This document shows, piece by piece, positions 1 through 64,000 of a stretch of DNA of 64,000 nt. Below the pieces are notes generated by a model that did no database searches, was not told the DNA's origin, and saw only the letters and a list, made by a program, of their open reading frames with translations. How positions within the stretch are numbered: position 1 is the first letter of the stretch; each line of letters opens with the position of its first letter. The translations under genes were made by a program, and so were the position numbers. Source of the DNA: Aquiflexum balticum DSM 16537 (GTDB lineage Bacteria > Bacteroidota > Bacteroidia > Cytophagales > Cyclobacteriaceae); contig NZ_LT838813.1 of assembly GCF_900176595.1 (NCBI RefSeq), positions 5,784,001-5,848,000 on the forward strand, in the 5' to 3' direction.

Positions 1-1223
1 CTATATGCAATTGGCACAGGATCACCTAATCTATATTTTAATGGTGTACTTTGCCAAATAAAACTGGTTTTAAATATATAAGCTTTGTTTTTTACAAATA
101 ATTGTTTTAGACCTTTTAAACTGACATAAGGGATTTGCTTATAAGTCTGAGGTTCAATATTTTTCTTAATTGTCATGAGAATCAGCAGATAAGGATAATT
201 AATTCCTGCCATAAGTGCTGCAGTCAAAGTAGCCCAAAATCGAGGATTAATCTCTACAATATTAAAAACATCATTTTCCTCATCATGTAGTAAATCCAAA
301 TCCGCAATACCACTCCAATTGAGTGATTTCATGAGTTTTTTTACAGTCTGATACAATTTATCATTGTAAATAAAATCCAAACCAATTTGGGCAGAATAGG
401 GTTTCTCAGGATCCCACAAATTTCCTTTTTGAATAGTATAAGCTAAAATTTCACCTTCATGACAAAGCAAGTTGCATCCATAATCCGCTCCCTTTAGGAA
501 CTCTTGTAAAATATAGGCCTCATTCAGTCCATGAAGCTCAAAATACGAGGCTAATGTTTCAAAATCTTTAAATTTGACAATTCCTCTACCACTTCCAGAT
601 TTAAGCGGTTTGGCCAGTACTGGGAAATTAAGTTCAAACCTGTTCTTATCTTCCAAAAGATTTAAAGTCAAAGGAGTAGTCTTTGGACCGGGAATACCAA
701 AACGGTCTAAATGATCCGCCAACAAATCCTTACTACTTGCAATCATAAAATTCTGATATGAAGGTAAGGGAACCAACTTTTCAGGGTTTCGTAACAGGTC
801 CTTATTTTTGAGTATTACTTTGATAGCCGTTTCCCAAAGGGGCATTATTACATCTATTGCATGTTCCATTGTAACCTTGTTAATATTCGCTATCCACTCT
901 GAATCACTTTTAGTTTCTGGGAAATAGATAAAACGATATATGTATCTAGAATAGCGAAAAGGAAGGTCATTCATCGTTGACATCACATAAAGCCTGATAT
1001 TTTTAAAATGGGAAGCACAATTTAGGATGCTTATTATGATTGATCTTTCCCCATCAGGAATCAAAACAGAATGGGTTTGATCTGATTCTTTCATTTTGGC
1101 ATTTTTAATAACAGGCAATCCACTTTGTTTAAAAGTAAGTGCAAACACACTTAAAATAATCTTTCTCAATATGTCAAAATCTCGAGAATCCTTTCGGATT
1201 AGTTTAACTAATTGACCAGACAT
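1..1223 (-). CDS. ATP-grasp domain protein, 3' end beyond the window
   Basis: I translated this from the ATG at 1223; the frame stays open to the window edge, giving about 407 codons without the C-terminus. Around residue 200 there is a glycine-rich ATP-binding stretch (KPLKSGSGRGIVKF), then LQEFLKGADYGCN, and near residue 320 the metal-binding pattern IVEINPRFW. This order is typical of carbamoyl-phosphate-synthase-like ATP-grasp ligases, which join a carboxylate to an amine or similar nucleophile via an acyl phosphate. The substrate cannot be told from sequence. It is the last gene seen of the minus-strand glycan cluster, so a role in amide or amino-acid substitution of the polysaccharide is plausible but only inferred. 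Confidence 0.85.
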   Translation of the reverse strand, partial: MSGQLVKLIRKDSRDFDILRKIILSVFALTFKQSGLPVIKNAKMKESDQTHSVLIPDGERSIIISILNCASHFKNIRLYVMSTMNDLPFRYSRYIYRFIYFPETKSDSEWIANINKVTMEHAIDVIMPLWETAIKVILKNKDLLRNPEKLVPLPSYQNFMIASSKDLLADHLDRFGIPGPKTTPLTLNLLEDKNRFELNFPVLAKPLKSGSGRGIVKFKDFETLASYFELHGLNEAYILQEFLKGADYGCNLLCHEGEILAYTIQKGNLWDPEKPYSAQIGLDFIYNDKLYQTVKKLMKSLNWSGIADLDLLHDEENDVFNIVEINPRFWATLTAALMAGINYPYLLILMTIKKNIEPQTYKQIPYVSLKGLKQLFVKNKAYIFKTSFIWQSTPLKYRLGDPVPIAY

Positions 1224-1755
1224 ACTAATTCAAACAGGATTGCATCCATGTTAACGAAAGGATAAATCTATCCATCTATTAAATTTTAATGTATTAAAAT
1301 ACCTAGAAAAAGTTACATAAATATGTGGTAACCATTATCCTCCATAAATGCAAAATTCATCCCTTAATTTTTTCTTAAATACATATCCATCTGTAAGTAC
1401 CTCAGGTTCAATCATTTTTTTAGCTCGAATTCCAACACTGTCGCAAATTACTGGACTAAGGGTCACGAAGCGAAAAGTATCGGACAATGAGAATGATGGA
1501 AGGTTTTGCAAACTTAGGGTGGTGTGGAGATTGCAAATCCTGAGTATCTGGGCCTACCAGATGTGGGTAAATTCGGGATTACAAATCCCAAAAAGCAGCG
1601 GAAGTTTGGAAACTCCTGGACTCAGCGTCGCGAAGCTACAAGCTTCGGACAACAGTTAACCTTGGGGGTTGTGGGGATTGCAAATCCTGATTATCTGGGT
1701 TCGGGATTGCAAATCCCGAACAGCAAGGTAAGTAACGGGAGAGAAGGGTACAAGT
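1224..1755. repeat. Intergenic region with two diverged repeat units and a 23-bp palindrome
   Basis: No convincing gene lies here. Two diverged copies of one unit follow each other (about 1453-1600 and 1617-1731). Each starts with ctggact followed by a cgaagc-containing stretch and carries forms of ggattgcaaatcc. The second ends in a perfect hairpin at 1699-1721, with arms gttcgggatt and aatcccgaac around a 3-base loop. A close relative lies inverted at 57913-57935. The pattern resembles REP or BIME elements. Two short open frames here are by-products of the repeat. Confidence 0.7.
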
Positions 1756-3381
1756 CTAAGACTTGAACCAATCTAGTAAGGTCTTTTGATTTTTCCCTAT
1801 CTCCAAATTCAGGTTCTCCACTGAATCATCCAAAAAATCATTTTCCAACTTCATGAATAGCCAAAGCAATTCGTCTGAACTTAAATCCTTGTAATAGGAA
1901 GCAACAAAAATTGGTGGACGGGTAATTTCTTTGGTTTCAGTCTTGGAAGCTTTGGCAGTCAAAGGGATAAACCAACAAATAGCCCTTAAATCCTTACCCT
2001 TGGTCAGGGTAAACATGGTCTGTCCGTACTCTAAACGGATCATACAATCTGCGAAAACATCCATTCTTGGGAAAAGCGATGCGTTTTCGTCAAACAAAAA
2101 CAAATCCGGAATATGGTTTTCCCTAAGAATATAAGCTTCAGATAGACTTTCTAAAGAAGTGGTATTTTTCAATTTATCTTGCAGAGGTACTATAATGCTC
2201 TCTCCCTCTAAAAAATGAACATATTCCTCCTTTCTCGGGGATTTTAGCCTTTTCAAGGCAAATTTCAGCTTTAACTTCAGCCTCATTCCTGCCACATTCA
2301 AATTAGAAAGGTCCTCTCCCAAGAAACTTTTATCTTGCAACCTAGGCTTTATCCAATTTTTGACCAGTTCCAGCCACCTCTTCTTTTTGGTTTTCCAAGG
2401 GGACGTAAACCAAAACTCATAGGCCAAACTTGTTTCTGTGGCCAAAGCACTTTTATAGCCATCTGCACCACCTGGGGTCAAATCAAAATACCTAAACCCT
2501 GAATTTTTTAATGCTATCCCTAACATCAAAAATTGAAGAATCCCGGGAGAATACTTGGAGTAAAAGGGAGAATGACTGTTGATACCCTGTAGATGAACCA
2601 CATCAGGCCCCATTATTCCTGCATTGGAAGCAATCAGTTTACCATCAACAGACAAGCCACTGACATGCAGAAGACCTAATTTAAAGAGTTTCAACAAAAA
2701 GGTTTTCCTTTCAGGTTCGTCGTGAAAATAGGTTTTGTTGTAAAAAGCGCCTTTCCTAAAATCACTCTGTAATGACATTTCATCGATCAAGGCACGGAAA
2801 TGATCATTTCCCTTGACTTCGAAAAACTCAAGATCACCCAATCTCTTCAGTCGGTTGATTTTTTCCTTTTTGTTTTTCTTTTTCAGTTCGGATTCCAATA
2901 CCTCCACATTTGTTTCCATCAATGGATGCACATACTGCCGAAGAAATGTTCTAGCGGTAAAAAAACCTTTATTTACAAAAAGGTTCAGAGGAACTTTGGC
3001 TGTCAGGTATTTGAGGTATAGGGTTTGATTCGGAAAAGCCTCGTTGATGGCAAAAAGGGCTTTTTTTAGAAATTTATCTGAAAAATTCTGCGAACTTAGC
3101 CAAGCTTGATATTCTGCCAAATCTAGACCTGCAGCAGTCAGTACCTTATTTTTTTGGGTTAGTGTCAAAAGCCCGGTCATCCTTTGACCATCCCAATCGG
3201 TAACTATTATTTTTGAAAAGGATTCAAAGCATTGATACCAGTTCAGCACAAATGCTTTGCTCTGGAAAACTGTGGCCCAAGGACAAGAATCAAACAATAC
3301 ATCCCATGCCTGAATGAATAATGGGTTTTTAAATAAGTTTTCTGCTTCTATGCCTTTAATGACAAAACATTTCAAATCCAT
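1756..3381 (-). CDS. CelD/BcsL-like GNAT-family acyltransferase (541 aa)
   Basis: The central part, about residues 150-340, has the Acetyltransf_6 (FemAB/CelD-like) layout: a lysine-rich lead, a HVSGLSVDGKLIASNAG strand pair, and FDLTPGGADGYKSAL near residue 305, which matches the conserved D-x-x-x-G-x-x-x-YK feature of CelD-like proteins. About 200 further C-terminal residues are less clear and may be a second, degenerate domain. Related proteins are found in cellulose and EPS clusters and are thought to transfer acyl or aminoacyl groups to glycans. No signal peptide is seen, so it is likely cytoplasmic. The gene lies 30 bp after the deacetylase and is a paralogue of the gene at 4450-5976. 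The acyl donor and acceptor are unknown. Confidence 0.8.
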   Translation of the reverse strand: MDLKCFVIKGIEAENLFKNPLFIQAWDVLFDSCPWATVFQSKAFVLNWYQCFESFSKIIVTDWDGQRMTGLLTLTQKNKVLTAAGLDLAEYQAWLSSQNFSDKFLKKALFAINEAFPNQTLYLKYLTAKVPLNLFVNKGFFTARTFLRQYVHPLMETNVEVLESELKKKNKKEKINRLKRLGDLEFFEVKGNDHFRALIDEMSLQSDFRKGAFYNKTYFHDEPERKTFLLKLFKLGLLHVSGLSVDGKLIASNAGIMGPDVVHLQGINSHSPFYSKYSPGILQFLMLGIALKNSGFRYFDLTPGGADGYKSALATETSLAYEFWFTSPWKTKKKRWLELVKNWIKPRLQDKSFLGEDLSNLNVAGMRLKLKLKFALKRLKSPRKEEYVHFLEGESIIVPLQDKLKNTTSLESLSEAYILRENHIPDLFLFDENASLFPRMDVFADCMIRLEYGQTMFTLTKGKDLRAICWFIPLTAKASKTETKEITRPPIFVASYYKDLSSDELLWLFMKLENDFLDDSVENLNLEIGKNQKTLLDWFKS

Positions 3382-3411
3382 AGTTCAAAAATATGATTGC
3401 AGATTCATTTT

Positions 3412-4323
3412 TTAAACCCCTTCATTTACCCTATAATACTTTTCTTGTTTACCTTTAATCAGTTGTTTTATTGTATCCCAAGAATTCCCCAGTAAAAGTT
3501 TGGTGTAAACAAAAGTAGCAGAACCTTTGGTGACACCCCTTCTTGGAATAGATAATGGATTATCATTTTTGGAAAAATTTTTGCCTTCAGTTGAAAATGC
3601 CAATTTGATTTTTTTTTCTTTTAGGATATTAATCTCCCTATTTCCGAAATCGAATTCAGGCATTCCATTTGGGTATGCAAAATATTTAACTTCTTCTCCT
3701 AAAATTGCCGAGAGCTGATTTATCGATTCAATGATTTCTATTCGGACAACATCTTCTTTTTCATTTTTTAAAATTGGATGATGCAAAGTATGCGCACCGA
3801 TACCCACTAAATCTGATGCCTGAAGCTCCTTTAATTGTTCAATGGTAAGACATCTCCTTTCTTTGTCAGGAATTTGATAAATTTTCTTAAAGTTTTTAAT
3901 TATTTCATGAATTTCGTCAATGGGACAAGATTTTATCAAAGCATTTACTTGCTTGCCATTTACAAATTGAAAATTTGTCCCCTTATATTTATTATAGTAT
4001 TGAAGCAATTTGACCGGATCGTAACCCTTAATTTCTTGAAACCAAAAATTCTTTCCTGTAATTACTGCTTTAGGTGAAACGAATATGGAAACGGGCACTT
4101 GGTATTTCTTTAAAAGTGGAAAAAGGTGTGAATAGACGCTATTGTCCCCATCATCTATCGTAATATGGCAATAGTTTTTACCTTCCAATTTTCCATAATA
4201 ATAATCTTCAAGCTGTTCGATGCTTATCATTTCAAACTTTTTGGAAAGCATTTTTATAATGTCTTCCATCCATTCCATATTTTGGATAACATGGAAATTG
4301 ATTATTGTATTGTGCAACTTCAT
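3412..4323 (-). CDS. Polysaccharide deacetylase, NodB/CE4 family (303 aa)
   Basis: The NodB homology region spans about residues 48-260. Motif 1 reads TIDDGD with Asp57 and Asp58, a small change from the usual TFDDG. Motif 2 reads AHTLHH near residue 178 and keeps the H-T-x-x-H metal ligands. SIPRRGV near residue 265 recalls the C-terminal motifs of deacetylases in polysaccharide loci. The enzyme should remove N- or O-acetyl groups from a sugar in a metal-dependent reaction. No signal peptide is visible, which suggests a cytoplasmic intermediate as substrate. It sits between two CelD-like acyltransferases, so deacetylation followed by re-acylation of an amino sugar is an attractive but unproven reading. 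Confidence 0.88.
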   Translation of the reverse strand: MKLHNTIINFHVIQNMEWMEDIIKMLSKKFEMISIEQLEDYYYGKLEGKNYCHITIDDGDNSVYSHLFPLLKKYQVPVSIFVSPKAVITGKNFWFQEIKGYDPVKLLQYYNKYKGTNFQFVNGKQVNALIKSCPIDEIHEIIKNFKKIYQIPDKERRCLTIEQLKELQASDLVGIGAHTLHHPILKNEKEDVVRIEIIESINQLSAILGEEVKYFAYPNGMPEFDFGNREINILKEKKIKLAFSTEGKNFSKNDNPLSIPRRGVTKGSATFVYTKLLLGNSWDTIKQLIKGKQEKYYRVNEGV

Positions 4324-4449
4324 AAATCAGAAAAAAAAAGAGACGATAAATTTTCGAAAAAAAAAGAAATCATGGTTATTTTTGGGTGGTTGAAAAGGTT
4401 AATTAAATAATTTTAAGCAAAGAAACAAAAAGATCAATATATTTCCATC

Positions 4450-5976
4450 TCATTTCTTAATTGCAATCAATAAATTTTTTGAAAAAAATCCTGTTAGAAC
4501 TTCTTTACCTTTCAGAATGTCTTTCAATACACTGTTATTTTTAAAATTTTTCTCAGTCCATATACAAGCCAATAAATTATTTCCTTTAACCAAAGTTACA
4601 AAATGATATCCTGCTTCCAAGCGCTTTAGACTGTCTTCCAAAAACTCCCATCTGCTGAGTTCAAAGGTAAAATCATCAACCATTAGCAAAGTCGAAAGCT
4701 CATTGAAATGGTATTGAATTTTACTTTCAAAAAAATCTTTCTCCTCAAATTGATTTAATTTCTCGAAAATTTGAGTTTGAGAAAGCTTTCTGGTAAACAA
4801 ATGATTTTTCAAATTGAACCATTTATTTTTTAGAGTAGCTGATTTTTTACTGATTTGTACCCCAATTTCCATAGGTCTAATACCTTTTTTCAATAAAAAT
4901 CGTCTCCAATTACCCCTTAATTTTCTCCGCCAAATTTGATATAAACTAGCACTGATCAACAATTCATATATTTCCTCATGGGTATTGGAAAAACGCTCTT
5001 TATAGACATCATATCCTGGAGATAGTTTCAAATTTTGAAACGATTCCTCCTTCAGCATTTGTGCCAATAAGTAAAGGTGCACCAAACCTGGAGAAAATTT
5101 CGCATGACTTGGGGAATAAGTAATTAATCCGGCCAAATGAGCTGTTTTTCCAAAATCGTCGAGCATTATCACCGAACCGATCAAATCACCATCCAAATAG
5201 AGTATACTCGCATGAAGCACTCCTTTTTTGAACCATTCCAAAAATAATTGTTTATCGATATTTCCATTTGGAAAAGGTATTTTATTGAATGCGGCCCCGT
5301 GACGTAAATTGTAGAACAAAAAAATATCACCAAAAGCAGAACTAAGCTCATCAGGGGATTCCAATTTTTTAAATTGGACTTCTCCTGCACGGTTCAGCCT
5401 ATTAAATTTCGACCTAAAATGTCTTTTCCCAATTATTCTTTTAAAATTTTCCTCTTCAAAGTCTAAAACAGGATTATGGGATTTTTCCAGTGCTGTCATG
5501 CTTTTGAAATCTTTATGTTGAGACAAAAAGACATAATCATCTAAATTTGGCAAGGATTTAAGGTTTATGCTACAACCTGGAAACTTCTTGAATATTTGTT
5601 TAATTCCAAGCTCCCAAAAAGCTTCCCTAAAATCTGGCAATACCAACCAGGTTTGGTAAAGCGCATAATTATTCCCCGCTCCAAAAAGCATTTTACAGGG
5701 TTTCCCTAAGGTATGATCCAATTTTCTTGCTAAAGTTAAGATCCCAACTAATTGGTCAGAAGAAAAGGCCAAAATAAGCAAAGGGGAAAATTCATTTTGA
5801 TGTTCCAAATACCAAGGAAGTACAAAATCGGGAGACTGAAAAATTGAGGAATTTTCAAATTGTTGTACGAGAGAAGACCATTTCCTCTGCAAGGATTCTT
5901 CATGAAGCAGACGAATGGCCTCTTCTCCATGAAATATTTTTATAACAGTCTCTCTTTTTCTATCTCTACTATTCAT
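4450..5976 (-). CDS. CelD/BcsL-like GNAT-family acyltransferase (508 aa)
   Basis: This is a paralogue of the 541-residue protein at 1756-3381. It shares the N-terminal pattern of an aromatic residue followed by IFQSPDFVLPWY, the basic stretch KRHFRSKFNRLNRAGEVQF near residue 180, and the signature LKLSPGYDVYKERF near residue 320, which is close to canonical CelD. The last 170 residues form a less conserved region. It probably transfers an acyl or aminoacyl group to a glycan precursor in the cytoplasm. The ATG at 5976 gives a natural N-terminus. It lies 126 bp upstream of the deacetylase on the same strand. A 286-bp AT-rich gap without recognisable features separates it from the GT4 gene at 6263-7363. 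Confidence 0.8.
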   Translation of the reverse strand: MNSRDRKRETVIKIFHGEEAIRLLHEESLQRKWSSLVQQFENSSIFQSPDFVLPWYLEHQNEFSPLLILAFSSDQLVGILTLARKLDHTLGKPCKMLFGAGNNYALYQTWLVLPDFREAFWELGIKQIFKKFPGCSINLKSLPNLDDYVFLSQHKDFKSMTALEKSHNPVLDFEEENFKRIIGKRHFRSKFNRLNRAGEVQFKKLESPDELSSAFGDIFLFYNLRHGAAFNKIPFPNGNIDKQLFLEWFKKGVLHASILYLDGDLIGSVIMLDDFGKTAHLAGLITYSPSHAKFSPGLVHLYLLAQMLKEESFQNLKLSPGYDVYKERFSNTHEEIYELLISASLYQIWRRKLRGNWRRFLLKKGIRPMEIGVQISKKSATLKNKWFNLKNHLFTRKLSQTQIFEKLNQFEEKDFFESKIQYHFNELSTLLMVDDFTFELSRWEFLEDSLKRLEAGYHFVTLVKGNNLLACIWTEKNFKNNSVLKDILKGKEVLTGFFSKNLLIAIKK

Positions 5977-6262
5977 AAGATTTTTTCATCAAAAAAACAA
6001 AGCAAATGAGATTAGCTGATGTTTTTCGGCTTTTAAGTTTGTTTTTCAAATATCCCCATGGATGCGATAGAAGTTTATTTTAAATCAAGGCAATAAGAAA
6101 GTATAAATATATTTCTAACAAAATTCAGTCTTAAAATTCAATTATTCTCATTCTTCAATCCTTATAGTTTTTTTAAAATCTTTATCTAAATATATATCGA
6201 TGGAGACATTACTCTTCTAGATTTAGCTTATTATCAGTTGAAAATAAATATAAAAGATAAAT

Positions 6263-7363
6263 CTACCTTAACAATGAATGATAAACTGTTTCAAATTCTT
6301 GACCCATTCTTTCCAAAGAAAACTCACTTTTAATTCTTTCTTCCGATCTTCTACCCATTTCCATCATTTTATTCGGATCATTTAGTAGCTTATTGATCAT
6401 CTCTGCTATTTCCTCTGGTGATTCATCACTGACCAAGTAGCCATTGTAATTATTTTGAATGATCTCCTTTGTACCTCCAGCATCATTGGCAATAACTGGT
6501 CTTCCCAGAGTCATATATTCCAAAATTGAATTAGAAAGACCTTCACCATTGGGTGAAAACAATAATCCCAAATCACAAACATTCACCAGAGCTTCTATTT
6601 CCTGACATCCGGGAATTATTTTTAGATTTGGATAATCCTTTGTCAATTCCAAACAATCTTGATAGTACCTTTCATTTTCTTTATCATAGTACCCAACTCC
6701 CAAAAAAACTGTATCATCCCGTAATTTATTCAATTCCAAACCAACTTTGAAAAAGCGCAAATAATCTTTGTTTGATGAGAAGGAGGCTACCATAATTAGT
6801 GTGAATTTCTTATTTAACCCGTACTTTTTCTTAATTTCATTTTTATTTGGTAAATCCTTGAATCTATCAAAGTTAAGCCCATTATAGATAACTTTCGATT
6901 TATGAAGTGGGGGGGTAAAGGCATTGATACCAGCAAACGAATTAGCAAGTACTGCACTTGAAAAATGAAAATTTAGCCTTGATATCAATCTTTCCATAAG
7001 AGTGATTTTGGGTGGGGCAGAAGTAATTTGACTATTTACCAATTTGATTTTTTGTTGAAATATAATAGAGTATAAAGCAACCAAAGTTTGCTTGCTTCCC
7101 CAAGTGTGGATGATTTGAGGTTTTTCACTTTTCACAATTTCCTTGAATTCTCCAAAAGAGCCTAATTTCAATTTTGGGGATTTTAAAGAAATCCACTTTA
7201 CATTAAGATCAAAGAAATTCTTAAACAAAACTTCTGATTTTTTAGTCACTAAAACGAGTTCATAATGGTTTTTTGGGGACAGAAAGGTCAATAATTCCAA
7301 TAGCCGACGCTCTTTTCCACCTGAACCTAAAGTACCGATAAAAAACAAAATTTTTATTTTCAT
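6263..7363 (-). CDS. Glycosyltransferase family 4 (366 aa)
   Basis: The protein has the two-Rossmann GT-B plan. The N-terminal half opens with ILFFIGTLGSGGKERRLLEL, whose glycine-rich loop is typical of acceptor-side GT4 domains. The C-terminal half carries the E-x7-E donor-site motif, EGLSNSILE near residue 273, followed by GRPVIANDAGGTKEII. It should transfer a sugar from a nucleotide donor to a lipid-linked acceptor at the inner face of the membrane. Donor and linkage cannot be deduced. It belongs to the minus-strand cluster and lies downstream of the SGNH-type gene. Confidence 0.9.
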   Translation of the reverse strand: MKIKILFFIGTLGSGGKERRLLELLTFLSPKNHYELVLVTKKSEVLFKNFFDLNVKWISLKSPKLKLGSFGEFKEIVKSEKPQIIHTWGSKQTLVALYSIIFQQKIKLVNSQITSAPPKITLMERLISRLNFHFSSAVLANSFAGINAFTPPLHKSKVIYNGLNFDRFKDLPNKNEIKKKYGLNKKFTLIMVASFSSNKDYLRFFKVGLELNKLRDDTVFLGVGYYDKENERYYQDCLELTKDYPNLKIIPGCQEIEALVNVCDLGLLFSPNGEGLSNSILEYMTLGRPVIANDAGGTKEIIQNNYNGYLVSDESPEEIAEMINKLLNDPNKMMEMGRRSEERIKSEFSLERMGQEFETVYHSLLR

Positions 7364-7475
7364 TTTTTTAGTTTGATTTTCAATAATAGAGTATACATAT
7401 GACCTTAGATTTTCTAAAATTTATTTACAAGGAATTTTTAAGGAAAGAAAATTAAATGTTAATTAATTTCAATAA

Positions 7476-8390
7476 TTATAAATTTTCCGCAATTTCCTTA
7501 GCTAAAGCCTGGGAAAACAGCCGCGCTCCCTGTATATTTAAATGGTCTCTATCTTTGTACAACTTGTAATTTGTTATGAATTCAGTATTTGAAGAAAAAT
7601 CAATCAAATTAATTCCTTTCATACTTTTAAGATAATTCAAGGTAGAGGTTTCTTGCACAATTCTTCCAAAGTCCGGAGAAATACAAATAAATACTTTTGT
7701 ACCATTTGAATTTAAATCCGAAACAAATTTTTCAAAAAGCTCTACAAATAATGGGCTAAGTTCACTATCACTTTCTTTCACAATTTTCGGTTTTCCTTTT
7801 TGTAAAGCCATTGTCCCTGACAAGGGCTTCCATCCCATATCTTCCCTTTTTCCGTCAACTCCCTGAAATACAAAAGGTCTAAGTAAATAATAAAAACTGG
7901 AATTAAAAGCATAAAGATCAGATTTGATCATTATATGCTCTGATTTTGAAATTTTATCCAGTATGGGTTGTATTGGTAAATGAGTCTTGTAAAAGGGCCG
8001 CAAAAACCCTGCCCTTTCAAATGCTGAGGATCTGTCCTTGGCTTTTAAAAAATCATTTTCCACATTAATAATTACCACTTTAGGTATATGTCTTTTTCCC
8101 ATCCCAAGGTAAAGTGAATACCAGAAAGGTAGGAATTGCCCCCCTCTTCCTGCGTTCCAGGTAGAAAATCCCAAAGACTCCCTGAATTCATCAGGAACAT
8201 AATTGGCTTCAGCCCTTGAACTCCCAAAAATCAGTAAGTCTTCAGTTGAACTATCCAAGGTGTAAATGGCCTTATAATACCTGCCATCAGGGGAATTATT
8301 AAGAATTCTTCTCAGAATCAATCCCCCACCCCAATCCAACCCAAATAAAAATACTGATAAAATCAATAATTTGATGAATAGTCTTTTCAT
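7476..8390 (-). CDS. SGNH-hydrolase-like, MBOAT-associated protein (304 aa)
   Basis: An N-terminal hydrophobic segment (residues 5-22) is followed by LLIFGSSRAEANY near residue 52, which matches SGNH block I with its nucleophilic serine. DRDHLNIQGARLF near the C-terminus supplies the D-x-x-H catalytic pair. The protein begins 11 bp after the MBOAT gene on the same strand. That pairing is well known for O-acetylation systems, in which the MBOAT passes an acyl group across the membrane and an SGNH-type partner, like AlgJ, AlgX or DltD, completes transfer to the glycan. The N-terminus suggests a membrane-anchored periplasmic enzyme. The acyl group and acceptor are unknown. Confidence 0.8.
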   Translation of the reverse strand: MKRLFIKLLILSVFLFGLDWGGGLILRRILNNSPDGRYYKAIYTLDSSTEDLLIFGSSRAEANYVPDEFRESLGFSTWNAGRGGQFLPFWYSLYLGMGKRHIPKVVIINVENDFLKAKDRSSAFERAGFLRPFYKTHLPIQPILDKISKSEHIMIKSDLYAFNSSFYYLLRPFVFQGVDGKREDMGWKPLSGTMALQKGKPKIVKESDSELSPLFVELFEKFVSDLNSNGTKVFICISPDFGRIVQETSTLNYLKSMKGINLIDFSSNTEFITNYKLYKDRDHLNIQGARLFSQALAKEIAENL

Positions 8391-8401
8391 AAATCTAATA
8401 C

Positions 8402-9802
8402 TTAAAACTGAAAATAAATAAATTGACTTTGGTCGAAAACCCCAAAAGATATGATATAAACAATTAATAGGACAATTGAAATTAACCTTACCAAGGCATT
8501 TTTATGATACAACAAATTCCAATTCGGCCTGAACTCTTCAATCAAATCATTGATTATTAATACAATTATTCCTAAAACTGAATACAAGAAAATTCCTTTG
8601 TCACCAAAATAAAATCCATTACCTTGGAAAAGGATTATTTTTTTTAAAATCACCATTGCACTAGAAACAGATGGCGCCCGAAAAAAAACCCATGCCAAAT
8701 TTGTCAAAATAAAAACCAATAATACAAGGATACCTTTCGGCAATTTTATTTTGATTGTGTATTTTTCAATCACTTGGTAAAAACCATGGAGAGCTCCCCA
8801 AACCAAAAATGTCCAATTTGCTCCATGCCAAAAACCACTAACAAAAAAAGTGAGGAATAAATTAAATCCGGATTTAAACTTACTTACTTTACTTCCCCCA
8901 AGGGGGATGTATACATAGTCACGGAACCATGTAGACAAAGAAATATGCCACCTACTCCAGAAAGATTTAAAGGAAGTGGCAAAATAAGGTCGTTTGAAAT
9001 TTGTCATTAAATCAAAATCAAACATTTTGGCTGTACCAATAGCCATTAAGGAATACCCCGCAAAATCACAATATATTTGAAAAGAAAAGAAAAAAGTTGC
9101 CATTGCCAGGGAAATACCTGATTGGGAAACCACATCACTGTAAACCTCGTCGACGAATAGAGATAACCTATCTGCTACAACAACTTTCATAAATAATCCC
9201 CATAAAATCATCTTAAGCCCTGTGGATATTTTTTCATATTCAAAAGTTCTTTTGTTAAAAAATTGCGGTAGCAATGTGGAAGCTCGTTCAATTGGACCTG
9301 CAACTAATTGAGGAAAAAAACTCACAAAAGTGTAAAATCCAATAATATCCAGGGTAGCAGGAAATTTCTTTTTATAAACATCTATTGTATAACTTAAAGT
9401 TTGAAAAGTATAAAAACTAATCCCTACCGGAAGTATGATATTTAATCTGTCGACTTGTAACTTTTGACCGAAAAAAGTAAAAGCATCAACAAAACTTTCC
9501 TGGAAGAAATTATAATACTTAAAAAATCCTAAAAACCCTAAGTTTATCAAAATGCTTAGAATCAATAAGGTTTTTCGGCGTTTTGAATTAACTTCTGAGT
9601 CGAGCTTCATTCCAATTAGAAAATCTACTGTTGAACTAAATAAAATTAAGCTTAGAAACCTCCAGTCCCACCAACCATAAAAAAAATAACTGGACAAAAG
9701 CAATAGAATATTTTGATTTTTCCGACTATTTTTAAGTGGAATCCAATAGAGTAAAAATACTACCGGAAGAAAAATTGCAAACTCGATGGAATTAAATAGC
9801 AT
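8402..9802 (-). CDS. MBOAT-family O-acyltransferase (AlgI-like)
   Basis: This polytopic protein opens with MLFNSIEFAIFLPVVF, the usual N-terminus of AlgI/PatA-type MBOAT proteins. I therefore chose the ATG at 9802 rather than the in-frame ATG at 9844, whose extra 14 residues look like untranslated leader. Family features include LPVGISFYTFQTLSYTIDVY, FFPQLVAGPIERA, and the catalytic histidine in FWHGANWTFLVWG near residue 324. It probably moves an acetyl group from acetyl-CoA across the inner membrane for O-acetylation of the exported polysaccharide. The SGNH-type protein 11 bp downstream is its probable partner and the two are likely co-transcribed. Confidence 0.93.
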   Translation of the reverse strand: MLFNSIEFAIFLPVVFLLYWIPLKNSRKNQNILLLLSSYFFYGWWDWRFLSLILFSSTVDFLIGMKLDSEVNSKRRKTLLILSILINLGFLGFFKYYNFFQESFVDAFTFFGQKLQVDRLNIILPVGISFYTFQTLSYTIDVYKKKFPATLDIIGFYTFVSFFPQLVAGPIERASTLLPQFFNKRTFEYEKISTGLKMILWGLFMKVVVADRLSLFVDEVYSDVVSQSGISLAMATFFFSFQIYCDFAGYSLMAIGTAKMFDFDLMTNFKRPYFATSFKSFWSRWHISLSTWFRDYVYIPLGGSKVSKFKSGFNLFLTFFVSGFWHGANWTFLVWGALHGFYQVIEKYTIKIKLPKGILVLLVFILTNLAWVFFRAPSVSSAMVILKKIILFQGNGFYFGDKGIFLYSVLGIIVLIINDLIEEFRPNWNLLYHKNALVRLISIVLLIVYIISFGVFDQSQFIYFQF

Positions 9803-9888
9803 ATAATTTAAATTGATTCCATTAATCCTACCCAATAATAACATATTATCAGGTTTTTATTTTTTTTTAATAGACAAAAAGAGCGTAT

Positions 9889-10884
9889 TCAATCCAAACT
9901 ATTTGAGGATAACTCTTTATATATTTGTATGATTTTTTCTGCAACGATTTCCTTATCAAAGTTCAATTTCTTAATTCTTTCCCGTCCTTTGATTCTACCC
10001 TTGTTTTTGCCAAATTCAATTGCCTTGATAATTTCATTGCTGAATCCCTCAGGGTCATAGGGTGCCATAAAACAGCCTTCTAAATCGGCCGTATTCTCCG
10101 CCACATCTCCCACATCGGTGAATACTATAGGGCAATTACATGCAAAAGCTTCTTTGACTACATTGGGGGAACCTTCGTGGAAGGAGGGAATTAACAAAGC
10201 AGTAGCAGCACTAAAATAATATTTTAGGTTTTCGCTTTTCTCCTGAAATACCGCATGCAATTCAACCGGATATCCATTTTCTTTTAATTTTTTAACAGCA
10301 TCTAAGGCAAGGGGATAATTCTTTTCAGGTCTATTGGGCTTTGCCATAAATATAAAATGATCAATCTGGGGATCCCAACCTAGATGATTTAATGCTTCAG
10401 CTTTAGGAATTTCTTGGAAAAGTGTGGTATCCACTCCATTGGAAAGAATATATGTAGGCCCTTTTCTCCTCCAAAACATATTTTTCATACTACTATTCAT
10501 TACTATGACTGATTTATAGACATAAATCCCGAAAAAATGATTGATCCATAGTATGATTTTATTACCAAAACTCATCTTCCCTTTAAGGTCCTTTAGCCCT
10601 AATACATCTGTACCCATTAAAGTCACAAGTAAAGGTAGCCTCCCCTTGGCTAGTTGGGCCACGATACAAGAGAATCCAAAATGCGCATGAATCAAATCAT
10701 AAGAATGTTTTTTAAGGTGTTTTCTCAGTTTGAAAATATTAAAGAAATAACCTCTTATTCCGTTTCCAAAAATCAAAAAACGATCAATTTCAACTCCTTT
10801 TTCTTCCAGACTTTTGGCCTGTAATTGGATAATAGGGTTTAAGCCTTTTCCCCTATTGCCACTGGATACAAATAGTACTCTCAT
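9889..10884 (-). CDS. Glycosyltransferase family 4 (331 aa)
   Basis: The N-terminus reads MRVLFVSSGNRGKGLNPI and later DLIHAHFGFSC, typical of the acceptor half of GT4 enzymes. The donor half contains FMAKPNRPEKNY near residue 165 and the E-x7-E motif EGSPNVVKE near residue 238, followed by NCPIVFTDVGDVAENT. The enzyme should add one sugar to a growing repeat unit at the cytoplasmic membrane face. At 331 residues it is slightly short for the family but appears complete. It lies 86 bp upstream of the MBOAT start and 119 bp downstream of the DUF354 gene, in the same orientation. Confidence 0.9.
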   Translation of the reverse strand: MRVLFVSSGNRGKGLNPIIQLQAKSLEEKGVEIDRFLIFGNGIRGYFFNIFKLRKHLKKHSYDLIHAHFGFSCIVAQLAKGRLPLLVTLMGTDVLGLKDLKGKMSFGNKIILWINHFFGIYVYKSVIVMNSSMKNMFWRRKGPTYILSNGVDTTLFQEIPKAEALNHLGWDPQIDHFIFMAKPNRPEKNYPLALDAVKKLKENGYPVELHAVFQEKSENLKYYFSAATALLIPSFHEGSPNVVKEAFACNCPIVFTDVGDVAENTADLEGCFMAPYDPEGFSNEIIKAIEFGKNKGRIKGRERIKKLNFDKEIVAEKIIQIYKELSSNSLD

Positions 10885-11003
10885 GAATCAATAATTTTTT
10901 TACTTGATTTAATCCGAATTTGATTTAACAAAAATAGTTTCGTTTCATTGAATTATTATTTTATTAAATTTTTCAAAGAAATGAATATTATCGGAAAATG
11001 AAG

Positions 11004-12062
11004 TTAATTGGACAAAGCCTTTTTTACAAGATCTAAATTTTCTATTGCCTCCATCATAAACTGGGTAGTATCCAATTTGTCAGAAAGTAATTTTTCCCTT
11101 TTGGATTTGAATTCTAAATCAAGATGGGGTTTCTGTAACAATTCAATAGCTTTTTCAATTGCCCTTTCCTGATCTACAGGACTTTCGGTGTAATTGTAAA
11201 CTAAACCATATTCATGTTCTTCTTCATCCGTATATCCCAATCCATTGTCATTCAAAAAAATTGCTGGCGTTCCTAAAACAGCTGCTTCAGAAGTCATTGT
11301 CCCACTCTCTCCAAAAAGCATACTACTGTAATAAAGTGCATCATGGATTCTGTGTAGAGGAATCCTGATTTGAAATGGTTTGAGTTTTTCAGGCAATTCC
11401 TTTTCAGAAGAAATAAAAACTTTTACCAACTTAGACATTTCTAAAACCGCTTTGGTTTTATTTTCCAAACTTATTCCTGCATGACCAAAATCATGTGCTG
11501 CGGCCCAGGAAACAAACCTAACAATTACATATCTTTCACCAGGACTAATCCCTAAGATCTGGAAAATATCGGGATTCGGAGTATAATAATTGGGATGTAA
11601 ATAGGATAGTTCCATAAAACTATTGAACCTCACCTGTTTTTCACCCAAATCAATACGATAACAGGAAGGGGTGAAGATTTTAGTAGCAAAAGGAACCGTC
11701 AATTTATGATGTAATGCCGCATGTTCGGAATCACTGAAAACCAAGGAGGTTTTCCCCAATAATTTGGCGACTTGAGAAGGATAGGGATGCAGGAAATTCA
11801 AAAATACATCAGGCTTAAATCTCAATGCTATGGTCAGAAGTTTCAAATCAGCATAGACAAGATATACAAATTTTCCGATTTTGCCCTCCTTTCCTTTACC
11901 CCTATTGATAAAGGGAATGTTATAATATTCCAAGAGTTGATGTTCTATTTCTTTATTTCTGGATACCACCAAAATCTGATGACCTTTTTCAGTCATTATT
12001 TCATAAAAATTTCGGAAATAGTGGACATGGGCGGGATGATTTATATCAATTAAAATTTTCAT
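11004..12062 (-). CDS. DUF354-family GT-B-like protein (352 aa)
   Basis: The start MKILIDINHPAHVHYFRNF is characteristic of DUF354 proteins, which share the GT-B fold of UDP-GlcNAc 2-epimerases and MurG-like enzymes. Other family features are VFSDSEHAALHH near residue 110, FTPSCYRIDLG, and the glycine/serine-rich loop FGESGTMTSEAAVLGTPAIF near residue 255, which corresponds to a nucleotide-sugar site. The activity of this family is not firmly established; epimerase or glycosyltransferase are both possible. It is the first gene of the minus-strand cluster, facing the plus-strand GT4 at 12742 across a 679-bp gap that probably contains promoters for both. Confidence 0.85.
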   Translation of the reverse strand: MKILIDINHPAHVHYFRNFYEIMTEKGHQILVVSRNKEIEHQLLEYYNIPFINRGKGKEGKIGKFVYLVYADLKLLTIALRFKPDVFLNFLHPYPSQVAKLLGKTSLVFSDSEHAALHHKLTVPFATKIFTPSCYRIDLGEKQVRFNSFMELSYLHPNYYTPNPDIFQILGISPGERYVIVRFVSWAAAHDFGHAGISLENKTKAVLEMSKLVKVFISSEKELPEKLKPFQIRIPLHRIHDALYYSSMLFGESGTMTSEAAVLGTPAIFLNDNGLGYTDEEEHEYGLVYNYTESPVDQERAIEKAIELLQKPHLDLEFKSKREKLLSDKLDTTQFMMEAIENLDLVKKALSN

Positions 12063-12741
12063 TTTTTAAATATTTTACACATAACTTTTTCAAGAATTTT
12101 TTATTAAACCAAAAACGATGAAATTTTGGGAATAGGAACAATGAATTCAATAACAAGATCCCTAATTAAATTCTTTAATTTTATACATGAAAAGTAACAT
12201 TACTCTAAAGAAGTGAAATAAGCGCAGTAAATTTAAAAAAAAAAACAAAATAAGCAATAAAACCTTTTTTCTTAAGATTCATGTCATTTTGAATGCTTGA
12301 TTAATAAAGGCACAATTACTTTTAACTTGAGTCTTCAAGCTAAATAAATGAAAATCCCCACCCTTTATAATTTTAATATGTAAAGAAATTTTTAAATTTA
12401 GGCTTTTTAGAATGAATGATATATTCTTGTAAGAAAAATAAGATCTACAGTAAAAATTATAATATAGTTCATTTCCAAAAAACAATTAATACTAATTTAA
12501 AAATTCATAAAAATAATTATGATGTTTTGAGAATTTCAAGATAAAACCCTTAACAAGGTCATCAAACCTTTTCTTTTTACCAATGCCTGGCTCTAAAAAT
12601 CAAATAGAGTTACAATAATCATTCAGTTCTTTAGAATAATTGGGAATTAGATAAGCAATCAATTGGGCCAAATGGTTACTTTCGAATAGATAACTTTAAA
12701 AAAAGGTTAAATAAAATACTTAAATATAATTTTTAGATATC
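12063..12741. other. AT-rich divergent intergenic region
   Basis: This gap separates the divergent glycosylation operons and is rich in A/T runs. I see no convincing gene or hairpin terminator. A short coding-like stretch on the minus strand around 12530-12680 contains in-frame stops and resembles nothing I recognise; it could be a gene relic. Promoters for both directions are expected here, but I could not identify a clear TTTG/TAnnTTTG pair. Confidence 0.5.
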
Positions 12742-13851
12742 GTGGCAAAATTCTTATTTACCGAAACTGCAGTTATGGAATTAATTGCAACAGAAGGTGG
12801 GGCTTCCGGAGGGGCAGCAGTGCAAACATTGATGTGGATGGAAGGACTCCATCACATTGGGCATGAGATTTTTTTGGCAAAAAGGGAAAATGACTTAAGG
12901 CCAATTAAACCTGAATACCAAAAATTTCATTTAGTATCGACTTTTAATAGTGAAAAAGGTATAAAGAAAATTCGTTGGGCAACCTATAGATTGCCGAAAT
13001 TTTACAAAGCCTTAAAGAAAGTTAAACCTGATTTTTTATATGAATCAGTGCCAGGTTGGAATAGTTATATAACTGCACTTTTTTGCAAAATGTTAGGGAT
13101 CAAACATGTTATCAGAATATCCAATGATAATCTCTTAGATAAAAGGTTAAAAAATACCGCAAGCACCTCACACCAGTTTTTTTTGATTTTAGGCTTAAAA
13201 TGGTCTGATTATATATTGGCCCAAAATGAGTATCAATTGCGAAAGCTGAAAAAGAAATTTCCCAAAAAGCCAATTGTTAAATTTTACAATCCAATCAAAA
13301 TTAATCCTGAGTTTCTGAGTGCCAAAAAAGAAATGAAGGGATATTTTACCTGGATTGCTAATTTCCGTTATCAAAAGAATTTAAAATTACTATATCAAAT
13401 AGCTACTTTGCTTCCTGATGAGGAGTTCAAAATTGCTGGGGTGCCCACTAAACATTATGATGAAGAGTCAAAAAAATATGTAGATAAATTACAAAAATTA
13501 GATAATGTTTATTTTATGGGGAAACTTAATAGATCAGAAATTCTGCCTTTTTTAGCAAATGCTAAATTTTTAATCAACACCTCAAGGTATGAAGGTTTTA
13601 GCAATACTTTTTTGGAAGCTATGAATTCCGGAACACCAATTATTAGCAGTAACCTAGTCAATCCTGATCAAATAATTGAAAAATACAATTTAGGATTAAT
13701 CTATACGGATGAAATAGCCCTAATCCAAAAATTAAAGAATCTTGAAATGGAGGATTATCAAAATATGTCTTTTAGTTGTATAAATTATTTAAATCAAAAT
13801 CATGATCATTTGTTATTAAGTAAAAAGTTAGTGAAATTTTTAAATCATTGA
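12742..13851 (+). CDS. Glycosyltransferase family 4, GTG start (369 aa)
   Basis: This enzyme begins with GTG at 12742. Its N-terminus, translated as MAKFLFTETAVMELIATEGG, aligns with MARFYFT and MPKILFS of the paralogues at 46423 and 47598, so the GTG is preferred over the downstream ATG. The loop GGASGGAAVQTLMWME is shared by the whole set. The donor half has WIANFRYQKNLKLLY near residue 205 and the E-x7-E motif EGFSNTFLE near residue 283. It probably transfers a sugar to a lipid-linked intermediate. A damaged fourth family member lies at 23550-24540, which indicates local duplication and divergence. Confidence 0.88.
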   Translation: MAKFLFTETAVMELIATEGGASGGAAVQTLMWMEGLHHIGHEIFLAKRENDLRPIKPEYQKFHLVSTFNSEKGIKKIRWATYRLPKFYKALKKVKPDFLYESVPGWNSYITALFCKMLGIKHVIRISNDNLLDKRLKNTASTSHQFFLILGLKWSDYILAQNEYQLRKLKKKFPKKPIVKFYNPIKINPEFLSAKKEMKGYFTWIANFRYQKNLKLLYQIATLLPDEEFKIAGVPTKHYDEESKKYVDKLQKLDNVYFMGKLNRSEILPFLANAKFLINTSRYEGFSNTFLEAMNSGTPIISSNLVNPDQIIEKYNLGLIYTDEIALIQKLKNLEMEDYQNMSFSCINYLNQNHDHLLLSKKLVKFLNH

Positions 13852-13959
13852 AAAAATTTAAATCACTAAATTTGATGAAACCTTAAAATTGAGGATAATA
13901 AAAGATCTTGTGTTAATTAAAACAAAAATTAAGTCACTTAAAAAAATAAACAATCCTTC

Positions 13960-15087
13960 ATGACTAATAGAACAATACTTTTTATTCAAATAGGTTCTTT
14001 TTCACATATAAACAAGGCCTTCTTCCAATCCTTAGAAAAGAAATTTCCAGATTACAATATTGAATGCCTTGATCTCAAAATCTTGGTTAAACAAATGAGT
14101 TTTAAAGATAAACTTGGGTTTGCTATTAAATCTCTTTTTTCATCTAAAAAAATAATTCGGAATGATTTCAGGGGCTTGAACCAAAAAAGATCCCATTTTT
14201 TTAAGCTTAGCAATAGATTAATCCTCAAGGCAACTCAAAAAAAAGTTTATGTATTTTCTATTCAAACCCAATCCAACTTTAATGGCAATTTAGGGTATTG
14301 TCCACATTATATCTATACTGACCACACTCATTTGGTGAATTTAAGTTATCCTGGATTTGATACAAGGATTCTAAATTCAAAAAATTGGGTAGAACAGGAA
14401 ACCAAACTTTATAAGAATGCTACTGGAATTTTTACTATGAGCAATCATGTGAAAAATTCACTAAGAGATCAATATCACATCCAATCTGATAAAGTTAAAT
14501 GTGTATATGCTGGTTCCAATATATCCTATTCCGATATTTTTTATCCATTAGACAGGTATTCTAATAAAAACATCTTGTTTGTAGGTGTAGATTGGGAAAG
14601 AAAAGGAGGTCCTGAGTTATTTGAGGCTTTTAAGTTGGTTTATCAAAAACATCCGGATGTAAAATTGGATATTGTCGGTTGCAGTCCCGAAATCCAACAT
14701 CCAAATGTTAAAATATGGGGAAAATTGCCTTTAGATCAAGTCAAAAAACATTATGAAACCGCTTCTATATTTTGTATGCCTTCCAAAAGAGAACCTTTTG
14801 GCATCGTTTATCTGGAAGCCATGGCCTATAAATTGCCTATTGTTGGGCTAAATATCGGAGCCTTACCTGATTTTGTAGAAGAAGGGAAAAATGGTTTTTT
14901 GCTGGATTACAAGGATATTCAGGGGATGGCATCTCAATTGATTTATCTATTAGACAACCCAAAATTGTGTAAAAAAATGGGTGAATATGGTTATCTAAAA
15001 ATGGAGAAACAATATCAATGGAAAAAATCTGTGACTTCAATTCGTGAATTTATCGAAAATCAAGGGGTATTGGAAAAACTGCGTTAA
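13960..15087 (+). CDS. Glycosyltransferase family 4 (375 aa)
   Basis: The protein is a complete GT-B enzyme, but it does not belong to the EGFSNTFLE paralogue set. YIYTDHTHLVNL near residue 125 lies in the acceptor domain. ILFVGVDWERKGGPELFEAF near residue 207 is the usual hinge and donor-domain start, and EPFGIVYLE near residue 278 is the E-x7-E donor-site motif, followed by PIVGLNIGALPDFVEEG. It resembles enzymes that add hexoses to lipid-linked glycans, but donor and linkage are not predictable. It follows the previous GT4 by 108 bp in the same orientation and may share its transcript. Confidence 0.9.
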   Translation: MTNRTILFIQIGSFSHINKAFFQSLEKKFPDYNIECLDLKILVKQMSFKDKLGFAIKSLFSSKKIIRNDFRGLNQKRSHFFKLSNRLILKATQKKVYVFSIQTQSNFNGNLGYCPHYIYTDHTHLVNLSYPGFDTRILNSKNWVEQETKLYKNATGIFTMSNHVKNSLRDQYHIQSDKVKCVYAGSNISYSDIFYPLDRYSNKNILFVGVDWERKGGPELFEAFKLVYQKHPDVKLDIVGCSPEIQHPNVKIWGKLPLDQVKKHYETASIFCMPSKREPFGIVYLEAMAYKLPIVGLNIGALPDFVEEGKNGFLLDYKDIQGMASQLIYLLDNPKLCKKMGEYGYLKMEKQYQWKKSVTSIREFIENQGVLEKLR

Positions 15088-15629
15088 GTATTTTTTTTGG
15101 CTGGAATAATTACAGTCCTTCGGGATTTCTCTTTTTTGGTATGTTCGCTTCAATTTTCAGTTCGGCTTATCTTTACTTCGATAGGATTATAGCCATCTTT
15201 TTTAACTGAAAAATAACTCATATCGTGTGAAGAGGGAGGAAATTTTTCAGGCATTCTTTGATAAGAATACAATGCTAACCTGCTTTCGGTTAGCAGATAT
15301 TCTAAATTTTTATGATAAAAATCATTGAAACACTATGCTTTTCGAAAAACATAAAACTCGATTTCCGATTAAATTAATTTTTGCTCGTTTTTTTTTGTAA
15401 ATCATAAAACATAATATGTGTTTCATTTTTTTATATTTCAAATAATATTTATAGATTTGACCAAGAATTATCTTTAAACATAAAAGGAAGTTGTAAATAA
15501 CAAAAAACATCTTCAAAATCAGCCAAAATTATACAGATACAAATGCAAAATTCAATTTCAAAAGGACTTCCGTCTTGTATATATCTCGCATTATAAATTG
15601 CCCTTTTATTTTTCTTTCTATTAAATATC
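15088..15629. other. Intergenic region with a decayed open frame and a hairpin
   Basis: On the minus strand about 75 codons read in a coding-like way from about 15325 down to 15088. They include YLLTESRLALYSYQRMPEKF and are interrupted by an in-frame TGA, with another stop just upstream. I do not recognise the product; it may be the 3' relic of a lost gene. A hairpin with arms gctaacc and ggttagc lies at 15272-15292. The rest, up to the next start, is AT-rich without clear features and must contain the promoter of the 2554-residue gene. Confidence 0.4.
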
Positions 15630-18600
15630 ATGAATATGAAAAACTTATTCCTGTTTCAATCCATCAAAATCCTTACAGTTTTTGTAGGATTAATGTTGAT
15701 TACTTCCTTTGAATTAAGAGCCCAAAGCGTGGAATTTGACTTAAGCACTTTGAATTTTAATGGCTTTACCCCCCCCTCTCAGGGGACTTCCCTAAAATTC
15801 GGACCTGATAACAGGTTATACCTTGCCAGAAGAAGAGGCGAAATTCAAATTTATAGAATTGAAAATACGGGAAACAATATCTATAGTGTGGTGGACCATG
15901 AAATTTTATTTGATGTAAAAAGCATTCCTAATCATGATGATATCGGCACCCCTGCTTGGAATGGCAGATCAGACAGACAGATTACTGGGATAGAAGTTGT
16001 CGGCACCCCTGAAAACCCAATCATTTATGTGGGATCGAGTGACCCTACTTGGGGTGGTCCTTCCGGAGATAAGGTCTTGGATACCAATTCAGGGATTATT
16101 ACCAAATTGACTTGGAATGGCAATTCCTGGGATGTTGTGGATTTGGTTAGAGGGCTTCCAAGGTCTGAAGAAAACCATTCTACCAATGCCGTTGAATTTA
16201 CCATTATCAACAATAAGCCTTATTTATTGGTAGCTAGTGGAGGGTTTACCAATGCTGGGTCACCCAGCACCAACTTTACCTGGATTACGGAATATGCCCT
16301 TTCCGCAGCGCTTTTGAGTATTGATTTGGATGCCATTGAATCTATGCCTATCCAGATAGACCCAAGTTCAGGAAGACAATATAAATATGATATTCCAACA
16401 CTTGATGATCCTTCCAGGCCAAATCTAAATGGTATTTATGATCCAAATCATCCGGATTACGACGGCATTGATGTAGGAGATCCTTGGGGCGGAAATGATG
16501 GGCTAAACATGGCTATGGTGGTGGAGGGCGGACCTGTACAGATATTTTCGGCTGGCTACAGAAATGCTTACGATTTTGTTGTTACAGAGGCTGGAAAAGT
16601 TTTTATTACCGATAATGGCCCCAATGCCAATTGGGGTGGATTGCCAGAAAATGAAGGTAATCCATCTACTGTTACAAATAATTATTTAACAGGGGAACCG
16701 GGTGGCAATAGTACCAATAAATCTGCAAGTGGAGAGCATGTCAGAAATCAGGATCATATTTTATTGATTACGCAGGACATTCAATCCTATCAGCCAGGCG
16801 CTTTTTATGGAGGACATCCAACACCTATTCGGGCTAATCCAGGAGTCCCTTATTCCTTAGGAGCCTCTTTTCCTTTTAATCCGGGAGGAGCGGGCTTGTA
16901 CACCAAATCCATTGGGGATGATAGCAATTGGACCAATCTTTCCCCATTATACACTCCGAATGAAATTTTCAGAACCCAAGTTTTAGCTCCCATAGCTCCC
17001 GGTGAACCCGGTTTTGATGCATATGCCCAAACTACACTTCCAGTGAATTGGCCGCCTGTCCCCTTAATTCTTTCCAATCCTGCAGAAGCCGATTATAGAG
17101 ATCCCGCATTTGTCAACCCCAATGGACCTCAACCAGAGTTTGTGACCATTTGGAAAAAGAACAGCAATGGAATCGATGAATACAAAGCTTCCAATTTTGG
17201 AGGAGCATTAAAAGGGGCCTTGATCGGTGGCAGGAATGAAGGTTTTTTACATTTGGTCAGACTAAACCCTGATGGTTCTTTGCTGTCCTTGGAAGAGGAT
17301 AAATGGAATTTGAATGGGGGCAATGCATTGGGCATTACCTGTCAGGGAGATGAGGATATATTTCCGGGAACCATTTGGGTAGCAACTTTTGATAATAGGA
17401 TCAGTATTCTGACTCCTTCCAACAATCCATTTTGTCCCCTACCCGATGATCCATTTTTTGATCCCAATGCAGATTATGACAATGATGGCTTCACCAATCA
17501 GGATGAAATTGACAATGGAACGGATTATTGTTCAGGTGCCTCCCGGCCAAACGATTTTGATGGGGATTTTGTCTCTGACCTGAATGATTTGGATGATGAT
17601 GGAGATGGTATTTGGGATGAATTGGATCCTTTTCAATTGGGAAGCCCCTCAGATTTGCCCATTAATAATGAATTGTTTTCAGATAAAACAGACGAGTTAG
17701 GTAGACCATTTGGTTACCGAGGTTTGGGACTAACGGGCTTAATGAACAACGGCGCTCCAAATCCAAACTGGTTAAATTGGTTGGATAAAATTAACGAAGG
17801 CCCTCTTCCTGATGATATTTATGGGGGTGCGGCCGGTGCCATACAAATAGCCATGACAGGAGGTACTGCCAATGGTTTGGTAAATAATCAGAAAAAAGGA
17901 TTCCAATTCGGAGTAAATGTTGGCACCGAGACAGGGGAATTTTTGGTCATTGGAGGGCTTTTAGGCTTTCAGGGGCCGCAGATGTTCTATGATATTGACC
18001 ATGATGGGGAATTGGGAATTCAAATGGGCGATGGAAGCCAAAGCAATTTCTTGAAATTGGTATTTACCAAGACCGGAATAATGGCTGCTTTGGAAATTGA
18101 CGATCTTCCTGACCCCAACCCACTCTTACTTCCTTTGGAAGTGGAGGACCGTCCTTTGAGTTCTGAAACGGTAGAGTTTATGTTCCGGGTAAATCCAAAT
18201 CTTGGAACTGCTGAACCACAGATCAAAATTGGCAATAGACCCATTATCAGTATGGGTACAATTGTCCTTTCAGGAAAAATCCTTGAGGCGGTTCAGGATA
18301 TAGCTAAACCTTTGGCAATCGGTGTTTATGGAAGTTCTGCGGATGAAACAAAAGAATTCTTATCCATTTATGATTATTTCAAAGTATATGGGGAAAGACC
18401 CTTTGTCATAAACCCATTGCTTGATATTACCAGGCAAGTCGGATCTCCACAAAGACAATTTGATCTGAATGATTACTTTGATGACCACAACTTCAGTGGA
18501 AATCTGATTTTTACCCTTACCAATACCAATGAGGAAATATCGGCAGTTATTCAAAATAACCAACTGATATTGAATTTTCCGGAAAACCCTGCCTCAGGGA

Positions 18601-21600
18601 CTATCACCATTAAAGCTGCCAATCCAGCTGGATTTTTTATTGAACAGTCATTTGATGTTCAGGTCATCCCAGCGGAGCAAATTGTATTTAGAATAAATGC
18701 CGGAGGCGAGGTATTGGAGGGTCAAAATGATTCTCCCAATTGGAGAGCAAACAATGTGGCAGGCAATTATTCGGGAGATGGCTATGCTGTCAATACGGGA
18801 TTGGTCAACCCAAGTGATTTTACTTATGCAAACAAGCATACTTCGATACCTGAATATATTGATGAAATTACCTTTGCCGGAATTTTTGCCCAAGAAAGGG
18901 AAAGTGAAGGAGAGGACAATATGATTTTCAGCATACCTGCTTCCAATAGTATTTACAAGATAAGGTTATACTTTGGGAATAGTGATGCCGGCACTTCAAA
19001 TATCGGGGACAGGATTTTTGACCTTAAAATTGAAGAGCAAATAGTACAAAGTGACTTTGATTTTATTGAGGTATTTGGACATCAAGTTGGAGGAATGGTT
19101 GAATTTCAAATTTCAGTGACGGATTGGTTTTTGAATATTGAATTCATCAAAAAAATCGGAAATCCAGCTGTCAATGCCATAGAAATATTGGATACTACTC
19201 CAGCTGAACCCATTGTTATTATCAATCCCATCCCTGATCAAATCAATACCGTGAATGAAAATTTGGCCGGTGACTTACTTTTTACTGCTACAGGCGGAGT
19301 GGGTACGCTGCATTATAGTGCCAGCAATTTACCTCCTGGAGTGGATATAGAATCCGTCAATGGCAGACTCTATGGGAAAGTAGATCCAAGCGCTTTACCG
19401 AATAGTCCTTATTCTGTCACCCTTTTTGTTACTGATTCCAATAGCCCTGTACCCAATCAAGAGTTTATGACTTTTACCTGGACGATCTTGCCTTTTGATT
19501 CATGGAATATTCTTAATGAAGATCAGAATTATTCTGCAAGACATGAAAATGCCTTTGTTCAGGCAGGAGAGGCATTTTATCTGATGGGTGGACGGGGAAA
19601 TGAAAATTCTCGGACTATCGATATCTATAATTATCAACAAGATTCCTGGAATTCATTGGTCAATATTGCTCCAAAGCAATTTAACCATTTCCAAGCCACT
19701 GAATACAAGGGGTATATCTGGGTAATCGGTGCATTTGAAACTAATAATTTCCCGAATGAAGAACCTGCAAGTCATGTATGGATTTTTGATCCCGTCAACC
19801 AACAATATTTCCAGGGACCAGAAATTCCAGCAGATCGCAGAAGAGGTTCAGCGGGTCTCGTGGTATATAATGATAAATTTTACATGGTAGCCGGAAACAG
19901 ATTGGGCCATAACGCTCAATATGTGTCTTACTTTGATGAATTTGATCCTGCAACGGGAGAATGGACAATATTGCCTGATGCACCAAGGCCAAGAGATCAC
20001 TTCCATGCGACTGTAATTGGGACTAAAATGTATGTAGCTTCTGGCAGGCAAACAGGTGGGATCACTACTTTCGGCCCTGTAATCAGAGAAGTGGATGTTT
20101 ATGATTTTGAAACCGGCACTTGGTCCACCCTACCCAGCGCTTTGGATATACCTACCCCACGGGCTGGAGCAGTGGTAGCTAATTTTCAAAACAAATTGTT
20201 TGTGGCAGGAGGAGAAATCCCGGGTGGAGACAATACCGACGCATTGGATATCACTGAAATCTTTGATCCCCAGGAACAAACATGGACCACAGGACCGAGA
20301 CTCAACTTCAAGAGACATGGGACACAAGGAATTGTATCAGGAGATGGGCTATTCGTGGCCGCAGGTTCTCCAATCCGTGGCTCTGGAAACCAGAAAAACA
20401 TGGAGTTTTTTGGATTGAACAACCCACAAGGTACCGCGATTCTAAAAAGTACGCTTTCAGGCCCCGAAATAATTCAGTTGCCCGGTGAAAATGTAAATGT
20501 AGAACTCTCTGTCTTAGATGGTAACCAAGGGGTTTTTATCAGAAATATTTCCTTTACGGGAACAGATGCAGCAGAATTCAATCTGGGTGAAATGGATTAT
20601 TCGGGTGCTTTGATCTTACCCAATACTCTTTTTAACCTTACAATCAATTATTTGGGAACTAAGGGAAATCCGGAAGCAAATTTGTTGGTTGAATTTGGGG
20701 TAAATGATGAGCTTTTGATACCTATTGACAAAAATACTTTCAGTGTGGAAAGCTTTACCCTTATCAATCCTGAAAACACACTGGATATTTTGAATTTAGG
20801 TCAAGGAAGCATTTTGTTTTTGGATGAATTAGGCAACCAGGCGCTGAATTTTAGGGCAAATACCGACCCTATAGTAGTGGGATCTGTTTTCTTATCCTTA
20901 AATGGCCCTGTCAGCCTGTCAAGATTTGATGAGGGAGGTGCTTATACCTTATTATTCAATGAGGGAATCAATCTAGGTATTGGGGAATATACCCTTACCG
21001 CTACTCCATACTCCGAACCCGGAGGTGCCGGTACAGCAGGAACTCCACTGTCAATCAATTTTACAGTTATTGCTTCCTCAAGTAATCTGCCTGATATTCC
21101 TAGTTTAACTTCTCCGTCAAATGGCGCTATAAACCAACAAACTACAGTCGATTTAGTTTGGACAAGTATTTCAAATGCTGACAGTTATCGCATACAACTT
21201 GCCTCTGATATTGAATTTGACAGTGTTATTGCGGAAGAACCCGCTCATCCGACCAATTCCTTTACCACCCCTGAACTTACGGCAAATACCACATATTTCT
21301 GGAGGGTGTTGGCTTCAAACGTGGAAGGGGATTCGGACTGGTCCGAAACCCGCAGCTTTACCACAGAGGAAGAATCGGTTGTCAACCCTGACGAAGATCT
21401 AGTTGGCCACTGGAAGATGGACGAGGGATCCGGCAATGTACTCATTGACCATTCGGGCAACGGGAACAATGCGACCATTCAGAATACGGCCAATGTATTC
21501 TGGGAACCGGGAATAATCGGACTGGCCGTCAACTTCAACAGCTGGTCGGGAAGATACGGAGTGGCGCCCCACAGCCAATCGCTGGAAATAGCAGAGGCCC

Positions 21601-23294
21601 TCAGCATTGTATCCTGGGTCAAACCAACAAGTGTGGGCAGGAACACCATCATTTCCAAAGCTGACAGAAACGGCTTCGAACTGTGGCTTGACCAGAACGG
21701 ACAGATCGAGTTCAGACTCAACCGCGGAAACAACGGGGCGGCATACAGGCTTTTGTCAAACTACAACTACACAGGGGATGTGGGAGAATGGATCCATGTG
21801 GCGGCAACCTTTGACGGAACCACCAGCAGGATATTCATCAACGGCATTGAGGACATTTCAGCCACCTATGCACCGTTCACCATAGGTACCGCTTCAGGCG
21901 ATCTCACCATCGGGTCACTGGGAACCGTACAGCGCTTCAACGGTGCCATTGATGACCTCAGGCTCTACGGCAGGGCATTGGACGGATCGGAAATCTTTGG
22001 CCTATTTGCCGGAGAAATTCCGTTACCTGTTGTACCGCAGCTTCTTGCCCCTGCCGACGGAAATGCCTCGGTCATTGCTCCTGAAGTACAACTGGCCTGG
22101 CTGACCTCAGACTTCGCTGCCGGATACCAGGTACAGCTGGCCACTGACATTGGGTTTGGAAGTATGGTTGCAGATGTGGACAACGGCCCGGATATTATCT
22201 TTAATGCCACAGGACTGCTGCCTGAAACCGCCTATTTCTGGCGCGTAAGGGCCTACAACGGTGAGGGCAGTTCGGATTGGTCCGAAACCCGCAGCTTTGC
22301 CACCGTAGCGGACGGTCAAGTGCCGGATGGTCCGGTGGGCCACTGGAAGATGGACGAGGGATCCGGCAATGTACTCATTGACCATTCGGGCAACGGGAAC
22401 AATGCGACCATTCAGAATACGGCCAATGTATTCTGGGAACCGGGAATAATCGGACTGGCCGTCAACTTCAACAGCTGGTCGGGAAGATACGGAGTGGCGC
22501 CCCACAGCCAATCGCTGGAAATAGCAGAGGCCCTCAGCATTGTATCCTGGGTCAAACCAAGAAGTGTGGGCAGGAACACCATCATTTCCAAAGCTGACGG
22601 AAACGGCTTCGAACTGTGGCTTGACCAGAACGGACAGATCGAGTTCAGACTCAACCGCGGGAACAACGGGGCGGCATACAGGCTTTTGTCCAACTACAAC
22701 TACACAGGGGATGTGGGAGAATGGATCCATGTGGCGGCAACCTTCGACGGAACCACCAGCAGGATATTCATCAACGGTATTGAGGATATATCAGCCACCT
22801 ATTCACCGTTTACCATAGGTACCGCTTCAGGCGATCTCACCATCGGCGCACTGGGAACCATACAGCGCTTCAACGGGGCCATCGACGACCTCAGGCTTTA
22901 CGGAAGGGCACTGGACATTTCGGAAATAACGGATCTTTATACCAATGCGTCCAATATTGCCAGAAAATCAGCAGGTTCGGTCAAAGGACAAATCAATGAT
23001 GAAGCACAGTTGTCGATAGAAGATCCTGAAAATGATGCAATGTTCGGCTTCAAGATCTATCCGAACCCTGTCGAGGACCGACTCCATATTCATCTGAACA
23101 GCAGAGAGGAAATCCCGGTTGATATTGTAGTCTACGATATGATGGGCAGGCAGTATATCAACAGGTCAGCAGTACCGGAAAATGGTGAGATTGTGCTCGA
23201 TCTTGCGCCGGTAAGGATGGCCGCCGGCACCTATCTGTTGATCCTGGATCAGGGACAGGGCAGGATGAAACAGGTCAAGTTTATCAAGAAATAA
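15630..23294 (+). CDS. Giant T9SS-secreted multidomain carbohydrate-binding protein (2554 aa)
   Basis: A signal peptide ends near residue 34 (FELRAQ). An equally good ATG lies two codons downstream. Domains in order: a glucose/sorbosone-dehydrogenase-like propeller (about 45-600); calcium-binding TSP3-like repeats (DYDNDGFTNQDEIDNG, 610-670); a malectin-like domain starting VFRINAGGEVLEGQ (1020-1190); a putative Ig domain (1197-1290); Kelch repeats (1291-1597); an uncharacterised FTLI domain (1708-1815); FN3 (1821-1920); LamG (1926-2125); FN3 (2130-2230); LamG (2237-2435); and a type A T9SS C-terminal signal (IYPNPVEDRLHI to the C-terminus, 2472-2554). It should be exported and attached to the cell surface, where it may bind the local EPS. 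The part after residue 1925 is visibly more GC-rich than the rest and is duplicated in the gene at 24681-28235. Confidence 0.85.
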   Translation: MNMKNLFLFQSIKILTVFVGLMLITSFELRAQSVEFDLSTLNFNGFTPPSQGTSLKFGPDNRLYLARRRGEIQIYRIENTGNNIYSVVDHEILFDVKSIPNHDDIGTPAWNGRSDRQITGIEVVGTPENPIIYVGSSDPTWGGPSGDKVLDTNSGIITKLTWNGNSWDVVDLVRGLPRSEENHSTNAVEFTIINNKPYLLVASGGFTNAGSPSTNFTWITEYALSAALLSIDLDAIESMPIQIDPSSGRQYKYDIPTLDDPSRPNLNGIYDPNHPDYDGIDVGDPWGGNDGLNMAMVVEGGPVQIFSAGYRNAYDFVVTEAGKVFITDNGPNANWGGLPENEGNPSTVTNNYLTGEPGGNSTNKSASGEHVRNQDHILLITQDIQSYQPGAFYGGHPTPIRANPGVPYSLGASFPFNPGGAGLYTKSIGDDSNWTNLSPLYTPNEIFRTQVLAPIAPGEPGFDAYAQTTLPVNWPPVPLILSNPAEADYRDPAFVNPNGPQPEFVTIWKKNSNGIDEYKASNFGGALKGALIGGRNEGFLHLVRLNPDGSLLSLEEDKWNLNGGNALGITCQGDEDIFPGTIWVATFDNRISILTPSNNPFCPLPDDPFFDPNADYDNDGFTNQDEIDNGTDYCSGASRPNDFDGDFVSDLNDLDDDGDGIWDELDPFQLGSPSDLPINNELFSDKTDELGRPFGYRGLGLTGLMNNGAPNPNWLNWLDKINEGPLPDDIYGGAAGAIQIAMTGGTANGLVNNQKKGFQFGVNVGTETGEFLVIGGLLGFQGPQMFYDIDHDGELGIQMGDGSQSNFLKLVFTKTGIMAALEIDDLPDPNPLLLPLEVEDRPLSSETVEFMFRVNPNLGTAEPQIKIGNRPIISMGTIVLSGKILEAVQDIAKPLAIGVYGSSADETKEFLSIYDYFKVYGERPFVINPLLDITRQVGSPQRQFDLNDYFDDHNFSGNLIFTLTNTNEEISAVIQNNQLILNFPENPASGTITIKAANPAGFFIEQSFDVQVIPAEQIVFRINAGGEVLEGQNDSPNWRANNVAGNYSGDGYAVNTGLVNPSDFTYANKHTSIPEYIDEITFAGIFAQERESEGEDNMIFSIPASNSIYKIRLYFGNSDAGTSNIGDRIFDLKIEEQIVQSDFDFIEVFGHQVGGMVEFQISVTDWFLNIEFIKKIGNPAVNAIEILDTTPAEPIVIINPIPDQINTVNENLAGDLLFTATGGVGTLHYSASNLPPGVDIESVNGRLYGKVDPSALPNSPYSVTLFVTDSNSPVPNQEFMTFTWTILPFDSWNILNEDQNYSARHENAFVQAGEAFYLMGGRGNENSRTIDIYNYQQDSWNSLVNIAPKQFNHFQATEYKGYIWVIGAFETNNFPNEEPASHVWIFDPVNQQYFQGPEIPADRRRGSAGLVVYNDKFYMVAGNRLGHNAQYVSYFDEFDPATGEWTILPDAPRPRDHFHATVIGTKMYVASGRQTGGITTFGPVIREVDVYDFETGTWSTLPSALDIPTPRAGAVVANFQNKLFVAGGEIPGGDNTDALDITEIFDPQEQTWTTGPRLNFKRHGTQGIVSGDGLFVAAGSPIRGSGNQKNMEFFGLNNPQGTAILKSTLSGPEIIQLPGENVNVELSVLDGNQGVFIRNISFTGTDAAEFNLGEMDYSGALILPNTLFNLTINYLGTKGNPEANLLVEFGVNDELLIPIDKNTFSVESFTLINPENTLDILNLGQGSILFLDELGNQALNFRANTDPIVVGSVFLSLNGPVSLSRFDEGGAYTLLFNEGINLGIGEYTLTATPYSEPGGAGTAGTPLSINFTVIASSSNLPDIPSLTSPSNGAINQQTTVDLVWTSISNADSYRIQLASDIEFDSVIAEEPAHPTNSFTTPELTANTTYFWRVLASNVEGDSDWSETRSFTTEEESVVNPDEDLVGHWKMDEGSGNVLIDHSGNGNNATIQNTANVFWEPGIIGLAVNFNSWSGRYGVAPHSQSLEIAEALSIVSWVKPTSVGRNTIISKADRNGFELWLDQNGQIEFRLNRGNNGAAYRLLSNYNYTGDVGEWIHVAATFDGTTSRIFINGIEDISATYAPFTIGTASGDLTIGSLGTVQRFNGAIDDLRLYGRALDGSEIFGLFAGEIPLPVVPQLLAPADGNASVIAPEVQLAWLTSDFAAGYQVQLATDIGFGSMVADVDNGPDIIFNATGLLPETAYFWRVRAYNGEGSSDWSETRSFATVADGQVPDGPVGHWKMDEGSGNVLIDHSGNGNNATIQNTANVFWEPGIIGLAVNFNSWSGRYGVAPHSQSLEIAEALSIVSWVKPRSVGRNTIISKADGNGFELWLDQNGQIEFRLNRGNNGAAYRLLSNYNYTGDVGEWIHVAATFDGTTSRIFINGIEDISATYSPFTIGTASGDLTIGALGTIQRFNGAIDDLRLYGRALDISEITDLYTNASNIARKSAGSVKGQINDEAQLSIEDPENDAMFGFKIYPNPVEDRLHIHLNSREEIPVDIVVYDMMGRQYINRSAVPENGEIVLDLAPVRMAAGTYLLILDQGQGRMKQVKFIKK
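21631..23294 (+). repeat. 1664-bp duplicated LamG-FN3-LamG-CTD cassette, copy 1
   Basis: This segment matches 26572-28235 in direct orientation at a constant offset of 4941 bp up to the stop codon, so no indel separates the copies. It covers most of the first LamG, an FN3 linker, the second LamG and the T9SS signal. Inside the copy the two LamG modules are near-identical to each other at an offset of 933 bp (starts at 21405 and 22338). Base composition is more GC-rich than the DNA around it. Confidence 0.9.
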
Positions 23295-23316
23295 CAATCG
23301 AATTATAAGAAAACCA

Positions 23317-23350
23317 AAAACGGTCAGCATAATCTGCTGACCGTTTTTTT
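23317..23350 (+). terminator. Rho-independent terminator after the 2554-aa gene
   Basis: A hairpin with arms aaaacggtcagca and tgctgaccgtttt around a 5-base loop runs into a T-tract. It starts 22 bp after the stop codon and is a textbook intrinsic terminator. Confidence 0.92.
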
Positions 23351-23549
23351 TTATTTCGTTTGTAATGAACTCAATCCTTATCCAAAACCCTCTAAATGAA
23401 CCAATAACAGAAAATAATTTAAATACAGTCATTAAAATAAACCATATTGGTGAAAAATGATCAAACTAAAAATCGGAGTTTTCAGAATTAATTCGATTTT
23501 TTTGATTCCTTTTTTCTATTTCAAACATAATCTTCTTTTTTAAAGCTCA

Positions 23550-24540
23550 TTAAATAGAATTTAAGAAATCTAAAACTTTTCCTCCAAGTTGAATATGGTC
23601 ATGGTTTTCCCTAACATAGGAAACACAATCATGTGATTTTTTAATGTAATCATCAATTTGAAGGTTTTCAAGAACAATTTTCAAATCCCGTGCATCATTA
23701 TAAATATATCCTAAATTAAATTTATCAATTATCCCATCAGGATTAACTCCCTAGGTGGTTAAAATTGGGGTGCCTACTATCATACTTTCATGAAAAGTAT
23801 TGCTAAAACCTTCATATCGGGAAGTACTCAGCAAAAATTTGGCTTGATTCAAAAATTCCAAAATTTCGTTTCTTGGAATTGAACCTACAACTCAACATTT
23901 TTTAATCCTTTCAATTTGTCCAAGTAAAATTCAGTCTCTTCGTCAAGTGGCAACAACGTTTGACCAACGACTTTAACTTTTTCTAAGGGTAAGAGTAAAG
24001 CAACTTCAAATAACAACCTTAAATTCTTTTGATACCTAAAATTAGCAACCCAGGCAATATATCCCTCAAACTGAAATTTTGTTTTCAAAAAATCTTTATC
24101 TAAAACTATTGGATTAAAAACTTTTGAAATTTTTATTTTTGGAAACCTTTTCTTTAAAATCTCAAATTGAAATACATTTTGCGCCAATACTATATCAGCC
24201 ATTTTGTAGGATGCATTAATTAGTTTTTTATGATGGAAAGGATATTTTGGATTCAGGGAAAACTCGACCTCAGGATCATTGGCTACTCTGATAATATGCC
24301 TAATGCCCAACAATTTACAAATAAGCCCTACATAAAAACCTGACCAGGTGGGAATGGCTGTATAAACATAATCGGGTTTAATCCGCTTGAAAACCAAATA
24401 CATGCTTGGAAATCTGTAGGAAAACCAAACAAGCCTCTTCTTGAATCGCGAGTATTCAAATAATCGTACAGAAATAATTCGGGAAGCAATCTTGGTTCGA
24501 ATGGAAATATTGTTCCGGAATGAATTTATAGTAATTGAAG
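23550..24540 (-). pseudogene. Decayed GT4 glycosyltransferase
   Basis: The frame from 24403 to 23885 encodes 172 residues closely related to the GT4 paralogues at 12742, 46423 and 47598 (LVWFSYRFP, YIAWVANFRYQKNLRLLFE). At about 23890 a one-base deletion shifts the frame. The neighbouring frame then continues the same protein (RYEGFSNTFHESM, the E-x7-E donor motif) to a stop at 23550, but with an in-frame TAG near 23752. Similarity also extends upstream of 24403 through VWFSYRFP before fading, and no good start with the conserved GGNPxGG loop is left. The gene therefore carries at least one frameshift, one nonsense codon and a ruined 5' end. It is oriented opposite to the large genes on either side. 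Confidence 0.88.
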
Positions 24541-24680
24541 CACTGCTGACAGTTGACCTTGATAGCTAAAAGACCTAATTGGAAAAATATGATTTTATAC
24601 AAAAAATTCCATATTTTTACTATAAACATATCAAAGTATGCATAATGATCTAATCTATCAAACCATTTCTACAACTAATC

Positions 24681-27600
24681 ATGAAAAAAATTTTAAAATT
24701 ACTTGTTTTATTTACACTGTTTAGCTCATTCTCTTTCAGTACTTTAACAAAATCCAAGCAAATACCCTACTTATCAGCAAAGTCAATAGATAAAAAAAAG
24801 GATGTTATCCTAGAAAATATTTTTAAATATAATAACTCTGAAGCTGATTTTGCTTGTGAATCACAATTCCAAGAAATAAATGGTCTGGTTGTAATGGAAG
24901 CAGAAAACCTAACTTATTCATCCAGTTGGACCGTTCAAAATTCCAATGCCGGGTTTACCGGATCAGGTTATCTTGTTTGGTTAGGACCTCAATATTTCTC
25001 GGTTCCTGGTAATGGGCTGATAACCACAACTATTTTTATCAATAATCCGGGGATTTATAGATTTCAATTCCGGAGTGCTGTTGGTCGGGGGACTAGGTCT
25101 TCTGAACATAATGATACCTGGGTCAGATTTCCAAATGCCAGTGATTTTTTTGCGGAAAAAGATGGTATTAAAATTTTCCCACGAGGTAGCGGAAAAACGC
25201 CAACTGCTATGGGATCAGGGTCCGGGGGTTGGTTTAAGGCTTTCGCCAGTAACGTAAATTGGGCGTGGGGTACACAAACTAATGACAATAATGGCTTTCC
25301 AATTTTTGTCCAATTTGATTCACCAGGGGAATATATAATGGAATTATCTGCAAGGTCTTCCCATCATCAAATTGATAGAATTATTCTCCATCAAAATGCA
25401 TCACAACCAACAAGTCTGAATAATTCAGAGACAAAATGTAATCTATCCCCGCAAAATCCAATAAGTGTCACAGGAATCAATATTTCACCAACAGACTTAA
25501 GCTTATTGGTGGGAAACAACCAACAGTTTTCCGCCGCTATTTTGCCAAGTAACGCTACAAATAAAACTGTGACATGGTCTTCCTCTGATCCTGATGTTGC
25601 TTCGATCAATTCAAATGGGTTAGTTTCGGGGATTTCTGAAGGCACGGCTACTATAAGTGCTATAACTGTAGATGGCAACTTTATTGCTAATTCCACAATC
25701 ACTGTTTTTCAAAACACCCAGAATTTAAGTGTTGCAGGATTCACATTAATCAATCCAACCAATTCAACTGATATCCTTGAAATTAATGACGGTCTGCAAA
25801 TATCTCTTGATGAAGTTCAAAATCAAAATTTGAACTTCAGGGTAAATACCAATCCAAGCAGTGTTGGAAGTGTCTTCATATCCTTATCCGGACCCGTTAA
25901 TGCATCTAGAACTGATAATGGATTTGCATATACCTTATTTAACAATTCTGGAATTAATCTTACTGAAGGAAATTACACCCTAACAGCAATACCGTACACC
26001 CAGACCAATAGAGGTGGATTAGCTGGCGACTCCCTTACCCTCCAATTCTCTATTGTAGGTTCAGTTTCTGTTCCTGTATCAGGAATCTCAGTAACTCCTA
26101 CAAATACGATAATTTTAGCAGGAAATTCACAACAGATTTCAGCTATAGTTTCACCATCAAATGCAACAAATAAAACTATAGTGTGGTCTACTTCCGATGC
26201 CTCTATAGCAACAGTAAATCCAAGTGGATTGGTTTTCGGGATAGCCGCAGGATTGGCATCAATTACAGCCCGAACAGAAGATGGGGATTTTTCATCAATA
26301 TTAAGCGTCACTGTTTCAGAAAAAAATTCTAACCTGGGATTGGTCGGCCATTGGAAAATGGAAGAGGGTTCTGGCAATATATTGATTGACCATACAGGCA
26401 ACGAAAATGACGCAATCATTCAAAACACATCGGGAATTAACTGGTCGCAAGGTGTAATTGGACTGGCTGTCAACCTTACTGGTCAAAGCGGTAGGTTTGG
26501 TATTGCAACCCACAACCCATCACTCCAAATCAACGAAGCTTTAAGCATTGTCTCCTGGGTCAAACCAACAAGTGTTGGCAGGAACACCATCATCTCCAAA
26601 GCTGACGGAAACGGCTTCGAACTGTGGCTTGACCAGAACGGACAGATCGAGTTCAGACTCAACCGCGGAAACAACGGTGCGGCATACAGGCTTTTGTCCA
26701 ACTACAACTACATAGGGGATGTGGGAGAATGGATCCATGTGGCGGCAACCTTCGACGGAACCACCAGCAGGATATTCATCAACGGTATTGAGGACATTTC
26801 AGCCACCTATGCACCGTTTACCATAGGTACCGCTTCAGGCGATCTCACCATCGGCGCACTGGGAACCATACAGCGCTTCAACGGGGCCATCGACGACCTC
26901 AGGCTCTACGGCAGGGCATTGGACGGATCGGAAATATCGGGCCTCTTTGACGGAGAAATCCCGTTACCTGTTGTACCGCAGCTTCTTGCGCCTGCCGACG
27001 GAAATGCCTCGGTCATTGCCCCCGAAGTACAGCTCTCCTGGCTGACCTCAGACTTCGCTGCCGGATACCAGGTACAGCTGGCCACTGACATTGGGTTTGG
27101 AAGTATGGTTGCAGATGTGGACAACGGCCCGGATATTATCTTTAATGCCACAGGACTGCTGCCTGAAACCGCCTATTTCTGGCGCGTAAGGGCCTACAAC
27201 GGTGAGGGCAGTTCGGATTGGTCCGAAACCCGCAGCTTTGCCACCGTAGCGGACGGTCAAGTGCCGGATGGTCCGGTGGGCCACTGGAAGATGGACGAGG
27301 GATCCGGCAATGTACTCATTGACCATTCCGGCAACGGGAACAATGCTACCATTCAGAATACGGCCAACGTTTTCTGGGAACCGGGAATAATCGGACTGGC
27401 CGTCAACTTCAACAGCTGGTCGGGAAGATACGGAGTGGCGCCCCACAGCCAATCGCTGGAAATAGCAGAGGCCCTCAGCATTGTATCCTGGGTCAAACCA
27501 ACAAGTGTGGGCAGGAACACCATCATTTCCAAAGCTGACGGAAACGGCTTCGAACTGTGGCTTGACCAGAACGGACAGATCGAGTTCAGACTCAACCGCG

Positions 27601-28235
27601 GAAACAACGGGGCGGCATACAGGCTTTTGTCAAACTACAACTACACAGGGGATGTGGGAGAATGGATCCATGTGGCGGCAACCTTTGACGGAACCACCAG
27701 CAGGATATTCATAAACGGCATTGAGGACATTTCAGCCACCTATGCACCGTTTACCATAGGTAACCCATCAGGCGATCTCACCATCGGGTCACTGGGGACC
27801 ATACAGCGCTTCAACGGTGCCATTGATGACCTCAGGCTCTACGGCAGGGCATTGGACATTTCTGAAATAACGGATCTTTATACCAATGCGTCCAATATTG
27901 CCAGAAAATCAGAAGGTTCGGTCAAAGAACAAATCAATGATGAAGCACAGTTGTCGATAGAAGATCCTGAAAATGATGCAATGTTCGGCTTCAAGATCTA
28001 TCCGAACCCTGTCGAGGACCGACTCCATATTCAGCTGAACAGCAGAGAGGAAACCACAGTTGGGGTTATGGTGTACGATATGATGGGCAGGCAGTATATC
28101 AACAGGTCAGCAGTACCGGAAAATGGCGAGATTGTACTCGATCTTGCACCGGTAAGGATGGCCGCCGGCACCTACCTGTTAATCCTGGATCAGGGATATG
28201 GCAGCAAGAAACATATCAAGTTCATTAAAAAATAG
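24681..28235 (+). CDS. T9SS-secreted CBM/BIG2/LamG protein (1184 aa)
   Basis: A signal peptide (residues 1-22) precedes a CBM6-like carbohydrate-binding domain (about 70-235, starting VVMEAENLTYSSSW). Next come a BIG2 Ig-like domain (263-345), the uncharacterised FTLI domain (354-455), a second BIG2 (467-550), LamG (555-755), FN3 (760-863), LamG (867-1068) and a type A T9SS sorting signal (1102-1184). No catalytic domain is seen, so a surface adhesin or glycan-binding role is likely. From about nucleotide 26550 to the stop the gene is almost identical to the 3' end of the 2554-residue gene. Upstream of that point the first LamG aligns in the same register but is strongly diverged and AT-rich, which marks a recombination junction inside the domain. 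Confidence 0.85.
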   Translation: MKKILKLLVLFTLFSSFSFSTLTKSKQIPYLSAKSIDKKKDVILENIFKYNNSEADFACESQFQEINGLVVMEAENLTYSSSWTVQNSNAGFTGSGYLVWLGPQYFSVPGNGLITTTIFINNPGIYRFQFRSAVGRGTRSSEHNDTWVRFPNASDFFAEKDGIKIFPRGSGKTPTAMGSGSGGWFKAFASNVNWAWGTQTNDNNGFPIFVQFDSPGEYIMELSARSSHHQIDRIILHQNASQPTSLNNSETKCNLSPQNPISVTGINISPTDLSLLVGNNQQFSAAILPSNATNKTVTWSSSDPDVASINSNGLVSGISEGTATISAITVDGNFIANSTITVFQNTQNLSVAGFTLINPTNSTDILEINDGLQISLDEVQNQNLNFRVNTNPSSVGSVFISLSGPVNASRTDNGFAYTLFNNSGINLTEGNYTLTAIPYTQTNRGGLAGDSLTLQFSIVGSVSVPVSGISVTPTNTIILAGNSQQISAIVSPSNATNKTIVWSTSDASIATVNPSGLVFGIAAGLASITARTEDGDFSSILSVTVSEKNSNLGLVGHWKMEEGSGNILIDHTGNENDAIIQNTSGINWSQGVIGLAVNLTGQSGRFGIATHNPSLQINEALSIVSWVKPTSVGRNTIISKADGNGFELWLDQNGQIEFRLNRGNNGAAYRLLSNYNYIGDVGEWIHVAATFDGTTSRIFINGIEDISATYAPFTIGTASGDLTIGALGTIQRFNGAIDDLRLYGRALDGSEISGLFDGEIPLPVVPQLLAPADGNASVIAPEVQLSWLTSDFAAGYQVQLATDIGFGSMVADVDNGPDIIFNATGLLPETAYFWRVRAYNGEGSSDWSETRSFATVADGQVPDGPVGHWKMDEGSGNVLIDHSGNGNNATIQNTANVFWEPGIIGLAVNFNSWSGRYGVAPHSQSLEIAEALSIVSWVKPTSVGRNTIISKADGNGFELWLDQNGQIEFRLNRGNNGAAYRLLSNYNYTGDVGEWIHVAATFDGTTSRIFINGIEDISATYAPFTIGNPSGDLTIGSLGTIQRFNGAIDDLRLYGRALDISEITDLYTNASNIARKSEGSVKEQINDEAQLSIEDPENDAMFGFKIYPNPVEDRLHIQLNSREETTVGVMVYDMMGRQYINRSAVPENGEIVLDLAPVRMAAGTYLLILDQGYGSKKHIKFIKK
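26572..28235 (+). repeat. 1664-bp duplicated LamG-FN3-LamG-CTD cassette, copy 2
   Basis: This is the partner of 21631-23294, offset by exactly 4941 bp with no indel up to the stop codon. Scattered substitutions are present, for example in the CTD and in the NPSG variant of the second LamG. Its left edge lies within a LamG domain, where identity drops sharply at about 26550. Confidence 0.9.
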
Positions 28236-28254
28236 ATCCAGATTAGTTTAATTT

Positions 28255-28289
28255 AAAAACCTTCAAAAATTGATTTTTCGAAGGTTTTT
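28255..28289 (+). terminator. Rho-independent terminator after the 1184-aa gene
   Basis: Arms aaaaaccttc and gaaggttttt form a hairpin ending in a T-run, starting 19 bp after the stop codon. Its symmetric A and T flanks could let it act in both directions. Confidence 0.8.
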
Positions 28290-28313
28290 AAATTATTAAA
28301 TACTATTGAAAAT

Positions 28314-29734
28314 TACTGTCATCCGACAAAAACACTGCGTGTTTTTGATAATCTTGAAAAAGTACAATGGCGAGGTTTTGACACCTCGCCAAAGTTTACG
28401 ATGTTTGAAGTTACCACACCAAAAACATCATGGCCAAAAATACAAATCTTGCGGGTCAACCGGTAATTTGTCAGCTACTTTCTTTTCTTCCCCGTCAAAT
28501 TGTTGACTTCTGTGTGTCTGAGCACCTGAGTGACAGGTATTATAAGACCATGACCACATGGAAGCAACTTGTCTTTATGCTCTATGGTGTCGTCACCAAA
28601 TGTCATTCACTTAACAGTCTTTGTAAAAACCTTCTATTCCTCGAAGACCGGCTAACATATCTTGGTATAGATAAACTTCCTGCGGTCAGTACGCTCAGTG
28701 ATGCCAATATCAACCGGAACAGTACAGTGTTTGAATCGATTTATCAGCAACTTCTGGAACATTATAAAGAAGAGTTGAGCCCCGTTGAATGTAGCTTTCT
28801 GGCCGGGCAAGTGGATACAGGAAAAGTTATAATCGTTGGTTCTTCAACAATTTCGCTGTTCGTGGATGTATTCAAAGGTGCCGGACGCAATCCGATGACA
28901 GGCAAAAAGAAAGGAGGGCTTAAAATACATGCCAAAATGCCGTTGGGCGGTTTCGTGCCCGCCCTGATACATATTACAGAAGCGGCATGCAACGATAAAT
29001 CTTTTCTCGGACAGCTTGAAGCTGAAAAAGGAGCAATTTATGTCTTTGACAAAGGGTATGTCAATTATCAAAAATGGAAAGAATGGACCGAAAAAGGAGC
29101 CTATTTTGTAACCCGGCTCAATGACAATGCAGATTACCTGGTTCTGGAAGGACAGCCAAACCACATCAGTGAATATGCTGATGGAGGGGTAGTTTCCGAT
29201 CAGATAATCATGCTCAACCCAACAAAAGACCCTTTAAAGGCAAGATTGATCATTTACAAAGACCCGGTCAGCGGTAAGGTACTGGAGTTTGTATCCAATA
29301 TGTTTGACTACAGTGACAGTACAGTCATTCTGCTTTACAAATACAGATGGAACATTGAGATTCTGTTCAAACAGCTGAAACAAAACTTTGAACTGGGATA
29401 TTTTTACTCGGACAGCATGGAGGGAATCAAAACGCAGGTGTGGATAGCTCTGATAGCCAATTTGTTGTTTTCGGTAATTCACAGGCAGTGCAGAGAAGCT
29501 GAACAGTTTGTAACCATCGTAAACATGGCAGCAATAAACATGTGCTCCTACATTTCGCTGATAAAGCTTGTCAGATCAGGTAGATTATCCAGTCTGGACA
29601 GGGATCTGAAAATAGTACAATTTGAATTGTTCAGTTTAAATAAGGGGGGTCTTTTTCAAAATTCAAAAAATTCCCCTTAATTAGAGTGTCAGAAGGATTC
29701 TTTCCACGTTTTAGAATTTAGTCGGATGACAGTA
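28314..29734 (+). mobile_element. Intact IS4-family insertion sequence (1421 bp) with 9-bp target duplication
   Basis: Terminal inverted repeats tactgtcatccgac (28314-28327) and gtcggatgacagta (29721-29734) match perfectly over 14 bp. They are flanked by the direct repeat attgaaaat at 28305-28313 and 29735-29743, a 9-bp target duplication. One full-length transposase gene lies inside. Perfect ends and an exact duplication point to a recent, complete insertion into the spacer between two secreted-protein genes. Confidence 0.93.
28430..29680 (+). CDS. IS4-family transposase (416 aa)
   Basis: The protein has the DDE transposase pattern. An Asp lies in LFVDVFKGAGRN near residue 145, a second in VFDKGYVNYQKW near residue 205, and the third acidic residue is in YRWNIEILFKQLK near residue 307, which fits the Y-(2)-R-(3)-E-(6)-K signature of IS4 elements. 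An N-terminal region of about 60 residues resembles DUF4372-type leaders. It should catalyse cut-and-paste movement of the surrounding element. The frame is intact and lies between matched inverted repeats, so the enzyme may be active. A second in-frame ATG is not needed, because the start at 28430 gives a normal length. Confidence 0.92.
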   Translation: MAKNTNLAGQPVICQLLSFLPRQIVDFCVSEHLSDRYYKTMTTWKQLVFMLYGVVTKCHSLNSLCKNLLFLEDRLTYLGIDKLPAVSTLSDANINRNSTVFESIYQQLLEHYKEELSPVECSFLAGQVDTGKVIIVGSSTISLFVDVFKGAGRNPMTGKKKGGLKIHAKMPLGGFVPALIHITEAACNDKSFLGQLEAEKGAIYVFDKGYVNYQKWKEWTEKGAYFVTRLNDNADYLVLEGQPNHISEYADGGVVSDQIIMLNPTKDPLKARLIIYKDPVSGKVLEFVSNMFDYSDSTVILLYKYRWNIEILFKQLKQNFELGYFYSDSMEGIKTQVWIALIANLLFSVIHRQCREAEQFVTIVNMAAINMCSYISLIKLVRSGRLSSLDRDLKIVQFELFSLNKGGLFQNSKNSP

Positions 29735-29743
29735 ATTGAAAAT

Positions 29744-30044
29744 ATAGTTTTTCGTTTCTTTGCCAGTAACCTGGATTCTTACTTCTTACTTGACCCTAGT
29801 CAGAAGTCTGATTCGCCGTTCATTTTTGTCTCTGCATAAGAATTATTTTGAATTACTATTTTTCCGCCTTTTTCGTGTGACTATAAAAAAATCAATAGGC
29901 TCAAATATTTGTGTTGAAAACAATTGAAAAGTAACTATGTTTTTTTTTAAAAATATACTATTTGAAAAACAACTTTTCGTTATTATTGCTACAATACCTT
30001 ATTTTTAACCGTTCAACTTAAAATAATTAAAATATTGTATATAA
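29744..30044. other. AT-rich spacer upstream of the 474-aa lyase-like gene
   Basis: About 300 bp without a gene. Several T and A runs lie close to the start codon at 30045. The sequence tactatttg near 29960 is close to, but not the same as, a Bacteroidota -7 element, so I do not call a promoter. Confidence 0.4.
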
Positions 30045-31469
30045 ATGAAGGCACTTATTATCTTTATATTTGTCCTAAGCTATTCAAATTTTAACTTTAC
30101 TCCAAATGAGGGCCTTTTTTCTCAGGAAAAAAAACTTGCCTTTCCTGGTGCAGAGGGATTTGGAAAATATGCAACAGGTGGACGCGGCGGAATGATCTAT
30201 ATAGTTTCAAACCTTAACGATAGTGGCCTTGGGAGTTTAAGGTGGGCATTAGAATCCAAAGGCCCAAGAACCGTAATCTTTGAAGTGTCTGGTAACATAG
30301 AACTCAAAAGCAGACTGCAGATAAGAAACGGGGACTTGACTATTGCCGGGCAAACTGCTCCCGGGGATGGTATAACTTTAAAAAATTACCCTTTAAGAGT
30401 CTTAAATACAAATAATGTTATTATCCGATTTTTAAGGTCAAGACTTGGTGACCTTTATGTTGATGATCCAATAAGTTCCACCCTAAATGTGGATGCTTTT
30501 GAGATTTTCAACAGTTCCAATGTAATTATAGACCACTGTTCTTTTTCCTGGGGTACAGATGAAGTAGCTTCAATTGCCACTGGATTAGATATTACCATTC
30601 AAAATTCAATTATATCTGAAGCCCTTGGAAACTATAATCCACTTGGGTCTCTTAATTATGGGGATAGACTCTCATACTACCAAAATCTTTATATCCATAA
30701 TTTAATCAGAAATCCTTCAATCTCCTCTCTTTCAGGGAGCGGGCTTCATGATATCCGAAACATTGTTGTTTACAATTATGGTTTCCGGGCTATAGATAAT
30801 GCACCAAATTGTAAAGTAAATGTTTACAACTCCTATTTTAAACCAGGCCCAGCCACTTTAGCGCATAAAGAGGCTTCTTCAATATCTAAAAAATTCCTGA
30901 ACCCAACTATGTTGGACGGTAATTCTGAAACATATGGAAAATTCTACTTGGAAGGTAATTTTATGCCTACTGTTGATTTGTTAAAAGACCAATGGTTGGG
31001 AGTAAGGCTTGAAAATGGTACGAATCAAAAGTTATATCTGGAAAACTGTAAAAATACCGATGGAAATGGAATTCTTGTCCCATTTGAAATACCTATTGGA
31101 CTTTACAGCAAGAATCTCAAAGCACAAGAGGCCTATGAAGAAGTATTGGCAAATGTAGGTGCAAGTTTAGTTAGAGATAATGTAGACAAAAGATTAATTA
31201 ATGAATTAAAGACAGGGACAATAACTTTTAAAGGATCTAATTCTGGTTTATTGGGTATTATCGACAGCCAAAAAGATGTAGGCGGATGGCCTCAACTGAA
31301 ATCCTTTCCTGCACCAAAGGATACAGATAAAGATGGCATGCCCGATGAATGGGAAATTGCCAAGGGACTAAATCCGGAACGTAGGGATGACCGATTCTAT
31401 GATTTAGATCCGGTCTATACCAATTTGGAAGTATATTTAAACAGTTTGGTGGAGCATATTATTAAGTAG
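30045..31469 (+). CDS. Secreted pectate-lyase-like protein, PL1 type (474 aa)
   Basis: A hydrophobic N-terminus (residues 1-28) suggests export. The mature part starts AFPGAEGFGKYATGGRGG, the usual opening of bacterial pectate lyases. The parallel beta-helix core contains IDHCSFSWGTDE near residue 163, and YIHNLIRNPS near residue 225, which fits the lyase pattern with a catalytic-type arginine before N-P. A calcium-binding DTDKDGMPDEWE motif follows near residue 426. Such enzymes cleave uronic-acid polymers by beta-elimination, but the true substrate is unknown. Unlike its two paralogues downstream it has no FN3, LamG or T9SS signal, so it may stay periplasmic or leave by another route. Confidence 0.85.
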   Translation: MKALIIFIFVLSYSNFNFTPNEGLFSQEKKLAFPGAEGFGKYATGGRGGMIYIVSNLNDSGLGSLRWALESKGPRTVIFEVSGNIELKSRLQIRNGDLTIAGQTAPGDGITLKNYPLRVLNTNNVIIRFLRSRLGDLYVDDPISSTLNVDAFEIFNSSNVIIDHCSFSWGTDEVASIATGLDITIQNSIISEALGNYNPLGSLNYGDRLSYYQNLYIHNLIRNPSISSLSGSGLHDIRNIVVYNYGFRAIDNAPNCKVNVYNSYFKPGPATLAHKEASSISKKFLNPTMLDGNSETYGKFYLEGNFMPTVDLLKDQWLGVRLENGTNQKLYLENCKNTDGNGILVPFEIPIGLYSKNLKAQEAYEEVLANVGASLVRDNVDKRLINELKTGTITFKGSNSGLLGIIDSQKDVGGWPQLKSFPAPKDTDKDGMPDEWEIAKGLNPERRDDRFYDLDPVYTNLEVYLNSLVEHIIK

Positions 31470-31607
31470 CCTGTCGGAAAGGAAGGTCTTAAGAGGTAAG
31501 GCAGAAGTTATTTTTATGGTACCAATGACATATAGGTAAAAATTCAATTATTTATTGGTTTTACAATAATTAAATTTAAACCAATCATATAAATAAAATG
31601 AACTATT

Positions 31608-31653
31608 GTCATTCCCTTTCTGTAAATGCCAATTTTCTCCACTACCAATGACG
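31608..31653. repeat. REP-like palindrome, copy 1
   Basis: A 46-bp unit with outer inverted arms gtcatt and aatgac around a core containing ctgtaaatgccaatttt. A second copy lies at 33169-33216 in the same orientation, and the two bracket the IS110 relic. The ends resemble the widespread gtcattcc-type REP elements of Bacteroidota. Confidence 0.7.
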
Positions 31654-33168
31654 TATTTTTGTATACTCATGTAATGTATTGGTTATGAGATATTTCCATC
31701 ACTGCCGTTTTCTCATCGAGTTCAATGGCAAGCTTTTGGAAATACTTCCCCTTTTGGGCCAATAAACGGTTTTTGTATTCCTCTACACCTTTTTCCACAA
31801 AATCCTGACCTTTCACTATGAGCCGCCAGTATTGCTCGGCCAATTTTCTTGCTACTGCCTTTACCGCGATTCTTGATCCTTTTCTTGCCCTGATCCTCCG
31901 TCCAAATTCTCCCAATGCAATACGCTTACTTGTAAGCAGTGATTGGGCTATAGTACGGAAAATTTGACCTGCCCTTGGTTTCCCCTTCGATTTACTCCTT
32001 CGTGTCTTGCCGGAATGGTTTTGTCCCGGCGATAATCCAAGCCAACTTGTAAAGTGTTTCTCACTTTTCCAATTGCTCAAATCCTCTCCGGTTTCTGTTT
32101 ACAACTGAAACCATGTGTATGAAGTGACGCCGGACAATTGGGTGGCATCTTTACCATTGAACAATAACCTGAGATGATCCTCCAGTCCATCGACGGTGGG
32201 TTTATGATGTCTTACGGGTTTGGATTTTCTTTTGGGCTTTTCTTGGGGAAGATCCTTATGCCGGTTCAAAACCTCCTCTATCTTTTTATCACATGCAAGG
32301 ATTTGTCCCTGGTAAAACTGATGCGCCTCATAAGCCTGCAATAAACTGAACAGACCTGTCTCGGTGTAGTATACTTCCAGAGCCTTGAGAATATCTTCTG
32401 ATTTGTTCTTGACCAAACTGGAATGGCAATAGGACAACAAGGCATGTGGGTTGCGCTCACCGGCCAATATGGCTTCAATGACAGACAGGCCACTCTTGCC
32501 ATGTACCTGGCTCAGCACTTCCGGCAGGCGGAGGTTCATTTCGATCAGGGCTTTCTGCATGTGGTTCACATGCATGGCAGCACTTCTGATGTGGTCCTCC
32601 CGCAGACGCTGATAGTTCCTTAGATTTTTGACCAGCCCCTCGGCCACAAAGCAGCGGTTGAGCAAACCGTAACTGTGCAGTTGGTTTATCCATTGACAGT
32701 CTTTGACATCGGTCTTTCTTCCCGGCACCTGCCTTGTCTGCCTGCCATAAACCATACATCCAGGCCGGCAGCTTGCAGCACATCAAAAAGAATTATCCAA
32801 TAACTCCCCGTAGCTTCCATGGCCTCAGTCCTGATTCCGTGGGAGAGTAAATATGACACTGCATCTTTAAAATCATGGGTGAAGGTACCGAATACAGCTA
32901 CCTGTTCCCCTTCGATGCCGATATAAATATTGCGTGAACCGATATCCATACCAGCCGAATGATGATGAATCTTTTCCATACATATAAAATATAAATTGGT
33001 AAGAATAAACCCTGTGCCCGTGGGATAACAGTCTAAAAGGCTACCATGCGGACAAGCAAAATCGCAGTACCATACTTCTGTCTATCACTCACGGTACCAT
33101 ACTCGGAAACAGGCAAGTGCACTATACTCCAATCGGCCAAACTGCACAGAATTTCCGCAAATTTAATA
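31654..33168 (-). mobile_element. Degraded IS110-family element (ends approximate)
   Basis: The element is defined by its broken DEDD transposase gene (31667-32979) and the short flanks up to two REP-like repeats. IS110 elements have no inverted repeats or long target duplications, so exact ends cannot be read from one copy. About 190 bp lie between the transposase start and the upstream REP copy. In the IS110 group this 5' non-coding part usually encodes the bridge RNA. IS110-type elements are known to target REP sequences, in agreement with this setting. Confidence 0.75.
31667..32979 (-). pseudogene. IS110-family transposase, frameshifted and interrupted
   Basis: The N-terminal RuvC-like part starts MEKIHHHSAGMDIGSRNIYI at 32979. 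A deletion of about one base near 32745 moves the reading into another frame, which continues with RQVPGRKTDVKDCQWINQL, a hallmark of the family. That frame ends at a TAA near 32099, where relatives have a tyrosine codon after WFQL. The same frame then continues with TETGEDLSNWKSEKHFTSWL through the Transposase_20 region to 31667. One frameshift and one nonsense change therefore inactivate the gene while the rest is well preserved, so decay is fairly recent. Confidence 0.92.
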
Positions 33169-33216
33169 CGTCATTTCCTTTTCTGTAAATGCCAATTTTT
33201 ACTACTCGGAATGACG
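33169..33216. repeat. REP-like palindrome, copy 2
   Basis: The second copy of the unit at 31608-31653. It has the arms cgtcatt and aatgacg and the same ctgtaaatgccaatttt core with a few changes. Confidence 0.7.
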
Positions 33217-33442
33217 GTGAGAGGAGGTTTATGCCACTATCTTCACTCTATTCTTAAAATTTGATGAAAACTACTAATTAAGGTTACTTTTCATTTATAC
33301 AAATTTGCTTGAACTGTCTTGAATTATGGTTTGCACCACAAATTTTTGGAAAAAGAAAAAACAATCCCCAAAATTGAATCTGATTAAAAAAATCATCACC
33401 CCAATCTGAAAGCTTAATCACCCCAATCAAGCCTTCAGCGAA

Positions 33443-33473
33443 ATTAAAAAAAGCTGACTTTTTCAAAGTCAGC
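33443..33473 (-). terminator. Hairpin with a T-tract readable on the minus strand
   Basis: Read on the minus strand, gctgacttt pairs with aaagtcagc and is followed by a run of T. No minus-strand gene ends nearby, so it may be a leftover terminator or act as a 5' leader hairpin of the plus-strand gene starting at 33524. Confidence 0.5.
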
Positions 33474-33523
33474 AGGATAAACGAATCCCCTATTCAAAAA
33501 TATGGGACAAAATGCCTGTACCT

Positions 33524-36500
33524 ATGAGAAAAATATTGTTGATTTTAATCTGGTTAATCAGCTTTTTACCGGTCACATTATCCTTTGGACAAAATCAATC
33601 CATACCTTCCTTTCCAGGGGCAGAGGGATTTGGAAAATATGCAACTGGTGGAAGAGGAGGAATGGTCTATATCGTTACCAGCCTGAACGACAGCGGTCTT
33701 GGAAGTTTAAGATGGGCTTTGGAGGCCAAAGGACCTAGGATTGTTGTCTTTGAAGTTTCAGGCACCATTGAACTCAAAAGCAAGCTTAATATAAGTAACG
33801 GTGATTTGACTATTGCTGGGCAAACTGCTCCAGGGGATGGCATAACTTTAAAAAATTACCCTTTAAGGATTTTAAATACAAACAATGTTATTATCCGGTT
33901 TATCAGGTCAAGACTTGGAGACCTTTATGTTGACCATCCGACTTTTCCAACAAATAAAGAGGATGCTTTTGAGATAGTAAGAAGTTCCAATGCAATAATC
34001 GACCACTGTTCCTTTTCTTGGGGTACAGATGAAGTAGCTTCAATTGCCACCGGATTGGATATAACCATTCAAAATTCCATTATTTCAGAAGCTCTTGGAA
34101 ACCATAACCCTCTTGGTTCACTAAATTATGGCGATAGACTCTCATATTACCAAAATCTTTATGTACATAATTTAATCAGGAATCCTTCAATATCCTCTCT
34201 TACTGGGAGCGGGCTTCATGATATCAGAAATATTGTGGTTTACAATTATGGGTTTCGAGCTATAGATAATGGACCAAATTGTAAAGTCAATGTTTACAAC
34301 TCCTATTTTAAACCAGGCCCGGCCACTTTAGCGCATGAAGAGGCTTCTTCAATATCAAAAAAATTCCTGAACCCAACTATGTTGGACGGTAATTCTGAAA
34401 CATATGGAAAATTCTACTTGGAAGGTAATTTTATGCCTACTGTTGATTTGTTAAAAGACCAATGGTTGGGAGTAAGACTTGAAAATGGTACGAATCAAAA
34501 GTTATATCTGGAAAACTGTAAAAATAAAGATGAAAATGGGAATCTAGTTCCTTTTGAAATACCTATTGGACTTTACAGCAAGAATCTCAATGCACAAGAG
34601 GCCTATGAAGAAGTATTGGCAAATGTAGGTGCAAGTTTAGTTAGAGATAATGTAGACAAAAGATTAATTAATGAATTAAAGACGGGGACAACCACTTTTC
34701 AAGGATCTAATTCTGGCTTACTAGGCATAATAGACAGCCAAAATGACGTAGGAGGTTGGCCGGAATTAAAATCTCTAACAGCTCCAAAAGACACAGACAG
34801 AGATGGTATACCCGATAATTGGGAAATTGAAAATGGTTTGGACCCAAACAAGGCCGATGATAGTCTATATTCATTGAATCAGGATTACACCAATATTGAG
34901 GTATATATCAATAGTATGGTGTCGCATATCAGCGAACCAAATTCCACTATTAAAACTTCAGGGATTGCCGTAGATCCCGAGGAATTATCTTTGGAAATTG
35001 GGAAAAACTATCAAATGAAGGCGGATCTATCTCCTTCAAATGCAACTGATAAAACCGTTTTTTGGACTATTTCCAATTCTCAAATTGCCACAGTAAATTC
35101 TAGTGGATTGGTTACAGCAGTCAATTCTGGTACTGCAACCATCACAGCAAAAACACAGGATGGAGGTTTTACAGACAGTTCCACCATAACTGTTATTGGT
35201 TCAGAGAATTCTATGATAGTAAAAAGTTTTACTTTGATAGATGCCTCTAATAATAATGAAATTCTTGAAATATCTGATGGTATGAAAATTGATTCAGAAT
35301 TGATTCAGAATTTAAACCTGAATATGCGGGCTAATACAAGCCCCACTATAGTTGGGAGTTTATTCATGTCTATCACAGGTCCAATTACCCATTCAACTAC
35401 AGAAAATGTAGCTCCTTATGCACTTTTTGGGGATAGTAATGGGAATTATTCAGGCAGGCCTTTTTCTACAGGTGATTATACTTTAACGGCTACACCTTAT
35501 CAAGAAGCCAACAAAGGCGGGATGGAAGGTGAAACAATTTCAATTAAATTTTCCATAATTGAAGTTGAAGAAAAAACTGTTCCAGATCAACCTGTCCTTG
35601 TTACGCCAATTGACAAAACATTGAATTTATCAAATACTATTGATTTTCAATGGAATATAATTGAAGATGCAGTAACTTACCATATACAACTTTCTGAGAA
35701 ATCTGATTTTACAACATTCTTTTTAGATCAAGATAATTTGGCCTCCAATCAAATCCAAATCAGTGATTTAAAATCCGGAATCCAGTATTATTGGAGAGTA
35801 AGGGCTTCAAACGAAGTCGGATATAGCAATTGGTCAACAATATGGTCTTTTACAACTAAAGCAACTATAAAAGCTCCTACGGCTCCGGTCCTTCTAGGAC
35901 CTGAAAACTTAAGCAGCGGTTTGACTGGCACCATCTCGCTAAAATGGACCAAACCTGAAAATGCAGAGGTATATAGGGTCCAAATTGCAAAAGATGAAGC
36001 GTTCACCAGAAAGCAGTTTGACTTATACAATATTCCCACCGAAACCTTTGATATAAATAACCTGGAAGCAGGAACGACCTTTTACTGGAGAGTCAATGCC
36101 TCTAATGAGGGGGGAAGCAGCGATTTCTCTGAAACCTGGAAATTTGAAACTTTGAAGGGTCCTACGGCTCCAAATTTAGTGAGTCCTGCTGATGGTCAAC
36201 CTAATATGGATACCTCTGTTAGGTTGGAATGGGAAACCGTTATTGGTGCTGATTCCTATAGACTCCATGTATCCGATACCAGAGATTTTTCTGTAAGGAT
36301 AATTGACCAAGCCAATATCAGCGAAAACCTCTTCAGTCTGCAAAATCTGGAAGAGGGAAAAATCTATTATTGGAGGGTACGGTCAAGCAATAAAGCAGGG
36401 AACAGTATTTATTCGAATATTTGGAGTTTTACCACCAAAATATCCTTGATAGCTCCAACTACTCCTGAATTGGTAAGTCCTATTCAATCTGCCACTGTGA

Positions 36501-37306
36501 ATGCAACAAATGTGGCTTTTGAATGGAAAGCGGTGAATACCGCTGAAAAATACCAGATTCAGGTGTCTAAGTTTTCCAATTTCAGTCAGGAAATTGTGGT
36601 CAATAACAATGGGGTGACCGGTAATAAGATCAATATAGCAACGCTTGAACCAGATCAGGTTTATTTCTGGAGGGTGAGGGCAATCAATGCTTCAGGTTCC
36701 AGTCCTTATTCCGCTGTATGGCTTGTCAAAACAGAACCTCTTCCTCCTTTGGCCTCTCCCCTATTGGTCAGTCCTGCGAATAGGATAATGGTTGACACTA
36801 CTTCGATAGCTTTTGTTTGGGAAATGGTACCAGAAGCGGATAATTATCAATTGGAAGTATCCAAGGATAGTACTTTCCAAGAAGGATTAATGCAATACAA
36901 AGAATTATCCTACACCAATTATATTTTGGACAGTCTTGAAAGCGGCGAAAAATATTTTTGGCGGGTGCAGGCAAATGGAAAAAGACCTTCCAGTCAATCT
37001 GAAACCTGGAGTTTTACCATTGAAGAAGATCTATCTGTTCTCTTGGCCAGATCTTCACCTGTAAAAATAAAGGCTTACCCCAATCCATTTGAGGATATTT
37101 TACATCTCGAATTTTCAAGAACTATAGAAGGAGAGGTTATTATCAGTATTATGGATAGTAATGGCATTACAGTCTTTGAGGAAGCTGTGAACGATATCAA
37201 AGAAAGTATCACCCTGGAAATCCCTACCGATTGGCCCAAAGGAGTGTATGTCATAAGGGTTCAGGGATTTGGAATATTTGAGAGTAAGAAAATAATTAAG
37301 AATTGA
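33524..37306 (+). CDS. T9SS-secreted pectate-lyase-like protein with BIG2 and five FN3 domains
   Basis: I prefer the ATG at 33524, where MRKILLILIWLISFLPVT forms a clean signal peptide, over the in-frame ATG at 33512. Residue numbers here count from 33512. The PL1-like beta-helix (about 35-420) keeps IDHCSFSWGTDE and YVHNLIRNPS and ends in a DTDRDGIPDNWE calcium motif (430). Then come BIG2 (483-567), the uncharacterised FTLI domain (569-690), five FN3 domains (690-785, 789-880, 884-978, 982-1075, 1081-1172) and a type A T9SS signal (AYPNPFEDILHLEF, 1185-1264). It probably acts at the cell surface on an acidic glycan, perhaps the EPS itself. A block around 34310-34690 is almost identical in DNA to the 474-residue paralogue, whereas the flanks differ. 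Confidence 0.87.
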   Translation: MRKILLILIWLISFLPVTLSFGQNQSIPSFPGAEGFGKYATGGRGGMVYIVTSLNDSGLGSLRWALEAKGPRIVVFEVSGTIELKSKLNISNGDLTIAGQTAPGDGITLKNYPLRILNTNNVIIRFIRSRLGDLYVDHPTFPTNKEDAFEIVRSSNAIIDHCSFSWGTDEVASIATGLDITIQNSIISEALGNHNPLGSLNYGDRLSYYQNLYVHNLIRNPSISSLTGSGLHDIRNIVVYNYGFRAIDNGPNCKVNVYNSYFKPGPATLAHEEASSISKKFLNPTMLDGNSETYGKFYLEGNFMPTVDLLKDQWLGVRLENGTNQKLYLENCKNKDENGNLVPFEIPIGLYSKNLNAQEAYEEVLANVGASLVRDNVDKRLINELKTGTTTFQGSNSGLLGIIDSQNDVGGWPELKSLTAPKDTDRDGIPDNWEIENGLDPNKADDSLYSLNQDYTNIEVYINSMVSHISEPNSTIKTSGIAVDPEELSLEIGKNYQMKADLSPSNATDKTVFWTISNSQIATVNSSGLVTAVNSGTATITAKTQDGGFTDSSTITVIGSENSMIVKSFTLIDASNNNEILEISDGMKIDSELIQNLNLNMRANTSPTIVGSLFMSITGPITHSTTENVAPYALFGDSNGNYSGRPFSTGDYTLTATPYQEANKGGMEGETISIKFSIIEVEEKTVPDQPVLVTPIDKTLNLSNTIDFQWNIIEDAVTYHIQLSEKSDFTTFFLDQDNLASNQIQISDLKSGIQYYWRVRASNEVGYSNWSTIWSFTTKATIKAPTAPVLLGPENLSSGLTGTISLKWTKPENAEVYRVQIAKDEAFTRKQFDLYNIPTETFDINNLEAGTTFYWRVNASNEGGSSDFSETWKFETLKGPTAPNLVSPADGQPNMDTSVRLEWETVIGADSYRLHVSDTRDFSVRIIDQANISENLFSLQNLEEGKIYYWRVRSSNKAGNSIYSNIWSFTTKISLIAPTTPELVSPIQSATVNATNVAFEWKAVNTAEKYQIQVSKFSNFSQEIVVNNNGVTGNKINIATLEPDQVYFWRVRAINASGSSPYSAVWLVKTEPLPPLASPLLVSPANRIMVDTTSIAFVWEMVPEADNYQLEVSKDSTFQEGLMQYKELSYTNYILDSLESGEKYFWRVQANGKRPSSQSETWSFTIEEDLSVLLARSSPVKIKAYPNPFEDILHLEFSRTIEGEVIISIMDSNGITVFEEAVNDIKESITLEIPTDWPKGVYVIRVQGFGIFESKKIIKN

Positions 37307-38834
37307 AAGGTTTGATTGAAAATGAAAAGTGTGGGATGACCGATGACCGATGTCGGATGTTTGGTGTGGCGTGTATAGAAGCCTTCTTGGCCATCCTTCT
37401 GGGAGACTTCTGGAAATAGAGAGTATTGTAGTATCAAAAAATCATTTATATATCCAGAATAGAGTTTACGTTCCACATTTCGGTAAAGAGGTTTTGAGTT
37501 CCAAACAGACTCTGCGACCGAAATTGCCTGAATAGCTGCTATCATGACCCCGGGCTGCGGTGCATAGAAGTTGGCAGAAGCCTAAAGATATTTCGAAGCA
37601 CCTTGCCCGGGGCTAATAATATTCAGCCCACTTCAGGGCTGTTAGTAAAAATCTCTTTAATTGAACACCAACCCTCATTTCTTAGGGTAGTGTGCGGGAA
37701 GACAAGAGCCTGTCTCGTCCCGAGCTATCGGGATCGGGGCAAAAAAGTAAGAGAGAAAAAGAAAGAAAAATGAAAAGAATGTCTCTCACTGAAAAGAACA
37801 TCATTAACTCCTCTACCGAATTGAGTTTGCGTTCCACATTTCGGTTAAGCGACTTTGAGTTCCAAACAAACTCTATGACCGAAATTGCTTTAATCGTCGC
37901 TATCAAAACCCCGGGTTGCGGTGCACCTAGGATCACCGAAACCGAAAAAGGCACGAAGCACCTTACCCGGGGCTACCGATATTTTGCCCCCAGAGGGGAT
38001 GCCAAAGAAAATTCTTAATTTGAACTCCAACATTATTTCTGTAGGATAGTGGGAAGGAAGACAATAGCCTGTCCCGAAGAATTTCGGGGGGCCGGGCCGG
38101 CTGGGCCTTGTGGGCGGATAAGCCTGTCCCGCAGAATTGCGGGAGATTCCATTGTCTTGTCCCGATAGCTATCGGGATTGTTACTTTTTTGGTCAAAGCC
38201 TGTCCCGACTTATCGGGGCAAAAAAGTAAGAGAATTGGTGCAGAAAAGATGAAATTGACATCACTCACTAAAAATCATGAAAAATAATACTCTTCTAAAT
38301 AGACTTGTATTCCACATTTCGGTTAAGCGACTTTGAGTTCCAAACAAACTCTATGACCGAAATTGCTTTAATCGTCGCTATCAAAACCCCGGGTTGCGGT
38401 GCACCTAGGATCACCGAAACCGAAAAAGGCACGAAGCACCTTACCCGGGGCTACCGATATCAAGCCCCGACGGGGCTGTTGCTGAAAACCTTATCTTATA
38501 ATACCAACCTCAATTAGGAAGGGTAGTGGGAAGGAAGACAATAGCCTGTCCCGAAGAATTTCGGGAGACCGCGCCAGCGCAGGCCTTGTGGGGAGAAGGA
38601 TTCCATTGTCTAGTCCAGATAGCTACCTTAGACTTCTTCCTCCATCGGGATTCAGACCTGTTTGTAGTAGAATATTGGATTAATGGCAAAGAAGCAGATA
38701 ACCATTAAATGGAATATTTACTCCATAAAAAAAATATTTTACCAAATTCACAAATAGGCAAAGTATTTGCTTAAATGAAAAAAGTTCTTGAAAAAGGACA
38801 GAAAATAAATTTATAAGCCTTAGTTATTTCCGAC
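37307..38834. repeat. Array of composite palindrome-rich repeats
   Basis: No gene is supported in these 1.5 kb. Three copies of one composite unit occur, marked by ttccacatttcggt at 37471, 37832 and 38310. The last two share a 151-bp block (37832-37982 and 38310-38460, offset 478) that reads as identical. Each unit then has a GC-rich hairpin zone (ccccggg near cccggggc), a gaagacaat...attgtct inverted pair, cccgatagctatcggg-type palindromes and a ttactttttt...aaaaaagtaa inverted pair. The motif gatgaccgatgaccgatgt at 37335 opens the array and recurs at 57845. Short open frames inside it are by-products, since identical peptides appear only because the DNA is repeated. Confidence 0.8.
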
Positions 38835-41800
38835 ATGTTAAATTTGAATAAGTCCTTCATAAGGACCATTAACCTTATTTTATTTTTTTCAATAGCTCTC
38901 TCCTTTAATTTAAAAGCCCAAACTTTTCCCGCTTCTGACTTTGACCCCAATCTTCAACAAGTAATTGCCTTCCCTGGTGCAGAGGGTTTTGGCAAATATG
39001 CCACGGGAGGCAGAGGCGGTCAGGTCATCAAAGTAACCAATTTAAATGATGAGGGACCTGGTAGTCTCCGTGCTGCAGTGGAAGCCATTGGTCCAAGAAT
39101 TGTCGTCTTTGACGTATCAGGAACCATTGAACTGAAAAGCAGACTTAATGTAAGAAACCAAGATCTGACTATTGCCGGACAAACTGCTCCTGGGGATGGC
39201 ATTACCATTAAAAATTATCCCCTTAGGATCGAATCAACAAACAATGTCGTTATTCGATTCATAAGATCTAGACTGGGAGACCTTTATGTAAACCATCCGA
39301 CAAATCCTACAAATAGTGAAGATGCCTTTGAAATCGTTAGAAGTTCAATGATAATTATCGACCACTGTTCTTTTTCATGGGGTACTGATGAGGTAGCATC
39401 AATTTCTCATGGATTAGATATTACTGTTCAAAATTCTATTTTTTCTGAGGGCCTTGCAGACTATAACTCGCTTGGTTCATTAAATTATGGAGATAAACTC
39501 TCTTTATACCAAAATCTTTATGTACATAATAGGATCAGAAATCCTGCTCTTGCAAAATCCAATCAATTCTCAAATTCGCTTCACGATATAAGGAATATTG
39601 TAGTTTATAATTATAGTTTTAGGGCTATTGACGGTGGATCAAATTCTAAGGTAAATATTTACAATTCGTACTTTAAACCAGGTCCAGCAACCTTTGCCAA
39701 TACAGACGCCCAAACTATTTCTAAAAAATTTCTGAATCCCACGAGATTGGAAAATGATCCTTCAACCTATGGGAAGTTTTATTTAGAAGGAAATTACATG
39801 CCGACAATTGATTTGTCTAAGAACCAATGGTTAGGAGTTAGAATGGAGAGCGGCTCGGCAGAAACAGAATATCTTGAACAAATAAAAAACAAAGATAGTC
39901 AAGGAAGATTAGTGCCTTTCGCCATTCCTAATAATTTGTACAGTAATAGTCGAACCGCAGAGCAAGCTTATAAATTTGTTTTGGATTTTGTAGGGTCAAG
40001 CTTAAAAAGAGATGCAGTAGATACTAGAATTATTAATGAGGTAAGAAACGGGACTTACACCTTTAAAGGGTCTAATTCTGGAGATTTGGGTATCATCGAT
40101 AGTCAAAAGGATGTGGGAGGATGGCCATTACTGCAATCTTTGGCAGCACCAAAAGATACGGATGGGGACGGGATGCCGGATGCCTGGGAAGTCTCCAATG
40201 GATTGGAACCCAATAAGGTCAACGATAAGGAGCATAATTTGAGTCCATACTATACGGATATTGAAGTCTATTTGAACAGTTTGGTACAAGACCTGATTGC
40301 CCTACAAAATCCAGGGGTTCCTAAATTGGTGAAATTGGTTTTGCCGGGAAATAATGTAATCGTAAGCCCCGTAGATATCAGTTTTGCTTGGGACCCTGTT
40401 TTAAATGCGAACCTATACACACTTCAAATTTCAAAAAGCAATGATTTTAGCAGCAATGTGATCAGCGTTAACAATATAAAAAATTACAGCTTGGTCCATT
40501 CCTCTTTAGACGCCAATAGTAACTATTATTGGAGAGTGAGGGCCAGTAACTCGAGCGGAAATGGACCCTATTCCACAGTGGGTACTTTTAAGACAGGAAG
40601 TCTAAATACAGTACCTGGAAGAACAATTTTGACTTATCCTGGAAATGGTAATGAAAACATTTCCTTAACTCCAATTTTTAATTGGGCAAAGGTTCCCAAT
40701 GCCAAAACTTATCAAATACAAGTTTCAACCAATTCAAGTTTTACCACTTTGCCCATTAATCAAGGAAACATTGTTGATAACAAATTCCAATCCCCTAGGC
40801 TACAGGAAAACCAGCTTTATTATTGGAGGGTCAGGGCAAGCAATGATTCTGGAAACGGTTCTTTTTCCAGTACAGGAACATTCAGAACCTTGAGTTTGGA
40901 CAATCGGCCAGAACCTGTTATAGCTCTCCGTCCATCAAATGGAGTACGTATTATCCCTGTCCCAGTTCAATTGGATTGGTTGGAAAGTTCCAGTGCAGAA
41001 CAATATCAGGTGGAAGTCTCCACAAATCCGGAATTTTCAGATATTACACTTATAAACAGCAATGTTCAAGAAAACTTTCTTTTGATTCCCAATCTGAATC
41101 CTAACACAAATTATTATTGGAGGGTAAGGGGGATAAATCGCTCCGGCTTCGGAAGTTTTTCTATCGCACATGCCTTTATGACTACCGGTTTTTCCCAAAA
41201 ACCGGATGCAATACAAATATTAAGTCCGGCACATGATTCCAACGTTTTTTCAACCAGTATACAATTTCAATGGGCAGCCGACCCAAGGTCCAATAGTTAC
41301 CGGTTCCAGCTATCCACGTCTCCTGACTTTAGCAGCTTTGTGACAAATGTCGGAGGATTGACCGGAACATCAAGAACAATTGACAATTTGAGTAGTAATA
41401 TAGACTATTATTGGAGAGTTCAGGGGATCAATGAGTTGGGTACAGGTCCTTTTTCAAATATCCACAAGGTACGAGCCGCTACTTTCTCAGGACGTCCATC
41501 TGCCACAAATCTAATCAGCCCGGCAAATCAAACAGTAATTGGTAGCAATCAAACATTATTTACTTGGGAAAATCAGCCCAATACAGAGAGCTATAGTCTG
41601 GAAATTTCCGAAAATTCCGATTTCAGCACTAACGTAATTAGAAGAAATGGAATAAGAGGAACATCTTTTGTTGAGAACAGTCTGCAATCCGACAAAACCT
41701 ATTTTTGGAGAATACAAACTTACAATCCAGCTGGATCAGGGAAATATAGTTATATTTGGTCTATCAATACTGTAAGTAGTGATATTTACTTAAATCCACC

Positions 41801-44378
41801 TGTTCTCTTATTGCCGGTTAATTCAAGTAATTTTTCTAATTCCAATATTAACTTTTCATGGGAAAGTATAGCAGATGCCGATGCCTTTCACCTTCAGATT
41901 TCGGAAAAGACGGATTTTATCAACCTAGTATATCAAAACCAGAACATTAACAGCAACAATCTTAATTTGAGCAGTTTGTCAAGTGGCAAAGCATATTTTT
42001 GGAGGATAAGAGCGCGAAATAACAGTATTTATTCAGCTTGGTCGAAACCAAATAATTTCAGTATTGGATCTTCTGATTTACTTTTATTAAGCGGTTTATT
42101 AGGCTATTGGCCTATGGAAGAGGGAGGTGGCAATCGGATGTTGGACCAAAGCAGCAATAACCTGCATGCCACAATCCAAAATACGGGAGATGTTTCCTGG
42201 GTCAACGGAAAAGAAGGAAAAGCAATACGTTTGAATGGGCAAACTGGACGTTATGGGGTAATTAACCATCAATCCATCATGAACATTGACAAAGCCATCA
42301 CTTTAGCTGCATGGGTCAAACCTTCTGCCTTAAATAGAGCAAATATCTTTTTTAAAAACGCGGGTAATGGATTTGAGTTATGGTTGGATATTGATGGCCA
42401 AATAGAATTCAGGTTAAATAGGGGCAATAATGGTACAACTTATCGCATGAGATCCAGTTTCAATTATGGGGGTTTTTTAAACCAATGGATACATGTAGCT
42501 GCAACCTTTGATGGAATTACTAGTACCCTCTATGTCAATGGTGTTGAGGATACTTCGGCCACCTATGTCCCATTTGAAATTGGAACCACCTCGGGTGCAT
42601 TGACCCTAGGGTCTATGGGAACCATTCAACGGTGGATAGGTGACTTGGATGAGTTACGCATTTACAACCGTGTATTAAGTAAAAATGAAATTCTCTTACT
42701 TATGGGCCAAATTCCAGATACAGAACCACCCTTAACCGACCCTCCAACTAACCCTCAATCAGGGAATTTGATTGGCTATTGGAAAATGGACGAGGGCAGT
42801 GGGAATCAAATGCTGGACCATTCCGGAAATAATTTCCATTCGAATATTCAAAATACTAGCGGAGTTAGCTGGACTAATGGGATAATAGGGCAGGCCATCT
42901 CCTTAAACGGTTTTACCAACAGATTTGGTATCACGCCCCACCATCCACAATTATCTCTTCCCAATGCCATCAGCATTACTGCTTGGGTGAACCCAGCTGA
43001 ATTAGGCCGTAGTACTGTTATTAGCAAATCTGACGGAAATGGTTTTGAACTTTGGTTAGATATCAATGGGCAGATTGAATTCAGGTTAAATCGTGGAAAT
43101 AATGGATCCACTTATAGGTTACGCTCAAATTTCAATTATAGTAATAACATGGGTAATTGGATGCATGTGGCTGCCACATTTGACGGAAGCACTAGTAAAA
43201 TCTATATCAATGGACAGGAAGATATTTCCAAAACTTATTCTCCGTTTACTGTTGGTACTAATTCAGGGAATTTGTTCATTGGGTCTATGGGTACAATTCA
43301 ACGATTTACTGGAAGTATAGATGAACTAAGGTTGTATGATTTTGCACTGAATACAGCAGAAATTCAGGCCTTAATTGATAATGCTCCCCCGTCTCCCCCC
43401 CTACCCAGTAATTTGGAAGGTCATTGGAAAATGGACGAGGGAAGTGGCAATACCATGATGGACAATTCCGGTAATGGCAATCATGCCAATATTTTGAATA
43501 CTGATGGAGTATTCTGGACAACGGGAGTAATAGGACAAGCCATTACCTTAAGTGGCAACAGCAATAGGTTTGGTATTGCACCTCACCGCCCTAATTTGGA
43601 AATACCTAAAGAACTGACAATATCGGCATGGGTAAGACCTGATGAAATCGGGAGAAACACTATAATCAGCAAATCTAAAGGAAATGGTTTTGAATTATGG
43701 TTGGATATTGATGGGCAGATTGAATTCAGGTTGAACAGGGGAAACAATGGTGCTACTTATCGGCTACGGTCAAATTTCAACTATAGCAACCAAGTTGGTA
43801 ATTGGATCCATGTGGCAGCTACTTTTGATGGTACCACCAGTAAAATTTATATCGATGGCAAAGAAGATATTGCCAAGTCATATTTACCCTTTACTATTGG
43901 TACTAATTCCGGTGATTTGGTCATCGGTGCATTGGGTACAATTCAACGATTTGAAGGAAGTATAGATGATCTCAGGCTTTATAGCAGTGCACTCAATTCC
44001 AATGACATCCAACAGCTTGCCAGCAATAGTCAAATGATGAGGATGGGTAGCAATTCTCCCAAAAACAATGCAGAGATAGCCGCTATAGACTCAAAAATAC
44101 TGGCCTCTCCCGAAATCTTCGCAAAAAAATCAGATCCTCTACTTTATCCGAATCCGGTGGAATCATTGATTAAGGTAATGTCGCTGTGGGAAAAAGAAGG
44201 GGAAATAAAAGGCCAAGTATATGATATGCGAGGTGTTCTACTGATGGAACAGGTCTTGGAACTAAAAGGATTCCAAATTGAAATAGACCTCAGTCCTTTG
44301 CGATTGAAACCTGGGAATTATATGTTGATTTTACAGGATGCACAACATAGAGAGATATTCAGGTTTATAAAAAAATAA
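38835..44378 (+). CDS. T9SS-secreted pectate-lyase-like protein with six FN3 and three LamG domains (1847 aa)
   Basis: A signal peptide (residues 1-29, ending LKAQ) is followed by a PL1-like beta-helix (about 42-430) with IDHCSFSWGTDE and YVHNRIRNPA, then a DTDGDGMPDAWE calcium motif (441). Six FN3 domains follow (495-587, 593-687, 691-785, 789-883, 887-980, 988-1080), most with the YYWRVRASN-type core. Three LamG domains (1090-1290, 1312-1510, 1528-1725) and a type A T9SS signal (LYPNPVESLIKV, 1769-1847) complete it. The LamG modules encode nearly the same motifs as those at 21.4-28.2 kb but use AT-rich codons, so they are older relatives and not part of the recent cassette. A cell-surface lyase with an extended glycan-binding tail is the simplest reading. 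Confidence 0.87.
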   Translation: MLNLNKSFIRTINLILFFSIALSFNLKAQTFPASDFDPNLQQVIAFPGAEGFGKYATGGRGGQVIKVTNLNDEGPGSLRAAVEAIGPRIVVFDVSGTIELKSRLNVRNQDLTIAGQTAPGDGITIKNYPLRIESTNNVVIRFIRSRLGDLYVNHPTNPTNSEDAFEIVRSSMIIIDHCSFSWGTDEVASISHGLDITVQNSIFSEGLADYNSLGSLNYGDKLSLYQNLYVHNRIRNPALAKSNQFSNSLHDIRNIVVYNYSFRAIDGGSNSKVNIYNSYFKPGPATFANTDAQTISKKFLNPTRLENDPSTYGKFYLEGNYMPTIDLSKNQWLGVRMESGSAETEYLEQIKNKDSQGRLVPFAIPNNLYSNSRTAEQAYKFVLDFVGSSLKRDAVDTRIINEVRNGTYTFKGSNSGDLGIIDSQKDVGGWPLLQSLAAPKDTDGDGMPDAWEVSNGLEPNKVNDKEHNLSPYYTDIEVYLNSLVQDLIALQNPGVPKLVKLVLPGNNVIVSPVDISFAWDPVLNANLYTLQISKSNDFSSNVISVNNIKNYSLVHSSLDANSNYYWRVRASNSSGNGPYSTVGTFKTGSLNTVPGRTILTYPGNGNENISLTPIFNWAKVPNAKTYQIQVSTNSSFTTLPINQGNIVDNKFQSPRLQENQLYYWRVRASNDSGNGSFSSTGTFRTLSLDNRPEPVIALRPSNGVRIIPVPVQLDWLESSSAEQYQVEVSTNPEFSDITLINSNVQENFLLIPNLNPNTNYYWRVRGINRSGFGSFSIAHAFMTTGFSQKPDAIQILSPAHDSNVFSTSIQFQWAADPRSNSYRFQLSTSPDFSSFVTNVGGLTGTSRTIDNLSSNIDYYWRVQGINELGTGPFSNIHKVRAATFSGRPSATNLISPANQTVIGSNQTLFTWENQPNTESYSLEISENSDFSTNVIRRNGIRGTSFVENSLQSDKTYFWRIQTYNPAGSGKYSYIWSINTVSSDIYLNPPVLLLPVNSSNFSNSNINFSWESIADADAFHLQISEKTDFINLVYQNQNINSNNLNLSSLSSGKAYFWRIRARNNSIYSAWSKPNNFSIGSSDLLLLSGLLGYWPMEEGGGNRMLDQSSNNLHATIQNTGDVSWVNGKEGKAIRLNGQTGRYGVINHQSIMNIDKAITLAAWVKPSALNRANIFFKNAGNGFELWLDIDGQIEFRLNRGNNGTTYRMRSSFNYGGFLNQWIHVAATFDGITSTLYVNGVEDTSATYVPFEIGTTSGALTLGSMGTIQRWIGDLDELRIYNRVLSKNEILLLMGQIPDTEPPLTDPPTNPQSGNLIGYWKMDEGSGNQMLDHSGNNFHSNIQNTSGVSWTNGIIGQAISLNGFTNRFGITPHHPQLSLPNAISITAWVNPAELGRSTVISKSDGNGFELWLDINGQIEFRLNRGNNGSTYRLRSNFNYSNNMGNWMHVAATFDGSTSKIYINGQEDISKTYSPFTVGTNSGNLFIGSMGTIQRFTGSIDELRLYDFALNTAEIQALIDNAPPSPPLPSNLEGHWKMDEGSGNTMMDNSGNGNHANILNTDGVFWTTGVIGQAITLSGNSNRFGIAPHRPNLEIPKELTISAWVRPDEIGRNTIISKSKGNGFELWLDIDGQIEFRLNRGNNGATYRLRSNFNYSNQVGNWIHVAATFDGTTSKIYIDGKEDIAKSYLPFTIGTNSGDLVIGALGTIQRFEGSIDDLRLYSSALNSNDIQQLASNSQMMRMGSNSPKNNAEIAAIDSKILASPEIFAKKSDPLLYPNPVESLIKVMSLWEKEGEIKGQVYDMRGVLLMEQVLELKGFQIEIDLSPLRLKPGNYMLILQDAQHREIFRFIKK

Positions 44379-44452
44379 TTCGATGGGGGAAAGGTCTTGC
44401 TTCAGTCCAAGGTATTATTAAGTTATTGAAAGAAGAACAAGTAAGCTATTTA

Positions 44453-44486
44453 AATAGCCTGGCAGTATACCGTCAGGCTATTTTTT
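44453..44486 (+). terminator. Rho-independent terminator after the 1847-aa gene
   Basis: Arms aatagcctg (44453-44461) and caggctatt (44474-44482) form a hairpin followed by a T-run. It lies 74 bp after the stop codon. Confidence 0.85.
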
Positions 44487-44595
44487 CCGGTATTTAAAAA
44501 TACAAACCAGCTAAGCCGAGAATCCTATTCATTTCCTTTCTAAAATTGAGAGCCTTATTTAGATATGAGTACTAGATTATTGAAATGAATTATTA

Positions 44596-44622
44596 TATGT
44601 TTGCAATACTTCAATAGGTTTG
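44596..44622 (+). promoter_or_regulatory. Two candidate -7 elements upstream of the asparagine-synthase-like gene
   Basis: tatgtttg (44596-44603) and taggtttg (44615-44622) both fit the Bacteroidota -7 consensus TAnnTTTG and lie 26-52 bp before the ATG at 44648. No well-spaced -33 TTTG was found for either, so this is a weak call. Confidence 0.3.
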
Positions 44623-44647
44623 AAAAAGAGTTAAAAAAAAATTATTT

Positions 44648-46345
44648 ATGTCAAAAATAATCTGGATATGTTCAAAAAAAGGATTCAGTGAAAGCACTGA
44701 AGAAAAACTGAAAACCGTAATCAATTTTATTACCCCTGATAATATTACACCCAATCAGCCACAAATAAAAGTTGATCATCAAATCGCTTATGGTATCCTA
44801 AATCCAAAAAGTAACATAAGATATCATGGTAACAGTGTATGTTTAGGAGTTCTATTTGGAGATTATACCAATTGGCATCAACCCTTAAACGAATTTCCTG
44901 ATGGATCTTTTGCCCTCTTTAGGGATGACGAGACTTATGCTGAAATCATTTCTGATGTTGCGGGTTCGAGAACAGTTTGGTATTATCATGATGATGACCT
45001 ACTAATTGCAGCAACTTCTCAGTTTGCGATTATTCACTATTTAGAAAGCTTTGAATTCAATCACGATGTAATACCATGGATATTGACTACTGGCACATTG
45101 GGACCTGATTTCTCTTGGGATAAAAGAATTCAGAAATTGCCCCCAGATTCTTCGATAGTTTTAGAGAAAAGTTTGTGGAAAATACAAATAAAATCATTTC
45201 CAATTGTTTACCAAACCACCAACAAATCAGCAGAGAATATTGAAAAACAATTACAAGAAAATCTAGACCAAACTTTTCTTGGCATGGATCTTAGTTATTT
45301 TAGATGGGTTCTTCCTTTATCTGGGGGCTATGATAGTAGAGGGATTTTGCATATACTAAAAAAAAATAAGGTTAATCCCATAAAAACCATCACTTGGGGA
45401 CTAAAGGAATCATTAAATGACCATGAATCAGATAGTTATATTGCCAAGAATTTGGCATCCAAGCTAAATGTTGAACATGATTTTTTTTCAACATCCTTTT
45501 CTAATGAACCAGTAGATTTAATTTTTGAAAGGTTTTTAAGGAATGGCGAAGGTAGGATTGATCACTTTGGGGGTTACCTAGATGGATTTAAAATTTGGAA
45601 AACACTACACGAAAATAAAATTGATATAATTATTAGAGGAGATGAAAATTTTGGCTGGCATAATGTCTATTCAAAATCTGATGTTTTTACATCTTTAGGA
45701 ATTAAATTTTTTCCTGAATTCAAGAATTTTAATAAAATAGAAAAGGATTTAAAATTTAACCAAACCCTACCGACTTACCTTCAAAAAAAACAAAATGAAA
45801 GTTTAGCACAGTGGAGAGACAGACTTTATCATGAATATAGGTTACAATGTATGATTTCTGCGCTTGGAGATTTAAAATTGGCCTATGTAGAACAAATTTC
45901 CCCTTTACTATCAAAGAATGTTTTTCAGCAAGTCAAATCTCACCCTGACAAAATTAGAACAGGCAAAGTTCTTTGGAAAAAGATAGTCAAGGAATATTTA
46001 CCGAAGGTCCCATTTGCTTCTAAAGAAGCAATTTCAGGCATGGAAAGTTTTACTAAATCGGAAATTTTTGTGAATTTTATAACTAAAAGACTAAAAGAAA
46101 ATACAGATAATCCAATTTTTGACAAAGACTTTATAAATGAACTTCACAAAAACTTAAAATACAGTAACACTGAATTATATTATTCAAAGAATTACAACTT
46201 GAAGGATTTAATAAAAAAAATTATGCCAAATAAATTTTATAGTTTTTTAAAAGAAAAAAATTCAGTTCAAAAAAAAATGGACAATAATATTTTAGCATTC
46301 CGAATTGTAATCTTATTTTCAATCCTTAATTTATTCAAAAAATAA
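44648..46345 (+). CDS. Asparagine-synthase-like ATP-dependent amide-forming enzyme (565 aa)
   Basis: The C-terminal synthase domain (about 200-520) carries the PP-loop LPLSGGYDSRG near residue 222, which binds ATP and activates a carboxylate as its adenylate. The N-terminal part (1-150) resembles the glutaminase domain of AsnB (GDYTNWHQPLNEFPDGSFAL and LIAATSQFAIIHY). However, the mature N-terminus reads MSKIIW and lacks the Cys2 nucleophile, so it probably cannot release ammonia from glutamine. The enzyme may use free ammonia or another amine. Its place directly before two GT4 genes hints at amidation of a uronic acid or of a bound amino acid in the glycan; this is inference. The protein ends in a hydrophobic, basic tail. 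Confidence 0.85.
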   Translation: MSKIIWICSKKGFSESTEEKLKTVINFITPDNITPNQPQIKVDHQIAYGILNPKSNIRYHGNSVCLGVLFGDYTNWHQPLNEFPDGSFALFRDDETYAEIISDVAGSRTVWYYHDDDLLIAATSQFAIIHYLESFEFNHDVIPWILTTGTLGPDFSWDKRIQKLPPDSSIVLEKSLWKIQIKSFPIVYQTTNKSAENIEKQLQENLDQTFLGMDLSYFRWVLPLSGGYDSRGILHILKKNKVNPIKTITWGLKESLNDHESDSYIAKNLASKLNVEHDFFSTSFSNEPVDLIFERFLRNGEGRIDHFGGYLDGFKIWKTLHENKIDIIIRGDENFGWHNVYSKSDVFTSLGIKFFPEFKNFNKIEKDLKFNQTLPTYLQKKQNESLAQWRDRLYHEYRLQCMISALGDLKLAYVEQISPLLSKNVFQQVKSHPDKIRTGKVLWKKIVKEYLPKVPFASKEAISGMESFTKSEIFVNFITKRLKENTDNPIFDKDFINELHKNLKYSNTELYYSKNYNLKDLIKKIMPNKFYSFLKEKNSVQKKMDNNILAFRIVILFSILNLFKK

Positions 46346-46422
46346 GAATTAAAATTTTTATGCTGTAAAAATAAATAATTCCACTTTGAATTGTGGAATC
46401 TATAAACACCAAATAAACAAAA

Positions 46423-47538
46423 ATGGCCAGATTTTATTTTACAAATTTTTACAATATGGACTCAATTGTAGAGGACGGGAACCCCAAAGGAGGTTCAAAT
46501 GTAGAAACACTAGTTTGGATGAAAGCCTTTTTTCGTTTGGGAAATGAGGTGTTTCTAGCACAGTATGAAAACGATGGAAGAAAAATTAAAGAGAACTATA
46601 ATTGGATCACAACTGTTCCTACCTATAATTTTACAAAATATAAAAAATTCCTTGTCTGGTACAGTTACAGATTCCCAAAACTATTTAAAGTACTTTCAAA
46701 AAACAGGTTCGATTATGTTTTTTCTTCAAATCCAACATGGCAGATTTTTTATTTGTGTTTGATTTGCAAATTGACTGGAGCTAAACATATTATGAGGATA
46801 GCTAATGATAAAAATGTCGATTTCAATTTAGATAAAAGTATTAAGCCTTTAGAAAAGCTATATATTAGATTGGGTTATAAACTTTCCGACTTTATCGTTG
46901 CCCAAAACGAATTTCAATTTCAAAAATTAAAAGAAAACTATCCCAATAAAAAAATCTCAAAGATATACAATCCAATTGTAATAGAAAAAGAATATTTAAA
47001 AATCAAAGAAATAGATGAAGGAAGTTACATTGCTTGGGTTGCCAATTTTCGATATCAAAAAAACCTGAAGCTTTTGTTTGAAATTTCAAGCCAAAATCCT
47101 AAATTATTTTTTAAAGTAGCAGGTCAAAGCCTAAGTTACAGTGACCCTGAAACTGAAGAATATTTGATTAGGCTTAAAGGGTTAACCAATGTTGAATTTA
47201 TGGGTGCAATTTCTCAAGATGAGATTTTGAAATTCCTGTCAAAATCAAAGTATCTATTAAGCACTTCAAGATACGAAGGGTTTAGCAACACTTTTTTGGA
47301 AGCAATGATAGTTGGAACACCAATAATTACAACTTATAATGTTAATCCCGACGGAATCATTGATGAACATCAACTAGGGATCCTCTACAAGGATCCAAAA
47401 GATTTCAAATTAATTATTAATGATATAAATAACGAAAAATATAAAATCATGTCTAAAAATTGTATTGAGTATGTTCTCTCCCATCATGATTATTTGAAAT
47501 TAGGAAAAGAATTCATGCAAGTAATTGGGAATATCTGA
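46423..47538 (+). CDS. Glycosyltransferase family 4, paralogue set (371 aa)
   Basis: The N-terminus MARFYFTNFYNMDSIVEDGN, followed by PKGGSNVETLVWM, forms the glycine-rich acceptor loop shared with the genes at 12742 and 47598. The donor half has YIAWVANFRYQKNLKLLFE near residue 205 and the E-x7-E motif EGFSNTFLE near residue 285. It is also the closest intact relative that I can see of the pseudogene at 23550-24540 (YIAWVANFRYQKN, NPDGIID). It follows the asparagine-synthase-like gene by 77 bp and precedes the next GT4 by 59 bp, so the three are likely co-transcribed. The sugar donor is unknown. Confidence 0.9.
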   Translation: MARFYFTNFYNMDSIVEDGNPKGGSNVETLVWMKAFFRLGNEVFLAQYENDGRKIKENYNWITTVPTYNFTKYKKFLVWYSYRFPKLFKVLSKNRFDYVFSSNPTWQIFYLCLICKLTGAKHIMRIANDKNVDFNLDKSIKPLEKLYIRLGYKLSDFIVAQNEFQFQKLKENYPNKKISKIYNPIVIEKEYLKIKEIDEGSYIAWVANFRYQKNLKLLFEISSQNPKLFFKVAGQSLSYSDPETEEYLIRLKGLTNVEFMGAISQDEILKFLSKSKYLLSTSRYEGFSNTFLEAMIVGTPIITTYNVNPDGIIDEHQLGILYKDPKDFKLIINDINNEKYKIMSKNCIEYVLSHHDYLKLGKEFMQVIGNI

Positions 47539-47597
47539 ATAATTTTGTCAGACTCTAATTAAACCTAAATTTTCTCATCTTATAAAACTTAATCAAA

Positions 47598-48707
47598 ATG
47601 CCCAAAATTTTATTTTCACAATTTGCAAATATCGAACTGATTGTAGAAGGTGGCAATCCAAGAGGCGGGGCTGCTGTACAGACTTTAGTTTGGATGCATG
47701 CATTCAATAAATTAGGATTTGATATTCAGCAGGTAATTTATGAAACTGAAACAAGGCCAAAGAAAAAGGAATTTGATTGGGTTGAGACAATAACGGTTTA
47801 CAATCCAAATGTCAAAAGAATCAGGTCTTGGTATACCTACAAATTACCCGCTTACTTTAAAACCTTAAAAACAGCCAAATGTGATTACGTCTATTCATCC
47901 ATTCCTAAATGGTATTTTTTCTATATTAATATTTTCTGTAAAATATTAGGAATTAAGCACATAATCCGGATTCCCAGCGATGAAATGGTGGATAAAAGGA
48001 TTTTTCTAACTGAATCAAAAATAGACAATTTTTACATTCAAAAGTCCTTTGCAACTGCTGACCTGATTTTGGCGCAAAATGAGTATCAATTTGTTAACCT
48101 CAAAAGAAAATTTCCAAAGCAACAAATTGTGAAAATTTATAATCCTACAATTATAAATGAAGAATTTTTGAAGATCAAAACTGAACTTCAGGGACATATT
48201 GCATGGATTGCGAATTTTAGACATAGAAAGAATATGGCTTTATTGCTCAAAATTGCAGAATTATTACCCAAGGAAAACTTTATGATTGCAGGAGTCCCAC
48301 TGCTACCCCTAGATGAGGAAACCGAGGATAGTGTGGAAAACCTGAGAAAACTTAAAAATGTTACATTTTTAGGGAATGTGGGAAGAGAGGATATTTTGGG
48401 TTTTCTCTCAAAAGCCAAATTTCTATTAAGTACAGCAAGATATGAAGGGTTTAGCAACACTTTTTTAGAGGCTATGTGTACAGGCACACCTGTTTTGACT
48501 ACCCATACTGCCAATCCAGATGAATTAATAAACAGATATGAATTGGGATATGTCTATGAAAATGAAAATGAAATTTGTAGCATCATTGAAAATTTAACAA
48601 TGGAAAAGTATTTGACATGGTCAAAAAACTGTATTGCTTATGTGAAAGAAAATCATGACTATAAATATTTAGGGAATAAGTTAATGAATCAAATTAAATG
48701 TTTATAA
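47598..48707 (+). CDS. Glycosyltransferase family 4, paralogue set (369 aa)
   Basis: The protein starts MPKILFSQFANIELIVEGGN and has the acceptor loop PRGGAAVQTLVWM. The donor half contains HIAWIANFRHRKNMALLL near residue 200, LDEETEDSVENLRKLKNV, and the E-x7-E motif EGFSNTFLE near residue 283. It should act on a lipid-linked glycan at the cytoplasmic membrane. Having three intact copies and one broken copy of the same subtype in one locus suggests that each adds a chemically similar sugar, or that donor choice has diversified after duplication. No terminator is evident downstream; a transposase relic follows. Confidence 0.9.
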   Translation: MPKILFSQFANIELIVEGGNPRGGAAVQTLVWMHAFNKLGFDIQQVIYETETRPKKKEFDWVETITVYNPNVKRIRSWYTYKLPAYFKTLKTAKCDYVYSSIPKWYFFYINIFCKILGIKHIIRIPSDEMVDKRIFLTESKIDNFYIQKSFATADLILAQNEYQFVNLKRKFPKQQIVKIYNPTIINEEFLKIKTELQGHIAWIANFRHRKNMALLLKIAELLPKENFMIAGVPLLPLDEETEDSVENLRKLKNVTFLGNVGREDILGFLSKAKFLLSTARYEGFSNTFLEAMCTGTPVLTTHTANPDELINRYELGYVYENENEICSIIENLTMEKYLTWSKNCIAYVKENHDYKYLGNKLMNQIKCL

Positions 48708-49722
48708 TTAAATATATAGTATAAATTCATTTTTTATAACCATGTTTATCCACATTAACGCACGTGACAAAATTTAACAATTGATGTCTTTGATTTGCTC
48801 GTGGATTATTGCATTTGTTTCTTGTACTTAAATACAAAACATTGTGACAATATTACAATACATGTATTAATTTCCCAATTAGTCAAGCTGTGAATTTTAT
48901 TTTAAAGAAAGTAAGAAAAAGTCAGGGATTTGCTGTAAAACCTGTAAATCAATCACAAAGCACTACTGGTTCAGCGGTTGAAAATTCTTTGAATACCGCT
49001 GTTTCAGAAGGAGAAGTTCATTGAAAAGCGGGACTATGATGTAATGCAGTAGGGTATCTCTCCATACCTAGTTATTGGCCTTGATTTTCCTTTTAGCAAC
49101 AAAAAAAAAAAGAGATTTTCCTGTCTTGAATTCCAAAAACAGGTTGGACTGACCAGTTACGATACCTCTTTAAAGCTAATTCATAAAGGTCGTGCGATGA
49201 TGGGTAAATGGGATTCTAAATATAAATATTAAAGGATATGATCGAATTTGATAAGTTCTTTGTGTGGTTGGCTACTGAAAAACAAGTGAAAGAGAACATG
49301 AAAAGGGGAAAGGAAAGCCAAGGACAGGCGAATGTTACAGTGGCTGCCGAGTCAGATCCTCTCCACCATATGATCACCTATAAACATTTAAAGAACTACC
49401 TTTTTGAATTCGTATAAAAGCTAAACAGAAGATATTTTATATAATCTTTGTTTGAGCGGTTGGTCATAGCAGCTGTTCATTGTTAAGTGCAAAAAAGCGG
49501 ATACACCCAATAAAAAATAAAATCCCTTAAAACAAAATTGATTGGTATAATTTTCTTTGAAAGAAATTTTTCAAGAAAAAAACTCCTTAGGTTAATTTAA
49601 ATAAATATATTTGACTTTGAAAGAATATTCTTTTTATTAAAATTTTTCTAAACAATTACTAATTTAAGTTTTCGAAAACTTCAATCCTCTTAAATTAAAA
49701 ATTTCCTGAATTTTACTTTACA
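48708..49722. other. Gene-free kilobase holding an IS1595-type relic
   Basis: Apart from the transposase relic described separately, I see only AT-rich sequence. A TAnnTTTG-like tatatttg at 49606-49613 lies 110 bp before the ABC exporter start and could be part of its promoter, although no -33 element is well placed. Confidence 0.5.
48890..49417 (+). pseudogene. IS1595/ISXO2-like transposase relic
   Basis: Reading across frames recovers the family order. A zinc-ribbon-like part (GICCKTCKSITKHYWF) comes first, then RCFRRRSSLKSGTMM. Next is a helix region in another frame (KRFSCLEFQKQVGLTSYDTS followed by LKLIHKGRAMMGKW). The start of the catalytic domain (IEFDKFFVWLATEKQV, GQANVTVAAE) leads to a stop at 49417. 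At least two frameshifts and several stops are present, and the rest of the catalytic domain is missing. It is a dead remnant and shows no recognisable terminal repeats. Confidence 0.7.
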
Positions 49723-51549
49723 ATGAAAAACAAACAAAATTTTATTAATAAATTGTCCGACTTCCTTTTTTATTACTCTTATTTAGGCAATAAGATTTTT
49801 GCATCATTGGGTCTAAGCTTTTTTGTTGGCTTGTTAGATGGTTTAGGTTTGGCGATGTTCATACCTTTGTTACAGTTGGTGGATGGTGGTGACATGTATG
49901 ATGCAAAATCTGGTAGTGCTGGGAATATGGACTTCTTTATCAAAGGTTTGGACTCAATTGGATTATCTTTGAATCTAATTACTGTGCTATTTCTTATTCT
50001 TTTATTTTTTAGTCTAAAAGGATTTTTTAGGTTCTTTCAATCCTACTACAATGTTGTTTTGACAACCACATTCGTTAAGAAAATTCGAACTGAGGCAGTA
50101 GACAGTATTTCAAATTTAAAATACGGGCATTTTATCAGAATGGATTCAGGTAAAATTCAAAATTCAATCAGTGGAGAGATTGACAGGGTCAAAATCTCTT
50201 ATACTAATTATTCCTCTGCCATTCAAGCATTTATGAGTGTAATGGTTTATATATCTTTAGCATTTCTCACTAACCCACAATTTGCCATTCTGGTAGCTAT
50301 CGGGGGTGCACTTTCTAACTTTTTGTATACAAGTCTTTACAAAAAAACCAAGAAAACCTCCAAAGAAATCACCTCAGTAAATCATATTTTTTATGGCTTG
50401 ATGTTAGAACAAGTACATAATTTTAAATATTTAAGAGCAACAGGTCAAATTACTGTTTATGGCCAAAAACTAAAAAAAACCATTATTGATATTGCTGCAG
50501 GATTTAGAAAAATGGGATTTTACAATTCATTATTGATTTCAACAAAGGAACCACTTTCAATTTCAGTTGTTGTAATTGTAATCATTATACAAACTTACTA
50601 TTTTAGTACAGAACTTGGGCCCATTATTTTAAGTCTATTATTTTTCTATCGATCGCTTAATCAAGTAATAGTTTTTCAAAATTACTGGAATGATTTTTTG
50701 AATTATTCCGGTTCACTATCAAGCTACAAGGATTTTATTTGTGAATTAAAAGCAAATGAACTTAATTATTCGGATGGTCTTAAGGTAAACATCATTGAAA
50801 CAATCACACTTAAGGATGTTGAATTTTCTTATGATAATAAATTATTTCTTCAAAATATCAACATTGAGATCAAAAGAAATATGACAGTAGCTTTTGTTGG
50901 ATCAAGTGGAAGCGGAAAGACTACTTTATCAAATATTATCACTGGACTTTTACCAATAGGAAAGGGTGAATTATTAATTAATGGAAATAATTTAAACATT
51001 TCCAATATACAACAATACCAAACAAGAATTGGGTATATCACTCAAGAACCCGTAATATTCAATGATACTTTGTTCAATAACATCACTTTTTGGGCTGAAA
51101 AAACACCTGATAATTTGGCCAGGTTTAAAGAAAGTCTTAGAAAGGCATCCCTACTAGAATATTTTGAAAAACTTGAACAAGGGGAAAATACTCCTTTAGG
51201 CAATAATGGGGTATTGATATCAGGTGGACAAAAGCAAAGAATTGCTATTGCTAGAGAATTGTATAAAAATATTGATCTCCTGGTCTTAGATGAGGCAACA
51301 TCTGCTTTGGATTCATCAACAGAAAAAGAAATCCAGGAATATTTTGAGGAACTAAAAGGAAGGTTTACTTTTATAATAATTGCACATAGATTATCCACCA
51401 TTAAACATGCTGATGTAATCTATCTCCTTAAGGATGGTAAAATTGAGGCAGAGGGTGATTTTTACTCTTTACAGAAAAAATCTACCGAATTCAGAAAAAT
51501 GGTGCTATTGCAGGATTTCGGTTCACTCCAAAAAGAAAAACACTTATAA
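49723..51549 (+). CDS. ABC exporter, fused permease and ATPase (608 aa)
   Basis: The N-terminal half (about 1-330) has the membrane segments of a type I exporter. The C-terminal half has the nucleotide-binding domain: Walker A GSSGSGKTT near residue 393, the Q-loop in GYITQEPVIF, the signature ISGGQKQR near residue 500, Walker B LLVLDEATSALDSS near residue 518 and a switch histidine in IIAHRLS. It should work as a homodimer that moves a lipid-linked or peptide substrate outward. Because no Wzx/MATE-type flippase is visible in the window, it is a candidate PglK-like flippase for the lipid-linked repeat; this is inference. Gene spacing suggests its own transcript. Confidence 0.9.
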   Translation: MKNKQNFINKLSDFLFYYSYLGNKIFASLGLSFFVGLLDGLGLAMFIPLLQLVDGGDMYDAKSGSAGNMDFFIKGLDSIGLSLNLITVLFLILLFFSLKGFFRFFQSYYNVVLTTTFVKKIRTEAVDSISNLKYGHFIRMDSGKIQNSISGEIDRVKISYTNYSSAIQAFMSVMVYISLAFLTNPQFAILVAIGGALSNFLYTSLYKKTKKTSKEITSVNHIFYGLMLEQVHNFKYLRATGQITVYGQKLKKTIIDIAAGFRKMGFYNSLLISTKEPLSISVVVIVIIIQTYYFSTELGPIILSLLFFYRSLNQVIVFQNYWNDFLNYSGSLSSYKDFICELKANELNYSDGLKVNIIETITLKDVEFSYDNKLFLQNINIEIKRNMTVAFVGSSGSGKTTLSNIITGLLPIGKGELLINGNNLNISNIQQYQTRIGYITQEPVIFNDTLFNNITFWAEKTPDNLARFKESLRKASLLEYFEKLEQGENTPLGNNGVLISGGQKQRIAIARELYKNIDLLVLDEATSALDSSTEKEIQEYFEELKGRFTFIIIAHRLSTIKHADVIYLLKDGKIEAEGDFYSLQKKSTEFRKMVLLQDFGSLQKEKHL

Positions 51550-51927
51550 TTATTCTTTATAATTCGGTTGAAATTTTAAATTTGCTTAACTCACAATTAT
51601 GGAGATAGTTACTTCTTTATGAGTCGGTAGTCAGCATCAGCAAACATTGGACTGAAGTTATTTTACTCTGGTTTTAACCAGATTTTAGATTCATATCCGT
51701 CAGTGACTATTATAAAAAGTAGATGTTTAAAAACAATTAAATTTATCCAACATATAAAATTCATGAGGTAGATTAGTTGATATTGGCTTATTAAATAATA
51801 TGATTAATTTGAAAAACAGTGCCTACATAATTTAAGAATAGGGAGCGAATCAAATAAAATAATTATGGTTTAGCTTGAACAATTTTTATTTAAAATAGAT
51901 TTAAATTACCTTAAAATTAAGAATATA
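51550..51927. other. Spacer with a short inverted repeat
   Basis: This AT-rich gap holds a perfect 7-2-7 inverted repeat (tctggttttaaccaga, 51667-51682) followed by t-rich sequence. It could be a weak terminator for the exporter gene or an operator. Nothing else is recognisable before the ATG at 51928. Confidence 0.4.
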
Positions 51928-52944
51928 ATGAAAATAGGAATTCACTCCAAAACAGGAAATTTCTCCGAAAGGTGGATCAAATATTGTGAAGAAAAAGGAA
52001 TAAAATACAAGATTGTCAATTGCTATGATAATGATATTATTGATCAACTTAGAGATTGTGATGCCCTAATGTGGCATCATTACGAATATTCGAAAATAGA
52101 TTATTTATTTGCAAAACAACTTTTATTCGCAATCCAGGTTAGTGGAAAAAAGGTTTTCCCAAATTTCAATACGAATTGGCACTATGATGACAAAATAGGG
52201 CAAAAATATTTATTTGAATCTATAGACGCACCCTTAGTTCCAACTTATATATTTTACTCTAAGGAAGATGCCTTTAGATGGCTAAATGAAACAAATTTTC
52301 CAAAAGTATTTAAATTAAGAAATGGAGCAGGATCTTGGAATGTAAAAATTGTTAAAAACAGGAAAATAGGTTACCATCTAGTTAATAAAGCTTTTGATAA
52401 AGGTTTTGAACACACCCATCCTCCTCTTGAATTTTTCAAAGAAACCTGGAGAAATTATAAACTAGGTAAAAATCAATTATCACATGTTAAAACTGCATTA
52501 AAAAGATTTATATATATTCCTAAAAGACACCGTAAACCAGTAATCGAAAGAGATTATATTTATTTTCAGGAGTTTATTCCAGATAATTATTTTGACATTA
52601 GAGTAATTGTGATTTATGGAAGGGCCTTCGCAATTAAAAGAATGGTTAGAGAAAATGATTTCAGAGCTTCTGGAAGTGGAGATATCCAATATTCCATTGA
52701 AAATTTTAATGAAGAAACAATTCAATTAGCCTTTTCTACCGCAAAGAAAATTGGCAGTCAATGTGCTGGGTTCGATATTATTTATCAAGATAAGAAACCA
52801 CTCATTGTGGAAGTAAGTTTTGCGTTTACCGCTGAAGTATATGAAAAATGCGAAGGCTATTGGGATGAAAATCTTAATTTTTATAAGGGTCAGTTTAATC
52901 CATATGGATGGATGGTGGATTCAGTTCTCGATGAGAATAGGTAA
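51928..52944 (+). CDS. RimK-like ATP-grasp protein (338 aa)
   Basis: The sequence shows an N-terminal domain with CDALMWHHYEYSK, then KVFKLRNGAGSWNVKIVK near residue 135 as ATP-binding loop, YIYFQEFIPDNYFDIRVIVI near residue 215, and CAGFDIIYQDKKPLIVEVSF near residue 275. That last stretch, with Asp and Glu metal ligands, is typical of RimK/glutathione-synthase-like ATP-grasp ligases. Such enzymes join a carboxylate to an amine. In this cluster the target could be a glycan or lipid-linked precursor carrying an amino acid, but nothing in the sequence proves it. The gene converges with the Wzy-like gene, with 12 bp between the two stop codons. Confidence 0.85.
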   Translation: MKIGIHSKTGNFSERWIKYCEEKGIKYKIVNCYDNDIIDQLRDCDALMWHHYEYSKIDYLFAKQLLFAIQVSGKKVFPNFNTNWHYDDKIGQKYLFESIDAPLVPTYIFYSKEDAFRWLNETNFPKVFKLRNGAGSWNVKIVKNRKIGYHLVNKAFDKGFEHTHPPLEFFKETWRNYKLGKNQLSHVKTALKRFIYIPKRHRKPVIERDYIYFQEFIPDNYFDIRVIVIYGRAFAIKRMVRENDFRASGSGDIQYSIENFNEETIQLAFSTAKKIGSQCAGFDIIYQDKKPLIVEVSFAFTAEVYEKCEGYWDENLNFYKGQFNPYGWMVDSVLDENR

Positions 52945-52956
52945 CTTCTGCATATA

Positions 52957-54204
52957 TCAAACAAGGTTCTTAACTTTAATATTATTTTTTCTCGATAGGG
53001 GCAGATTTAATATACCATATAACATAACTGGAACTAATGCATTTCTCGAGAAACCCAGGTTAAAAAAAACTAAAAAATATACTAAAATGAAAAAAAATTG
53101 AATCCTGTCCTTTTTATTAAAGGTATTTTTCCAAACATTATAAAAGGCTAAAAAAATCATTAAACAATAGCATATTAATCCAAATATGCCCACATTATGT
53201 ACGTAATATAAATATTCTGTATGCAAAGGTCTATTACCAAAAACTTTCTTCCCATAGTTACCTGGACTTTCAAACAGTCCGTATCCAAACCAAGGATCAT
53301 AATCATAATAGACAAAAAGATCCTTATAGACTAGTTCAAATTCCATAAACCTCCCCTCATTTGCTATTTCTCTATCTTTTAAATTCCGTTTTTCAATCCT
53401 TTCTGTCAATTGATCCACAAATCCTATATTTATAGCGACAAGTAAACCGATTGAACCTGCAACAATCCCATAGATCAATAAATCTTTTAATTGCCTAAAA
53501 TTAAATAATTCTACAATTACGGCCAATGTAGCAAATATAGAGAGTGCCATAACTGATCTTCTTAAAGTAAGTAAGACTAAAAAGATACTTATAAAATAGA
53601 TCAAAAGGTACCAAATATTCTTTTCCTTTATTCCTCTTTTAAGAATCAAATAAAATGCCAACGGGAATACACCATAAGTATCGATCTGTAAATTTCCAAA
53701 AGATACTCCAGAAGTAAATCCGTATTCATTTTCTGGGTAGAACCCAAATAATGTCGATAGAAATGTGTTTAAAGAAAATAAAATGAAAATTAGAAAAGCT
53801 GATGTACTTATTTCATTAAAAATTTTTTCCCTTGAATAATACTGATAAATTTCAGGTATCAAAGGGATACAAATAAAAAGCCACATTGCCCCAAGTAATT
53901 CTGCTCTTTTCGCATTGAAGTCATTGACATCTATTAGCAAAAAAAAATAGCTCAATACGAGAATTATCGAGAAAATATTTCTTTTGACAAAAGGGAGATT
54001 GTAAACCACATAATAAACCAAAAGCGAAGCAAAAAGAAGGTCATTAAAGGGACCTGGAAATACCCCCTTTTCTCCTATTGCTTTTGAAGATAAATAGAGA
54101 AAGGGGAAATAAACAATAGACAATGACCCCTTCTTAAAAATTTGGTAAGAAATAAAAAAAGGAATCATTATTTCCAAAAAAAGAAAAAAAGTCTTCATAT
54201 ACAA
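52957..54204 (-). CDS. O-antigen polymerase/ligase-like membrane protein, Wzy type (415 aa)
   Basis: The protein consists of about ten hydrophobic segments with a longer non-membrane loop around residues 260-330 (RIEKRNLKDREIANEGRFME and YDPWFGYGLFESPG). This is the layout of the Wzy_C/O-antigen ligase family, in which the large periplasmic loop contains the catalytic region. HTEYLYYVHNVGIFGLICY near residue 325 matches the usual histidine-containing segment after the loop. It probably polymerises the flipped repeat unit in the periplasm, controlled by the Wzc-like protein encoded just upstream. Sequence identity in this family is low, so the call rests on topology, the loop motif and context. 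Confidence 0.8.
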   Translation of the reverse strand: MYMKTFFLFLEIMIPFFISYQIFKKGSLSIVYFPFLYLSSKAIGEKGVFPGPFNDLLFASLLVYYVVYNLPFVKRNIFSIILVLSYFFLLIDVNDFNAKRAELLGAMWLFICIPLIPEIYQYYSREKIFNEISTSAFLIFILFSLNTFLSTLFGFYPENEYGFTSGVSFGNLQIDTYGVFPLAFYLILKRGIKEKNIWYLLIYFISIFLVLLTLRRSVMALSIFATLAVIVELFNFRQLKDLLIYGIVAGSIGLLVAINIGFVDQLTERIEKRNLKDREIANEGRFMEFELVYKDLFVYYDYDPWFGYGLFESPGNYGKKVFGNRPLHTEYLYYVHNVGIFGLICYCLMIFLAFYNVWKNTFNKKDRIQFFFILVYFLVFFNLGFSRNALVPVMLYGILNLPLSRKNNIKVKNLV

Positions 54205-54335
54205 ATGTCTTTTTTTATCATTGATTCTTTTTTTAGACGTCTCACTAAATCTTTATTTTTGTGTTGACTGGACAAGGATAAATCCAATATTAATATTTAC
54301 TTAAATTAATGAGAAAGCCTTATTAGTGCAGAAAG

Positions 54336-56759
54336 TCACAAAGCTACTTTATTTCTAGTAAACAGATTATTCATGAATGATTTTTTCGCTTTTTCCTCTT
54401 CATAATAGCCATAATTAAAGCCTTTATAGGTTAATTCCTTAGCTGGCACATCATTCAAAATGGCATAGATGTTTTTAATACCCTTTTTAATTTTAATGTC
54501 ATTTAAATCATTTATAAAAGCTTTTTCACTAAAATTATAACGCAAAACGTAAGCTATTAAGTCAACATATTTAATAACTTCAAATGATTGACTTATCAAA
54601 CCTACCGGTGGGGTATCCAATATAATCACCTCGTATACTTTTTTGAGCTCTGAAAGAAAATTAACAAATCTTTGTGAAGATAGTAAATCAGATGGATTAG
54701 GTGGTATGGCACCTGAAGTTATTATATCAAAATTGGGATACTTTGTATTTTGAATAATATCAAAAACAGAGTCTACCTGCTGACTCAAATAATTTGAAAG
54801 ACCTACCTTATTTTTCAATTCAAAATCTTTAAAAGAACTTGGCTTAAACATATCACAGCTGATCAATAGCGTTTTTTTATTGTTCAGAGAATAAATAGAA
54901 GCCAAATTGATGGCAGTAAAAGTTTTACCCTCCCCAGAAAGTGTGGAAGATACAGCCAAAGTCAATTGCCTTTCTACAGGAACAACAAAACTAATATTTG
55001 TCTTCAAAGCTCTAAAAGATTCTGCTAAGGCTGATCTTGGTTCATTAATAACAACAAGAGGAGATTGAGTTTTATTTTGAGGTATTTTTGAAATCAAAGG
55101 CATGTTCAGCATTCCCTCAAGCTCTTTGGCATCTTTAATCCTATCATCTAAAATCACAAAAATTCCAATAATAACAACTGGAATAATTAATCCTAACCCA
55201 AAAAAAAGCATATACACAAATTTTTTTCTTGAAGTTTTAGGAGTGTAACTTGGTATTGCATACTCCACTATTTTATTAGTTGAAAAATTTGAGGCCATTG
55301 ATATGGCAGCTTCAGCCCTTCGCTGCTGTAAAAATGTAAAAATAGTTTCGTTAAGATTTCTACCTCGCTCTAATTTGATTAAATCCTGTTCGGTGGAAGG
55401 CAATCTACTAAACTGGGTTTCCATTTTCCTCATCCTACTTTCCAAATCATTTACCCTAAGTTGGGTGTTATTGGATAAATTTCTTAAGACTTCAGCCAGT
55501 GAACTACTCGTGTCTTGGATTTTTCGTGTTAGTTCTCTAACCCTTGGAGATGCCTCGGTTTGGGTAAATAGCAAACTTGCACGATCATTTTGCAGGGTAA
55601 TAAGACTATTGATTAAAGAATTCAAATTCGGATCTTCAATTCCCAAAGTTGCTGGAGCGATGATTTGGTCATAATTCTCCCGGGCCAAATAACTTTTTAG
55701 GTTTTCAAAATAATCCTTGTTAAACTTTTCTTGCTGAAGCTCAGATTCCAATTCAGTTATTTGACTATAGACTGTATTACTTTCTCTATCTATATCATAA
55801 GTTCTGTTCCCACTTCTAAAAGTCTCTAAATTGGATTCGAAATAGCTCAGAGAATCTGAAACGCCTGAAATCTGACTGTCAATAAATTCAACAGTATTTC
55901 TAGCCATCCTATTTTTCTCCTCCAATTCCATGTCCAGATAAACTTCCATTAGTGCGTTTAAATAATCTGCTCCTTTTTGTGGATGAGTCGAATTAAGAGT
56001 TATTCCAAGAACAGAAGTCTCACCATCAAGTTGAAAAACCTCAATTCCATCTCCAGAATATTTTGAAACCAATGAATTTTTGGTGTTTAAACTAATCAAA
56101 ACCTCTCCTTCATTAATATTTTTAACCAATGATATTTTTAATTTCAAAAAAGGGAGTTCAAAAAATTCACCAAAAGAAAAATCTGAAGAGAATTCTTCTT
56201 CAAAGGCAAGCTCCTCACTCGGTGCGCCAACAATTGATTTCCGGTAAATTTTTTCAGGAAATCTAACTTTAAAATTTTCATTGTCTTCCCATGAAATTTG
56301 AATAAGTCCTCCTGTTAATTGGGCATGTCCCCAATCTACTTGAACATGAATTGGTGAACTTTTATAAAGTTCAGTATTTATAAAAATTCCAGGTTGAAAA
56401 TAATCAACATTAAAATCCAACCGGTCCAAAGTTTTTTCAGCGACTGGCCTAGATTTTAGGAAAACCGCCTCATTTGCTTTTCTTTGATCAATTTTACTTG
56501 AAAATGACTTTGATAAACCAGTCAAATCCAAAATTCCATTAGCTCCAAGATCCTCGTTGATATAGAATTTGCTATTTGCCTGATAAACCGGTGGAGTAGA
56601 TTGATTGACAAAAAAGGCAATTAACAATGATAATATAATGGAAGCAAAAATATATGGCCAATATTTAAAATATTTCAACAAAAATTTTATTGGATCAAAT
56701 ACTTCTATTGAATCTTCAATATTTCCTTTTCTTTCCATATTTTCTTGAATAATATTCAT
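54336..56759 (-). CDS. wzc: Wzc-type tyrosine-protein kinase/polysaccharide copolymerase (807 aa)
   Basis: A Wzz-like N-terminus has a first membrane helix at about residues 33-52, a long coiled-coil periplasmic part and a second helix near 520-540. The C-terminal BY-kinase domain contains Walker A STLSGEGKTF (Gly611, Lys612), Walker A' LLISCDMFKP (Asp636) and Walker B VIILDTPP (711-718). A short tyrosine cluster (Y778, Y783, Y785, Y786) lies near the C-terminus and probably takes up phosphate. The protein should control chain length and export with the Wza-like protein, whose gene lies 11 bp upstream on the same strand. Fusion of the Wzz and kinase parts in one chain follows the Gram-negative arrangement. 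Confidence 0.95.
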   Translation of the reverse strand: MNIIQENMERKGNIEDSIEVFDPIKFLLKYFKYWPYIFASIILSLLIAFFVNQSTPPVYQANSKFYINEDLGANGILDLTGLSKSFSSKIDQRKANEAVFLKSRPVAEKTLDRLDFNVDYFQPGIFINTELYKSSPIHVQVDWGHAQLTGGLIQISWEDNENFKVRFPEKIYRKSIVGAPSEELAFEEEFSSDFSFGEFFELPFLKLKISLVKNINEGEVLISLNTKNSLVSKYSGDGIEVFQLDGETSVLGITLNSTHPQKGADYLNALMEVYLDMELEEKNRMARNTVEFIDSQISGVSDSLSYFESNLETFRSGNRTYDIDRESNTVYSQITELESELQQEKFNKDYFENLKSYLARENYDQIIAPATLGIEDPNLNSLINSLITLQNDRASLLFTQTEASPRVRELTRKIQDTSSSLAEVLRNLSNNTQLRVNDLESRMRKMETQFSRLPSTEQDLIKLERGRNLNETIFTFLQQRRAEAAISMASNFSTNKIVEYAIPSYTPKTSRKKFVYMLFFGLGLIIPVVIIGIFVILDDRIKDAKELEGMLNMPLISKIPQNKTQSPLVVINEPRSALAESFRALKTNISFVVPVERQLTLAVSSTLSGEGKTFTAINLASIYSLNNKKTLLISCDMFKPSSFKDFELKNKVGLSNYLSQQVDSVFDIIQNTKYPNFDIITSGAIPPNPSDLLSSQRFVNFLSELKKVYEVIILDTPPVGLISQSFEVIKYVDLIAYVLRYNFSEKAFINDLNDIKIKKGIKNIYAILNDVPAKELTYKGFNYGYYEEEKAKKSFMNNLFTRNKVAL

Positions 56760-56770
56760 AGTAACTTATT

Positions 56771-57601
56771 TTAATTAGTCGTAGTATAAACCAGCAAAGC
56801 TAGGGTGGCTAGTGAGGTAAGTACTTGAAGAGTTTGCAAGAATGTAACCCCCGTACCTAATTCTCTAACTTTCATAGGTTCCACATAAATCATATCATTG
56901 GGCCTGATAAAATAGAATTCCGAAGCCATAATCTTATTGTCATTTAAATTGACCCTATAAGCTTTGGAGCCTTCCGGATATTGTCTGATTAACATAATAT
57001 TGTCCCTTTTGGCCTGAATGGTCAAATCTCCTGCATGTGCAATGGCTTCAAAAATGGTAACTCGGTTCTGTAGTATAGTATATTTCCCCGGTCTAGTAAA
57101 CTCTCCCAATGCACTATATCTTATTCCTCCCAATCTCACCCGAACAAAATACTCATTATCCCTTACAATTTTTTTCAATTCATTTTCTATGGCAATTTTG
57201 GCATCTTCAGTATTCAGTCCTACCATTTTAACCTTTCCAATAACAGGGAGTTCAACTATACCATCATCATTCAAAGTATATCCTGACAAATAAAATATAT
57301 CCCCTCCATTCATCATTCCTCCACCTCCCATCATCATCCTTCCTTGATTCCCTCCGCTATTTATATCAAACAAGGTATTCAATAGCGGGTCTGATGTAGT
57401 GATATTGATCTCAACAACATCATTATATTGCAATAAATACTCTTCTGTATTTACGGGTACCAATTCACCAATTTGGGTTATTGGATTTTTTTCAGGGATA
57501 TCCTGCATATAAATTACCCTTTTATTGGATATACAGCTACTGAAAATTCCGAGAACAGTAATTATGCTTAAGGCATAAAACAGGTTTTGTTTTTGTATCA
57601 T
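56771..57601 (-). CDS. wza: Wza-type polysaccharide export lipoprotein (276 aa)
   Basis: A signal peptide with a lipobox-like FSSC (Cys23) is followed by LLQYNDVVEINITTSDP (Poly_export domain, about 50-150), an insert rich in Gly and Met (GGNQGRMMMGGGGMMNGG), and an SLBB domain (about 160-235, with ALGEFTRPGKYTI). The C-terminus has a hydrophobic helix (LQVLTSLATLALLVYTT) in the position where Wza inserts in the outer membrane. It should form the outer-membrane channel through which the polymer leaves. It is the first gene of the wza-wzc unit, with 11 bp to wzc. The Gly/Met-rich insert is unusual and not part of the standard family. Confidence 0.93.
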   Translation of the reverse strand: MIQKQNLFYALSIITVLGIFSSCISNKRVIYMQDIPEKNPITQIGELVPVNTEEYLLQYNDVVEINITTSDPLLNTLFDINSGGNQGRMMMGGGGMMNGGDIFYLSGYTLNDDGIVELPVIGKVKMVGLNTEDAKIAIENELKKIVRDNEYFVRVRLGGIRYSALGEFTRPGKYTILQNRVTIFEAIAHAGDLTIQAKRDNIMLIRQYPEGSKAYRVNLNDNKIMASEFYFIRPNDMIYVEPMKVRELGTGVTFLQTLQVLTSLATLALLVYTTTN

Positions 57602-58757
57602 TTTAAAATTCTAATAAAAGGAGATAGATGACAAGCTTAAATGCGCTGCTAAATTATTAATTTTTCATATAAAAAAAAACGTATTTCAGATTATTTTTTT
57701 TGAACTTTAAATATTTGTTGCTTTTAAAAGCGAATTAGACCCAAAATTAACGCAATTATCCTGATAGAAGCAAGGTTTTGTGATTTGATGTTAGTGGATT
57801 ATGGGGGGAGAAAGAGGATTTAAAGGATAAAGGTTGGGGTGTCCGATGACCGATGACCGATGTTGGGACATTTCGGCAAAATGGATTATAGCTCCAAAAA
57901 CTCGGTGACCAGCTGTTCGGGATTTGCAATCCCTAAACAAATTCCTAAATCCACCTATACCCCTTTTTCTAAACTCCATGAAATTCCCCAATTCAATCTC
58001 TCATATTTTTGTAACAAAGCCATTGCCCCAATTGAGGGTAAGAAAAAAATGAATTGGAAGTCACCCACACAATTTCACGTTCAAATGCACCATACCAAAT
58101 AGGACCTGAGTTCCACATTTCGGTAAAAAAATTATTCTTCCAAAAGGAATCTATGACCGAAATTTACAGAATGGCTGCTGTCATAACCTCGGGTTTCGGC
58201 TCATAAAGTTTGATGGAAACCGAAAACTGATTGAAGCACCTTACCCCTCATATTAAGCCATCTTCAGGACTACCACAGGAAAATCTCAATTTCAAAGCCT
58301 ACCTTAATTAGTTAGGGTAGCGGGAAGGAAGACAATGGACCGGGCCGGCCTTGGCCCTGCGCGCAGATAGGATTCCATTGTCTAGATTTTTTTGTTACTT
58401 TTTGTATCATGACAAAAAGTAAGAGAATTGTTGCAAGAAAAGTGAAATCAACGTCACTCACTTAAAACCACACCAATAATAAACCTTTTCAACAAACTTA
58501 CTCTCTACATTTCGATAAAGAAGATCAGTCTTCGAAAACAAACTCTGTGACCAAAATTGCCTGAATCGCCGCTTTTCCCAAATTCTCCCCAACAACCATC
58601 GATTCTCACCTCCCCTATACTTAGGACAAACTTTGACTTGGTACTTGGTACTTAGTACTTTGTACCCAAAATCTAGCATCTCGCCTCCCCGATACTCAGG
58701 AGAATCTTTTTTACTTGGTACTTGGTACTTAGTACTTTGTACCCAAAATATCGTCTC
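57602..58757. repeat. Second composite repeat cluster and a 75-bp tandem duplication
   Basis: No gene is supported here. The region repeats elements of the array at 37.3-38.8 kb: gatgaccgatgaccgatgt at 57845, an inverted ggatttgcaatcc palindrome at 57920, a composite unit from ttccacattt at 58111 with the gaagacaat...attgtct pair, and a further, partial unit starting near 58500. A two-copy tandem repeat of 75 bp (58604-58678, 58679-58753) then contains acttggtacttggtacttag in both copies. It ends only a few bases before the stop codon of the next gene. Confidence 0.78.
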
Positions 58758-61700
58758 TCAACGCACCAACAAAGGCCTCGAAGCAGTAATCACATTGCCC
58801 ATAGAATCAGTCGCATAAAGATAAATCCTAGAGGGACTTGAAGGCAACTTGATTTCAACAAACTTGCCATCTAATATCTTATCCAAAACCGGGCTACTTC
58901 TTTCCCAATTTTGGTCATACACTACCCAAGAATACTGCAATTCTCCATCATATCCATTTGTAATAGCTGCTGAAACCCAAAAATTTTCTCCAGGATTTAA
59001 ATAATCCCAATGCCCTACTATGTTAATATCAGGAAAGGAACTAATCATCTGATTTTCTTCTAACCAAACATTTTGCAAGTAATAATATGCAGGCTTTAGC
59101 CTTCCTTTATTATCAGTAATTCCGAACCAAGTTGCAGTACCCTCAAAACGGTCCATCCAACTAAATGCGATTCCCCCTAGATTTTTACCTTTAAAGTTTT
59201 GTATATACTCTATCCACTGCCTTTCATACCACTCAGCTTTACTAAGGGATGATAGCTCAATCAATGAACTATTATTTATATAATCGCCCAATTCATAATT
59301 CCAATAACCCTTTGGACCAAATTCAGTCACCACATAAGGTTTGTCAGGATAAGCAAACTCCATTATTGAATCAAGTTGACTTATATTTTCCTCATAATAA
59401 GAATTGATACCCAATACGTCAACATGGGGTGCAAAAGCCCTATATTGGATGATAGCACCGATTAATCTTTCATTATCATGTTCTTCCGAAGAGAATACCG
59501 GTCTTTCAGGATCAATTTTTTTGATTTTAACTGCCAAATCATCTAAAAACTCAAGATAACTTCTTCTGACTGACGTGAGGTAAGGTTGTGCGTAATGCTT
59601 CTTTAGAATCCCCCATGTTTCATTTCCGATATTCCAACCTATGATGCTTTTATCATTTTTATATTTCCTTACCTTTGCCAGTACCCGTTTTTCGTAGGCT
59701 TTAAGTTTCTTCACATCTTTTTGGAAATCTGTTTTAGGGTCAAACCAAAAGCCATACATCACTTTCAAATCATGCTCTTTAGCTGAATTGAGAATATTCC
59801 TATCGTAAATACCGGGTTCATACCTTCTAATCGTATTGGCACCCATTTTTTTGATCAATGAAAAATCCTTATCCAATTGTTTCATTGACAAGGGGATAAA
59901 TCCTTCTTCCCAATCATGGCCAGGATTGTAACAGATACCTTTGATATAGAAGGGTTGACCATCTACGATAAGTTGGTGGTTTCCTGGACTTCCAATCAAT
60001 GAGTGGGGTGATGTTTTAGATGCAATCTTGGAAGTAGGATTATTAAGATAATTTCTTTCCGAATGCAAATCAAACTTGTCAAGCCAATTAGACACCCCAT
60101 TAAGGTCAAAGGTCCAATCAATGTGTTTGGATTCTTGGTCAGGACGCCATTGAGTGATCCAGTTTTTATCCAAATCACTAAAGAAGAATACGAAAGATCT
60201 AATTTCCGGAAATTTAGTTTTGATGGAATGGATGGATTCACTTACCCAGGTTCTGCCGTCCTGCCCATAGGAAATTGAACCAAACTCTGCTAACATGACA
60301 GGTAGCTTAAAACCTTTTTCCGCAATCTTAGCACTGAATGGTTGATAGATTTGTTCAAAGCTTTTTGAAGTTTGATCTTCACTTGCCAAACCATAATCCA
60401 AAGCAGTCAATCCAATCCAATCTACATACTGTGTATAACCTCCGGAAGGAAAATAAGAATCAAATCCCTCAGTGGACCATGGACTCCATACCCAAGAAAC
60501 ATTATGAGCACCCACCTTTTCAAAACGAAGATGAACATACTTCCATGCTTCCACAAACTCTTCAGGAGTATTGTTTCCTGCCCTTGACCAAGGATACATA
60601 GGGTTTTCCATTTCATGGGCAAACCTTAAAAAAACGGGCGAATGAAGGTCTCTTAATGCTACTGCCACATCGTCAATATAAGCATCAAAATATCCATTCA
60701 AAATATATTGAAAAACCTTTTGATTATTTTTAAGATCATTATTTTCAGAATAAGCTTCGAATAAATTAGACCATGGTTCCCAAGTTATCATTGGTAAGGC
60801 ACCATGGTTAATAATAGTCTCCCATTTTTCTACAGGTAGCGGTCCATCTCCCCAAGCTACGTATGTAGAAATCACAGAAAATTGATGAGCTGCTTTTTCT
60901 TCATGTCCGTTGATTAACGATATATCTGATAAATAATCAAAATGGGGATCATAAATTCCTGTGTAGAACCCACCCAATTCTTTTTCAATTGTTGTTTTAG
61001 GTCTTTGATTCAATAAGTCATCCCTGTCCAGATTAAAGGAACTGATGATGAAAACCAAACTGCTTGCCAACATGGAAAATAAGACCAAATGTAAAGCTAC
61101 CCTGCTTAATTTTAGGTAGGAAAAATTCTTTTGAGTGAAAGTAAAGGCATTTCTAAACCATTTCCACTTGGCTTTGGTATTCAAAACCCATGTAGTCTGC
61201 CCCATGGCAAATATCGTAAAGAAAATCATAGCATTGATCGATGAAAAGAGTGCCATTAACATGCTATAGGGTTGCCAATCCCAATACAAACCATAGCAAA
61301 CTGCAAAGGCTGAGATTAAGGCCAATAATAGATTTGGCAATCCTAATAAAAATTCTCCTTTGGTCGAATGCTCTTTTGGCGTGGGAATATACGGTACTTT
61401 TATGTTCAATAAGGTGTAAACAAAACCAATAATAAAAACCCACCATGTACCTACCCTCAAAAACCCTCCAACCAAATGAATGCCTTTCTCTTCGGGATGA
61501 TTGAGCCAGGATTGAGCATAAAACCTATAGGTCAGGCTGAACAGAAAAAATGGGGTAAAATAAACGAAAAAAACCATAGGGTCAACCAACCAAGGATATT
61601 CTCCTGTAAACAAAGCATAAGCTGGAATCCCAAAATCAATTAGTGTAACAAATCCAAATAAATAGTAGAGCGGAATTATGCCATAATGCAATTTTTGCCT

Positions 61701-62648
61701 CCAAGTGAATTTCCAGAAAAGCTTTGGAAAAAGATTGAACCACAAATCAAAGGTTCCCCTACTCCATTTCAATTGTTGTTTGTAGTAGGCTGAAATGCTG
61801 CTGGGAACCTGTCCTCTGGACAAAATGACCGGTTCATACACAGACTTCCAGCCTTTAGCGTGAAGCAGCATAGATGTATGCATATCTTCAGTCAGGCCAG
61901 GAGCGTGTCCTCCTATGGAATCCAGTGCGGCTCTTCTAAAGGTACAATTTGCCCCAATAGCCTGAGCGGTTCCAAATTCCCCCATAGCTTGCATATAAGG
62001 TCCATAAAAAAGATATGTCTGTTCTGCTGCTCCTTGGGCGATCAAAGATTCTTTTTGGTTGCCATAGGATTGGACTACCTGTACATAACCTATTTCAGGA
62101 TTATCGAAATGATGCAACACATGGTCTAAAAATTCCGGATAAGGTGCGTGATCTGGGTCTAAAATCACACAAATTTCTCCTGTGGCATATTTCAGGGCAT
62201 TGTTGATATTACCTGCCTTGGCGTTTTCATGGGTATCGCGGGTGACATGTACTACACCAAGATCGGCACATAGTTCTTTCACATATGCATCATTTCCTTC
62301 ATCACAGAGATAGGTGGTATGTGGGTATTTTACTGCCACCAAAGCCCTTAAGGTATTCTCCAACATGTTATAAGGCTCACCGGGAAAAAAGGTTGTGAGC
62401 ATATCCACCGTGTAAGGTTTTAAAGGTGGCTTTGGCTTTTCTGATTCATCTCGGGGTTTTGGTAATCCGTCATAATGGTACCATTCAAAAAGCACTTTTA
62501 ACAATTTAAAAGCCAATGAAACTGTAAGCAGGAAATACAGGACCCGATGTCCTATACCGACTTTCGAAATAAACGCATATAAAAATAAAGCCAAAGATAA
62601 AATCCCAAGAATCAGGATAGCCTTGCCCAGCAGGCGTTTTAGATTCAT
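58758..62648 (-). CDS. GT2 processive synthase fused to GH26-like and GH5/GH2-like domains (1296 aa)
   Basis: Two N-terminal membrane helices lead into a BcsA-like GT2 domain (about 80-400) with DPDHAP near residue 166, LTEDMHTS near 255 and QQLKWSRG near 293, that is the D, DxD, TED and Q-x-x-x-W set of processive synthases. Further membrane helices reach to about 545. A GH26-like domain (about 565-860) keeps an acid/base candidate in RFAHEMENPMYPW near 678 and a nucleophile candidate in VMLAEFGS near 787. A clan-A GH5/GH2-like barrel (about 895-1200) has WNIGNETWG near 1009 and VVTEFGPKG near 1108. An Ig-like tail follows. The predicted protein makes a beta-linked glycan and carries two potentially active glycosidase-type domains on the far side of the membrane, possibly to cut, transfer or release it. 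Confidence 0.9.
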   Translation of the reverse strand: MNLKRLLGKAILILGILSLALFLYAFISKVGIGHRVLYFLLTVSLAFKLLKVLFEWYHYDGLPKPRDESEKPKPPLKPYTVDMLTTFFPGEPYNMLENTLRALVAVKYPHTTYLCDEGNDAYVKELCADLGVVHVTRDTHENAKAGNINNALKYATGEICVILDPDHAPYPEFLDHVLHHFDNPEIGYVQVVQSYGNQKESLIAQGAAEQTYLFYGPYMQAMGEFGTAQAIGANCTFRRAALDSIGGHAPGLTEDMHTSMLLHAKGWKSVYEPVILSRGQVPSSISAYYKQQLKWSRGTFDLWFNLFPKLFWKFTWRQKLHYGIIPLYYLFGFVTLIDFGIPAYALFTGEYPWLVDPMVFFVYFTPFFLFSLTYRFYAQSWLNHPEEKGIHLVGGFLRVGTWWVFIIGFVYTLLNIKVPYIPTPKEHSTKGEFLLGLPNLLLALISAFAVCYGLYWDWQPYSMLMALFSSINAMIFFTIFAMGQTTWVLNTKAKWKWFRNAFTFTQKNFSYLKLSRVALHLVLFSMLASSLVFIISSFNLDRDDLLNQRPKTTIEKELGGFYTGIYDPHFDYLSDISLINGHEEKAAHQFSVISTYVAWGDGPLPVEKWETIINHGALPMITWEPWSNLFEAYSENNDLKNNQKVFQYILNGYFDAYIDDVAVALRDLHSPVFLRFAHEMENPMYPWSRAGNNTPEEFVEAWKYVHLRFEKVGAHNVSWVWSPWSTEGFDSYFPSGGYTQYVDWIGLTALDYGLASEDQTSKSFEQIYQPFSAKIAEKGFKLPVMLAEFGSISYGQDGRTWVSESIHSIKTKFPEIRSFVFFFSDLDKNWITQWRPDQESKHIDWTFDLNGVSNWLDKFDLHSERNYLNNPTSKIASKTSPHSLIGSPGNHQLIVDGQPFYIKGICYNPGHDWEEGFIPLSMKQLDKDFSLIKKMGANTIRRYEPGIYDRNILNSAKEHDLKVMYGFWFDPKTDFQKDVKKLKAYEKRVLAKVRKYKNDKSIIGWNIGNETWGILKKHYAQPYLTSVRRSYLEFLDDLAVKIKKIDPERPVFSSEEHDNERLIGAIIQYRAFAPHVDVLGINSYYEENISQLDSIMEFAYPDKPYVVTEFGPKGYWNYELGDYINNSSLIELSSLSKAEWYERQWIEYIQNFKGKNLGGIAFSWMDRFEGTATWFGITDNKGRLKPAYYYLQNVWLEENQMISSFPDINIVGHWDYLNPGENFWVSAAITNGYDGELQYSWVVYDQNWERSSPVLDKILDGKFVEIKLPSSPSRIYLYATDSMGNVITASRPLLVR

Positions 62649-62676
62649 AAATAGGTAATTAGGGTGATAGCGAATT

Positions 62677-62708
62677 CAAAATACTTTATTTTATTTTTGA
62701 AATACAAA
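62677..62708 (-). promoter_or_regulatory. Candidate promoter of the GT2-GH fusion gene
   Basis: On the minus strand TTTG (62708-62705) is followed after 21 bases by TATTTTG (62683-62677). This is close to the Bacteroidota TTTG/TAnnTTTG pattern, with a -7 box one base short. The start codon lies about 28 bp downstream. Confidence 0.3.
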
Positions 62709-62795
62709 TTTTTTTATATAAAATTTATATCTCGTAAAAAATGATAAACTTATTTAATTAAATTTGGGAATTAAACTTTACAAAACTATTAAAAT

Positions 62796-64000
62796 ATGAT
62801 CAATGCCCAAAAAGGATTAATAATTACTTTGATTTTTACTTCTTTGCTTTCACTGTTTTCTTGCAAAACAGATAAAAAGGAGGTATTTCAACCAACTGTA
62901 CAAGTAAAGTATCAGGAAGGAAGGGCAATACTTTATAGGTATGGGGAGCCATATTTTATCATAGGTGCTGCGGGCACCCAATATATGGATAAGGTGGCTG
63001 CATATGGTGGAAACTCAGTCAGGACATGGAATTTGCAAGATGCTGACAGCATTTTGGATAAAGCTCATGAACTTGGATTGACAGTGACCTTGGGAATCGA
63101 AATCGGTCGCCCACTTTGGGGAAATGACTTCGCCTACTGGAAAATCTGGGAAGTGGCAAAGAAAGTAGAAGAAATAAGGCCATTTGTAGAGAAGTACAAA
63201 GATCACCCTGCCCTGTTGATGTGGGGGGTCGGCAATGAGGTGAAAGGATATGGAGGTGGAACGAGGTTAGAAGTTTACTACATAACCAATCAAGTCGCGA
63301 AGATGGTCAAGGAGGTTGATCTAAATCACCCAACCATGACTGCTCTTAATCATTCATCTAAAATTGACTTCCTTACCCCCACAATTTTATCAAATATCGA
63401 TATTCTGGGTTTCAATGCTTTTCGAGACTTAAACCGCATGTCAGGAAAGGTATATGGGGAAGACGGATGGAAAAAAGCCTATATTTTTTCCGAGTGGGGA
63501 ACTTGGGGTCATTGGCAGGCACCAGAAACCGAATGGGGTGCGCCCAAGGAATTGAAGGACGCTGAAAAAAGACATGCCATGGAGCAGAATTGGAATACCA
63601 TGCTCCAGGATTCCTCCCTTCTTTTGGGTGCTTATGCGTTTTATTGGGGATACAAACATGAGGGTACCCAAACCTGGTTTAGTTTCTTCTCTGAGGAAGG
63701 TCTTCAAACGCCGTCCCTTCAGTTTTTGAAAGAAGCATGGTCTGGAAAAACGGTGGAGAATGCTGCGCCTAATGTCAGCGACATTTCGATTGAAAACCCG
63801 AAAAGTTTTGTCAGGGACAATTTCTACCTGGAAAGCGACAAAATATATACAGCTAGCGCACTGGCAGAAGATCCCGAAGCGGACTCACTGGAATTCATCT
63901 GGGAAATCAGGGATGAAGAAAATTACTTTCTTGATAAAAATTATTCCAACCCAATCGACTCCCTGATTGTGGTTTCAAATGGACCAAAAGTCCAATTCAA
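62796..64000 (+). CDS. Glycosidase-like lipoprotein (clan A GH5/GH2 type), 3' end beyond the window
   Basis: I translated this from the ATG at 62796; the frame is open to the window edge (about 401 codons). A lipoprotein signal ends in SLFSC (Cys23). The TIM-barrel core includes GGNSVRTWN near residue 70, LLMWGVGNEVKGYGGG near residue 142 with the acid/base-type N-E, and KKAYIFSEWGTWGHWQ near residue 227 with a nucleophile-type Glu. An Ig-like region begins near residue 330. The layout is similar to the C-terminal glycosidase part of the fusion protein encoded divergently, 147 bp away, which suggests that both act on the same glycan. A Bacteroidota lipoprotein of this kind would be anchored in the outer membrane. 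Confidence 0.85.
   Translation, partial: MINAQKGLIITLIFTSLLSLFSCKTDKKEVFQPTVQVKYQEGRAILYRYGEPYFIIGAAGTQYMDKVAAYGGNSVRTWNLQDADSILDKAHELGLTVTLGIEIGRPLWGNDFAYWKIWEVAKKVEEIRPFVEKYKDHPALLMWGVGNEVKGYGGGTRLEVYYITNQVAKMVKEVDLNHPTMTALNHSSKIDFLTPTILSNIDILGFNAFRDLNRMSGKVYGEDGWKKAYIFSEWGTWGHWQAPETEWGAPKELKDAEKRHAMEQNWNTMLQDSSLLLGAYAFYWGYKHEGTQTWFSFFSEEGLQTPSLQFLKEAWSGKTVENAAPNVSDISIENPKSFVRDNFYLESDKIYTASALAEDPEADSLEFIWEIRDEENYFLDKNYSNPIDSLIVVSNGPKVQF

Follow-up and report, generated by a model that had tools for sequence, protein, structure and literature searches.

A glycosyltransferase family 2 synthase fused to GH26 and GH158 glycosidase domains, and its separate GH158 partner, in the Bacteroidota

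The synthase gene and its domains

The window analyzed here, a 64,000-nucleotide stretch of the genome of Aquiflexum balticum DSM 16537, carries on its reverse strand a single open frame (58758-62648) encoding a protein of 1296 aa. Two membrane helices (TM1-TM2, residues 8-60; 62469-62627), placed from AlphaFold helices and hydropathy, are followed by a GT2 catalytic domain (residues 61-315; 61704-62468), helices TM3-TM6 with a gating-loop-like segment (residues 316-483; 61200-61703), and an extra helix, TM7 (residues 511-545; 61014-61118), predicted to carry the chain to the periplasm. Beyond it lie a GH26 domain (residues 555-860; 60069-60986), a GH158 barrel (residues 881-1206; 59031-60008) and a C-terminal region (residues 1207-1296; 58761-59030) resembling the beta-sandwich of BuGH158 and recognized with phmmer, whose alignment of the third domain to BuGH158 extends to residue 1293. 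A separate GH158 gene begins at 62796 on the forward strand, and Wza-like (56771-57601) and Wzc-like (54336-56759) genes, named by eye and given as context only, lie on the reverse strand.

A Pfam scan of the synthase places GT2 models inside residues 94-337, GH26 (PF02156) at residues 649-773 (9e-08; 32.3 bits against a gathering score of 20.2) and a GH2 TIM-barrel (PF02836) at residues 891-1111 (5.8e-10). The closest solved structure to the GH26 domain is the CtLic26A lichenase (2bvd; 1.8e-19), and the best solved relatives of the third domain are BuGH158 (6pal; 1.1e-17) and GH158(Pro) (9oro; 1.3e-17). The covalent union of a GT2 synthase with two glycosidase domains, noted in the preliminary description, is confirmed and lies far beyond chance; the third domain, there called GH5/GH2-like, is indeed a glycosidase, and its family name is replaced by GH158 on the sequence and fold matches to 6pal and 9oro.

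Both catalytic-type glutamates reported for each glycosidase are borne out by alignment. E679 and E788 of the GH26 domain align with chain positions E109 and E222 of CtLic26A, which we take to be its catalytic pair, so that this domain has the Pfam score, fold and glutamate pair of its family. The third domain combines similarity to BuGH158 with an Asn-Glu acid/base and a nucleophile Glu: in the alignment N1009-E1010 corresponds to N136-E137 of BuGH158 and E1109 to its E220, mapped with one constant numbering offset of 22. Alanine mutants of the BuGH158 catalytic glutamates at these sites are inactive, according to the accessible part of PMC7157763.

An AlphaFold model of residues 7-1206, a span that ends before the beta-sandwich-like region, has a pLDDT of 87.6 and a pTM of 0.78. 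In VIA fold comparisons the GT2 part matches BcsA (9fmz; Z 33.4), the GH26 domain matches CtLic26A (2bv9; Z 31.7, rmsd 2.0, 269 aligned) and the GH158 barrel matches 9oro (Z 31.0) and 6pal (Z 29.8). Five membrane helices are predicted between GT2 and GH26 by AlphaFold and hydropathy. TM7 hydropathy is at least 1.5 in 75 of 82 three-domain proteins and 1.32-1.47 in the other seven, and K+R exceeds D+E in the TM6-TM7 loop of all 82 (both from the best 80 of 406 genome matches). Because of the five helices after GT2 and this charge pattern, both glycosidase domains should be on the periplasmic rather than the cytoplasmic side, in keeping with the preliminary description.

The GT2 part has the motifs (D116, D164xD166, E254-D255, QQLKW at 291-295), fold and membrane channel of a processive synthase, with Lys in place of the Arg of the usual QxxRW, and YIPTPK (420-425) stands at the site of the BcsA gating-loop motif. 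The GT2 motif letters, including the Lys, are identical in 81/81 relatives from the best 80 of 406 matches. Plasmid matches to the GT2 part are below 32% identity and are mainly to cellulose synthase, glycosyltransferase and NodC; three distant viral contigs match this part only (28-31%), and a fold search against viral proteins gave GT2-like and GH5-like matches.

Distribution and catalytic state among relatives

Relatives were taken from the best 80 of 406 genome matches, which yield 81 three-domain proteins, all in the Bacteroidota; the search for this architecture across the phylum, proposed in the preliminary description, was thus productive. It also bears on whether an assembly or gene-calling error has united separate genes. 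Split versions do occur in other genomes, with GT2 and GH26 as separate adjoining genes at loci L010, L131 and L134, and a GT2-GH158 fusion with GH26 in the next gene at L123 and L124. Since these best matches give 81 long frames in 80 loci, a frameshift is refuted; in an evenly drawn sample, 15/17 synthase matches are likewise in long frames (834-1305 aa), and we regard the chance of an artefact as negligible.

Two intact fused glycosidases are found in only 23 of 82 three-domain proteins. The GH158 acid/base is missing in 47 and a GH26 catalytic residue in 11, one protein ends at its contig edge, and none has lost both (all from the best 80 of 406 matches). No intact fused glycosidase is present in seven of 98 long relatives, all seven being shorter forms. 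Parsimony gives three catalytic-state changes for GH26 and two for GH158 (88 rows over 1100 aa); as the complementary loss rests on so few events, the 0/82 figure is not statistically strong. The architecture, residues and periplasmic prediction of the earlier interpretation therefore stand, whereas its general rule of two working glycosidases does not: with both intact in 23/82, the fused pair cannot be the working part that all lineages share.

The separate GH158 gene is more constant among the relatives than either fused glycosidase domain. In the window it runs from 62796 to the last nucleotide (64000) and on to about 64103, encoding 435 aa with a signal sequence, a lipobox-like FSC Cys, and E148 and E233. 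It matches GH158(Pro) (9oro) at 5e-60, and the homology proposed between this divergent neighbour and the C-terminal glycosidase of the synthase is upheld. Among the best 80 of 406 matches, a separate secreted GH158 is present in 74/80 loci and directly adjoins the synthase in 68. Of these, 47 are on the same strand with a gap of at most 60 nt (35 overlapping) and 21 on the opposite strand with a gap of at most 400 nt. Both glutamates are retained in 91/91 rows covering these sites. From these sequences, the constant part of the system appears to be the separate GH158 and not the fused pair.

An acidic tail, sought as a surface-export signal, is present in only three of 69 Cys-bearing companions. 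This favours the periplasm over the surface; the suggestion that the window's neighbour extends the system to the outer membrane finds no support here. In a tree of 76 chosen GH158 rows (37 fused, 39 separate) the two sets are split by one branch with support of 100; since each is one side of that branch, the split is old, and a recent copying of the neighbour gene into the fusion is rejected.

Export, transferase and double-GH26 genes

Homologues of both Wza and Wzc lie within the fetched flanks of 10/81 loci, including that of the window (best 80 of 406 matches); such neighbours are more in line with export of the polysaccharide than with its retention in the periplasm. An LtaS/MdoB-like transferase gene is present in 7/80 loci from the same matches, reduced from eight when the gene at L049 proved to be a soluble 651-aa sulfatase. 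Transferases of the LtaS/MdoB type are marked by membrane helices and a catalytic Thr within an alkaline-phosphatase-type domain. A HAPAT Thr is found in 6/6 of the putative transferases examined, omitting the one at L060, which is spread over two ORFs; they have at least five hydrophobic segments, but in family scans arylsulfatase models score equally well or better. The Thr of the putative L056 transferase aligns with a Thr of LtaS chain 2w8d, presumably the nucleophile.

Only three of 395 sampled genomes have the LtaS/MdoB-like gene at E≤1e-60, and all three carry the synthase; the chance of this is 5.5e-05 with kinship ignored, for an idea that came from the neighbourhoods of other genomes. 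Some lineages have a gene with two GH26 copies, one dead and one intact. Strong matches to it occur in 4/395 genomes, 4/4 with the synthase, a count that includes the genome from which the search query itself came (G296) and a member of the same genus (G249); a weaker single-GH26 match (3.8e-41) is in a synthase-free genome. Among the 16 synthase genomes of the sample the transferase is absent from 13 and the double GH26 from 12, and neither was found in the window's own genome. The transferase ties the synthase only circumstantially, and in other lineages, to an osmoregulated periplasmic glucan system, whose hallmark is a periplasmic glucan that changes with osmolarity.

Proposed function and comparison with known systems

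We propose, with a probability of roughly 0.6, that the synthase makes a glucan with beta-(1,3) linkages, which then undergoes cleavage or transfer in the periplasm. At the cytoplasmic face, the processive GT2 would use UDP-glucose to extend a beta-glucan, of either the beta-(1,3) or the mixed (1,3;1,4) type, and drive it through the synthase's own membrane channel. With GH26 and GH158 set on the periplasmic side by TM7, one or both may fix the length of the emerging chain or rearrange it, acting either as retaining glycosidases or as transglycosylases. The separate, often lipid-anchored GH158, the invariant partner, would finish or clear the product. In many lineages one fused domain is catalytically dead but has kept its fold, and probably binds or guides the chain; where the double GH26 and the transferase join, their presence suggests that the glucan is decorated and kept in the periplasm. 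Domains, residues, predicted fold and topology, distribution, neighbouring genes and co-occurrence are what the analysis shows; the nature of the polymer, the route of the chain, the roles of the enzymes, the decoration and the site of the product are inferred from them. The substrate hints are that the fused domains belong with lichenase and laminarinase families and that in 9p2f GH158(Pro) was soaked with a mixed-linkage oligosaccharide; GH26 and GH158 sequence similarity is about 25%, so the specificity of either domain could differ.

The GT2 features tested do not fix the product linkage, which counts against the beta-(1,3) reading, and the accessible text of PMC6821405 gave no residue usable for telling GT2 linkage. 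Also weighing against the proposal are the missing transferase and double GH26 in the window's genome and in most synthase genomes of the sample, the Wza/Wzc neighbours, and the seven shorter relatives with no intact fused glycosidase. A beta-(1,4) cellulose-type synthase with its editing hydrolase in one chain, comparable to BcsA with BcsZ, would agree with BcsA as the nearest solved fold and sequence. The best-scoring curated GT2 family is likewise cellulose synthase (TIGR03030), but at 152.3 bits against a cut-off of 699.1, with PRK11498 at 116.6 against 992 and no PilZ domain found by Pfam at E≤0.1. Plain cellulose synthase identity is rejected on these grounds, and with Lys for the QxxRW Arg in all 81 relatives (best 80 of 406) and lichenase- and laminarinase-type rather than cellulase domains, the broader cellulose-type explanation is quite improbable. 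Somewhat less so, though still unlikely, is clearance or quality control, in which the polymer is exported and all the glycosidases only degrade stray periplasmic chains. The invariably intact separate GH158, the Wza/Wzc neighbours and the precedent of AlgL, for which such a role in alginate synthesis was proposed (PMC8829089, accessible part), fit it, but fusion and gene overlap imply close coupling, a dedicated outer-membrane exporter is not conserved beside the synthase (best 80 of 406 matches), and dead yet folded domains under purifying selection do not fit a pure degrader.

Possible, if doubtful, is that the protein parallels the GT2-GH17 cyclic glucan synthases of Pseudomonas but is built with GH26 and GH158, its fused domains cyclizing or branching the chain as transglycosylases. 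The shared layout (cytoplasmic GT2, periplasmic glucan-active retaining glycosidase, beta-(1,3) family) and the LtaS/MdoB-like genes argue for it, MdoB-like decoration being proposed for Pseudomonas too in the accessible part of PMC10237404. However, the glycosidase families, order and copy number all differ, the sequence features tested do not separate transfer from hydrolysis, and the window's genome is without the transferase. Comparably tentative is a broader reading: a Bacteroidota-wide periplasmic beta-glucan system outside the described families, with fused transglycosylases or cyclases and an obligate free GH158, in which one fused domain repeatedly became a dead chain-guiding domain. 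Some lineages would add a dead/active double GH26, together with a transferase of the phosphoglycerol or phosphoethanolamine type that decorates the glucan.

What is new here is the minority status of the two-intact state, the near-constant separate GH158, and the co-occurrence of transferase and double GH26 with the synthase. If the proposal is correct, the system is a natural single-gene test of the part glycosidases play in polysaccharide synthesis: the same synthase is found with only GH26 active, with only GH158 active, with both active, or with the glycosidases encoded by separate genes, and domain swaps or mutations could therefore show the contribution of each. Beta-glucan would also be made by many members of a phylum known more for consuming these polymers, and the fusion would be a new tool for producing defined beta-glucans.

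A search of titles and abstract openings, with subscription papers and preprints outside its scope, found no GT2-GH26-GH158 protein. The synthase resembles BcsA with its separate BcsZ in GT2 fold, motif set and a hydrolase working with the synthase, and differs in its fused hydrolases of other families, QxxKW motif, absent PilZ match and score under the equivalog cut-off. BgsA is reportedly a processive GT2 synthase making beta-(1,3;1,4)-glucan (PMC5567048). RiGT2 makes the same type of polymer and is also processive (PMC10374906, PMC6821405, accessible parts); the likeness of both to our synthase is one of class by description, not by tree, and those sources describe c-di-GMP-binding C-termini and, as far as their accessible text goes, mention no fused glycosidase. 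CtLic26A and the endo-laminarinase BuGH158 share fold and catalytic Glu pairs with the fused domains, and BuGH158 also the Asn before the acid/base (PMC7157763, accessible part), but they are free catabolic enzymes whereas the present domains are part of a synthase.

The closest precedent is the Pseudomonas 'Orphan'/NdvB group of GT2-GH17 proteins (Glt1, Glt3, Glt7), proposed in the accessible parts of PMC10237404 and PMC11005184 to be cyclic beta-(1,3)-glucan synthases. As described there, they share with the present synthase a BcsA-type cytoplasmic GT2, membrane helices, a periplasmic clan GH-A-type glucan-active glycosidase, and the lack of PilZ. They have one N-terminal GH17, a domain that the Pfam scan (E≤0.1) did not find in our synthase, whereas the present protein has C-terminal GH26 and GH158 behind an extra helix and is further set apart by its separate GH158 partner, clade-wise catalytic loss and occurrence in the Bacteroidota.

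Organization and predicted topology of the fusion protein

The open reading frame at 58758-62648 (minus strand) is a single uninterrupted frame of 1296 residues, whose product combines a GT2 domain of BcsA type with GH26 and GH158 domains; in sequence alignment the C-terminal region of the product tracks BuGH158 almost to its end. Both catalytic glutamate pairs are present—E679 and E788 in GH26, E1010 and E1109 in GH158—and the preliminary description of one chain joining a GT2 synthase to two apparently intact glycosidases therefore holds. N1009 is the essential asparagine preceding the GH158 acid/base, and N1009, E1010 and E1109 align with N136, E137 and E220 of BuGH158, mutants of which are described as having lost activity in passages of the BuGH158 report (PMC7157763).

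An AlphaFold model of residues 7-1206, built from an alignment of 67 rows, has a mean pLDDT of 87.6 and a pTM of 0.78. Using VIA-align, residues 1-512 match BcsA (9fmz) with Z 33.4, residues 549-862 match CtLic26A (2bv9) with Z 31.7, and residues 875-1200 match GH158(Pro) (9oro) with Z 31.0. Model helices and hydropathy place two membrane helices ahead of GT2 and five behind it, and the loops obey the positive-inside rule; in all 82 family members lysine plus arginine outnumber aspartate plus glutamate in the loop preceding TM7, and the 19-residue mean hydropathy of TM7 is at least 1.5 in 75 of the 82 and 1.32-1.47 in the remaining seven. On the helix count and loop charges, GT2 is predicted to be cytoplasmic and both glycosidases periplasmic.

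Several other features were noted. No listed orf of 100 aa lies between the synthase and the Wza-like gene, a gap of 1.16 kb (57602-58757), and the orf at 55303-55674, which overlaps the Wzc-like gene on the opposite strand, is probably a chance frame. Three very large, secreted-looking proteins (15630-23294, 24681-28235 and 38835-44378) are encoded by genes sharing near-identical repeated segments (GHWKMDEGSGN...). Transposase-like orfs, named by eye, of 416 aa each and with the same first residues, lie at 28430-29680 and at L034 9593-10843, some 60 kb apart in the same genome.

Distribution and catalytic state of the relatives

Scanning 84,980 species genomes with conserved GT2 stretches yielded 406 relatives, and the best 80 loci of the 406 were analysed. 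In these loci 81 proteins combine the three domains; by their recorded origins every one is from Bacteroidota, and they are distributed among 13 named families together with unplaced ones. The GT2 motif letters are identical in all 81, including the lysine that replaces arginine in QxxRW. An evenly drawn sample of 395 Bacteroidota genomes gave GT2 matches at E<=1e-60 in 16 genomes, with 17 frames: two stand-alone GT2s and 15 long frames (834-1305 aa), of which eight have all three domains (one cut by a contig end), two have the form GT2-GH158 and lack GH26, and five join GT2 to a degenerate GH26 and have no GH158. Among the 39 close-relative genomes searched the distribution is patchy, with intact three-domain genes in G001, G018, G034 and G035, shorter forms in G036, and GT2 and GH26 as separate genes in G008. 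A decaying copy in G028 (L137 3956-9489) is split into several orfs with stops. Split relatives with adjoining TPR, GT2 and GH26 genes are found in L134 (4719-7475), L131 (4299-7198) and L010, and G001 has such a relative in addition to the fused form.

The 82 three-domain proteins, including that of the window, vary in their catalytic residues. Both glutamate pairs are kept in 23, GH26 is kept and the GH158 acid/base is missing in 47, GH158 is kept and a catalytic glutamate of GH26 is missing in 11, and one (L074) ends ahead of the GH158 nucleophile. Loss of both pairs is not seen in any of the 82 but occurs in seven shorter relatives among 98 rows of at least 700 aa, a pattern that rests on about five changes. 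The acid/base is replaced by threonine or asparagine (14 each), aspartate (8), proline (5), alanine or leucine (2 each), or lysine or serine (1 each); the eight aspartate proteins would presumably have lost GH158 activity, and could keep a slight one. The dead GH158 of Chitinophaga pinensis is still folded in the model of its protein (pLDDT 85.8, pTM 0.73) and matches 9p26 with Z 22.3 and an rmsd of 3.6 over 291 aligned residues. Dead GH158 domains have dN/dS of 0.087-0.173 (seven close pairs), intact ones 0.063-0.128 (four pairs of the window's clade; a fifth, with dS near saturation, gives 0.044), and GT2 0.030-0.112 (12 pairs with unsaturated dS). The dead GH26 of the pair L056/L111 looks relaxed, since its identity is only 45%, compared with 83% in GT2. 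Dead glycosidase domains are therefore, depending on lineage, retained as folded non-catalytic parts or decaying.

Neighbouring glycosidase and putative transferase genes

The divergent neighbour of the synthase, at 62796 to about 64103 (plus strand), encodes a secreted protein with a lipoprotein-like cysteine; it had been noted to resemble the C-terminal glycosidase, and is itself a GH158. The synthase is accompanied by a separate GH158 in 74 of the best 80 loci of 406 and directly adjoined by it in 68; this GH158 is absent from L055, L058, L062, L065, L112 and L074, the last a 3.5-kb contig. Both glutamates are retained in all 91 rows spanning both sites, two of which are duplicates (L122 of L067, L135 of L049), and four more rows are partial. 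One well-supported branch divides separate from fused GH158 in a tree of 76 rows. A crude scan found a cysteine ending a signal-like stretch in 69 of the 89 separate GH158 proteins scanned; since an acidic tail of the kind taken for surface export occurs in only three of the 69, most are probably periplasmic or inward-facing. Past the separate GH158 of the window's genome lies a large condensation-domain-like orf (L033 13894-17910), whose cluster recurs in 11 of 81 loci, possibly through generic domains.

A double-GH26 gene occurs in 10 of the best 80 loci; in all 12 examined, including L123 and L124, copy 1 lacks the nucleophile glutamate and the HE histidine, and copy 2 retains all. In L123 and L124 this gene directly follows a synthase without its own GH26. 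Seven of the 80 loci encode a membrane protein of 810-840 aa whose catalytic domain has a sulfatase fold; its gene is directly 3' of the synthase in L056, L057, L060, L111 and L112, upstream of it in L113 and, in L099, close by on the opposite strand. Threonine at the nucleophile position in all six examined, aligned with a threonine of LtaS in L056, speaks for a putative phosphoglycerol- or phosphoethanolamine-type transferase; family scans of L056 give a mixed picture, with arylsulfatase at 4.9e-24 as against LtaS at 1.5e-22 and phosphoglycerol transferase at 1e-12. In the 395-genome sample, transferase-like genes at E<=1e-60 occur in three genomes (next best 1e-26), all with a synthase elsewhere, and two of the three sites also have a double-GH26 gene; the double-GH26 query matches at <1e-100 in four genomes, all with a synthase, one being the query's own. 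The window's genome has neither gene at these thresholds. An LtaS/MdoB-like transferase gene adjoins or lies near a double-GH26 gene at L141 6423-11417 and L143 4187-8448, apart from the synthases of those genomes.

Proposed function and comparison with known systems

The fusion is real and conserved, and the preliminary description is right in part. On the simplest reading, synthesis of a glucan that contains beta-(1,3) bonds would be coupled to its periplasmic processing. The parts, residues, predicted sidedness and neighbourhood come from the analysis itself; arrival of the chain at the glycosidase sites, its linkage, and cutting as against transfer there are inferences. In some lineages the putative transferase and the double GH26 suggest that the glucan is decorated and periplasmic; the alternative, export of the product, is suggested by the Wza/Wzc genes near the synthase in the window's clade, at 10 of 81 loci.

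No description of the GT2-GH26-GH158 arrangement was found in the titles, abstract beginnings and passages of the literature searched. From the portions of the sources consulted, the nearest described system is the Pseudomonas Orphan/NdvB GT2-GH17 protein (PMC10237404; PMC11005184). The fusion protein would work like Orphan/NdvB, yet it is not a member, as no GH17 was found; its domain order is reversed, and it carries two other glycosidase families.
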